Under the pieces are notes generated by a model, which was not told the origin of the DNA, did no database searches, and was given only the letters and a program-made list of their open reading frames with translations. 34,895 bases of DNA from Planctomycetia bacterium. Its GTDB lineage: Bacteria; Planctomycetota; UBA8108; UBA1146. The position numbers and the translations under genes were made by a program. Shown in pieces: positions 1 to 34,895 of the stretch. Location: NCBI GenBank assembly GCA_009937185.1, contig JAACCY010000063.1, positions 1 through 34,895 of the forward strand, written 5' to 3'. Position 1 is the stretch's first letter; every line of letters starts with the position of its first letter.

Positions 1-32
1 GGTGGAGATCGTGGACGCGGTGGAGATCGTGG
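1..32 (+). repeat. 14-bp direct repeat encoding GGDRG units
   Basis: GGTGGAGATCGTGG occurs at 1-14 and again at 19-32, a period of 18 bases (six codons). It is the DNA basis of the RGG-like tail of the partial upstream gene and may continue left of the window. Confidence 0.75.
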
Positions 33-45
33 CGGACGACGCTAA
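1..45 (+). CDS. C-terminal end of an RGG-rich protein (partial)
   Basis: Frame 1 reads 14 residues rich in Gly, Arg and Asp (two GGDRG units) and ends at TAA 43-45. Such RGG-type tails are typical of bacterial RRM RNA-binding proteins, DEAD-box RNA helicases and some pseudouridine synthases, so the missing gene is probably an RNA-binding protein. A strong intrinsic terminator follows 25 bases later, which fits a real gene end. The frame-2 reading of the same bases, which would extend the next gene upstream, is an artefact of the repeat. Which of the RGG-tailed families it belongs to cannot be decided from 14 residues. Confidence 0.6.
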   Translation, partial: GGDRGRGGDRGGRR

Positions 46-70
46 TCACAATTTGCTTTTAGAGTCTAGA

Positions 71-101
71 GGGGCAATCCTTACGGGGTTGCCCCTTTTT
101 T
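71..101 (+). terminator. Rho-independent terminator after the RGG protein
   Basis: A 10-bp stem is formed by 71-80 (GGGGCAATCC) and 86-95 (GGGTTGCCCC), with one T-G wobble and a 5-base loop. It is followed directly by a six-T run at 96-101. It lies between the stop codon at 45 and the next start at 116. Confidence 0.85.
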
Positions 102-115
102 CGTGGAGCTGTCAA

Positions 116-1618
116 ATGACTCGAAGTGTATTTACTAATGTTCTGAGGTATCCATGTTCCTCAGGTGAACCTCAAGACCTCTTCATTTCGAATGGGCTTG
201 TCCAGGGTTGGTATCCTTCTGGGTCTGTTGCCCTTTCTCAGGGCGACATCGTTCACGATATGAATGGGCATTGGATATGTTCCACTTTTGTTGATAGTCA
301 CTTACATCTTCTCTATACCGAGCAGTATCACCGACAGATTCAGGTCAAAAATTTAATAAGTACTCAACTTGAGCAGATCTTATCGGAGAGTTTGTCCGAG
401 ACCATCATTGGACATGGTTGGCGAGATCCTTTCCCGGAAACTCTCGGTCCCGATCCGAGGAGATTTTTGGATAAGTATGGGAATGGGCGACCCGTACTGC
501 TTTGGAATGCGGACTTTCACCGAGTTGTTGTTTCTTCCGCTGTACTTGAGCTCTCGGGATTCAACGCTGGTGAACACTCGGGAATCCTAGTGGAGCTCGA
601 GGCTGAAAAAGCTTGGAACGTTATTAAACCGGATCCGGCACAAGATGTTCCTGGAGCTTGTCAGAGGTTGTTGAGGAATGGTATCTCAGCAGCCACGACA
701 TTTGATAGAGGCGAATCTATCAAGGCATTGAAGGAGACTTCACCGGGGGACTTTGGTGTTTATGTTCGTCATGGTGTTCCTGAAGAAGAATTTATTGAGT
801 CCTGTAAGGATGAGATTCCAAAACCATGGGGGAGCCGTAATGACGACTTCGCTGCCCGTTGGATAAAAATATTCCTGGATGGGACATTGGGATCTAGGAC
901 TGCGTGGATGAAGTCTGATTATTCTGATGATTCGGGAAACACTGGAGTCGTTCGGAGATCAGGTGAGTCCCTAACCCAGACGGCCATCGCCGCAGGGACC
1001 GCAGGCTGGGGATTAGCAATTCATGCGATTGGTGACGCTGCTGTTGCAGAAGCATCGCGTGCTATCTCAGTAGCGAAATCCCAAAGAGAATCTGTCGATA
1101 TTTCCGATCGTATTGAGCACTTACAATTATTGGATCCTGCTGATATTCCGCTGATTCGATCTTCAGGTGCAGTGGCATCATTGCAGCCATGCCATCTTTA
1201 CGAAGATCGTCAATGGCTGCGTTCTCGTTGGGGACTTCGATCGGATCATGCCATTCCTTTTCGAGAACTCCTCGATGAGAGCATTCCGGTCATCACGGGA
1301 ACGGACGCTCCTGTTGAATCTTTAGATCCTTGGGCGGATATCAATGCCGCGGTAAACCGCATGGATAGAAATGGGAATGAAAAGGCTGAAGGCCCGAATC
1401 AAAGGGTTCAATTCAGGGAGGCGTTTCACTCAAAAACAGCAGGAGCTGCAGAAGCCAATTATCTTCCAGAAGGATATGGCACTCTCGATCCAGGATCTTC
1501 GGCAGACTTTCAGATATTGGATCGCAATCCGGAAGTGGTGACGTGCCTTGAAAATTCAGGATTGTCTCAGGTATATACTCGTGGAGTATTGCGTTGGAGC
1601 AAAGGTGAGTGCGAATGA
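116..1618 (+). CDS. YtcJ-like metal-dependent amidohydrolase
   Basis: A 500-residue enzyme of the amidohydrolase superfamily, Amidohydro_3/YtcJ branch. Visible family marks are the metal-binding DSHLHL (His62, His64), the block KIFLDGTLGSRTA, AIHAIGDAA, RIEHLQL, and GTDAPVESLDPW near the C-terminus. The superfamily hydrolyses amide, cyclic amide or ester bonds; the substrate of YtcJ-like members is mostly unknown and cannot be read here. ATG 116 is chosen because GGAG lies at 105-108 and the small N-terminal beta domain (LFISNG) starts close behind; the longer frame reaching base 2 runs through the terminator and is rejected. It shares an ATGA overlap with the following M19 dipeptidase, so the two are probably translationally coupled and may act on related peptide or N-acyl substrates. 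No signal peptide is seen, so it is probably cytoplasmic. Confidence 0.88.
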   Translation: MTRSVFTNVLRYPCSSGEPQDLFISNGLVQGWYPSGSVALSQGDIVHDMNGHWICSTFVDSHLHLLYTEQYHRQIQVKNLISTQLEQILSESLSETIIGHGWRDPFPETLGPDPRRFLDKYGNGRPVLLWNADFHRVVVSSAVLELSGFNAGEHSGILVELEAEKAWNVIKPDPAQDVPGACQRLLRNGISAATTFDRGESIKALKETSPGDFGVYVRHGVPEEEFIESCKDEIPKPWGSRNDDFAARWIKIFLDGTLGSRTAWMKSDYSDDSGNTGVVRRSGESLTQTAIAAGTAGWGLAIHAIGDAAVAEASRAISVAKSQRESVDISDRIEHLQLLDPADIPLIRSSGAVASLQPCHLYEDRQWLRSRWGLRSDHAIPFRELLDESIPVITGTDAPVESLDPWADINAAVNRMDRNGNEKAEGPNQRVQFREAFHSKTAGAAEANYLPEGYGTLDPGSSADFQILDRNPEVVTCLENSGLSQVYTRGVLRWSKGECE

Positions 1619-2547
1619 ATAAGTATAGAGTCGATCTTCACGTCGATACACTCTCTCGGCTGGCGGAGCATGGGGGAGCCTTAACACCTCAAAGGCCAGA
1701 TTTCCACGTGGATGCCCATAAGTGTCAACTTTCTAAAATGTCGTTAATAGGGTCTGCTATTTTTACAAGGGATGGCCATCCTGACCCTTGGGGACATTGT
1801 TTGAAATTGTTGGAAGAACGAAATCGTCTCCATACCGATGAACATCAGCCATTTCGCATCGTGACTCATCCTGATCAAGTCGACGCATTGCCCGCTGGAA
1901 CGACTGGACTCCTGACAACTATTGAAAATGGAATAGTTCTCGAAGGTCGTGTCGAACGTTTACATGTCTTGCATGAGCAGGGTGTGCGGGTGTTGGGGCT
2001 TGTTTGGAATGGAGCCAACAATCTGGCTCAGGGTTGTCTGCAGGATACTGGTGAAGGCTTAACGCCATTAGGGGTTACTGTTGTGAAAGAGGCTGCCAAA
2101 TTAGGCTGGGCGATAGACGTGTCTCATCTAAACCCTCAGGGGGTTCTGGAGCTGTGCCAGTTAGAGGTCCCCGTATTGGCGACGCATTCCAACTCTAAAA
2201 ATATTCATGACTGTCCTCGGAATCTTGATCCCGAAATGTTGTCTGCCTTGGCCAACGTTGAGGCTGTTGTAGGCGTGAATATTTATCCTCCTTTTTTAGG
2301 AGGCGATCATGATATGTCGACATTTTTGAATCATGTTGAAGAGTTGGAGCAAGTTCTCGGCAAAGATTCTGTTTGCTTAGGTACTGATTTGGACGGCATC
2401 GATGATGCGATGACTGGATTTCGAGATTATCGCGATTTAGATCAGCTTTATGAATTTCTCGAAGCTTCTGAAGAGGGTCGTGGTCTTCGCGTTCTTGGAA
2501 ACAACTTTATGAGTTTCTGGCGTAAATGGGCAATGCCCACCTCTTAA
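1615..2547 (+). CDS. Membrane dipeptidase family M19 (renal dipeptidase-like)
   Basis: A 310-residue zinc dipeptidase-like protein. Conserved elements in order: HVDTL near the N-terminus (His9, Asp11, metal ligands), TTIENG around residue 102 (metal-bridging Glu), IDVSHLNP around 167-174, ATHSNSK around 190, and GTDLDGIDD around 256, the position of the M19 DFDG motif. The family cleaves dipeptides, including some with D-residues. Start ATG 1615 overlaps the amidohydrolase stop (ATGA) and has AGGTGAG five bases upstream, which is better placed than the GTG at 1609. No signal sequence is seen, suggesting a cytoplasmic role. Its end overlaps the convergent neighbour by four bases. Confidence 0.88.
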   Translation: MNKYRVDLHVDTLSRLAEHGGALTPQRPDFHVDAHKCQLSKMSLIGSAIFTRDGHPDPWGHCLKLLEERNRLHTDEHQPFRIVTHPDQVDALPAGTTGLLTTIENGIVLEGRVERLHVLHEQGVRVLGLVWNGANNLAQGCLQDTGEGLTPLGVTVVKEAAKLGWAIDVSHLNPQGVLELCQLEVPVLATHSNSKNIHDCPRNLDPEMLSALANVEAVVGVNIYPPFLGGDHDMSTFLNHVEELEQVLGKDSVCLGTDLDGIDDAMTGFRDYRDLDQLYEFLEASEEGRGLRVLGNNFMSFWRKWAMPTS

Positions 2548-3788
2548 GATGATTCCTCTTTATCTTGTGCAGATCCAGGAGCGTTCCAGCGTCTCATGAT
2601 CTCTTCTTTGAAGGTCATGAAATCGTGATCTTCAATCGGAGTCCATCGTCTTCTTTGTATTCGGTTGAGTATGGCTTCGGGACTATATCTGACGCTTGTT
2701 ACATGAATTCCATTTCGGGTAAAGACATGAATTCTGCCATGGGGACCGCGAACGATAATCGTCGATTCTCGTCGGTCGACGAGCGTATCTCCGCGTTTAC
2801 TGGCGAGAACGTCTGAGCTTGCAGCAGACGTGGGCCTGTCGGGGTCTGCCACTCGCATGTCGGCATGCCTCGTTCTTCGATCGTGACGTCTTTGGAGCGT
2901 CCCTAGCAGGGACTGTGCCTCGTTCATGACTGACAAGACTAGTTTTCTGGATTCTTTGAGAGGCATGCGTTTTCCCTCTCTTGCTCGGGATTCAATGGCC
3001 TCTTGTGCCCCAATTAGCATGGAACGAATAGCAGAAATCCATCGTGCTAAGGGAGTGTTCTCTTCTTGTCCCAACATGGTGGGGAGATGAAGTGGAGCGG
3101 GTGGAGTGGAAATGAAATTCCAACGGTACTTGGGTATACCTCTCGCCGTCATGGTTTCTAACAACATTGCTGTGATGGCCAGATGGTCCATTTCGCGGTC
3201 TCCCCGAAGTAGCGGGAATCCTCCAGCGAGGAGACACCCCACGGGATGAGCGAAGGTTGTCCCTTCAATATATTCTTGAAGGACATCACCGAGTAAGGCA
3301 TCTCCCGAAACGACAACGGCCATCGGTTTTAATTGATCCCCATGCAAATGATCGAGAAGTTCAGGCTCTTCGGAGAGTAAGAAGGTGGTAATGTTTTTCC
3401 AGACGGGAATTCCTGTAGGGGACCAACCTGAAAAAATTGAGTGCCCGTCTTCTGGGGTCGAGTGCTCGCAACTCGGTTGATGGCACCAGTAACAATGAGC
3501 ATGGCCTGACCGATGACCATATAACTCCGTTTCGCCCTCTATTCGTAGTGCTTCAACTTGCTGAACGAGCGATCGGGCAAAAGCTCGGGAGTTTTTGTGG
3601 ATATTTTGACTGAGATGGATGGGGAATCGAAGGTTCACTTCAATCTCATCGGGAAGACCACCCATCGCTTCACTACCTCTCAGTTGAAGTAGCGATCTGA
3701 CGAGCCCTTGGATGCTTTTGTGAATCTCCTCAGCAGCTCTTGAACGATGTTCTGGCTTCTTGGGTCTGTTTTTATTGGGTTTTGACAT
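2544..3788 (-). CDS. Uncharacterised protein with CxxC-x4-CxH cluster
   Basis: A 414-residue protein I do not recognise. The N-terminus is very basic (MSKPNKNRPKKPEHRSR). A Cys/His cluster at residues 99-109 (Cys99, Cys102, Cys107, His109) looks like a small zinc site, superficially similar to SWIM-type CxC...CxH but with a CxxC first half. The middle contains a hydrophobic PMAVVVSGDALLGDV segment. The C-terminal third is rich in Arg and Asp and ends with an acidic tail. No signal peptide or membrane segment is seen. ATG 3788 is preceded by TAAGGAAA; a frame extension to 3917 would run into the divergent dacB start and is rejected. It is divergent from dacB with about 104 bases between starts, and convergent with the dipeptidase. 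Its coding character is supported by a long open frame and a plausible ribosome binding site. Confidence 0.75.
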   Translation of the reverse strand: MSKPNKNRPKKPEHRSRAAEEIHKSIQGLVRSLLQLRGSEAMGGLPDEIEVNLRFPIHLSQNIHKNSRAFARSLVQQVEALRIEGETELYGHRSGHAHCYWCHQPSCEHSTPEDGHSIFSGWSPTGIPVWKNITTFLLSEEPELLDHLHGDQLKPMAVVVSGDALLGDVLQEYIEGTTFAHPVGCLLAGGFPLLRGDREMDHLAITAMLLETMTARGIPKYRWNFISTPPAPLHLPTMLGQEENTPLARWISAIRSMLIGAQEAIESRAREGKRMPLKESRKLVLSVMNEAQSLLGTLQRRHDRRTRHADMRVADPDRPTSAASSDVLASKRGDTLVDRRESTIIVRGPHGRIHVFTRNGIHVTSVRYSPEAILNRIQRRRWTPIEDHDFMTFKEEIMRRWNAPGSAQDKEESS

Positions 3789-3892
3789 CGAAATTTCCTT
3801 ACTGAAATAGTAAGAGCGGATGAGGACTGAGCCAACCTTGCGTTTGATCGTTGATGGATCTAATCTCTTCTCACACAAACAGAGAGGGAATT

Positions 3893-5398
3893 GTGGCGAT
3901 CGTGCTGAGAGTCCCAAAAAGAGCGATACTTTTCAACCTGAGGGTGATTCTCGTATCACTGTTCATTCTCGCTAGTGGTTTGGGGTATTCGACCTCGTGG
4001 GCATTCGGCTTCGAATCAAAAGTTGTTCAAAGTCCTCTGTCGTTGGTCAAAAAAGATCTACGTGCTCAATTTATTGCTTTAGCGGAGAAGAATAAGTTGA
4101 GAGCGAGTGAAGTGTCTTTTTCGTTAATTGTTCCCGGGTATGGCAGTGTTTCTCATCGATCGGCGGAGCCTTGTACTCCGGCTTCGACGATGAAGTTATT
4201 GGTCGCAGCCGCGGCGATGGACTTGTTGGGGCCCGATCATAATTTCGTGACTCGTCTTTTAGGTTCCGGTGATATTCGGGAAGGCGTGTTGTTTGGCAAC
4301 CTTATTGTTGAGGGACGTGGCGACCCGGCGATTTGTGGCCGTGAAAAAAGTGGTGATCCTCTTTGGGAACTCCGTTCTTGGGTCGCTTCTCTTCGCGATC
4401 TCGGAATCAGTTCAATCGATGGAAAAATTTTAGCAGATGATCGGTATCTTGCCGGAGATGGGATTCATCCCGATTGGCCTACGAATGAGTTGGCTCGTTG
4501 GTATTATGCGCCCTCAGGGAGTTTGAACCTCAATGACAATTGCTTAGATGTTCAAATCGGCCCCGTCGTGAATGGCAAAGTGGCGGTATCGATACTGCCT
4601 TCCCAGCCATTGGCTCAGTTGTCAAATAAACTTAAAATATGTGTCGATCCCAAAAAGCATCTTTATCACATCGCTCGACCGGGATCGTCGTGGTCTATTA
4701 CTGTCTCAGGTCGATTCTTAACGACAGCGAAAGCTCGAACTGAATATGTATCAGTGCCCGATCCCGCTAAGAACTTTAGTACCATTTTCACACAGTTACT
4801 CCAGGATTCTGGGATCAAAGTGTTGGGGAATGACTATCCGGTAACGGTTGACCTGACGCGTATCGATGAAGTGAACCACTCTCTGGCATCCCGGTTGCCC
4901 GTAATGCTGAAGAACAGTCAAAATCTATATGCCGAATCGATGTATCGAGTTTTGGGACGTGAATCTGGTGGAACAGGTGACCATGCTTCGTCACAGGTCA
5001 TTTTGCAAAATTGGGTGGCTGAAAATATCCCCGGAGAATTCGCGGTGGTGTGCAGGGATGGATCGGGCCTTTCGAAGAAGAATCGCCTGACGACCGATTT
5101 TCTCGTGGAACTTTTAGGGTGGGTCGATCAGCAACCCTGGTCCGAAGTCTTCTTTTCAGCTCTTCCGATTTCTGGCATTGACGGAACGCTTAAAAAAAGA
5201 ATGACGTCAAATCCACTTCGAGGAAAAGTTTATGCCAAAACTGGAACATTGAAGAATGCCTCGGGATTGGCTGGCTATCTGAAGGATGATCAGCACGAAG
5301 AGTCGGTTGTCTTTGCTTTTCTGTACGATGGGCGTCCTGGGATCGTTTATAGGGCCCGGAAATGGCAGGAAGACTGTCTTTCCCTAATCCAAAAATAA
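3893..5398 (+). CDS. dacB: D-alanyl-D-alanine carboxypeptidase/endopeptidase (PBP4, peptidase S13)
   Basis: A 501-residue penicillin-binding protein of the S13 family that trims or cleaves peptidoglycan cross-links in the periplasm. The three active-site motifs are present in order: STMK at 98-101 (nucleophile Ser98, Lys101), SQN at 342-344 and KTG at 449-451. The large insert between the first two motifs is normal for class C PBPs such as E. coli PBP4, and the total length is usual. The N-terminus has basic residues followed by a hydrophobic stretch (VILVSLFILASGLGY), a signal peptide or anchor. GTG 3893 is chosen because GAGGG (3884-3888) sits just upstream and because it leaves a divergent promoter gap; ATG 3854 is possible but has no ribosome binding site. 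No obvious operon partner; the next gene is 157 bases on. Confidence 0.9.
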   Translation: MAIVLRVPKRAILFNLRVILVSLFILASGLGYSTSWAFGFESKVVQSPLSLVKKDLRAQFIALAEKNKLRASEVSFSLIVPGYGSVSHRSAEPCTPASTMKLLVAAAAMDLLGPDHNFVTRLLGSGDIREGVLFGNLIVEGRGDPAICGREKSGDPLWELRSWVASLRDLGISSIDGKILADDRYLAGDGIHPDWPTNELARWYYAPSGSLNLNDNCLDVQIGPVVNGKVAVSILPSQPLAQLSNKLKICVDPKKHLYHIARPGSSWSITVSGRFLTTAKARTEYVSVPDPAKNFSTIFTQLLQDSGIKVLGNDYPVTVDLTRIDEVNHSLASRLPVMLKNSQNLYAESMYRVLGRESGGTGDHASSQVILQNWVAENIPGEFAVVCRDGSGLSKKNRLTTDFLVELLGWVDQQPWSEVFFSALPISGIDGTLKKRMTSNPLRGKVYAKTGTLKNASGLAGYLKDDQHEESVVFAFLYDGRPGIVYRARKWQEDCLSLIQK

Positions 5399-5447
5399 CA
5401 CGCGGCTGAGCCCTCTCGCGGGGACTCTGGCACTATATATCTAGACG

Positions 5448-5512
5448 ATCATGTCCGGATATGGCACCCCCCTGTAAAATGTTCTTTACAACAGGGCCAT
5501 ATCGGGGACGAT
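5448..5512 (+). promoter_or_regulatory. Long imperfect stem-loop between dacB and the pseudopilin operon
   Basis: Nested inverted repeats: GATATGGC 5458-5465 with GCCATATC 5496-5503 (8 bp), an inner TGTAAA 5473-5478 with TTTACA 5485-5490, and outer GTCC 5453-5456 with GGAC 5506-5509 and ATC 5448-5450 with GAT 5510-5512. There is no T-run on the plus strand, so it is not a classic terminator. It could be a leader structure of the operon, a factor-binding palindrome, or an mRNA 3' end structure for dacB. The function is inferred only from position. Confidence 0.5.
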
Positions 5513-5555
5513 TCAGGCGTCCCTCACGTTCATCCCTCTAGGTAAGGAAATTCTC

Positions 5556-7628
5556 GTGGACGTCCCTGATCGTGGTCAAAAGGCCAGATCCGCCAAATCT
5601 GACGGAGTTGGTAAAAAACTATTTATTCGGGATGCCGCCGGAGATCGAGAGATCTCTCTGGCGTCCGATGGGGTCCATCTCGGTCGATCTCGTGAGAATG
5701 ACGTTGAGATTGCTGATATATCAGCTTCACGTCAGCATTGTCGAATGGAGCGGCTCCAGGGACGTTGGCATATCGAGGATCTCCGCAGTCGTAATGGGAC
5801 CCTGGTGAACGGCATTTTGATTCGTCGTCAGCCATTGGTTTCGGGCGACATGATCGAAATCGGAAAAACACGAATCTTCTTCGACAAGATTCCTGAAGAG
5901 GTGTCTCCCTCTTCTCCTCATGAAGATACTCTTATTCTCAATACAGAGTACTTCCTTGAGCCTGACGAAAGTGACGACAAAGGTCATGAAGCTTCTAGGT
6001 TAGATGAAGAACGAGAGATCTTCCTTAGACTTCTAGAACTCTCACGAGATCTTTGTTCGATTCTTATTACTGAAGAATTGTATGACGTCATCCTTCAGAA
6101 CGTGATTGAGATTTCCGGCGCTGAGCGAGGTTTTCTTATTGTTGAAGACGATGGTGAACCCGTTGTCGCAGCGTCGCGTAATATCGATCGGGATGTCATT
6201 CGAAGAGCACATTTGCAAGTCAGCCAGTCCATCACTCGCCGTGTTCTGGATTCGGGAGAACCCGTGTTGACGGGTGACGCTCGTATGGACGATCGATTCG
6301 AGGAGTCCGCTTCCATCGCGAACCTTCGCTTAGAGTCGGTTTTATGTGTTCCATTACGAATCCGGGGAAATGTACACGGTGCGATATATCTCGATAATCG
6401 ATTCGAGAAAGACACATTCCACCCTGGAACTTTAAGGTTTGTCAGTTTCCTTGCGGATCAAGCTTCCATCTTTATTGAGAATGCTCGTTTGTTTGAAGAG
6501 TTGCGTAGAAAGCAACATTCTCATCTCGCAGCGAGGCAGCAGGTGGAGGAATTGAATAGGGAACTACAAGAATTACTGTTAGCTAGAGAGGTTGAACCGG
6601 AACAAGCGCGCGAACTGATGAAAAAAGGGGCTCGCCCTGATTTCCGTCATTCCTATGATCGCATCGTCACTCGCTCTCCTGCGATGATGGCTGTATTCGA
6701 ACTCCTCGACCGTGTCATCCATACTGATATGCCGGTATTGATCCTCGGGGAGAGCGGAACGGGTAAAGAATTGATCGCTCAGGCTGTCCATCAAGGATCT
6801 GATCGATCTAGCGCTCCTTTTGTTTCTCAAAATTGCGCTGCTATCCCTGCCAATCTTCTGGAAAGCGAATTCTTCGGCCATTCGAAAGGTGCTTTTACGG
6901 GAGCCCATCGGGATAAAAAGGGACTCTTCGAGTTGGCAGATGGGGGCACTCTTTTCCTAGATGAAATCGGAGACATGAGTCAGGATCTTCAAGCGAAGTT
7001 ACTCCGTGTTCTTGAAGATGGTGTGATTCGTCCCGTCGGTTCGAGCGATGTGGTAAAGGTGAATGTTCGTATTGTTTCTGCGACGAACCAAAATATTGAT
7101 GAACAAGTGAGGTCTGCAGGATTCCGCGAGGATTTGTTTTACCGGCTGAATGTGTTAACCGTGAAATTGCCACCTCTGCGAGACCGTAGAGAAGACATCC
7201 CTTTATTGGTAGATTTCTTCATCGAAAGGTCCTGCTCTCGACTGGGAAAAGATCGTCCTATGCTCGATCCCAGAACTCTATATGCCCTTTATCATAGCCC
7301 TTGGCCCGGGAATGTACGGCAACTTGAGAACGAGGTGGATAGACTGGTGGCTCTTTCCGGAGATGTCATATTACCGGAGATAATTTCTACCTCAGTTTTG
7401 TCCCAGAAGCCTGGAGAACAGAGAGAACCATTACGGGGAACGTTAAGGGAATTGGTGGCGGAGGCAACGGAGAGTCTCGAAGGACAAGTGATCTCTGCCA
7501 CTCTTGATCAGAACAATTGGAACAAAAGCCAGACTGCCCGATTACTGGGAGTTTCGCGTCCCACTTTAGACCAAAAAATCGAACGATATCGCATCGTGCG
7601 CGAGGAAGAAAATGGAGATGAGCAATGA
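5556..7628 (+). CDS. FHA-GAF sigma54-dependent transcriptional activator
   Basis: A 690-residue enhancer-binding protein. Domains in order: FHA about 22-110 (GRSRENDVEI, SRQHCRME, RSRNGTLVNG, the phosphothreonine-binding loops); GAF about 155-310; sigma54 AAA+ domain about 365-590 with Walker A GESGTGKE near 398, the sigma54-contacting loop GAFTGA near 445 and Walker B GGTLFLDEIGD near 463; and a C-terminal Fis-type helix-turn-helix (WNKSQTARLLGVSRPTL). It should activate RNA polymerase-sigma54 in response to a phosphoprotein bound by FHA and a small ligand sensed by GAF. Start GTG 5556 has AAGGAAA at 5544-5550. It is the first gene of the pseudopilin operon and shares an ATGA overlap with the next FHA protein, suggesting it controls this or a related cluster. 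No clear -24/-12 promoter was found in front of it. Confidence 0.92.
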   Translation: MDVPDRGQKARSAKSDGVGKKLFIRDAAGDREISLASDGVHLGRSRENDVEIADISASRQHCRMERLQGRWHIEDLRSRNGTLVNGILIRRQPLVSGDMIEIGKTRIFFDKIPEEVSPSSPHEDTLILNTEYFLEPDESDDKGHEASRLDEEREIFLRLLELSRDLCSILITEELYDVILQNVIEISGAERGFLIVEDDGEPVVAASRNIDRDVIRRAHLQVSQSITRRVLDSGEPVLTGDARMDDRFEESASIANLRLESVLCVPLRIRGNVHGAIYLDNRFEKDTFHPGTLRFVSFLADQASIFIENARLFEELRRKQHSHLAARQQVEELNRELQELLLAREVEPEQARELMKKGARPDFRHSYDRIVTRSPAMMAVFELLDRVIHTDMPVLILGESGTGKELIAQAVHQGSDRSSAPFVSQNCAAIPANLLESEFFGHSKGAFTGAHRDKKGLFELADGGTLFLDEIGDMSQDLQAKLLRVLEDGVIRPVGSSDVVKVNVRIVSATNQNIDEQVRSAGFREDLFYRLNVLTVKLPPLRDRREDIPLLVDFFIERSCSRLGKDRPMLDPRTLYALYHSPWPGNVRQLENEVDRLVALSGDVILPEIISTSVLSQKPGEQREPLRGTLRELVAEATESLEGQVISATLDQNNWNKSQTARLLGVSRPTLDQKIERYRIVREEENGDEQ

Positions 7629-9793
7629 GCTCTTCCGAGAACTTGATCATTCACTATAAATTGGGAGACCAAGAGTCCACGATTCATCTGAAAGACAAGA
7701 TGGTGATCGGTCGTAACCAAGGTTGCGACATCGTGCTTAAGGATTCCAGTGTTTCAGGCAGGCATGCTGCAGTCATCTCTAAGACTGGACGATGGTTCCT
7801 TGCGGACCTGGAATCCAGTAATGGAATTCTCGTGGATGGTGAAAAAGTGAAGCAAGCCAGGCTTGTTTCTGGAACACGCATCCAAATTGGGTCTGCTTCT
7901 CTCATTATTCGAGAAGGCCTCTCCCAAGATAGAAAAACGGCTGGGCTACCGAGCGTATCCTCGGGGCAATCGGGGACAAAGAATTCCCGCAGTTCTAAGG
8001 TCGAAGACTCGTCAGAGCTCGTCGTTCGAAGATCCGCGGCGATCGATTCAGGTGGCGGGGATTCAGTCGCTCTGCAGACGCAAGTCTTCATAGGTATTCT
8101 TGCGATTTTGTTCTACTCCAGTTTTGATCTTCTGCGGAATCTCGCAACCGACCCCAATGCGATGTCGGTCAAGGGAGATAAGTTGTCTGGAGAAGGCGCT
8201 TTTGAGGGTGGCCCGGAACTCGCTGACTTATGGGTCGCATCTACAAATGCAAATTTGACCATCGAAAAAGGATCCAACGCAATTCAGGGCGAAAGCTGGC
8301 TCGAAGGCAGTGGCGAAACATCCGAAGAAGGAGTTTTTCGTCTCAGTCGTAAGCAAGGCTTGAGTGTTCCAGCAGGTAACGGCTTGTTGATCACTGCTGC
8401 AGTGAAGGCAGCAGGGTTTGAGCGATTTGGCATCAGTATCCAATGGCTAGAAAATGACGTAGTGAGTGAAGAACATTTTTCCTCGCTCAAAAATTCCTCT
8501 GGTTGGACTCGTTTTGCTCTGGAAGCTCCTTACTCGGGAGACAGTAAATTCGGTAGCGCCAGGATTTGCGTCGTTGGATTTGGTGAGACTGGTCGCCAAG
8601 GAATGATTCAAGTGGATCAAATGGTTGTAAAGTTGCTGGAGATGGATCAGCAGAAACTTGTTCTGGTGAAAAATGACTCTGAAAAGCAGAAAGTCACGAT
8701 GACTCTGGATGAGCGTGGCGTCGGAATCGTTTCACGGGGCAGGTTAGAGGTTATTACTGATTTGCGTCTTGCTCTGGGGGCCCAGCGTGTGAATCCATGG
8801 GGGCAACTCATTCCGTTACGTAAAGAGCCAAACGTCGTTGGCGAAGACGGTTCGTATAGAGTGGGATTTGAGCTGTCTGAATTGGGTGAATCTTCTGTGG
8901 TTCAGCAGTTCGTTCGTCCGCTGAATCAGGCGATCGATGTTTCTTGGATTGTTCAAAAGCCAGTACCGCTGCTGATCGCCTTTTCTGTGCCGCGTGCAAG
9001 AGCGGGTTTGTCCTACCAGGGTATTTCTAGTGGTCTCCCTGTCGTGTCCGGTGAATCGTTGAGTTCTGTTTTTACAGACGAACAAATCCTAGACGAACTT
9101 TCCATTGGTGAGGGTGCTCAGCAGGTTGTTCTCTCAATGACGAGATCCTTACCCTGGCGCGCAACGGTATCCTCTGACGGAGATATCGAGTTTGTTGTCA
9201 ATTTGGGTATCGCGACTGCGGGTGACGCTGCTGATTTGGTGGTTTCTGCAAGCAGTGCCCGCGAGCAAGAGCGATTGAATTCCATAATCTTGGATCTCGG
9301 TCGCCTGATTGATGATCGCAAAGAAGGAACTGCACTTTCCCTGATCAAGAATGTTCGAAATAACCTCAACTGGCGCGATGACCTCGATGACAGACTTTTA
9401 TTATTCGAGGAACGCATCGAAGCAGAAGTGTTAGCTGCTCGGGATCAGATGACTTCCGTTCAAGAAGACATTCGTCGATATCCCGGATCTCCGGCTCAAG
9501 AATTTCTTGTAAAGATATGTCGAGACGCTTCTGTTCGTTTTGCTGGGTTGGACGTTGAAACTATCGCACTCCAGATCCTTTCCGAAATCGAAGGTCAGCA
9601 AAATTTAAAAAATGAACAAAACTCACGGAGTCGGATGACCGTGCTTTTGCAGTTAGCGAATGAGGCCATCGTCAAAAAACGTGGTGAATTGGCAAGATTC
9701 TATTTCCAGCATTTGATTGATAAATTCCCCGGGACTGAAGCCGCTATAGAAGCGGTGCAGGGAATCAAGATCGTTGAAGCGAAGGGGATTTGA
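7625..9793 (+). CDS. FHA-domain membrane protein of the pseudopilin cluster
   Basis: A 722-residue protein with an N-terminal FHA domain at about residues 8-97 (VIGRNQGCDIVLKD, SVSGRHAAV, SSNGILVDG), a Ser-rich linker, a single membrane segment near 150-172 (VFIGILAILFYSSF), a long beta-rich middle region presumably outside the cytoplasm, and a helical C-terminus from about 540 ending in a TPR-like unit (ARFYFQHLIDKFPGTEAA). The cytoplasmic FHA and external part suggest a protein that passes a phosphorylation signal to, or docks, the secretion machinery; this is inference. It overlaps the activator gene by ATGA and the PilM-PilN gene by one base (TGATG). I know no characterised homologue; the N-terminal FHA domain is the only secure part of the call. 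Confidence 0.82.
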   Translation: MSSSENLIIHYKLGDQESTIHLKDKMVIGRNQGCDIVLKDSSVSGRHAAVISKTGRWFLADLESSNGILVDGEKVKQARLVSGTRIQIGSASLIIREGLSQDRKTAGLPSVSSGQSGTKNSRSSKVEDSSELVVRRSAAIDSGGGDSVALQTQVFIGILAILFYSSFDLLRNLATDPNAMSVKGDKLSGEGAFEGGPELADLWVASTNANLTIEKGSNAIQGESWLEGSGETSEEGVFRLSRKQGLSVPAGNGLLITAAVKAAGFERFGISIQWLENDVVSEEHFSSLKNSSGWTRFALEAPYSGDSKFGSARICVVGFGETGRQGMIQVDQMVVKLLEMDQQKLVLVKNDSEKQKVTMTLDERGVGIVSRGRLEVITDLRLALGAQRVNPWGQLIPLRKEPNVVGEDGSYRVGFELSELGESSVVQQFVRPLNQAIDVSWIVQKPVPLLIAFSVPRARAGLSYQGISSGLPVVSGESLSSVFTDEQILDELSIGEGAQQVVLSMTRSLPWRATVSSDGDIEFVVNLGIATAGDAADLVVSASSAREQERLNSIILDLGRLIDDRKEGTALSLIKNVRNNLNWRDDLDDRLLLFEERIEAEVLAARDQMTSVQEDIRRYPGSPAQEFLVKICRDASVRFAGLDVETIALQILSEIEGQQNLKNEQNSRSRMTVLLQLANEAIVKKRGELARFYFQHLIDKFPGTEAAIEAVQGIKIVEAKGI

Positions 9794-11403
9794 TGAGTTA
9801 CAAGGGCCAGGCCACTGTCATACAGAAAACCGGTAAAGGGTGGAGAGCTCTTCAGGTCAGTGGGTCTGATGCGAGCGTGGAAATAGTTCGATCCAGAGAG
9901 AGTCATGATCACCCCGAGTTGGGTGACTTCCTCAAAGCCATCTTGGAGGAAGGATTTGGGCGAGACAATGTTGTCTTGGCTCTGGACTCCGATTCGTCAT
10001 CATTACGTTATCACGGAGTACCTCCTGTGCCCGCTTGGCGTCTTGAGCTGATATTGCGATATGAGCTCGAGGAAGTCGCGGAGAAAACAGGTGAACAACT
10101 TTCGGGTGGGCATATTGAATTGCAGGTACCAGAAAGTACGTCTGATGACACTTTGCTTTTGTTGGGAATGGGTAAGGATCGCATTATCCAGCCTTTGATC
10201 GACGAAGTCAGTTCTAAGGGTGGACGTGCTCGTCATGCTGTACCGGGATCAATAGGTGTTTATCACGCTCATATGATTTCTTCTCATCTTCGCGATGAAG
10301 AGACGGTCATGCTGGCAGATATCGGGGAGACTGAAACACAAATCCTACTCGTCGCCGGTGATCGATTATTGTTCGCCAGGAGTGTGGGATTTGGGGTTAT
10401 TCAGTTTTCTGAATCGGTACAAGATCGTTGTTCTGTCTCAGAGCGAGAAGCTGCTGATCTGATGCAGTCTTTCGCAGATGGTGATTTAGTATCCCATGAA
10501 GATACTGTTTCTCAATGCTACAGAGGCTGGCTTTCACAGCTTTCGCAGATGCTAGGTTCTTCGGTCAATTTCTGTCAGGCTCAACTGAAAATGGGAGAAG
10601 TTTCGGCTCATCGACTTCGTTTGAGCGGAGTCGGTTCGAGTCTCGCTTCCATGAGCGACGAATTGGAAAGGTCGCTATCGGTGCAAGTGGAGTCTGTTTC
10701 CATTGCCGGTACCCCTGATAGTTCTTGGAGTTTGATTGCCGGAGTGGGTGCTTCCGTCCTCGATAAGGAAGAACGCTTTGTTGATCTACTTCCGGAGGAA
10801 GAACGCAAAAAGAAAACTTTCCGCGAGAAAACAATATTCCTCTACGGTGCCATGGTTTGTTTCTTGATCACATTAGGCGCTCAATTTCTCGATTCTTCTA
10901 TTGCGGGTGGACGAGCTGAATCTGCTGGCTCGGTGATCAGCAGTTGGCAAGGGAAGATTGCAGGATGGAATGTCGCAGAGGATCAAGCTCGTAAAGAAAA
11001 CGACGTCTTGCGTAAAAGAGAAGTTCGACTTCTTGAAGAGGTTGAGACAGGTCGTTTCTATGCCCGAATCCTGGATGGTTTGAGAGAACAGCTTCCACAA
11101 GAGGTGTCTGTTGATTTGGTGGTTTTACGCCGCCAATCAGGCGAAGACTCACTAGGTATTGAACTTCAATTAGAAGGTCGGTCTGACGATTCGGGACGAC
11201 GTGGCGTTGACGCCATCGATGAGTTGAGGAATGTGTTGGAATCGCTTCAGGGTGTTCAACGCGTCAAGGCAGATCTCCAAGATATAAAGAATGGATCTTA
11301 CCCATTCCAGATCGTGGTCTCTCCTGACGAATCTCTGCCAGATAAGAACACCAGAAGCAGAAGTCGCAGCAGCAGGCCCCGTTCTCCGTTCGAGAGGAAC
11401 TGA
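9793..11403 (+). CDS. PilM-PilN fusion (GspL-like assembly platform protein)
   Basis: A 536-residue protein. The first ~320 residues read as the actin-like PilM/GspL cytoplasmic domain: phosphate-loop-like VMLADIGETETQILLV, GDRLLFARSVGFG, and LSGVGSSLA. After a LLPEEER junction, typical of the PilN start, comes one membrane segment near 346-366 (IFLYGAMVCFLITLG), a coiled coil and a ferredoxin-like periplasmic part (YARILDGLREQLPQEVSVD). In type IV pili PilM and PilN are usually separate; in type II secretion GspL joins both parts, so this is GspL-like in layout. It should link a cytoplasmic ATPase to the periplasmic PilO/GspM partner encoded next. ATG 9793 follows AAGGGG and overlaps the preceding stop by one base. 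The C-terminal tail is Arg/Ser-rich. Confidence 0.85.
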   Translation: MSYKGQATVIQKTGKGWRALQVSGSDASVEIVRSRESHDHPELGDFLKAILEEGFGRDNVVLALDSDSSSLRYHGVPPVPAWRLELILRYELEEVAEKTGEQLSGGHIELQVPESTSDDTLLLLGMGKDRIIQPLIDEVSSKGGRARHAVPGSIGVYHAHMISSHLRDEETVMLADIGETETQILLVAGDRLLFARSVGFGVIQFSESVQDRCSVSEREAADLMQSFADGDLVSHEDTVSQCYRGWLSQLSQMLGSSVNFCQAQLKMGEVSAHRLRLSGVGSSLASMSDELERSLSVQVESVSIAGTPDSSWSLIAGVGASVLDKEERFVDLLPEEERKKKTFREKTIFLYGAMVCFLITLGAQFLDSSIAGGRAESAGSVISSWQGKIAGWNVAEDQARKENDVLRKREVRLLEEVETGRFYARILDGLREQLPQEVSVDLVVLRRQSGEDSLGIELQLEGRSDDSGRRGVDAIDELRNVLESLQGVQRVKADLQDIKNGSYPFQIVVSPDESLPDKNTRSRSRSSRPRSPFERN

Positions 11404-12206
11404 TGTTACAAGAAATTTGGCATAACAATAAACCAACATTGATACAGGCTTTGATCACACTTGTGATTTTCCTGATTCTTTCAAATGTTGCCAAGGGCAT
11501 AAGAAGTGATCATGAAGTTTCGCTTCAGAGGCACGAAGAGAATTCGTTAGTCCTTTCTCAGAAATTGCAGGACCTCGACGGCTTATTCGATGTCGAAAGG
11601 AAATCACGAACCGCGCTTGAAGATCGAAGTGCGGATTTGGTGAGTAAGTTATCCATTTCTGCTCAGCCGCTTCATCCTTTTCCTAAAGACGAAGACGCGA
11701 TTGCGACCGAGTTTAAGAGATCAAAAGATCTTGTATGGAATGACTTCAGGGAGAAAGCGAATAGGCTCGGAGTCATGACTCCATCGAAAGTGCCTAATTT
11801 TGATGAGAAGTCGAGTTTGACTATTAATCAGTGGCGAGACAGGTATTTGCTACTAGAGGTTCTCGATCGGTTTTTAAATGTTTTATTGCAGGTGAAGGTG
11901 ACGAGTGTCGATGACATTGCACCCGGTAACCGTGAGCAAGAGACCTTTTCTGATCCGGAAAAAGTCGTAGCACGCTACCCCATCGTTTTCAGTATATCTT
12001 GTTCACCGGCTCAAATCTCTGAGTTGTTCGCACGATTCCAATCGGACAATACATTCCTGTCGATAGAACCTGATCGAATGAAAGCTGGGAGCGTGAATCC
12101 TGGTCTACTTGAGGTCGTAGTTCGAGTTGTCGGCTTGGACGTCGAAGATCCCCGAGAAGAAGAATCGGGGAGTCGTCGTGGTTCCATTCGGAAACGGAGG
12201 GGTTGA
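11403..12206 (+). CDS. PilO/GspM-like inner-membrane protein
   Basis: A 267-residue bitopic protein with a short cytoplasmic N-terminus, one membrane segment at about 10-30 (LIQALITLVIFLILSNVA), a coiled coil (EENSLVLSQKLQDLDGLF) and a C-terminal alpha/beta half (YPIVFSISCSPAQISELFAR, LLEVVVRVVGLDVEDP) that fits the ferredoxin-like fold of PilO and GspM. Sequence similarity to named PilO is weak by eye; the call rests on topology and on its place directly after the PilM-PilN gene. The ATG overlaps the previous stop by one base with GAGAGGAAC upstream. It ends in a basic tail. Expected to pair with the PilN part of the previous protein in the periplasm. Confidence 0.7.
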   Translation: MLQEIWHNNKPTLIQALITLVIFLILSNVAKGIRSDHEVSLQRHEENSLVLSQKLQDLDGLFDVERKSRTALEDRSADLVSKLSISAQPLHPFPKDEDAIATEFKRSKDLVWNDFREKANRLGVMTPSKVPNFDEKSSLTINQWRDRYLLLEVLDRFLNVLLQVKVTSVDDIAPGNREQETFSDPEKVVARYPIVFSISCSPAQISELFARFQSDNTFLSIEPDRMKAGSVNPGLLEVVVRVVGLDVEDPREEESGSRRGSIRKRRG

Positions 12207-12207
12207 T

Positions 12208-12585
12208 ATGCGTTGGAATATCGAAAAAGGATTTTTCTTCATAGGGATCGCCTTTTTGCTCCTGAGTATTCTTGGGCTTGCCCAAACGTTGATTCTTTCT
12301 GACCCCGTGGCAAATGTCGATTTGGCGCAGCCGGGTTCCAGTTCCGGTGGGGCTGTGGGAGGCTCTGTACGTATTGAATGGTATGAACCCGATGCCGGTT
12401 TGACGATAAGGAACCCATTTCAAGCGATCAGTGATTGGAAGAGTTCGCCCGCCGGGACGCTCGGTACTCCTCCGCTCGGTGATCTTCGACGTCGTGTTCC
12501 TTTACCTCCGTTGTTCTCAGGCGAGGCGAATGCCTGGCTGGTGTCAGAGGCGCAAATGCCAAACGCTATTGAGTCGGAGGAGTAA
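12208..12585 (+). CDS. Small bitopic protein in PilP/GspC position
   Basis: A 125-residue protein with one membrane segment at about 8-30 (GFFFIGIAFLLLSILGLAQ) and a Gly/Ser/Pro-rich external tail. A RNPFQ motif after the linker resembles the '(R/D)PF' signature in PilP and GspC proteins, which connect the inner-membrane platform to the outer-membrane secretin. It is too short for the HR or PDZ domains of a full GspC. ATG 12208 has GGAGG at 12196-12200; the frame extension to 12127 overlaps the PilO-like gene and is rejected. The assignment is mostly positional; it could be an unrelated small subunit specific to this cluster. Confidence 0.6.
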   Translation: MRWNIEKGFFFIGIAFLLLSILGLAQTLILSDPVANVDLAQPGSSSGGAVGGSVRIEWYEPDAGLTIRNPFQAISDWKSSPAGTLGTPPLGDLRRRVPLPPLFSGEANAWLVSEAQMPNAIESEE

Positions 12586-12589
12586 TCAG

Positions 12590-14956
12590 ATGTTGATATC
12601 GAAATTGAATATGAGTTTCAGTAGATTTTTGTTGTTGATCTGCTGGGTCAGCATGATGACCGTTTCTATGCCGCTTTATTCGCAGAACGATTCCAACGAT
12701 TTGGAAGTTCGACCAGACGATATTATCGAATTAAGCAATGGAAACAGATTTGTTGGGGAAATCATTCTTGAAACTAATGACTTCGTTAAATTTGAAACTT
12801 CTGGAGGAAGCACAAAAATTCAGCGAGCTGATATTGTTCGAATCTTTTACAAGAATCCTCCAGAGGTGGTCTATAAGAAGAGATTGCGATCACTCGACGC
12901 CACGGATTATGAAAGTCAGGTGAATCTTGCTGATTGGTGCTTGGAATCTGGGATAAATCTCCGTGATTCAGCCATCACGCATCTTCAAGCAGCGGTTTAT
13001 CTGAATGCTGCGAAAACGGACGCTTTTGAGCGCCTCGTTCCACTCTACATTTCTCGTGAGTTTTTGACGGTGAATTCCGATTCCCGTGAAGTTAATTTGA
13101 GAGAAGAGTGTGAGATATTGCTTCGCGGAATTCGAGCGGGCGTTCAAATCGATGGTTTGGATATTCGTGACAATGCGATTCGATCTTTGATCAGAGTTGG
13201 AGATATTCAGGCTGCTGTCTTGATTCTCGAAGCGATCGCTTCAGGTGATCGAGATTTGCCGAATACTATTTCCGCAATGCGTCGACTTGTTGTTCTTTAT
13301 GACGCATTAGGGAGACAAACAGATTCAAGATCTATGGCTCTTCAACTGCGTGAAGATGGTGGTGGATCCGACTCTGAGGTTCTTCTTCGAGAAATTCGTT
13401 GGGCTGCTGAAGACGAAGCCGCAGGAATCGCGGGATCAGCGGATAAACTCGAGAATCTTATGGAAGATTTGCTCGTCCTTGGTGATGCGGACGGAAAAGC
13501 TTATCTCTATCGAGGGTCAGTTCGATTATTGAATGACGATCTAAAGGGAGCTGAAGCGGATTTCTCGAAGGCTTTTGCCCAGGGTGAGGTCGATGCAAAA
13601 GCAGCGACGACATATGCGCTCTCTTTCGCCAGAAAAGGCGATTTTACAAAAGCACTTGGATTACTCTCATCTGTTGCAGACTCTGACACATCCCCTGTCG
13701 ACTGGAGATTGGTGGAAGCCTATGTTCTCGAGAGTCAGGGAGACATTGTTGCAGCTTTAAATTTGTACGAGGAAGCTCGGCTTCAACCGGATGCTGGTTG
13801 GCAGGCAAAGTTATTGGCATTTTCTGCCAAGCGAAGAGTGGATCCAGATTGGGATCCCGTCCCTGCTATTCAGGATCTGATGCAATCCGATATATTGAGT
13901 TCTGCGGCCTTCGCGGAGTGCTGCTTACTACTGGGGGATGAATTCCTTCAAAGAGGCGAGAATGCGAATGCTCGTCGTTGGTTGGAATACGCCAATGCCA
14001 GTGGCCTTGATACCCCAGAATTGAAAATTCGTTTGGCGATGGCTCAGTCGGGTCCCGGTGGCAATATTGATCGAGCTCGATCGCTATTGAGTGGGGTAAC
14101 TGAGTTAGACAAGTTCAACCCCGATGCTTGGAACGCCTATGCCCGATTCCTTTTTTCAGCAAAAGACTATGTTGGAGCTCGTGATTCGTTATCGACATGT
14201 ATTGCATTATTCTCCAGCGAGGAAAAAGAATCTTCCGCTTTAGTGATGCCTCCCACTTTGAGGTGGGCAATGTCGGCATTAAGGCAAGTCGAGAGAGTTC
14301 TTGGGGAAGAGTATTGGTCAGATGATTTTGTTAGAGAATCTGGAAGTGCACTCCGCAATAACTGGTCAGAAGAAGAGTCTTTTGGAATCAATGTCAGCCT
14401 TGTCAACGGTATGGTTTCTTTTGAAGGCATTCAAAGATTCCAGCCCGATCGACTGACGACTATTAAAAGAGAAATTCTCACTCCTCGACTATCTGCCATC
14501 CGATCTTCGTTAACTCTTCTTAAAGCAGGAGAAGGCACACGAGTTGCTCTGAGAATTGAGGATCAATCGGGAGGTGGCGTCGTCTTCTTCAGAGACCCCG
14601 ATGGAGTATTGGGATTTGCTCTGCTCGGAAATGACGAACCGATGGTTGTCCGTACAGACTCTGAGGATTTGGCTGAGGAATACGATTTAATCCCGACTCG
14701 TTGGGATGTCTCGCCAGAAGGTCATTCACTTGAGATCGCTTTTTCCTCTCGCGATAGTGGAGGAAAAGGTGAAGCTGAAATATGGTTTGACGGTATCAGG
14801 ATCGCCAAGGATGTTCCCTACCGAGTTTCTCGTAAGCGTGGAGTTCAAGCAGGAGTCTCGGGACAAGCGCCGTTAGATGAAGCGTGGAACCTACAGGTGG
14901 AAATGTTTGAGGTCTTCCGTAAACGAGCGAAAGAAGTTCAAGACAGGGAGTTTTAA
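12590..14956 (+). CDS. Exported TPR-repeat protein of the pseudopilin cluster
   Basis: A 788-residue protein with an N-terminal signal sequence (FLLLICWVSMMTVSMPLYSQ). After it comes a short beta module (IIELSNGNRFVGEIILETN...) of a type I associate with planctomycete proteins, then a long helical region from about 100 to 620 with TPR/Sel1-like units (YLYRGSVRLLNDDLKGAEAD, YALSFARKGDFTKALGLL, WNAYARFLFSAKDYVGARDS). The last ~170 residues are beta-rich (TRVALRIEDQSGGGVVFF, EIWFDGIRIAKDV) and may form a jelly-roll. It may be a periplasmic or outer-membrane scaffold, in the manner of PilF/PilW pilotins, but is much larger. ATG 12590 has GGAGGA upstream; a frame extension to 12431 overlaps the preceding gene. 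It lies four bases after the small PilP-like gene and touches gspG. Confidence 0.8.
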   Translation: MLISKLNMSFSRFLLLICWVSMMTVSMPLYSQNDSNDLEVRPDDIIELSNGNRFVGEIILETNDFVKFETSGGSTKIQRADIVRIFYKNPPEVVYKKRLRSLDATDYESQVNLADWCLESGINLRDSAITHLQAAVYLNAAKTDAFERLVPLYISREFLTVNSDSREVNLREECEILLRGIRAGVQIDGLDIRDNAIRSLIRVGDIQAAVLILEAIASGDRDLPNTISAMRRLVVLYDALGRQTDSRSMALQLREDGGGSDSEVLLREIRWAAEDEAAGIAGSADKLENLMEDLLVLGDADGKAYLYRGSVRLLNDDLKGAEADFSKAFAQGEVDAKAATTYALSFARKGDFTKALGLLSSVADSDTSPVDWRLVEAYVLESQGDIVAALNLYEEARLQPDAGWQAKLLAFSAKRRVDPDWDPVPAIQDLMQSDILSSAAFAECCLLLGDEFLQRGENANARRWLEYANASGLDTPELKIRLAMAQSGPGGNIDRARSLLSGVTELDKFNPDAWNAYARFLFSAKDYVGARDSLSTCIALFSSEEKESSALVMPPTLRWAMSALRQVERVLGEEYWSDDFVRESGSALRNNWSEEESFGINVSLVNGMVSFEGIQRFQPDRLTTIKREILTPRLSAIRSSLTLLKAGEGTRVALRIEDQSGGGVVFFRDPDGVLGFALLGNDEPMVVRTDSEDLAEEYDLIPTRWDVSPEGHSLEIAFSSRDSGGKGEAEIWFDGIRIAKDVPYRVSRKRGVQAGVSGQAPLDEAWNLQVEMFEVFRKRAKEVQDREF

Positions 14957-15577
14957 ATGAGAAATAAACAATCGGGATTCACTCTTGTCGAACTTCTTGT
15001 CGTTATCGCCATCATTGGTGTTCTCGCTGGAATGGGAAGCCAGATGATGGGGTTTTCAATTCGTAAGGGTGGAATTTCTGCTGCAGAGTCAGAAATTCAA
15101 CGTTTGACGCTGGGCGTAGAGTCCTTCCAGTTGGATTACGGTGATTATCCTCCGTCCTCGATGGAGGACGAATACGAAGTTACAGGAAACCGATTGGACA
15201 GCGGGAATGAGAGCATGGTTGCTCATCTCGCTAGCCGAGCTCGGGGTCGATCTTATTTTGAATTTAAGGAAGAGTATCTGGATAATCTCGATTCAGACAT
15301 CCTCGCCAATGACATGGTAGAGCAAATGAGTTGGGTCTTCGGTGACAACCAACTGCGTGAATATTTGGACCCTTGGGGGAACCCGTACGTTTACATTCAT
15401 AATCGTGATTATGGACGTGAGTTTTCTGTCAGTCAGGAAGGTGTTCCTGTGATGGTTATTTCTGGCACATCTACTAAAACAGCTACATTCCATGAGCCTA
15501 TTCGGTTTCAGATTTGGTCTGCCGGCCCGGATGGCATTCACGAAAATGGAAAAGGGGACGACGTTTCCCAATGGTAG
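14957..15577 (+). CDS. GspG-like major pseudopilin
   Basis: A 206-residue prepilin-like protein. MRNKQSG|FTLVELLVVIAIIGV gives a class III prepilin leader with cleavage after Gly7, Glu at mature position 5 and the long hydrophobic helix. DYGDYPPS and the C-terminal DPWGNPYVY and AGPDG blocks are typical of GspG, where this region binds calcium. It is longer than the ~145 residues of classical GspG because of an insert (about 75-120) between the two blocks. It should form the shaft of the pseudopilus. ATG 14957 follows the preceding stop directly. The prepilin peptidase needed is not encoded in the window. The next pseudopilin overlaps its end by seven bases. Confidence 0.9.
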   Translation: MRNKQSGFTLVELLVVIAIIGVLAGMGSQMMGFSIRKGGISAAESEIQRLTLGVESFQLDYGDYPPSSMEDEYEVTGNRLDSGNESMVAHLASRARGRSYFEFKEEYLDNLDSDILANDMVEQMSWVFGDNQLREYLDPWGNPYVYIHNRDYGREFSVSQEGVPVMVISGTSTKTATFHEPIRFQIWSAGPDGIHENGKGDDVSQW

Positions 15578-16962
15578 TGAACAGACCTCAATCCTCAATT
15601 GGTGTGACATTAATCGAGCTTCTCATCGTGATGTCTATCCTCATGCTTGTATTGGGAATGTCGGTTTCTGTATTCCGATCATTTGGAGAAGGCCAAACTC
15701 TTGAAGTCTCCGCGAGTCGTGTTTCTAGTGCAGTGAGAGCCGCAAGAAATTGGTCCATTTCCACAGGGATGCCCAGTCGTGTCCTCGTCGATCCGGACGC
15801 ACGAAAAGTGACAGCATTTGGATTTGATACCGTAGCTGCATGGGATTTCGAAGATTTAGCATCTCAGCCCCAAACACAAGAGCTCCCTTCTGGTTTTGAA
15901 GTTGAAGGTGCATTTCGACAAAAAGCGCGTGTTACGGGACATGTTGAAACGGATTCTGGTTCAGTCGGGAGTGGGATTTTTTTCATCAATGATGGTGCAG
16001 CATTGCAGTCCGATTGGCTTCCTAGATATCGCGTCGATCGCGGGTTTTCGGTAGAAGCCTGGGTGCAGTTTTGGCAACCGGAATGGCAACCTGAGGACGG
16101 AATCGAGCCCACGGGTGGTTTTAGTGATCCTCGAAGAGAAATGCGACTTGCGATCATGAGTTCTCCGGGAGCTTTTGAAGTGGGCTTACTCGCTGACGGT
16201 TCCGTCTACCTCGAAATCGGGGATCCCAAAGGGGCGATGGATGAGGAATTCTTTCGCGCTCAAACCGAATCTCAGAGGGTTATTCCCGATCGTTGGACAC
16301 ATATACGGGCCACTTTCGACGGAGTCTCCATCGTGATAGAGGTCGATGGAGTTGAGCATGAATGGTACCCCGAAAATTTTGAATGGATCGTTGAGGAAGA
16401 TTGGCCACCTTTGCCAAGCTCTGTTCCTCCAGTCGATAGTGATTTGTACATCAGTCATCCGGCTCGATTCTTTTTAGGCGGGCTGGATCAGATCGTATTA
16501 CGATCAGCGACGGATCCTGAAATTGTAGAAATGCCGCTCGATGTCGAATTGCTAGGTTCGCCTCAACTGATTTACATCAATGGGAATGGATCTCTCAATC
16601 AGATTGAACATGATTTACCCGTTGTGATTCACGTAGCAGAAGTGGGCGACGTTGCGGATTTAGAGTTGGTGGATGGCACCTCTGTTTCTAAAGAGTCTTT
16701 CCGGGATCAGATGTCCCGAAAGAAGAAAGAACGTGAGGATCAGCAAGGAAAAGTGGAGGAAGCCTTCGGTAGTCCTATCGGTGACTTGATGAGTTATCTC
16801 GAAGATTGGCAATCCACTTCAGAAGACGGGGAAGAGGTGGAAGATGTTTATCTGTTACCGCTCTCTCCTGGGCAGCATTTTGGTATAGGTGAGGTCGATG
16901 AGCACACTGTATTGAGATTGCACAATGTTGTGATTGATTTGACGGGAGCTATCCGTGGTTAA
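15571..16962 (+). CDS. GspH-like minor pseudopilin with LamG-like domain
   Basis: A 463-residue pseudopilin. The leader ends SSIG|VTLIELLIVMSILMLVL: cleavage after Gly11, Val in place of Phe at +1, Glu at +5. The next segment (VSSAVRAARNWSISTGMPSR) is like GspH/FimT. From about residue 100 to 250 it has a concanavalin-like LamG fold signature (FSVEAWVQFW, DRWTHIRATFDGVSIVIEVD), absent from normal GspH proteins of ~170 residues. The C-terminal part has an acidic helix (MSRKKKEREDQQGKVEEAFG) and a closing beta pair. ATG 15571 lies in the end of gspG; the frame extension to 15514 has no ribosome binding site. It overlaps the next gene by eight bases. A carbohydrate- or surface-binding role for the LamG part is inference. 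Confidence 0.85.
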   Translation: MVVNRPQSSIGVTLIELLIVMSILMLVLGMSVSVFRSFGEGQTLEVSASRVSSAVRAARNWSISTGMPSRVLVDPDARKVTAFGFDTVAAWDFEDLASQPQTQELPSGFEVEGAFRQKARVTGHVETDSGSVGSGIFFINDGAALQSDWLPRYRVDRGFSVEAWVQFWQPEWQPEDGIEPTGGFSDPRREMRLAIMSSPGAFEVGLLADGSVYLEIGDPKGAMDEEFFRAQTESQRVIPDRWTHIRATFDGVSIVIEVDGVEHEWYPENFEWIVEEDWPPLPSSVPPVDSDLYISHPARFFLGGLDQIVLRSATDPEIVEMPLDVELLGSPQLIYINGNGSLNQIEHDLPVVIHVAEVGDVADLELVDGTSVSKESFRDQMSRKKKEREDQQGKVEEAFGSPIGDLMSYLEDWQSTSEDGEEVEDVYLLPLSPGQHFGIGEVDEHTVLRLHNVVIDLTGAIRG

Positions 16963-19900
16963 AGAGTGCTATCAAACTAAGCCCGAATCCGGAATGGCAT
17001 TGTTGATGGTTGTACTCGTATTGGCAGCCTTGACTGCCATCGGTACGCCCTTTCTTGTTTCAATGAGATTGCAGGAAGCCGGATCTGCTAAATCTCTTGC
17101 AACTCACAAGGCAAGATTGGCCGCAAGAAGTGCACGCGATCATGCTGTGAGTCATTTATTCGATACTCATCATAGTCGTGAACGTGATTTTTGGGAGCCA
17201 GGGGCAAACGCTGGGGATCTTGTCGACGATCTCGATGAACTTCAGGTTTCATTTCCTGATCAGGCAGAAACAGAATCATTAGATAATACGATATCCTCCG
17301 CTCTCACAATGAGAGGTGCCGGAGACCGTATATTGGACGCCCGTGTTATTGACGAACAAGGCAAGGTGAATATCAATACCGCCATGCCGAATTTGGTGGG
17401 AAACCTTCTGGCTGGAAGCCATCTATCGGAGAACATCGCATTTGATCAGGAATTAGAAATTCTTCCTCTTGATGATACGAGTATGTTTCCTGCCGACGAC
17501 GATCCTGACTCTATTGATGGAGTTGTCGTTATTCTTAACCCACTCTTTTTTACGACCGAGGCTGTTTCCTATACTGGTAAAACTGCACAAGGATTGACCG
17601 GAGTTTTTCGTGGTCAATACATGTCTGGTACTTGGGAGCATCAAAAAGGCTGGCCCGTTTTCGACATTCGTGGTTATAAAACGTTTTTGCATCGACTTGC
17701 GAATCTTTCTGATGGAGAGATCGCTAGCTTCAGAACACCGCTAGGCATTCGACAGATATCCGATTGGTCAGTGGTGCCGTATTTCCTTCAAACTTTGGCC
17801 ATCGTTGGATTGAGTATGTCGAATATGGCCGATTGGGGTTTGACCCCTGAGATGCTAGTTCGAGCTGGATTAGATCCATCGATTCTTGCTCGAGAACCGG
17901 AAGAGGTTGACGAACAAGAATATCGAGACGCTCGTAAAAAGTTTCTCGATGTAGGAATCCCAAGAGAGGTGATTGACCTTGTTGAGTCGGTCAGAGGAAA
18001 AGCCGGTGTTATTGAAGCCTCGGATTTGGTCGAGCAATTTGGTGGAGTCGACAAGGCTCGTGGCAACGCTTTTAAAGGTGTTTACCAGACCTTTATTGCT
18101 CCTCAAATTAAGCGCGTTCAAAGTCAGAGTAAAAAATATTTCCCGGGTGCTGTTGCAGCATATCAAGAAATCTATGACCTCCCTGATATGGAAACGATAT
18201 CTGCGGGTGAGTTCGAAAAAATTAGAGAGTACATCACGACCAACTCAACATTGCCGAGAGATTGGTCGCAAGAGCAGATGGTCGAAGGAGAGATCTCCAA
18301 CAGCGCTCTTTTAGGCGTTCCTCAAATGCGATTGCCTCGTTATGATTTCTTCAATCCAGGCACTGTGGTTCGCATCCGTAGTAACTCTGACCCCAATAAA
18401 TTTGAATACGGTTTGGCTGCTGGCGCATTCCCGACACCTCGTGGCGGTTTTCGGGGAGGTGGTCGAGGTAGCATTTTTCAAGGCGGAGTGATCCTTAAGG
18501 AACCGCTGCGATATGAATGGGCGGAACGGGAAGCGATGGTCAGTGCTGCTTTACGCCATCCTGTGAATATTAATACCGCTCCAGCTCGAGTGATTCAGGC
18601 TGTCTTGACGGGGATCAGTACGACTAGATTTGGTCGAAACTTTAACTCTGTAACCGTTGAAGAAGCCCGGAAATTGACAGAACGTTTGATGGCTGAAATG
18701 CCGATCGAAGGTTTTGAGGAATTACGAACCATCGTAGAAGCGGCACAATTGTCAGGGGATTTAGACGGACAAGATTCTTCTGCGATATTGATTAATGCAT
18801 TGAATCCTAATAATCCGAGGCTCTCCGTATCCACGACATGGTTTTGCTACAGTACCAATGAGATTTATACGATCGAGTCTACAGGTGTCACCCGTAGTCC
18901 TTCCGGTTTTCCTGAGGCAACGGTTCGTTTTCGTGAAGTGATAGAAGTCGCTCCACCCGAGTCTTTGTTTTTACGCTTGGAAACTCAGTTCGATTGGGCT
19001 TCCCAATATTTAACTCGAAATTCTGGCGGTCGATTCTTTACGGGATCTACAGCCTCTTTTGTCCCGGGTCGTGCTGCGAATCTGATGGTCACTGGGCCCG
19101 TTCCCATGAATGGACGGTTGTTCGCCGCTCCCTCTATGGACGAAGGAACATTAAGGGGGCTCACCCTGACGGTGCCAGAGATCAGTAATAATTGGGGATT
19201 TGGTCAGGTTGGACTTTTTGAAGTGGAAAGCTTCCCGAACACTATTGAGGGACGCGAATTGGAAGATGGCTCTTGGTCGCGAGGCACCTTTATAGAGTCA
19301 CAAGTGGCTATTCCAAATCCTTCGCCGGGTGGAGAATTTGAGATTGAATCAGGGGTGACAGACGCTCTTTCAACCGTTCCTGCTCTCGTAGAGTTTTGGT
19401 ATCGACCCCGCTGGGGATCTAGAGGGCAAAATCGGATTATTTTTGATATGCCTGGAGCTCAAGGAGAACCATGGCGAGATCGAATTCGACTCTTCTTTGA
19501 TAAAGATACTCAAGAATTGGTTTTACAAGTTTTCGATGAAACGGGATCAGCGCTGGCATGGGACTCGAGTTTTGCTCCTGCTGCCGAAATCCGTTATGCC
19601 GTAACTCCGAACTCTTTTGCTGACGATACTTGGTATCACATTTCAGCAGGTTGGCGATCCACGCGTCCTGGCGATTTGGTATTGTTGATTGATCGGAAAC
19701 CTGTAGGTAAGCATTCTTGGTTAACGCGATTGGCAGCTCCTGTCAGGACATCAGATATAGGTGCGTACCTCGAAGACGAGGATATTGTTGATCGTCTTCC
19801 CAACACAGGCACGTTGTTGATCGGATCGGAAGCCGTGGATTACTCAAAAGCAGATGGCGGGTCAGTAATTTTCCTTCCTGTCGGCTTTGACGAAACATTG

Positions 19901-22627
19901 CAGAGTACTCGTGGGAGACGAGGCACGATTCGCCAAAATCATCCAGCGGGGACTCCTGTTCGTTTATTGGGATATTCATTACCTTTGGCGAACTCCGACC
20001 CCAATCTTGGATTGGAAGATTCTTCACAACGCATCATTTTGGGTCCTGGAGGAGCGAGTCTTGCGTTTGACTTACAACCGACGCGTAGAATTGAAAGCAT
20101 CACACCTGCAGGCGCGGTGACGTTGGGTCCGTCCAGTTATGCTATCGCCGATACGACCGCTGCTTTTGTGATTCCTGGATTGACCAGTACTTTGGAGTTG
20201 GAACCCTTTGGGCAAACGTCGAACAGTTTATTGGTTCAGACTCAGGCTTCTCATCCCTTTGAATTAGGCTTCCCACCGCAGGGTTACATTCATATTCGTA
20301 AAATAGAACGGAATGCTGAAGGGGTCATGGTTCACACCCAGAGTGAATTTGCCAAATATTCTTCGATCACTCCGGGGCCGGTGGCTGGATTGTATCGATT
20401 CACTGCCATGGGGCGGGGATTACTCAACACCGATGCCATAGATGGAATCACTGGTACTCCTGGGGACGTACGTCTTACAGTGAGAGCCGTTTCTATAGAA
20501 GCGGCTGAAGGTGGTCTCGATGCGACCTATGCGCCTTCAGGCACGATTCAATTGACCCGTCCGAGGGGGAGTGAAGTCTTACCCGGGACCAATGTCGTCA
20601 ATGGTTTAGCGGGGCATCTTGGCGATTCCGAATGGATTCTCTACGATCGTATCGCTGAGGGCCGATTCTTTATCGTTGATCCAGATGCCCATGAAGTCTT
20701 TCGAGGCTACACCGGAAATCGATATGTCAGTATCGGAGATGCTTTTCGGCGCAACAGGCTGAGACCCGATCTCGATTCGATTCAGTTTGTTCAGGCTGGA
20801 ACAGAAATAATTCAAGTGGTACGTGGCGTGGGTGCGCAGGTCGCGCCGTATGACGCAGTCGTGCTGGGTGACGGGGCCGGAAATCCTATCAACCGCCAAG
20901 TGGAGTCACTCAAAATGCGAGTCCATAAGGTGAAGGAGACCGATTCTGGGGTCTATCTGAGTTTTTTAACTCCACCTGAAGGAACTTATCTCCCCAATCA
21001 GGATCCTCGAATCGGAAAATTCCCGACGGGCGGTCTTCCGATCACGTCATCGGGGACGATTCAATTTGGTGGTTCACCCATCGCCGGAGCCGAGTTGCCC
21101 GGCGTCGGAACCATTGATGAAGTTCGCTTTTCTAGACTGGATAGCACCGATGTGGAGAGTCATATCTTCCCCATCGGCTCCACGGGTTTGCAGTCCGTCG
21201 AGGTCGAATCTTCTCCCAACCTTCCTTCGGGAACCCGCTCTGAGGTTTTACGAACATTTTACAGAGAAGGGGACTCTGAGAGTTCCAACGGAGCCATCGA
21301 TCGTTTCAGAATCGTCGGTCGTTCACGTTTGATTACGAATTTTGGGCAAGGGGGTGGAATCAGTCGAAGCTTCAGCCCTTCTGATCCACGAAGTTTCGGA
21401 ATGGGCCTTAGAGAAGGTCTCCTGATGGTGGATGGCGAAGCGATGCATTACCTCTTCGATTCGGGGGAGGTCGAACCCCCAGTAGAAGTTCTATTGCAAC
21501 AGAACTTGGGTCGAGATCCTTTTCTTGACGAAGAGGCTTTGGATGCCGGAGTCGTCATTCCTTTCGACCCTCTTCGAGATTTGAGAAGTGAAGTCGTCCG
21601 TACCATTCAAGTGAATACCACGACGGGATTGCCCCCAAATGGAGGTTTCCTTGAGATCTTGTCCGGGACTTCAAGGGAAATTATTTACTATAGCAGTGCT
21701 AATGGTAATCAGCTGAGTAACGTCCTTCGGGGACAACTTGGAACACCTGTGAACGGATATGTATACCAGTGGAGTTATCTTCGTAATCAGGAGACTGTCG
21801 TCGTCACCAATACAATTCGCATGCGGCTTTTACCAACACGAGACGTCGATGTTTTGACACGTGGAATGTTGAATACAGCGAGGGGAGGTAACAGCCTAGG
21901 AGCCAATTCCTTGTTGCCTATTCCTGCGATCCCTGTTGGACGTTTGGCGGGTGGAAATACTGAATCAGAAATCCCCATGCTGGAAGATCTTCGGAACTTT
22001 CCAAATAGAGAAGGCTACTTCATTGTCGATGATGCGAATCCGGCTACTCCGGATGAAATCATTGCCATTGCAGGAAAAGTAGGGGGGTCATTCCGACTCT
22101 ACCGTGACGATAGAAGTGGGCGTGGGATTTTCAGAGGAAGATTCGGGACTCAAGTTCGCGACTTCGTGAAAGACACTCCTGTTGTCGAATTTATGGCAAG
22201 GCATCATGACCACTACCAACCCAGAGTTGAATCGAAAGATCTTCAATATTTGGAACGGGCATGGACAATGCCTGGAACAGTTTGGGATCGAATTTCTTGG
22301 GCTGTTGAAGAGAGTAGAAGTCGCAGAACCGCTGGAACTGTTCGTGTTCTGGCTCGTTTTGAAGGTGTTCCCTCTTGGGACTCAGAGCCTACGAACGAAC
22401 CCGGTGGACTTTACCTGTTCGACGATCCCGAAGGAGATAATCTTCTCGATATACTTTCCGATGCGATGGAGTTACGAATATTATTCCGGCATAGGGAAGG
22501 GGCTTACGGACCTCTTCCTGGTGGTGGTTGGAATGACGAATACAAGCACCTTCCTGTTCTACGCCAGTTCTCCATCGAGCATCGAAAAGAGTGGCGAGTA
22601 CTCCATCACGAGGAGATCCCTTTCTAA
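16955..22627 (+). CDS. Giant GspK-like minor pseudopilin with LamG-like and repeated beta modules
   Basis: An 1,890-residue protein, about six times the usual GspK length. The N-terminus has a prepilin-like leader MVKECYQTKPESG|MALLMVVLVLAAL and lacks Glu at mature position 5, as GspK does. GspK-type helix-hairpin-helix marks occur twice: DEQGKVNINTAMPNLV near 130 and NINTAPARVIQAVL near 536. A LamG-like domain lies near 800-930 (ALVEFWYRPRW, TWYHISAGWR, LVLLIDRKPVGKH). Much of the rest is built from a repeated module of the pattern GEhIxY...G.....RG..GT (first copy near 203, others in 950-1760). A Gly/Arg-rich patch (RGGFRGGGRGSIF) lies near 495. GTG 16955 has GGGAG (16944-16948) upstream. 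In type II secretion GspK caps the pseudopilus tip, so these domains would be displayed at the tip. Confidence 0.85.
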   Translation: MVKECYQTKPESGMALLMVVLVLAALTAIGTPFLVSMRLQEAGSAKSLATHKARLAARSARDHAVSHLFDTHHSRERDFWEPGANAGDLVDDLDELQVSFPDQAETESLDNTISSALTMRGAGDRILDARVIDEQGKVNINTAMPNLVGNLLAGSHLSENIAFDQELEILPLDDTSMFPADDDPDSIDGVVVILNPLFFTTEAVSYTGKTAQGLTGVFRGQYMSGTWEHQKGWPVFDIRGYKTFLHRLANLSDGEIASFRTPLGIRQISDWSVVPYFLQTLAIVGLSMSNMADWGLTPEMLVRAGLDPSILAREPEEVDEQEYRDARKKFLDVGIPREVIDLVESVRGKAGVIEASDLVEQFGGVDKARGNAFKGVYQTFIAPQIKRVQSQSKKYFPGAVAAYQEIYDLPDMETISAGEFEKIREYITTNSTLPRDWSQEQMVEGEISNSALLGVPQMRLPRYDFFNPGTVVRIRSNSDPNKFEYGLAAGAFPTPRGGFRGGGRGSIFQGGVILKEPLRYEWAEREAMVSAALRHPVNINTAPARVIQAVLTGISTTRFGRNFNSVTVEEARKLTERLMAEMPIEGFEELRTIVEAAQLSGDLDGQDSSAILINALNPNNPRLSVSTTWFCYSTNEIYTIESTGVTRSPSGFPEATVRFREVIEVAPPESLFLRLETQFDWASQYLTRNSGGRFFTGSTASFVPGRAANLMVTGPVPMNGRLFAAPSMDEGTLRGLTLTVPEISNNWGFGQVGLFEVESFPNTIEGRELEDGSWSRGTFIESQVAIPNPSPGGEFEIESGVTDALSTVPALVEFWYRPRWGSRGQNRIIFDMPGAQGEPWRDRIRLFFDKDTQELVLQVFDETGSALAWDSSFAPAAEIRYAVTPNSFADDTWYHISAGWRSTRPGDLVLLIDRKPVGKHSWLTRLAAPVRTSDIGAYLEDEDIVDRLPNTGTLLIGSEAVDYSKADGGSVIFLPVGFDETLQSTRGRRGTIRQNHPAGTPVRLLGYSLPLANSDPNLGLEDSSQRIILGPGGASLAFDLQPTRRIESITPAGAVTLGPSSYAIADTTAAFVIPGLTSTLELEPFGQTSNSLLVQTQASHPFELGFPPQGYIHIRKIERNAEGVMVHTQSEFAKYSSITPGPVAGLYRFTAMGRGLLNTDAIDGITGTPGDVRLTVRAVSIEAAEGGLDATYAPSGTIQLTRPRGSEVLPGTNVVNGLAGHLGDSEWILYDRIAEGRFFIVDPDAHEVFRGYTGNRYVSIGDAFRRNRLRPDLDSIQFVQAGTEIIQVVRGVGAQVAPYDAVVLGDGAGNPINRQVESLKMRVHKVKETDSGVYLSFLTPPEGTYLPNQDPRIGKFPTGGLPITSSGTIQFGGSPIAGAELPGVGTIDEVRFSRLDSTDVESHIFPIGSTGLQSVEVESSPNLPSGTRSEVLRTFYREGDSESSNGAIDRFRIVGRSRLITNFGQGGGISRSFSPSDPRSFGMGLREGLLMVDGEAMHYLFDSGEVEPPVEVLLQQNLGRDPFLDEEALDAGVVIPFDPLRDLRSEVVRTIQVNTTTGLPPNGGFLEILSGTSREIIYYSSANGNQLSNVLRGQLGTPVNGYVYQWSYLRNQETVVVTNTIRMRLLPTRDVDVLTRGMLNTARGGNSLGANSLLPIPAIPVGRLAGGNTESEIPMLEDLRNFPNREGYFIVDDANPATPDEIIAIAGKVGGSFRLYRDDRSGRGIFRGRFGTQVRDFVKDTPVVEFMARHHDHYQPRVESKDLQYLERAWTMPGTVWDRISWAVEESRSRRTAGTVRVLARFEGVPSWDSEPTNEPGGLYLFDDPEGDNLLDILSDAMELRILFRHREGAYGPLPGGGWNDEYKHLPVLRQFSIEHRKEWRVLHHEEIPF

Positions 22628-23712
22628 TGAAAAAAAGTGAAGCTGGATTAACTCTCATTGAAATTCTCGTCGCTCTGGGCATTTTCATGATGCTGGGATC
22701 CAGCTTGGTGATGTTCCTTCGTGATGGAATGTCGACTTGGCAAATTGGAGAATCGCGTCGAGAGGCATACGAACGCGCTGGAGCTATCATGGATTTGATA
22801 GGGGAAGATCTTCGTTCTTCCTTTACGCAATCAGATCCTGGTCCAGACAACGGCCTCGTTGACGTCTTATTGCTCTGCGATACCGATGGTTTTAATCGGC
22901 CTCGACTTCGTTTAGTGAGGACCCTGTCTGACGAGACTCGAAATCCTGTGACCAGAATAGCAGGGTCTTACACCGGCGGACTCGCAGAGGTGGATTACCG
23001 CAATGATTCCCAAGAAGCCATACTAGGGATACTGAGAGCTCCGGGTGGGCTCGCTGAAGTCGCGTATCTCATGGGACCGGAATCAGGGTCCGAAGTTCTT
23101 TGGAGAGGAATGAAGTCACCCATAGGGGGAGAGTCCACTCTATTTGACGTGGCAAACCTTCTCCCTGATGTCGATGGTATCCCGATGCGTTCTCGACCCG
23201 TAGCCGACGGAGTGTTGTATCTCGCTTGGTCATTTTGGGGTGGAGATCGTCGACGTTGGAGTGACGGTAAGTCGCAGCAGGCGCTGCCGTATTGGGATTC
23301 CACGCGAGGCATCCTTGAGCCCTCCGCGGACTCAGGAATCGCTTGGGATGCGAGAAGCCGCGATCGTCATGAAGATGACGTCTTCCCGGATACTGCAGAA
23401 ATATTGCTCGTCCTGAATCCTTCAAGATCACGGGCATTGGCCAGACTCACTACTGATATTGGTGACGACGACGATGTTTTGATTCTCGATAGTGTGAATG
23501 AATACTCCACAAATGGTCAGCTTCATATCCGTCTGGATTCGGAGTGGATTCTTGTGGGCGAGATAAAGGGCAACAGTTTTGTGGATTGTCAACGTGGTGT
23601 CCGGGGGACACAAGCTGCTGAGCATTTACGAGGAACTCGCGCCGTGAGTGGAACTGAGTTTCGCCGAACGATTCGTATCCCGGGTTACCGTGACGCAAGG
23701 GGGCCAAGATAA
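22627..23712 (+). CDS. GspJ-like minor pseudopilin
   Basis: A 361-residue pseudopilin with leader MKKSEAG|LTLIEILVALGIFMMLG (cleavage after Gly7, Glu at +5), followed by a GspJ-like region (YERAGAIMDLIGEDLRSSF) and beta-rich body (DGVLYLAWSFWGGDRRRW). Near the C-terminus is one copy of the module repeated in the neighbouring GspK-like protein (EWILVGEIKGNSF...QRGVRGTQAAEHLRGT). Classical GspJ is about 200 residues, so this one is enlarged. ATG 22627 overlaps the previous stop by one base; GAGGAG lies upstream. In the minor pseudopilin tip complex GspJ contacts GspI and GspK, which are its direct neighbours here. Confidence 0.85.
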   Translation: MKKSEAGLTLIEILVALGIFMMLGSSLVMFLRDGMSTWQIGESRREAYERAGAIMDLIGEDLRSSFTQSDPGPDNGLVDVLLLCDTDGFNRPRLRLVRTLSDETRNPVTRIAGSYTGGLAEVDYRNDSQEAILGILRAPGGLAEVAYLMGPESGSEVLWRGMKSPIGGESTLFDVANLLPDVDGIPMRSRPVADGVLYLAWSFWGGDRRRWSDGKSQQALPYWDSTRGILEPSADSGIAWDARSRDRHEDDVFPDTAEILLVLNPSRSRALARLTTDIGDDDDVLILDSVNEYSTNGQLHIRLDSEWILVGEIKGNSFVDCQRGVRGTQAAEHLRGTRAVSGTEFRRTIRIPGYRDARGPR

Positions 23713-24164
23713 TGGTCTCTCTTGAACATTCTCATGATCCTATTGTCCAAAGATCCGATTCTGGATTTTCACTTCTTGAAGTCATCGTTGCTTTAGGAAT
23801 ATTGGCGGTGGGTGTGGGGGCAGCTATTTCATTGTTTACAGCAGGGACTGCTGCTCACAGTCGTGCTATCGACCGTTTGAAAGCGATCGAAATCTCAGAG
23901 TCAGTTTTCGCTGCGATTGAAGGCGCTTTGAGAGACGGTGCGAACATCGAAGATATACAAACGAGTGATTTGATCCCGTCAGTATTGAAATCATGGCCAG
24001 GAGTGAAGAGCGAAATCGCTTTTTCGACGATTCCGAAGCCGGACTTTGTGGATGAAGTGGTCATTCGATTGAGTATTCGATGGATCTCTCGTGGTCAGCA
24101 GGCCGAAGAGAACTTTGAGCAGATCATTGCTCGATCAAGAAGTGTTCGATTGCTTCCCGAATAA
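23712..24164 (+). CDS. GspI/PilV-like minor pseudopilin
   Basis: A 150-residue prepilin-like protein with a long leader of 18 residues ending SDSG|FSLLEVIVALGILAVGV, with Glu at +5. The rest is short: a helix (HSRAIDRLKAIEISESVFAA) and a small beta sheet (DEVVIRLSIRWISRG), fitting GspI, the partner that nucleates the tip. ATG 23712 overlaps the preceding TAA by one base, with AAGGGGG 8-14 bases upstream. It is the last gene of the 18.6-kb operon; the convergent holA stop is directly adjacent with no room for a terminator. Confidence 0.85.
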   Translation: MVSLEHSHDPIVQRSDSGFSLLEVIVALGILAVGVGAAISLFTAGTAAHSRAIDRLKAIEISESVFAAIEGALRDGANIEDIQTSDLIPSVLKSWPGVKSEIAFSTIPKPDFVDEVVIRLSIRWISRGQQAEENFEQIIARSRSVRLLPE

Positions 24165-25280
24165 TTAAGCCGTGAGTATGGCTCGCTCGAGGAGTTCCTG
24201 AGGGGTGGGGCCCGCTCCACTTTTCATTTGCCAGTCCATTTCAATAAGAGACGCAATGATTTTTTCAATTCGGGCTTTATTGCAATGCCTGAATTGCTTC
24301 CTGATCCGTGGGAGAAAAGGCCTCGCGATTCCCGTTTCTGCAAGAATCTCAGCCTCTTTTCCACCTTTTTCAACAATGGCGTGTACTGCGCGCAATTCAC
24401 GGGCTCGTTTTAGGGCCATCGCAGAGCATTGAAGCATCAGTCCCTGTGGGTTTTTGACTCTTTGGTCCTTCTCGTCTAGCCAGCCCGTTTCCAGCATATT
24501 TGCTAGCAACTCAAGAGCACCAGATCGATCATTTTCAAACCAACGATCTACCAAGTCAAAGGCACTTCCGTCGCCGCCCGACGGTGTTTGTTCGAGTACG
24601 ATTTCCTCGTCAACGATTTGAGTCTTGTTCGCATCGGATAAGAGTGAAATCTTCTCTACGGTACTCGCGAGAGGAGCCATGACCGGACCGAGTCTGTCGA
24701 TCAAGATCTGAGCTGTCTCAGGTGCGATTTGTAGGCCCTTCTGACGGAACCTGTGAACAACCCAGTGATTCATGTCGTGATCCCACGGTGAAGCGTCAGG
24801 TTTCCAGGGTGGAGGTCTGTGAAACGGCCTGTCGGCGCTAATCCACCATCCTGTTGTCTTGAGTAGCTTTGCGATCTTTGAGCGACCGTCGAGGGATTTT
24901 GCACGCAATATTAATAAACTGTTCCCTAATGATTCAGCAAGAATCCTGCCCCATGCCTCTGGATCCAGTTTGAACCAACGATCGGCATCGTCGATGACCA
25001 CGACGGGAGTTCCTCCGAAGAGACTGGGTGTTCTGAGTTCGTCGAAGATATCGCGGAGCTTATCCTCGTCAGGTTTGACCTGGGCACCGATTTCGTGGAT
25101 TTGATCTTTGTCTGGTGCTCCTCCAGAAAGTTTCTCAAATATCAGATTACGGGCTTCTCGTATTAACAGATCTTCTTTACCGACGATCACAGCGACACTT
25201 GGAAACTCGCGATCGAGTTTTTTTGCCAAAGTGGCCATCGTTAATGCTGCTGAAGTTTTTCCAGTTCTTTTCTTGGACAT
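24165..25280 (-). CDS. holA: DNA polymerase III subunit delta
   Basis: A 371-residue clamp-loader delta subunit. Recognisable features are the N-terminal AAA+-like part (SVAVIVGKEDLLIREARNLI), FDELRTPSLFGGTPVVVIDD around 85-105 (the delta signature that places the clamp-opening loop), and the helical collar domain (SAFDLVDRWFENDRSGALEL, LQCSAMALKRARELR). It opens the beta clamp during DNA loading. ATG 25280 is chosen as the first ATG; no good ribosome binding site precedes it, and the frame stays open to 25409, so the start is moderately sure. The extension would overlap the riboswitch region on the opposite strand. The end abuts the pseudopilin operon tail to tail. Confidence 0.85.
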   Translation of the reverse strand: MSKKRTGKTSAALTMATLAKKLDREFPSVAVIVGKEDLLIREARNLIFEKLSGGAPDKDQIHEIGAQVKPDEDKLRDIFDELRTPSLFGGTPVVVIDDADRWFKLDPEAWGRILAESLGNSLLILRAKSLDGRSKIAKLLKTTGWWISADRPFHRPPPWKPDASPWDHDMNHWVVHRFRQKGLQIAPETAQILIDRLGPVMAPLASTVEKISLLSDANKTQIVDEEIVLEQTPSGGDGSAFDLVDRWFENDRSGALELLANMLETGWLDEKDQRVKNPQGLMLQCSAMALKRARELRAVHAIVEKGGKEAEILAETGIARPFLPRIRKQFRHCNKARIEKIIASLIEMDWQMKSGAGPTPQELLERAILTA

Positions 25281-25324
25281 ATGTATGAGTTTCAACTGCG
25301 AAGAGAGAATTACAACCCATGATC

Positions 25325-25352
25325 TTGACTCCCCATAATGATGCCATAAACT
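25325..25352 (+). promoter_or_regulatory. Candidate sigma70-type promoter for the riboswitch transcript
   Basis: TTGACT (25325-25330) and TAAACT (25347-25352) are spaced by 16 bases. This places a start site near 25360, about ten bases before the P1 stem of the cobalamin aptamer. The match is 5/6 and 4/6 to the consensus. The position relative to the aptamer supports it. Confidence 0.5.
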
Positions 25353-25369
25353 TCCTTTTTTCAAGGATT

Positions 25370-25552
25370 GACCCGGGAGTTCCGGGTCGGAAGTGTGGTG
25401 AAAATCCACCGCGGTGCCGCCGCTGTAACCGGGGACAATCCCTGCATTCTGACATTAGGTCGTATTCCTGATAGTCAGTAGCCACTTTGATCGAGAGATC
25501 GAGGGAAGGCGCAGAGGAGAGGTTGATCCGGAAGTCAGAAGACCTCCTTGAA
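25370..25552 (+). promoter_or_regulatory. Cobalamin (B12) riboswitch aptamer
   Basis: Conserved cobalamin-riboswitch elements appear in order: GGTGAAAATCC (25398-25408), GCCGCCGCTGTAACCGG (25417-25433), GCCACT (25480-25485), GAGGGAAGGC (25501-25510) and the B12 box GAAGTCAGAAGACC (25531-25544). The closing P1 stem is visible: TCAAGGA 25371-25377 pairs perfectly with TCCTTGA 25545-25551, extended by T25370-A25552. An early hairpin GACCCGG/CCGGGTC lies at 25380 +/- 10. Binding of adenosyl- or other cobalamins normally represses the downstream gene. The gene following is a secreted beta-propeller protein, not a known btuB or cob gene. Confidence 0.93.
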
Positions 25553-25561
25553 GATGATGGT

Positions 25562-25590
25562 CCTTTTCACGCCCCGAGCAGGGCAAAGGG
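25562..25590 (+). promoter_or_regulatory. Expression platform hairpin pairing the ribosome binding site
   Basis: CCTTT (25562-25566) pairs with AAAGG (25585-25589) and GCCC (25571-25574) with GGGC (25581-25584), enclosing a six-base loop. The AAAGGG paired here is the ribosome binding site of ATG 25598. This is what a translational 'off' state of a B12 riboswitch looks like. GACC (25541-25544) in the B12 box could instead pair with GGTC (25559-25562), a possible competing structure. Confidence 0.65.
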
Positions 25591-25597
25591 TTTTGCT

Positions 25598-26992
25598 ATG
25601 CGATTTTCATTCTTCCATTTTCATGATCCATCCATCTCCGACGTTCTGACATATCGGCCCTTCCCGATTCTTTTCATAGTCATGTTGGCATTGCTGCCGG
25701 GCTTAGATGCTTCGTTATTCGCTCAGAATACAAACGCGACGATTTCTCTGTCGATCCCTGAAAGTTTGGTCGATGCGCATCCGTACAGGATTGTCAGCGC
25801 TCCAGGTGAGGAGTTGGGATATGTCAGCCTTTCCGGGGACGTGACACCCTTTGGTGAGGCTGTCGAAGATTATGCGAATAATCTGATCCAAGAAATTAAT
25901 CTGCACACTTTAGAAAAGGTCCGCGTTTTCCAGGTAGGGTTCTTCCCTACTGAAATGGTGATCGTGGGTCAGCAACTTTTCGTCACGTGTTCCAATGATA
26001 ATTCGCTGTACTCCATCAACTTAGACACTTCGAACGTCACGAGTTTCCCTATGACAGATTCTTCCGGAGCGGACGTATCATTTCTTTCGGGGATTGTGGA
26101 AAGTCCAACGGGTGAAATCTATGTGGGATCCAATGGCGGAAATTTCGACGGTTCTGATGAAAATGTTATCGTTTTTGATCCTGTGTCACAGTCGATAGTG
26201 GGTCGTTTAAATGTACCTGGAGCCATCACTCGTTTTTCTTGGCACAATAATCAACTCGTGATTCCCGTCGGATATCCAGATAATGACTTCTCTGCCGCTC
26301 CTGTGTTGCGCTGGATCGATCCCGTCACAAGTATGGTGACTGCTGAGTTGCCGATATCTGTAGATACTTCCGATTTCCCAATGCCTTCCGATATCACCTC
26401 TCTTGGGGACGGCACGGCGGCTTTAACCGTCATCGGTGGAAGTAATGAAGTGTTCCATATCGATTTGGAGAGCCAGACCTTACTCGGTAACTGGACGCTT
26501 CCCGGAACAGACTATTTACAAAGTCGGGTACTGCCGTTAAACGACAACACTCTTGTGGTGGCAGACTTTATCGATGGAGTTCTGCATCAGATTGATCTGG
26601 CGACAGGCGACATTGAGACCTTTGCCTCCGGTTTGCAGCTTCCCGTGGACATGCATTTACGTGATGGCCGTTTGTTCGTCGCTGAGCAGGCTCTTGAGCA
26701 GCTGAGCGTTTTTGTTGGTCCGGGTGGTTTTATCCGAGGAGACGTCAACAACGATCAAATGATCGACATTAGTGATCCGATAATGTCTCTGGGGTATCTG
26801 TTTTTGGGCGGTGATTTAGCTTGCCAAGATGCCGCTGATTATAATGATGACGAATCTCTCGACCTTTCAGATGCGATATCTTTGCTCGAGTTTTTGTTTT
26901 CTATGGGGGATTCCCCAGCATATCCCTATCCTCTAGGCGGAGGTGATCTGGGTGGCGATGATCTGGATTGTGAACAGGGGCTTGATTTTTGA
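25598..26992 (+). CDS. B12-riboswitch-controlled secreted beta-propeller protein with dockerin-like tail
   Basis: A 464-residue exported protein. The N-terminus has a hydrophobic segment ending LPGLDASLFAQ, a signal peptide with a long n-region and no lipobox Cys. Residues about 60-370 contain YVTN/YncE-like beta-propeller blades (VRVFQVGFFPTEMVIVG.QLFVTCSNDNSLYSINL; LVVADFIDGVLHQIDLATGD). From about 377 to 464 it has two dockerin-like calcium loops (RGDVNNDQMIDISDPIMSLG; DYNDDESLDLSDAISLLEF). ATG 25598 has AAAGGG seven bases upstream; the frame extension to 25487 runs through the aptamer. Control by a cobalamin riboswitch suggests a role in acquiring B12 or corrinoids. In Bacteroides the surface beta-propeller BtuG binds B12; homology to BtuG cannot be judged by eye, so the function is inference. 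A second propeller gene follows 50 bases on. Confidence 0.85.
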   Translation: MRFSFFHFHDPSISDVLTYRPFPILFIVMLALLPGLDASLFAQNTNATISLSIPESLVDAHPYRIVSAPGEELGYVSLSGDVTPFGEAVEDYANNLIQEINLHTLEKVRVFQVGFFPTEMVIVGQQLFVTCSNDNSLYSINLDTSNVTSFPMTDSSGADVSFLSGIVESPTGEIYVGSNGGNFDGSDENVIVFDPVSQSIVGRLNVPGAITRFSWHNNQLVIPVGYPDNDFSAAPVLRWIDPVTSMVTAELPISVDTSDFPMPSDITSLGDGTAALTVIGGSNEVFHIDLESQTLLGNWTLPGTDYLQSRVLPLNDNTLVVADFIDGVLHQIDLATGDIETFASGLQLPVDMHLRDGRLFVAEQALEQLSVFVGPGGFIRGDVNNDQMIDISDPIMSLGYLFLGGDLACQDAADYNDDESLDLSDAISLLEFLFSMGDSPAYPYPLGGGDLGGDDLDCEQGLDF

Positions 26993-27042
26993 CCCCTCCA
27001 GAAGGCATCCTTTTTACGACTCTTGAACGGAGAATTCTCGCC

Positions 27043-28284
27043 ATGAAAATCTTGACATCTTTGTTGTTCCTTCTTTTCGTCGTTCAACCTGTTCAGGCGC
27101 AATCTGTCTGGTTTGGTAGCGACCTCGCTTTGTTGTCTATCGATGGTGATACGAGCGTTGTTTTAGACGACCTCGACAACTCTATTGAGTTGATCAGTCG
27201 TACCTCCGATGGCGGAGCATGGATTTATCTCAGCGAAAATACTTCTTTGCAACGAATCTCAGCTTCAGGAGACGTCTCGTTTTCTGTTCCCACTGAAACA
27301 GGTCTTGCAGCGATGGCTGTCGATGCGACAGGTGCTGTGTGGGCAACTCGACCAGGAATGAACGACGTTATCCGCATTGCTCCTAGCAGTTTTGAAGTTT
27401 CGAGTTACCTCGTTTCCGGTGTTCCGCATGGCATCACTGTTGACGGCTTAGGTCGAGTTTGGGTGACCTGTTCATATTCTAATGAAGTACAAATACTTTC
27501 GACGACGGGTGAAATCCTACAGACGATACCTGTGGGTTTCTTTCCGACTGGCATTTCTGCAACACATGACTTTGGTGTTTGGGTTGCAGAAAAGCAGGGT
27601 TTGCGTCGTCTCGATTCTGCAGGCAACTCGGTATGGTCGGATGTTGCAGGAATCTTCCCGATAGGCGTGACCACCGATACTTCAGGCCGAGGCTGGTTTA
27701 CCTGTCAAGTAAGCCACCAGGTTGTCGTCGTTTCTGATCTCGGTATCGATATGATCATCGACGTTCCCGCGCGTCCTCTAGGCGTCGCTGCTCATGTTGA
27801 CGGTTCAGTTTCTGTTCTTTCACGTTTGGGCGCGACCATCAGTCGGATCGCAGGGACGGGTGAGTTGTTGAGCTCACACTCCACCTCTTACCCAACGGGT
27901 AAAGGCGATCTCTCTGGAATCCAATTGGCGACAGTCGTTGCGCCAACATTGGATTTCGACGAAGACGGAATTACAAACCAAGCAGAAGTGTTCGCAGGTA
28001 CGAATCCTTTCGTCGCCACGCAAATTGAGTTTGTCCGCGGAGACGTTGATCGGGATGGTTCGATCGCGTTAGCGGATGCCCTGCTTTCTATGGAGATCTT
28101 GTTTTTGCAGGAGTCGACAGATTGCCTAGAGGCCCTAGACGTCAATGACGATTGCTCATTGGATCTTGCTGACCCCATCAGAATCCTGGGCTATTTGTTT
28201 CTTTCTGACAGTCCGCCAGAATCTCCATTTCCGGAATACGGCCCTGATCCCACGCCTCAGGGGGGATTCTCCTGCAACAATTAG
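27043..28284 (+). CDS. Second secreted beta-propeller protein with dockerin-like tail
   Basis: A 413-residue exported protein with a clear signal peptide MKILTSLLFLLFVVQPVQA|Q. Residues about 25-290 form beta-propeller blades of the Vgb/YVTN type (GVPHGITVDGLGRVWVTCSY, IPVGFFPTGISATHDFGVWV, DVPARPLGVAAHVDGSVSVL). Then comes a thrombospondin-3-like calcium motif (DEDGITNQAEVFAGTNPF) and a dockerin-like pair (RGDVDRDGSIALADALLSME; DVNDDCSLDLADPIRILGYL). ATG 27043 has CGGAGAA upstream; the TTG at 26989 overlapping the previous stop is less likely because the signal peptide starts at 27043. It has no riboswitch of its own and is probably co-transcribed with the first propeller gene, so it would share B12 control at the transcript level at least. 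The two proteins are paralogous in layout but diverged in sequence. Confidence 0.85.
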   Translation: MKILTSLLFLLFVVQPVQAQSVWFGSDLALLSIDGDTSVVLDDLDNSIELISRTSDGGAWIYLSENTSLQRISASGDVSFSVPTETGLAAMAVDATGAVWATRPGMNDVIRIAPSSFEVSSYLVSGVPHGITVDGLGRVWVTCSYSNEVQILSTTGEILQTIPVGFFPTGISATHDFGVWVAEKQGLRRLDSAGNSVWSDVAGIFPIGVTTDTSGRGWFTCQVSHQVVVVSDLGIDMIIDVPARPLGVAAHVDGSVSVLSRLGATISRIAGTGELLSSHSTSYPTGKGDLSGIQLATVVAPTLDFDEDGITNQAEVFAGTNPFVATQIEFVRGDVDRDGSIALADALLSMEILFLQESTDCLEALDVNDDCSLDLADPIRILGYLFLSDSPPESPFPEYGPDPTPQGGFSCNN

Positions 28285-28521
28285 GTGATGTCGGGGCAGG
28301 GAGACTTGAATTTCTTATGCCCGAGGTGTCTGATGCATGTGTTGACCTGCTCAAACCAATTCGGTTCTGGGCGAGGTCACGTTGGCTCCAGTCCGTATTA
28401 TTCCCGGCTCCTGCCAGGATAAGGGCTGCTTCCCGAGTGTCTTGAGTGGGATGGTATAACTTTCCAATCCCCAATTTGCTCTTGGTGGATTCATCTCACC
28501 GAGAAGGCGAGCCATCTTATC

Positions 28522-28539
28522 GTCGGGAGATAACCCGAC
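28522..28539 (+). promoter_or_regulatory. Small hairpin just upstream of the NYN gene
   Basis: GTCGGG (28522-28527) and CCCGAC (28534-28539) form a 6-bp stem with loop AGATAA, directly in front of the ribosome binding region GAAAGG and ATG 28555. There is no T-run. The rest of the 270-base gap between 28284 and 28555 shows no gene or clear terminator. Confidence 0.35.
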
Positions 28540-28554
28540 CCGAAAGGTAATGAC

Positions 28555-29343
28555 ATGCAATCCAAGGTCGATCAGGAACATCAGATCGCCGTTTTCATCG
28601 ATCTCGACAATATCGCCATCGGTGTTAAAGAAGCAAATATTAAGAAGCTCGATATCAATAAGATTCTCGACAGGCTTGTCGAGAAAGGAAAAATCACTGT
28701 CAAGAAAGCATACGCCGACTGGACAACTTGGCGTCAATATAAGGTTCCATTCCATGAGAGTGCTGTCGAGTTGATCGATATCCCCATGAGAAAAATGACC
28801 GGAAAAAACAGTGCTGATATCAAAATGGTTGTCGATGCATTAGAGCTTTCGTATACGAAGGCTCATGTCGATACTTTTGTGTTGGTTTCTGGTGATAGTG
28901 ACTTTTCTCCTTTGGTTTCTCAGTTAAGGGAAAACAACAAAAAGATTATTGGGATTGGTGTGAAGAACTCTTCCAGTAATCTGCTGATCGACAATTGCGA
29001 CGAGTTTATCTTTTACGAAGACCTCGTTCGCACACGTAAGAAGAGAACGCGTACCTCTGCGAAAACTCCAACAAGGAAACTCTCCAAGGATCAAACCGCC
29101 GCGTTCCAGTTACTTCTGGGTTCTATTGCTGCATTGCAGCGAGAAAATTACGAAGTGATTTGGGGTTCGATGGTGAAGCAGACCATGAAACGCAAGCAGC
29201 CCACGTTTAGTGAGGAATACCATGGATACTCTCACTTTTCGAAGTTGCTCGAAGATGCGGAAAAGCACAACTTGATCAAGGTCCATCGAGATCAGAGAAG
29301 TGGCACTTATATCATCGATGAATTGATCGCGGATGACGTTTAG
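28555..29343 (+). CDS. NYN-domain (LabA/DUF88-type) nuclease-like protein with LOTUS domain
   Basis: A 262-residue protein. Residues about 10-155 form a NYN/PIN-like domain: IAVFIDLDNIAIG with Asp16 and Asp18, KNSADIKMVVDALEL with an acidic residue, and VLVSGDSDFSPLVSQLRE with the SGDSDF signature. These acidic residues form the metal site of this RNase-like fold. A basic linker (TRKKRTRTSAKTPTRK) leads to a C-terminal OST-HTH/LOTUS domain about 178-260 (EEYHGYSHFSKLLEDAEKHN), which binds RNA or G-quadruplex-like nucleic acid in studied members. It is likely a cytoplasmic RNA-binding or RNA-cleaving protein. Start ATG 28555 with GAAAGG 28540-28545 upstream. Convergent overlap with apaH at the 3' end. 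Confidence 0.88.
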   Translation: MQSKVDQEHQIAVFIDLDNIAIGVKEANIKKLDINKILDRLVEKGKITVKKAYADWTTWRQYKVPFHESAVELIDIPMRKMTGKNSADIKMVVDALELSYTKAHVDTFVLVSGDSDFSPLVSQLRENNKKIIGIGVKNSSSNLLIDNCDEFIFYEDLVRTRKKRTRTSAKTPTRKLSKDQTAAFQLLLGSIAALQRENYEVIWGSMVKQTMKRKQPTFSEEYHGYSHFSKLLEDAEKHNLIKVHRDQRSGTYIIDELIADDV

Positions 29344-30155
29344 GGGTCTATCTCTAAATCGTCGCAACATCCTACGCGCAGTGTCGTGCCTTTAAATGGG
29401 TTCATGGCGATGAGTTCACCACCATAGACACAACCGGTGTCAATTCCGTGGATTCCCGACTTGTGGAACTCACCCAAACGAGCCCAGTGCCCAAACACGA
29501 TTTGACGATCATTGTCGCTGGATCGCGGAACATCGAACCAGGGCTTGTGTCCTTGAGGGGCATTTTTGGGATGATCCGTGAAGTTGTCGAGTGAAGAGCC
29601 GTCTTGAATACTGACGCAGCGGATTCGGGTGAGAATACTGACCACTTCCCAAATGGGGTGACCCGGCTTTTTATACCAATCGCTGAGTCCTTCTTTGATC
29701 GCTAAGGATGCTTGAGAGCTCAAGTGGAGGAATTGGTCTTCACTCCAATCGGGTTTGATCCCAGCATGGACGACCCGGATCTTAGTCTCTTCATTCTCAA
29801 AGTCATGATGGAACCTTTGCTGAAGGAACCAATCACGCCAAACCTTGCTCGCTGGAGCGTCTAGAAGGCTATCTGTTCGATCCGTAGGTCGGTTGTTCGT
29901 AATACCTTCTTCGCAGGCCAGCAGGTGTAGGTCATGATTTCCGAGGGTGACGTGGGCTCTCTCTCCGAGGTTCATGACGAAATCGAGAACCCCAGCGCTT
30001 TGAGGTCCTTTTCCCACCAAATCACCCACGAAATAAATACGGGACTGGGGGGACTGTGCATCGATGGATTCGAAGAGCTTTTCTAGTGTTGCTAGACAGC
30101 CATGGACGTCGCCAATGATCCAGGTCTCTGATTCTGGGCTGAGATACGGATTCAT
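29340..30155 (-). CDS. apaH: Symmetrical bis(5'-nucleosyl)-tetraphosphatase
   Basis: A 271-residue calcineurin-type metallophosphoesterase, close to the ~280 residues of E. coli ApaH. Metal-binding motifs are in place: GDVHG (15-19), VGDLVGKGP (about 42-50), LGNHDLHLLA (about 72-81), and HAG near 130. The ApaH-specific C-terminal blocks VFGHWARLGEF and IDTGCVYGGELIAM are also there, which separate it from PrpA-type protein phosphatases. It hydrolyses Ap4A to two ADP and also removes Np4 caps from RNA in E. coli. Start ATG 30155; GAAAG lies upstream. It is downstream of tRNA-Arg on the same strand, separated by a GC-rich hairpin. Confidence 0.9.
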   Translation of the reverse strand: MNPYLSPESETWIIGDVHGCLATLEKLFESIDAQSPQSRIYFVGDLVGKGPQSAGVLDFVMNLGERAHVTLGNHDLHLLACEEGITNNRPTDRTDSLLDAPASKVWRDWFLQQRFHHDFENEETKIRVVHAGIKPDWSEDQFLHLSSQASLAIKEGLSDWYKKPGHPIWEVVSILTRIRCVSIQDGSSLDNFTDHPKNAPQGHKPWFDVPRSSDNDRQIVFGHWARLGEFHKSGIHGIDTGCVYGGELIAMNPFKGTTLRVGCCDDLEIDP

Positions 30156-30175
30156 GCCCGACTTTCAGTGAAATA

Positions 30176-30198
30176 CGCCGGGAGCAAGGCTCCCGGCG
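30176..30198 (-). terminator. GC-rich hairpin after tRNA-Arg
   Basis: CGCCGGGAG (30176-30184) and CTCCCGGCG (30190-30198) form a perfect 9-bp stem with a five-base loop. On the minus strand it follows the tRNA 3' end by 12 bases and is followed by only a short TATTT, so it is an imperfect terminator or a processing signal. It also lies just upstream of the apaH start. Confidence 0.55.
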
Positions 30199-30210
30199 CA
30201 AAACTTGATA

Positions 30211-30283
30211 CGACCCTGGCACGATTCGAACGTGCGACACCCGGCTCCGGAGGCCGGTGCTCTATCCACTGAGCTACAGGGCC
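30211..30283 (-). tRNA. tRNA-Arg (anticodon CCG)
   Basis: On the minus strand the cloverleaf is complete: acceptor GGCCCTG pairs with CAGGGTC (one G-U), D-arm GCTCAGTGGATAGAGC, anticodon arm CCGGC-CTCCGGA-GCCGG with anticodon CCG, variable loop, and T-arm with GTTCGAATC. Discriminator base G at 30211. CCA is not encoded. It reads the CGG codon of arginine. Confidence 0.95.
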
Positions 30284-30330
30284 ACTGATTTGCAAAGTTC
30301 AGCGATCCACTGATTGAGAATGAGGGATCC

Positions 30331-30447
30331 ATGAGCGATATGCCCGCAAAAACACAATCATTTGAATCTCAGGTTTTATCAGATCCATATCCCAGCGTCT
30401 ATACGACTGGAGAGGAAGCATTGAATGGGTATACAATCTGTCTATGA
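30331..30447 (+). CDS. Small ORF translationally linked to ktrB
   Basis: A 38-residue ORF beginning MSDMPAKTQSFESQ and ending GYTICL. ATG 30331 follows GAGGG at 30322-30326, and its TGA (30445-30447) overlaps ATG 30444 of the potassium channel gene as ATGA. The channel gene itself has no ribosome binding site of its own, so coupled translation is likely. The peptide has no membrane segment or recognised motif. It could be a leader peptide or a small partner protein; it could also be a chance ORF. Confidence 0.45.
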   Translation: MSDMPAKTQSFESQVLSDPYPSVYTTGEEALNGYTICL

Positions 30448-32063
30448 ACATTATCCGTCATCCCGCTCTGATTGTTGTGAGCCAGCTACTGATCTTCGGA
30501 GTGGCGTGTGTTGTCTTATTGGACTGGCTCCAGACGAATTCTGGCCATTCCCTTTCGGATCACACTGAGCAGGCGCCTCTGTTCATGTTGCTGGGAGTGG
30601 TGCTTACGATTCTGCAGCATCAGCCTTTGAGGATCGACAAAAAGGTGTTTTTACCCGGCATACTGGGTTTGTTGTCGATCGCCTCTCTATGGATCACCTC
30701 ACCGAGTATTCATGTTCTCACTTCTCTCGTGGGCCTGGCTTACGTCATGAGTTCTTATGTTTCGAGCTTGCTTGGAATTCTTAAGCGTGGTGGGCCGCTG
30801 TTTCTTCTCTTTTTGTTTCTTATTCCTATTTTGGCGGGAAGTCTCGCACTCAGTTCACCCCGATGTTCTTCATCGGGAGAGGATCCCTTAGATTTCAATA
30901 AAAGTCTTTTCACTTCCATCAGTGCTGTTTCAGTCACGGGATTATCCGTCGTTGATATCGGTCGCGAACTTTCGATTGAAGGTCAGTGCGTCTTATTATT
31001 GTTGATCCAAATAGGTGGGTTAGGCACGGTTACATTTTTCGTTCTGTTTATGTCAATATCGGGTGATGGGCTTGGGATGCGACAAAGCCGAGCTGTGAGA
31101 GAAGCCATCGATGTCTTTGATCCTGACCAGTTCAACTCGTTGATAATTACGGTTTTCACGACAACGTTTTTTGTCGAAATCATAGGATTTTTAGCACTCT
31201 CTTCAAGTTCTTCGAACTCTTATTTCTCTCACTTCTTCCATTCGATCAGTGCATTTTGTAATGCAGGATTTTCATTGAATACCGATTCTCTCGCCAGTTT
31301 TGATACGTGGTCTTTGTTGGTCATGGGCCTATTGATCATGGTGGGAGGTCTAGGATTCCCAGTGATCTTTGTTTTCTGGAAGAGACTTTTTAAGAAGGAA
31401 GGCCATCGGTGGCCCCTTCATCTGGGTCTCGTTGTTATGACGTCTTTGATATTGTGGCTGAGTGGGGCACTTCTCCTAGCACTGAATGGAGAAGGCTGGG
31501 GTAGTGTTTTCTGGAGTGTCACTGCTAGAACAGCGGGATTTTCCACCTCTCCAGTCACGGATCTGTCTGTATTTGCACTGTTGATCATGATGTTCCTGAT
31601 GCTGATCGGTGCTTCACCCGGATCTACGGGTGGAGGTCTTAAAACGACTACATTTGGTGTGATGTTCCTTGTGGTCAAAGCGGAGCTCTCTGCGAGGTCT
31701 AAAGTGGTTTTTTGGAGAAGGACTATTCCGGAATCACTCATTAAGAACGCAGCAGTATTAGTGATGGTTTATTTTGTCGCGTGGCTTTTCATGTTGTGTT
31801 GTCTCACTTGGCTAGAGCAATCCGCGTTGTCTGACGGAACAGTCTCTTTTCTTTCTTTAGCGTTTGAAATTACCAGTGCATTAGGGACCGTGGGTTTGAG
31901 TATGGATTTAACGAATGAGTTAACCCTCAATAGCCAAAGAGTCTTAATGGTGGCAATGATTCTTGGAAGACTGGGACCTCTTGCGCTCGTCGTAGGACTC
32001 GCTTCTGTGAATGGACCAGGAGACCAAGGAGTTAGACCTGATGGAGAGGTACTGTTGGGCTAG
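30444..32063 (+). CDS. ktrB: Potassium uptake channel subunit, KtrB/TrkH family
   Basis: A 539-residue polytopic membrane protein. Four pore-loop repeats of the TrkH/KtrB family are seen: TSISAVSVTGLSVVD, SISAFCNAGFSLNT, SVTARTAGFSTSPV and EITSALGTVGLSMDL, each holding the filter glycine. GASPGSTGGGLKTTTF is the well-conserved intramembrane loop of the third repeat region. It moves K+ with or without Na+, gated by a cytoplasmic RCK ring such as KtrA, encoded convergently next door. The N-terminal ~100 residues add extra helices before the first pore repeat. Start ATG 30444 overlaps the small ORF. The C-terminus overlaps ktrA by four bases. Confidence 0.9.
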   Translation: MNIIRHPALIVVSQLLIFGVACVVLLDWLQTNSGHSLSDHTEQAPLFMLLGVVLTILQHQPLRIDKKVFLPGILGLLSIASLWITSPSIHVLTSLVGLAYVMSSYVSSLLGILKRGGPLFLLFLFLIPILAGSLALSSPRCSSSGEDPLDFNKSLFTSISAVSVTGLSVVDIGRELSIEGQCVLLLLIQIGGLGTVTFFVLFMSISGDGLGMRQSRAVREAIDVFDPDQFNSLIITVFTTTFFVEIIGFLALSSSSSNSYFSHFFHSISAFCNAGFSLNTDSLASFDTWSLLVMGLLIMVGGLGFPVIFVFWKRLFKKEGHRWPLHLGLVVMTSLILWLSGALLLALNGEGWGSVFWSVTARTAGFSTSPVTDLSVFALLIMMFLMLIGASPGSTGGGLKTTTFGVMFLVVKAELSARSKVVFWRRTIPESLIKNAAVLVMVYFVAWLFMLCCLTWLEQSALSDGTVSFLSLAFEITSALGTVGLSMDLTNELTLNSQRVLMVAMILGRLGPLALVVGLASVNGPGDQGVRPDGEVLLG

Positions 32064-32731
32064 GGGTCTATTTGTTTCAGAATCTCACCCAGTCGATCTT
32101 TTTTTCCCAAGAGGTGGACCTTGTCACCCGTTTGTAGAACAAGGTCGGGTGTGGGAGCGAAATCATAGGTCGTCATATCTTTACGCTGAATGCATATAAG
32201 GTTTACAGCGTACTTTTTCCTGATTTCCAGGTCCTTGATAGAGTGACCATCCCAATCCTTGGGAATCTGAACATTCCAGATTTCTTCATCGGTTGAGAGC
32301 GGGAGATTATCAACGGAATACGGCGTCGTCAGTTTGCGAGCCATATCTTTGGCGGCTTCTGTTTCCGGCGAAAATATATCCGTTTTTTCGATGCCTATTT
32401 TGAGAAGTATTTTTTCCGTAGTTGATCCATGTGCCCTACAGATGATTCGCCCGATATTGAGCTCGTCTTTGAGGGCGGAAAGTAGAATCGCAGGGAGTGG
32501 CGACTCTCCAACAGTGATGATCAAGATGTCGAGGTTCTTAAGCTCAGCGTTGACCTTTTTTTGATCTTTGAGGTCGAGGGCGACAGCGTCATGGCAATCA
32601 TCTACAACTGCAGCGACCTTATCTTCGTCTCTATCCATAGCCTTGATCTCTGCGTCATGACTTTTGAGGAAAGTAATGAGAGAGGTACCGAATTGACCTA
32701 ACCCAAAAACGCCGATTCTTTTTTTTGTCAT
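32060..32731 (-). CDS. ktrA: KtrA-like RCK regulatory subunit of potassium uptake
   Basis: A 223-residue cytoplasmic protein with an N-terminal Rossmann RCK_N domain (IGVFGLGQFGTSLITFL, glycine-rich nucleotide loop; AMDRDEDKV acidic end of beta-2; DILIITVGES) and a C-terminal RCK_C domain (LVLQTGDKVHLLGKKDRL). This is the standard KtrA length. It binds ATP/ADP or NAD(H) and gates KtrB. ATG 32731 has GGGAG upstream. It is the last gene of a minus-strand group with the two genes to its right, and it is convergent to its own channel partner rather than in the same operon. Confidence 0.9.
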   Translation of the reverse strand: MTKKRIGVFGLGQFGTSLITFLKSHDAEIKAMDRDEDKVAAVVDDCHDAVALDLKDQKKVNAELKNLDILIITVGESPLPAILLSALKDELNIGRIICRAHGSTTEKILLKIGIEKTDIFSPETEAAKDMARKLTTPYSVDNLPLSTDEEIWNVQIPKDWDGHSIKDLEIRKKYAVNLICIQRKDMTTYDFAPTPDLVLQTGDKVHLLGKKDRLGEILKQIDP

Positions 32732-32741
32732 TTTACTCCCG

Positions 32742-33587
32742 CTAAAAGCCTGAACCTTTGACGATATCGTGTTTCAGTAACCTTAAATCAGATAGAAATC
32801 TGGATCTCTTGTCCGCTGAGATTTGTCTTCTACCCGATCCATTTTCAAGCCAGTTTTGCCACTGATCGATTTCGAGAATGAATTGGGTTCTCGTTGTCGA
32901 ACTGATGCCGTTTCTGACATCGTCGCGTACGGACGCCATCCATTCACTCAGCTCAGTGATATTTGCTTGGAAAGTGGGTTCTTGGCTCGTTTCAGTCTCG
33001 ATGGTCGTGCTCTCTTGAATTCTGAGGGCTAAGTCATGAGTGTCGGAATGGGGGAAGCGCTTCACTAAATCTTTTGGACCACCGGTATCGAGCCACCGTT
33101 GGAAGATGGTGGGATCAATATTGGAAGGTGAAAATCTATACATCAGCAGCAGTTGATACGTGAGGTCGTCTTCGTCTTTAGAAGACGACTCTTGGATGTC
33201 GAGATTCTTGATGTCGACCAAAGGAAGCTGAACGCTAGATCCAGATTTCAATTCAGCCACGATTTGACCGGAATCGAAATGGAAATTGGTGGCTTCCATC
33301 GTAGTTTCTTTTGAGGTTGATATCAGATATTGGCCCTGAACGGGTTCTTGTGATTCAGGTATCCATTGAGAGACTTTAGCGAGGGCTGATCGGGATAAAT
33401 CTTTAAGACTTTTCTGGGGAGAAAGATCTTTGGTTTGAGGTTTTTTGGTCGTGGGGCTTTCTTTGTTAGAGTCTTCTGACGAGATTTCCGAGACAGTTTC
33501 ATAAACCAGCTCAGGAGGACGATTTTTGAGGGATTGAAATAGAAATCCACTGGTCAATATGCAACTAAACAGAAACATGCGTGTCAT
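32742..33587 (-). CDS. Uncharacterised exported or membrane-anchored protein
   Basis: A 281-residue protein I do not recognise. It begins with a signal or anchor segment (MTRMFLFSCILTSGFLFQSL), then a Ser/Thr/Lys-rich low-complexity linker to about residue 75, then a small beta region (YLISTSKETTMEATNFHFDS, VQLPLVDIKNLDI) that resembles the beta module at the start of the TPR protein at 12590, and a helical C-terminus with several Trp. ATG 33587 overlaps the preceding gene stop as ATGA and has a strong AAGGAG site. It lies ten bases before ktrA. No catalytic motif is seen. Confidence 0.75.
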   Translation of the reverse strand: MTRMFLFSCILTSGFLFQSLKNRPPELVYETVSEISSEDSNKESPTTKKPQTKDLSPQKSLKDLSRSALAKVSQWIPESQEPVQGQYLISTSKETTMEATNFHFDSGQIVAELKSGSSVQLPLVDIKNLDIQESSSKDEDDLTYQLLLMYRFSPSNIDPTIFQRWLDTGGPKDLVKRFPHSDTHDLALRIQESTTIETETSQEPTFQANITELSEWMASVRDDVRNGISSTTRTQFILEIDQWQNWLENGSGRRQISADKRSRFLSDLRLLKHDIVKGSGF

Positions 33588-34762
33588 AAGGATCTCCTTT
33601 CATTTAAGTACTCAATGAGTACTTCCCGGCTCTTTCCTTGCTGTGGAGTGTAACCGTTTAGGTCTCGATTTTCATGCTGATGAATGGCATAGAAAAAAAT
33701 TCCTTTAGAAAATTCTGCATCTCCGAAGACGTCCAAGAATGCTTTGTATCCGTCGACCTGCAGCTCTGGTTGATATAGCGAATTCGTCGTACCTGGATTC
33801 CAAGGTTGCTGCAATGCAAGAGAATGGCCAGGGTACCCGACTTCAGAGAAGAATATCGCCGTTTGATTTTCTCGACTCCACAACTTGAGCGCTGACAGGT
33901 GGGGCAGAAGCATGGATCGTAAATGAGCCGACGATAAGCGTGCTGAAGACCGGATGCTTTCTGATCTAGGTCCGATTCTATCGAGTGGGAAGTAACCATT
34001 GATACCTAGAATGTCCAGATCGTTATGGAATGACACGCTGTTCCAGTCATCCCAATTTGCCGAATATGAAACAGCGCCACTATAAACATATCGAACTTTC
34101 CCAATGAGAGAACTCCAGTATTTTTCGAGATATTGAAGTGAACTTAATTCACTGCCGACAAAAAGCATATCGACGTCTTCATTCGCACAGAATGTCGCTA
34201 TCGAAACCATCCACTTCGAATATGAGGCCCACCACTTATCGAGATAAAGAGGGTTATATTCACCACGCCAATACTGACTCGTATCACTTTGTATGAGAAG
34301 AACTGGGTGAAGTGAAACCTGTAAATCTTTGTCTTTGCACTGGCGTATGGATTGGGACAGTCGTGGAAAACTAGGAGACCTGCGGTCGAAAACCGGAAAT
34401 GAATGTGAGGAATGATCTACAGTGAATGTCATGTACTGGATCTGAATCCAGGTGAATCCCATTTTGCTCGCCAACTCGAGATCGTTCTGGAACACATCGG
34501 GAGAGTCTTCTTGATTGAGTATTAGAGTGATCCCCGTCAGAGAGTCAGGCGGGCTGACCTTGCGTATGGAATCGCTTGATCGCTGAACTCCTGAACGTGA
34601 CAGGTTCGCCTGAGGTCCAATATTCAAAGGTCGTCCTGAATCCCTCCCAAAAGAGAGGGTGGCGGCGACGACGATTAGGAATACGGGCCAGGGTTGAGAT
34701 TTGGGGATCAAAGTGCTCTTCTCGGGACTTTGAGGTCCTTCCAGTGAGTGTGTTATGGACAA
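33584..34762 (-). CDS. GH113-like glycoside hydrolase (TIM barrel)
   Basis: A protein of up to 392 residues with an N-terminal hydrophobic segment (WPVFLIVVAATLSFG), so exported or anchored. The rest reads as a TIM barrel like glycoside hydrolase family 113: LASKMGFTWIQIQYMTF, DLQVSLHPVLL, DMLFVGSELSSL with candidate acid/base Glu near 202, VRYVYSGAVSYSANWDDWN, LDILGINGYFPLD, and AIFFSEVGYPG with candidate nucleophile Glu near 307. Known GH113 enzymes cut beta-1,4-mannan; the substrate here is not certain. No ATG is available in the right place: the frame opens at TTG 34762 after an in-frame stop, and another TTG at 34711 has a better purine-rich stretch, so the start is uncertain. It overlaps the following gene by four bases. 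Confidence 0.75.
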   Translation of the reverse strand: MSITHSLEGPQSPEKSTLIPKSQPWPVFLIVVAATLSFGRDSGRPLNIGPQANLSRSGVQRSSDSIRKVSPPDSLTGITLILNQEDSPDVFQNDLELASKMGFTWIQIQYMTFTVDHSSHSFPVFDRRSPSFPRLSQSIRQCKDKDLQVSLHPVLLIQSDTSQYWRGEYNPLYLDKWWASYSKWMVSIATFCANEDVDMLFVGSELSSLQYLEKYWSSLIGKVRYVYSGAVSYSANWDDWNSVSFHNDLDILGINGYFPLDRIGPRSESIRSSARLSSAHLRSMLLPHLSALKLWSRENQTAIFFSEVGYPGHSLALQQPWNPGTTNSLYQPELQVDGYKAFLDVFGDAEFSKGIFFYAIHQHENRDLNGYTPQQGKSREVLIEYLNERRSL

Positions 34763-34864
34763 GAACGATTTTGCCCGTGAGAATCACAAATGTAACCCGT
34801 AAGTGTTCGTGTTCCTTCGGAGCGTTCGCCTAATTTTGACTCCATTCGAAAGAAAGCCTGAAAC

Positions 34865-34895
34865 ATGAAGCTGAATACCCGTCTCTTTGCTGTAC
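34865..34895 (+). CDS. Start of a plus-strand gene running off the window (partial)
   Basis: ATG 34865 opens a frame MKLNTRLFAV that continues to the right edge. It looks like the start of a signal peptide (basic then hydrophobic). GAAAGAAAG lies about 9 bases upstream. The gene would be divergent from the GH113-like gene with about 100 bases between. Only ten residues are visible, so the call is weak. Confidence 0.35.
   Translation, partial: MKLNTRLFAV

Follow-up and report, generated by a model that had tools for sequence, protein, structure and literature searches.

Within the window, by which we mean the whole stretch of 34,895 nucleotides analysed here, a single gene (16955–22627; GTG start, TAA stop) encodes a GspK-like pilin of 1,890 residues (P0001, referred to below as giant K). 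As GspK usually has about 320 residues, the locus raises the question of whether this protein is a GspK at all and, if it is, what such a large addition would do at a filament. The predicted mass is 206 kDa, of which about 134 kDa lie beyond residue 670. A preliminary description made from the letters of this DNA had counted some 1,500 added residues, which would form a very large tip structure, perhaps one that binds a surface or polysaccharide; we find about 350 extra residues within the GspK-like fold and about 1,220 after it. Coordinates below are those of the window and refer to the + strand unless marked (−).

Architecture of giant K

The protein begins with a prepilin leader (residues 1–13; 16955–16993) that ends in Gly. 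The junction between leader and mature chain reads PESG/MALLMVV and places Met, not Glu, at mature position 5; Glu was found at +5 in none of 52 related ORFs by a pattern search that mis-sites a few of them. Two motifs, DEQGKVNINTA (residues 133–143; 17351–17383) and HPVNINTA (residues 535–542; 18557–18580), occupy what we take to be the positions at which GspK carries its two motifs. Both positions line up in the relatives, and D133, E134, K137 and N139 of the first motif are invariant across an alignment of 45 sequences, consisting of the window protein and 44 of the 48 relatives listed with enough coverage of the query.

The same 45 sequences were used for an AlphaFold2 model of residues 1–800 (mean pLDDT 74, unreliable over residues 680–800), which opens with a helix of 58 residues (12–69). 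When the Foldseek candidates for this model were given a second look with VIA-align, the top four were all GspK/XcpX chains, namely 6utu_C (Z 14.0; 214 residues aligned, rmsd 3.0), 5vtm_X (Z 13.7), 3ci0_K (Z 12.6) and 9a1f_T (Z 12.6), and the next row stood at Z 8.9. Foldseek itself placed no GspK among its best 50 matches to the N-terminal model, and a sequence profile of the N-terminal part searched against the PDB reached GspK at E 0.53 and no better. Among family models, Pfam T2SSK gives 17.2 bits on the whole of P0001 and 24.6 bits on an excised stretch, with a cut-off of 24.2, and P0001 (39.2 bits) misses the NCBIfam GspK equivalog cut-off of 130. Among 30 giants scanned, P0001 itself plus 29 chosen from the 53 related ORFs, the NCBIfam GspK model matches 29 at E ≤0.001 (best 8.3e-15) and Pfam T2SSK matches 12 at 0.01. 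In the predicted structure, then, residues 1–668 of P0001 have a GspK-like fold, with inserts, that follows the leader at residue 14 (residues 14–668; 16994–18958).

One of the inserts is modelled as a beta-barrel (residues 432–534; 18248–18556) situated just before the second motif. It aligns to a phage tail tube chain at Z 8.9 in VIA-align, and because many barrels tie at this level we name no family for it. Giant K therefore resembles GspK/XcpX (3ci0_K, 5vtm_X, 6utu_C) in its leader lacking Glu5, its long N-terminal helix, its NxN-type motifs, a structural match running from residue 42 or 50 to 668 and its G/H/J/I neighbours, but it is about six times longer, holds a module and a beta-barrel inside the fold, and adds LamG, modules and a C-terminal domain.

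The model of the extension (residues 691–1890) is all-beta throughout (mean pLDDT 78, pTM 0.79); its alignment (A4) includes 37 of the 40 relatives listed with enough coverage of the query. LamG domains come first among the structural matches, with agrin 3v64_B (Z 14.5; 159 residues aligned, rmsd 2.9) and laminin alpha-2 LG5 1qu0_C (Z 14.3), and the first part of a LamG/ConA-like domain is placed at residues 759–945 (19229–19789). These alignments span model ranges such as 69..704, equivalent to residues 759–1394, with 149–159 residues aligned for the two chains, although a range of this kind gives end points alone. Because the span runs from 759 to 1394 and a conserved GxxDExR stretch is located near residues 1385–1391, the LamG domain is apparently split in the model by an insertion of about 440 residues containing modules 2–4 (see below), and we propose that its last strand or strands lie at about residues 1370–1397 (21062–21145), where the structure alignment ends at 1394. 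Pfam Laminin_G_3 (PF13385) reaches 17.7 bits on P0001 at residues 812–918, short of its cut-off of 27.6, and 24.0 bits when the two LamG parts are joined. As the HMM stops at position 104 of 151, before the last strand, the position of that strand is taken solely from the structure alignment. Laminin_G_3 matches 18 of the 30 giants at 0.01. The LamG fold of P0001 is nevertheless clear in the modelled structure, notwithstanding a score below the Pfam cut-off. The leader, the missing Glu5, the NINTA motifs, the N-terminal GspK fold and the LamG-like domain of the preliminary description are all seen again here.

The remainder of the extension is less readily named. A profile of the C-terminal part searched against the PDB drew T-cell-receptor chains, starting at E 0.056, as well as a pentraxin (E 0.19), and a search of viral structures with the same part returned phage structural proteins at very low TM-scores, to which we give no weight. 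The last 151 residues (1740–1890; 22172–22624) form an all-beta domain of unassigned fold that is conserved in relatives.

A module of about 65 residues, which we term RG-GT, occurs six times in P0001 and once in the neighbouring GspJ-like protein; its consensus, from an HMM iterated from motif matches, contains GYLLIGDEVIYYTGRTGNSFTGLFRGAFGTTARAHPAGAPV. Copy 1 (residues 170–243; 17462–17683) is situated inside the GspK-like fold, and copies 2 (945–1008; 19787–19978), 3 (1105–1163; 20267–20443), 4 (1192–1255; 20528–20719), 5 (1550–1615; 21602–21799) and 6 (1676–1753; 21980–22213) are distributed along the extension. Their i-E values range from 2.7e-17 to 1.5e-4, copy 4 being the weakest (1.5e-4). 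The copy in the GspJ-like protein (23485–23646), a protein that was kept out of HMM building, has an i-E of 4.1e-12 in a small search set, and the module HMM matched 0 of 235 shuffled proteins. In a set from which L072, L107, L108, L114 and four near-identical loci were left out, and whose alignment (A7) contains 47 of 73 copies, at least one copy is present in 45 of 47 giant proteins and six copies in 20 of the 47, P0001 being counted and some of the proteins being cut. One copy is also present in 23 of the 24 GspJ-labelled ORFs of a 44-locus neighbourhood table that includes a few loci twice; the only one lacking it is truncated at the end of its contig.

Further insight into this module comes from comparison with phages. 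The PHROG profile phrog_4406 (virion structural protein) matches residues 926–1018, around copy 2, at E 1.7e-5, and phrog_1101 (tail protein) matches the GspJ-like protein at E 0.0025. With the module consensus as query, matches appear in 254 of 50,697 phage records, the best at 47% identity and 5e-9 and most of them in cyanophages, and the genes among the best 30 of the 254 are annotated as structural protein, baseplate wedge subunit, tail tube B, YHYH-domain or hypothetical protein. This phage link appears with the module consensus and the PHROG profiles only: raw P0001 searched against the phage records gave nothing at E 0.001, and the module profile searched against the PDB placed a minor tail protein (8vjh_A) at E 0.26. 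Pfam Rcc01698_C matches 4 of the 30 giants and the module consensus at 0.044; we presume that PF23666, the Rcc01698-like C-terminus, indicates a gene transfer agent link. From these comparisons the RG-GT module is similar to proteins of the phage tail and baseplate. It appears to be shared with the structural and baseplate proteins of tailed phages, where it is part of the virion; here it is borne on pilins.

Operon and probable motor

The genes preceding giant K encode an FHA-GAF-sigma54 activator (5556–7628), an FHA-domain protein (7625–9793), a PilM/GspL-like platform protein that is also Amuc_1101-like (9790–11403), a small membrane protein without family match that is GspM/PilO-like by position and size alone (11403–12206), a TPR protein named by family match and synteny (12431–14956), a GspG-like major pseudopilin (14957–15577; 49.7 bits, cut-off 88.85) and a GspH-like pseudopilin with LamG (15571–16962; LamG 24.6 bits, cut-off 27.6). 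The activator, the FHA-domain protein and the platform protein are named from family matches. Giant K is followed by a GspJ-like pseudopilin of 361 residues (22627–23712), named from its operon place and weak matches (gspJ E 0.0042), and by a GspI/PilV-like pseudopilin (23712–24164; PilV 4.3e-6, GspI 1.4e-4, both below cut-off). The GTG of giant K overlaps the GspH-like stop and its own stop overlaps the GspJ-like ATG at 22627 by one base, and because of these overlaps the genes look like one operon.

A scan of named genomes with two short patterns yielded 54 loci, many of them cut by contig ends and some near-duplicates, in which we count K in 53, GspH in 43, GspG in 42, GspJ in 33, GspI in 32, PilM in 29 and TPR in 28. 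LamG is found in 23 of 26 GspH-like proteins scanned (best 4.8e-18), this set being the window's own and 25 of the 43 found, with near-duplicates and unclear starts left out. All 21 operon PilM-like proteins in set A8 (the window protein and 20 of the 29 matches) match both Amuc_1101 (best 1.1e-39) and TIGR01175 PilM (best 1.6e-34) at E ≤0.001. For the window protein the two models tie, and it misses the NF045709 cut-off of 650 bits (44.3). There is no D, E or F in the window operon, and of the loci fetched L114 alone has all three; L113 has an F in its giant-K locus. Directly 3' of giant K in another locus (L039, 13526–17296) is a secretin-like ORF of 1,257 residues that scores 103 bits with the PilQ of the window's genome.

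Beyond the window operon, at 25487–28284, two adjacent proteins read as secreted beta-propellers with dockerin-like ends; the second matches Vgb_lyase and, weakly, Dockerin_1, and the first has no family match. A GH113-like glycoside hydrolase (4.9e-28) is encoded at 33584–34762 (−).

Elsewhere in the window's genome there are three GspF-bearing sets, on contigs C115, C53 and C211. That on C115 has the order D-E-F-G, with a secretin that scores best as GspD (254.9 bits, cut-off 351), and that on C53 is a PilB/PilT/PilC set. On C211 (L145, 5318–10078) two adjacent PilB/GspE-like ATPases precede GspF; both ATPases carry an MshE-type c-di-GMP motif above its cut-off, and no pilin is seen beside them or GspF in the stretch fetched. 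PilT-like ATPases, named by partial matches, are also found on C33 and C214, and a secretin on C121 scores best as Amuc_1098 (1.1e-31; 109.7 bits, cut-off 750). An FHA-sigma54-like protein also precedes the separate D-E-F set on C115; together with the FHA-sigma54 genes of the window (5556–9793) this hints at common control of both sets.

In all four relatives fetched, two or three further prepilins with Glu5 come after the C115-type D-E-F-G genes, and M- and L-like homologues of genes on contig C230 (L and M being named by reading) lie near D-E-F-G in relatives. In a sister genome (G005) a single contig carries D, E, F and G together with three further prepilins that have Glu5, genes resembling L and M, and a 517-residue homologue of the C230 K-like protein; the C230 protein itself matches the GspK model at 3.3e-11. 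Judged by gene content, the C115 set is an ordinary T2SS that has its own K-like protein in this genus. Unlike the GspK of a T2SS, giant K lies outside any D/E/F operon in a genus already provided in this way, and because the ordinary T2SS of the sister genome has its own K the giant set appears to belong to another type 4 filament. As to what would drive it, the F that lies next to the giant set of L113 reaches 417 bits against the F of C211, compared with 270 and 252 bits against the other two, and because of this ranking C211 is the likely motor of the giant-K filament, with the one locus L113 as the basis.

A proposed filament tip and other readings

Because giant K combines a GspK-like fold, a LamG-like domain and about 134 kDa of extra mass, a large cap is the natural reading. 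We propose, with a moderate degree of confidence, that it caps, as a K-type subunit, a type 4 filament of Planctomycetota separate from the ordinary T2SS, and that it is probably a large grasping filament tip. In this model the prepilin leader would be cleaved, K, I and J would form a tip trimer as in the T2SS, and an E/E/F motor encoded elsewhere (contig C211) would drive the filament, which would push the extension of about 134 kDa through a secretin; the LamG and phage-tail-like modules would then be the parts that bind to glycans or to a surface, in attachment or in the capture of polymer. Counting against the proposal, a tip subunit of 206 kDa may be too large for a secretin, the motor link comes from one locus and the secretin link from another, the operon contains no D/E/F, the LamG and GspK cut-offs are missed, and in several near-complete families the members listed have no extension or match it only weakly.

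It is possible, though we think it unlikely, that the extension remains in the periplasm or secretin vestibule and there recruits large substrates, such as glycoside hydrolases, to a second T2SS-like machine. The GspK-like fold, the G/H/I/J neighbours and the GH113-like protein within the window are compatible with such a role, and planctomycetes are known for an enlarged periplasm and for their many enzymes acting on carbohydrates; however, a complete ordinary T2SS is already present in the genus, the operon lacks D/E/F, and the presence of lectin or tail-like modules on two other subunits as well would suit display better than secretion.

A more ambitious version of the tip, in which a phage-tail-tip-like structure catches polymers or prey cells and pulls them into the periplasm, seems to us distinctly unlikely. 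The Akkermansia Amuc_1098–1102 pilus offers a partial parallel, as the operon PilM resembles Amuc_1101 and the C121 secretin resembles Amuc_1098, although both are far below the equivalog cut-offs. Akkermansia reportedly imports mucin with a pilus-like machine, which fits the idea of uptake. If uptake by giant K were true, the phage-tail-like tip would be a candidate machine for macromolecule uptake by planctomycetes, the apparatus for which is described as uncharacterised as of 2017 (PMC5394234); the same source describes CCCP-sensitive uptake of dextran into the periplasm and pili-like fibres in Planctomycetota, the machine not being known (PMC5394234).

That giant K is an envelope spacer or scaffold, anchored by its prepilin helix and outside any filament, we regard as improbable: the long all-beta extension would suit such a part and the helix at residues 12–69 could serve as a plain membrane anchor, but an anchor would not need a leader, a full K-like fold or a linked G-H-K-J-I set.

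Returning to giant K as a filament tip, the nearest parallels are modular pilins. PilC of Streptococcus sanguinis, a modular pilin, binds glycans through a ConA-like module (PMC9934059), and PilB of the same species is a modular pilin of 50.5 kDa (PMC8179133); the survey of modular pilins in the latter includes PF13385 among the modules, classes GspK as modular and gives a protein of 860 residues as its most extreme multi-domain case. Like giant K, PilB and PilC carry an extra binding module on a pilin in a proposed tip complex, but they are T4P minor pilins, whereas giant K has 206 kDa, a split LamG and phage-tail-like repeats. XcpX is reported to occupy the uppermost place in the tip of the T2SS (PMC6211770). 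The Kil Tad-pilus tips of Myxococcus (PMC12075869) have, as in our proposal, a heterotrimeric minor-pilin tip with an enlarged member, KilN4, but Kil is a Tad system, the extra domain of KilN4 is reported to be without structural homologue, and the excerpts of that paper mention no LamG. As lectin pilins are already known, the kind of protein is not new; what is new is how large it is, that its LamG is apparently split, that it has phage-tail-like modules in common with the GspJ-like pilin and that the operon is spread through the phylum. Excerpts of the literature on planctomycete GspK and pseudopilins or on modular pilins (see also PMC10688800, PMC9415379) describe no giant GspK and name no pilin as large as P0001 (206 kDa), nor do they join GspK-like caps, lectin pilins and phage-tail modules as giant K does. 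The locus thereby provides a definite set of candidate genes by which planctomycetes may attach to surfaces and capture polymers.

The start of Verru_Chthon A (TIGR02600, a model of 1,296 positions) also resembles the N-terminus of giant K, the match being limited to that N-terminus; P0001 (8.4 bits) misses the cut-off of 332.3, and 3 of the 30 giants match at E ≤0.001. Verru_Chthon A–D presumably form a cassette of pilin-like proteins. On contig C174 of the window's genome (L138, 7518–11072), a second very large pilin-like protein, of 1,185 residues, is encoded after a gene that reads as RecA-like; the N-terminus of this protein matches GspK at 1.2e-9 and Verru_Chthon A at 6.9e-6, and it shows nothing to giant K or the RG-GT module.

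Reading frame and spread of the family

The notion that so long an ORF is a fusion or an assembly artefact, to which its origin in a fragmented MAG (2.77 Mb, 254 contigs, 87% complete) lends some colour, is hardly conceivable, because the frame is open in other assemblies across the phylum and is under purifying selection in the one pair tested. The frame at 16955–22627 is free of stops throughout its 1,890 codons. Matches to P0001 are present in 46 of 59 genomes searched (the window's own included), and in the same genus, family and order other assemblies keep the frame open at 1,851–2,044 residues, with the exception of G007, G011 and G013, in which it is cut by a contig end. In comparison with the 97%-identical L066, the one pair tested, dN/dS is 0.04 for residues 1–670 and 0.09 for residues 671–1890, so that both core and extension are under purifying selection in this pair; in comparisons with L065 and L061 synonymous sites are saturated in nearly every segment. 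The giant ORF and its long reading frame, as first described, are thus real. Of the two outcomes that the preliminary description named as refuting it, a predicted N-terminus lacking the GspK fold and an ORF that is an assembly artefact, neither came about.

The preliminary description had proposed a search for pseudopilins of more than 1,000 residues. Among the 39 related ORFs uncut by a locus end, 38 have 1,260–2,226 residues, with starts set by pattern matching, and the remaining one (L114) is a K-like ORF of 349 residues beside D/E/F/G in a locus with no phylum in its title. The 54 loci are mostly titled Planctomycetota; one (L102) is from Candidatus Uabimicrobium amorphum, some are without phylum, and L072, L074 and L075 are titled Bacillota or Proteobacteria yet are contigs of G013 and G010, in the window's family.

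A profile of residues 691–1890 matches 147 of 196 Planctomycetota genomes of at least 85% completeness at E 0.001, and 86 of the 128 in a high-quality subset. In 128 of the 196 the match is below 1e-20; the other 19 of the 147 are weaker and may reflect shared domains only. In the near-complete genomes listed for families f29, f47 and f8 the extension is missing or weak, and because several near-complete families are without it we claim no link to the crateriform structures of Planctopirus. The NCBIfam GspK model matches 177 of 199 genomes, 9 of them above its cut-off, and the best matches listed are mostly frames of 300–700 residues; some genomes, G040 and G053 among them, have both an ordinary and a giant K. 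On these sequence profiles, giant K is a family spread through Planctomycetota and not a single giant, a point that the preliminary description missed, as it did the six RG-GT modules, the LamG of the GspH-like pilin, the module of the GspJ-like pilin and the separate ordinary T2SS of the sister genome. Two loci contain tandem giant K genes, at 3916–12072 in L094 (38% identical) and at 4178–12347 in L104 (41%), which are perhaps alternative tips.

Follow-up and report, generated by a model that had tools for sequence, protein, structure and literature searches.

The closest described counterpart of the locus reported here is BtuG, whose homologues have been reported exclusively from Bacteroidetes (PMC6143338); in BtuG2, cobalamin is bound on a negatively charged face of the propeller (PMC10404256). 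A second group of secreted B12-binding proteins, DUF4465/BtuJ, includes a member from the planctomycete Mucisphaera that has been tested (PMC13398666). Riboswitch-controlled propellers in planctomycetes were not described in the literature that we searched. A sequence-only reading of the DNA analyzed here had proposed such an arrangement, namely, a cobalamin riboswitch in front of two tandem genes for exported YVTN/YncE-like beta-propellers with dockerin-like tails, and had taken the two proteins for planctomycete counterparts of BtuG.

The window, i.e., the whole stretch of 34,895 nt that was analyzed, is one entire contig (C149) of a draft genome of 2.77 Mb (254 contigs, 87% complete). The host is a marine planctomycete whose near relatives are draft planctomycete genomes as well (in a named collection, e.g., TMED53, BS30m-G49, and UBA1146). 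The riboswitch, its leader elements, genes A and B, and the parts of gene A given below all lie on the plus strand. The complete aptamer ahead of the two genes was confirmed by an Rfam cmscan of the window with the cobalamin covariance model, a search that the sequence-only reading had called for: RF00174 was matched at 25347 to 25564 over model positions 1 to 189 of 189 with 70.2 bits, well over the cut-off of 31.5 bits (E = 1.5e-15), and the B12 box lies near 25480 to 25510. This is the sole RF00174 match in the draft genome. The riboswitch ends 33 nt before the ATG of gene A at 25598, and the intervening leader contains a hairpin, GCCC-CGAGCA-GGGC (25571 to 25584), that adjoins the ribosome-binding site, a Shine-Dalgarno-like AAAGGG read from the sequence at 25585 to 25590, 7 nt 5' of the ATG. 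Leaders were compared within the order of the host, which was sampled with 17 genomes from six genera and two families (f1 and f2). A CGNGCA loop between riboswitch and start codon was present in all 16 leaders and was closed by a stem of 3 to 5 pairs in 15 of them (chance, 1.3% per leader); the stem sequences vary between genera yet stay paired. Since a conserved, paired hairpin beside the ribosome-binding site is as expected of a translational expression platform, the hairpin is a probable regulatory element for translation control.

The pairing of riboswitch and gene A is kept throughout the order. Exactly one RF00174 match was found in 16 of the 17 genomes, each just upstream of a single gene A orthologue. 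In the 17th (G003), gene B and the tail of gene A stand at the edge of a contig of 3,150 bp and the riboswitch site is cut off; a joint loss of gene A and riboswitch in this genome was rejected, because the contig ends inside gene A. Wherever the contig covers the site (16/16), the riboswitch lies directly ahead of the gene A orthologue. The genes flanking the pair are likewise conserved within the order. A HolA-like gene, its function read from sequence, lies on the minus strand at about 24165 to 25281, on the other side of the riboswitch from gene A. Farther upstream of the riboswitch, genes for type II secretion-like pseudopilins with prepilin N-termini such as GFTLVELLVVIAIIG are lined up over 14957 to 24164, in an arrangement that is syntenic order-wide, and a tRNA-Arg (CCG) gene is found on the minus strand at 30210 to 30284. 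With the entire neighborhood syntenic within the order, the association could be a by-product of conserved gene order without functional meaning. At the level of the phylum, this explanation is contradicted. The count of such riboswitches before such propellers in Planctomycetota, another check proposed at the outset, was made with a profile (A3) over 246 Planctomycetota genomes, in which full-length matches at E ≤ 1e-30 were counted. This gave 31 full-length homologues of gene A, no more than one in any genome and with 11 families represented; 10 of them belong to genomes of the order. A same-strand riboswitch lay upstream of all 31, a count that leaves out 15 weaker, partial matches (E of 1e-10 to 1e-16) to different proteins, most of which are larger. 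Among the full-length homologues, a regular lack of the riboswitch, part of what the sequence-only reading had named as evidence against itself, was thus not seen; outside the order, 20 of the 21 riboswitches scored over the Rfam cut-off and one (L236) reached 30.7 bits versus 31.5 bits. Between the riboswitch and the point where the propeller match begins lay 130 to 290 nt at 18 of the 20 loci measured and about 1.1 kb at the other two. No other gene of the window was found within the flanks examined at the 21 loci outside the order; riboswitch and propeller alone stay together in all 21 genomes, and since the two are the only shared context there, plain synteny is removed as an explanation. 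The pairing persists at divergence down to about 20 to 27% identity. With about one riboswitch per several-Mb genome, chance placement is estimated at roughly one in several thousand for each gene, and at this rate a 31/31 pairing is not accidental, even though the 31 homologues share descent and hence are not 31 independent events. The pairing of the riboswitch with gene A is not a matter of chance, and an accident of gene order is hardly credible. The view that the window holds an unusual stand-alone unit was not borne out either: the arrangement, 16/16 in the order and 31/31 in the phylum sample, is phylum-wide.

Gene A (25598 to 26992), an open reading frame whose orthologues lie behind the riboswitch, encodes an exported propeller of 464 amino acids with a dockerin-like tail. 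Its signal peptide region (residues 1 to 42; 25598 to 25723), read from the translation, has no lipobox cysteine, and neither has the signal peptide of gene B, which agrees with the earlier view that both proteins are secreted as non-lipoproteins. The Pfam signal of gene A alone is almost nil (DUF6923 with E = 0.0099; Dockerin_1 under the cut-off), and a search of PDB sequences with gene A by itself was discarded, as it returned weak matches only, mostly dockerins. From the alignment of 16 orthologues (A1), AlphaFold2 predicted a core (25724 to 26725) of seven four-stranded blades with a pLDDT of 93.8 and a pTM of 0.92; the assignment of the core as a propeller also draws on Foldseek and on a profile match. 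The comparison of the model with BtuG, which had been asked for, bore out the seven blades, but the fold is generic: Foldseek against the PDB returned propellers of all kinds, with BtuG2 plus cyanocobalamin (8PTF) at rank 44 (TM of 0.65). About 1,700 chains, of many propeller kinds, reached E ≤ 0.001, and Foldseek against the PDB was therefore dropped as a discriminator for gene A. The wider profile, A3, found as its best PDB match the archaeal YVTN surface-layer protein 1L0Q (5.6e-33), followed by hydrazine synthase beta, Lp49, YncE, BtuG2 (8PTF; 4e-8), and 3DSM (1e-5). The BtuG-type family PF16819 had no match in gene A in the Pfam search and was matched weakly by 3 of 14 members of the A family (best E, 2.8e-4). 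Since the profile score for 1L0Q is far better than that for BtuG2, gene A is, on sequence grounds, a propeller of the YVTN/YncE superfamily and not specifically a BtuG. The description of both products as exported YVTN/YncE-like propellers therefore holds for gene A, by signal peptide, fold prediction, and profile; gene B is exported as well, but its propeller is of the Vgb/NHL type by Pfam.

Conservation among the 16 gene A orthologues is concentrated on one face of the predicted propeller. Of 103 loop positions on this face (B-C and D-A loops), 26 are invariant, versus 3 of 51 in the loops of the other face (Fisher P = 0.004). The strongest face motif, SNGGNFDGSDEN (26129 to 26164), lies in the B-C loop of blade 3, and 10 of its 12 residues are invariant or nearly so. 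The loops of the conserved face contain 16.6% acidic, 0.7% basic, and 11% aromatic residues; because acidic residues are common in the loops of the other face too (18.4% acidic, 3.6% basic), the argument from charge is only modest.

Gene B (27043 to 28284) begins with an ATG at 27043, 50 nt behind gene A, and no terminator-like site was found between the two genes. By Pfam, its product of 413 amino acids is an exported Vgb/NHL-type propeller with a TSP3-like repeat and a dockerin-like tail; it scored 58.1 bits on Vgb_lyase (PF24684; cut-off, 50), and SGL and NHL models were also over their cut-offs. Against the curated VgbA and VgbB enzyme models it reached 27.6 and 33.1 bits versus 600, far below true Vgb enzymes. 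Gene B is present in one copy in each of the 16 genomes of family f1 and in none of the sister family f2 or the rest of the class. Since it is confined to one family, gene A is taken as the core of the system and gene B would be an accessory of that family. MetE replaces MetH when B12 is scarce, and on this model the propeller could be a secreted enzyme or other protein that is needed only at B12 scarcity, for example, a lactonase-like or corrinoid-processing one. Some homologues are weakly similar to lactonase and SGL models, and gene B resembles Vgb lyase. However, this similarity is that of the generic propeller repeat, and gene A matched no enzyme family in domain-model searches and has conserved motifs of its own; we consider such a function improbable.

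The C-terminal tails are less distinctive. The dockerin-like tail of gene A (26735 to 26989) scored 13.3 bits and that of gene B 18.4 bits on Dockerin_1 (PF00404), both below the cut-off of 22.9 bits; tails of relatives scored 25.9 and 31.4 bits. Every genome of family f1 (e.g., L034 to L046; genomes of 2 to 5 Mb) has at least 97 gene A matches, nearly all to the tail, and with so many similar tails per genome the tail is generic for these planctomycetes. Outside the order, gene A homologues have no dockerin-like tail and carry other C-terminal ends instead, and the tail was therefore rejected as a defining part of the system. Of the proposal that calcium-binding, dockerin-like tails take the place of a lipid anchor, the presence of such tails stands, but they are below the Pfam cut-off, generic, and replaced in homologues and so are not essential.

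The riboswitch is not restricted to gene A. It was found in 10 of 12 other genomes of the class, usually once, and at 10 of the 11 loci read there (one of the 10 is cut by a contig end) the next gene encodes a different secreted protein, about 415 amino acids long and with the same tail. Relatives of this second family in two further families outside the class likewise lie behind a riboswitch. Its core is a predicted propeller (pLDDT, 86.3) with Pizza and Vgb propellers as the best Foldseek matches. Profile-profile comparison with the A family gave a probability of 95.7% (E = 1e-8) for what are very divergent sequences, and common ancestry of the repeats may be all that the match reflects. In other parts of the phylum, the riboswitch lies ahead of genes for TonB receptors, BtuF/FecCD, and MetE-like, CbiK-like, and NrdJ-like proteins, as judged by eye, and it also stands before further propeller genes, DUF1559 pilin-like genes, and genes for PEP-CTERM proteins. 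A third propeller type, cytochrome D1/YncE-like and ending in NYCH, occurs at riboswitch loci L159, L191, and L240; at L159, a BtuF-like gene lies directly 3' of it. DUF1559-type pilin-like genes stand directly 3' of the riboswitch at L114, L117, L130, L138, L166, and L167 (one family) and at L193 and L195 (three families altogether). Small PEP-CTERM-type secreted proteins of about 225 to 270 amino acids are encoded behind riboswitches at L126, L128, and L193 (second open reading frame) and are possible further secreted B12 binders. Riboswitch-linked lipoprotein-like proteins of 470 to 610 amino acids without a Pfam propeller match were seen at L163, L173, L183, and L171. That the same riboswitch precedes DUF1559 pilin-like genes in another family, together with the secretion and surface-type tails of the propellers and an operon without an uptake gene, would suit B12-responsive surface or adhesion proteins that attach the cell to B12-producing algae, bacteria, or particles and whose partner is something other than the vitamin. 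We regard such a role as unlikely: it is the propeller face and not the tail that is conserved across lineages, and most of the other recognizable riboswitch targets in the phylum serve uptake or encode B12 enzymes.

Corrinoid capture presupposes a need for B12. Of 29 genomes of the class, 28 encode B12-binding domains, in reading frames sized as MetH and methylmalonyl-CoA mutase-type proteins. CbiC/CobH, which is needed for de novo synthesis, was absent from all 29 and was found in control genomes of known B12 makers. With B12-enzyme domains present and CbiC absent, members of the class look like B12 auxotrophs. As stated in the sequence-only reading, no btuB, btuF, or corrinoid enzyme lies within the 34,895-nt window, and no uptake gene was found in the operon of genes A and B; a BtuFCD-like transporter and B12-binding enzymes are encoded elsewhere in the genome. 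A FecCD permease was strongly matched in 16 of the 17 order genomes and, where read, adjoins an ABC ATPase and a BtuF-type binding protein, away from the single riboswitch. In a member of the window's genus (L254, 1486 to 3225), a single fusion protein of about 580 amino acids combines the ABC ATPase with the FecCD permease of the BtuFCD-like transporter. TonB plug domains are few in the order, with none in 5 of the 17 genomes; the receptors checked as BtuB candidates scored best against hemin receptors, all below the cut-off, and were rejected. The lack of a BtuB-like receptor match leaves no candidate for the outer-membrane step in the order genomes, but because these are drafts, the absences are soft.

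We think it fairly likely that genes A and B form a B12-scarcity operon in which riboswitch-repressed, exported propellers capture corrinoids for uptake via a BtuFCD-like transporter. At low cobalamin, the unliganded riboswitch would leave the gene A ribosome-binding site accessible, and both genes would be translated; binding of cobalamin would switch them off, probably via the CGNGCA hairpin. Export of both proteins would go through Sec, and the generic planctomycete tail would position them at the cell surface or beyond it; there, the gene A propeller may bind and concentrate corrinoids on its acidic, aromatic face. Uptake would be completed by the BtuFCD-like ABC transporter, and imported B12 would feed methionine synthase and methylmalonyl-CoA mutase-type enzymes. 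The putative role of gene A as a riboswitch-controlled extracellular propeller for B12 capture is strongly supported, because the pairing is found at every covered site of the order and with every full-length homologue of the phylum sample; gene A is probably a secreted corrinoid-capture protein acting like BtuG of Bacteroides. A wider proposal can be made more tentatively: secreted, riboswitch-controlled corrinoid-capture propellers of at least two divergent families may occur phylum-wide, with an origin separate from that of BtuG, interchangeable C-terminal ends, and, in some lineages, no dedicated BtuB-type TonB receptor.

If this is true, planctomycetes use secreted propellers of their own; this would account for the way in which bacteria that, in this class, are apparent auxotrophs obtain a scarce vitamin, and a family of unannotated proteins would gain a function. 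Extracellular B12 capture by propellers would then extend beyond the Bacteroidetes, so far reported as the sole holders of BtuG, and the riboswitch link makes the idea of capture directly testable. Like BtuG (BtuG2, BT1954, PDB 8PTF; 3DSM), gene A encodes a predicted seven-bladed, exported propeller under cobalamin-riboswitch control, with a conserved acidic and aromatic face, in a host dependent on B12 uptake. Unlike BtuG, it has no lipobox or lipid anchor, with a tail in place of the anchor; it has no btuB linkage (none in the window; 5/17 order genomes without a TonB plug); and its profile lies far closer to the archaeal YVTN surface-layer protein than to BtuG2. Judged by lipobox, btuB linkage, and closest sequence homology, gene A is no member of the BtuG family. 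What remains of the proposed BtuG counterparts is the riboswitch-controlled, secreted propeller with its conserved face; closeness in sequence, a lipobox, and a BtuB partner do not. Gene A shares superfamily and fold with the YVTN/YncE propellers (the surface-layer protein 1L0Q, YncE [3VGZ], and hydrazine synthase beta), but it carries invariant face motifs of its own, and we know of no cobalamin riboswitch in control of any of these three. Gene B is over the cut-off for the virginiamycin B lyase/NHL propellers (PF24684); unlike virginiamycin B lyase, it reaches 33 versus 600 bits, is secreted with a tail, and is part of a B12 operon. With the DUF4465/BtuJ proteins, gene A would share extracellular B12 binding, for which it is a candidate, and the link to a riboswitch (for BtuJ, in Bacteroides), but the fold is a jelly roll there and a propeller here.
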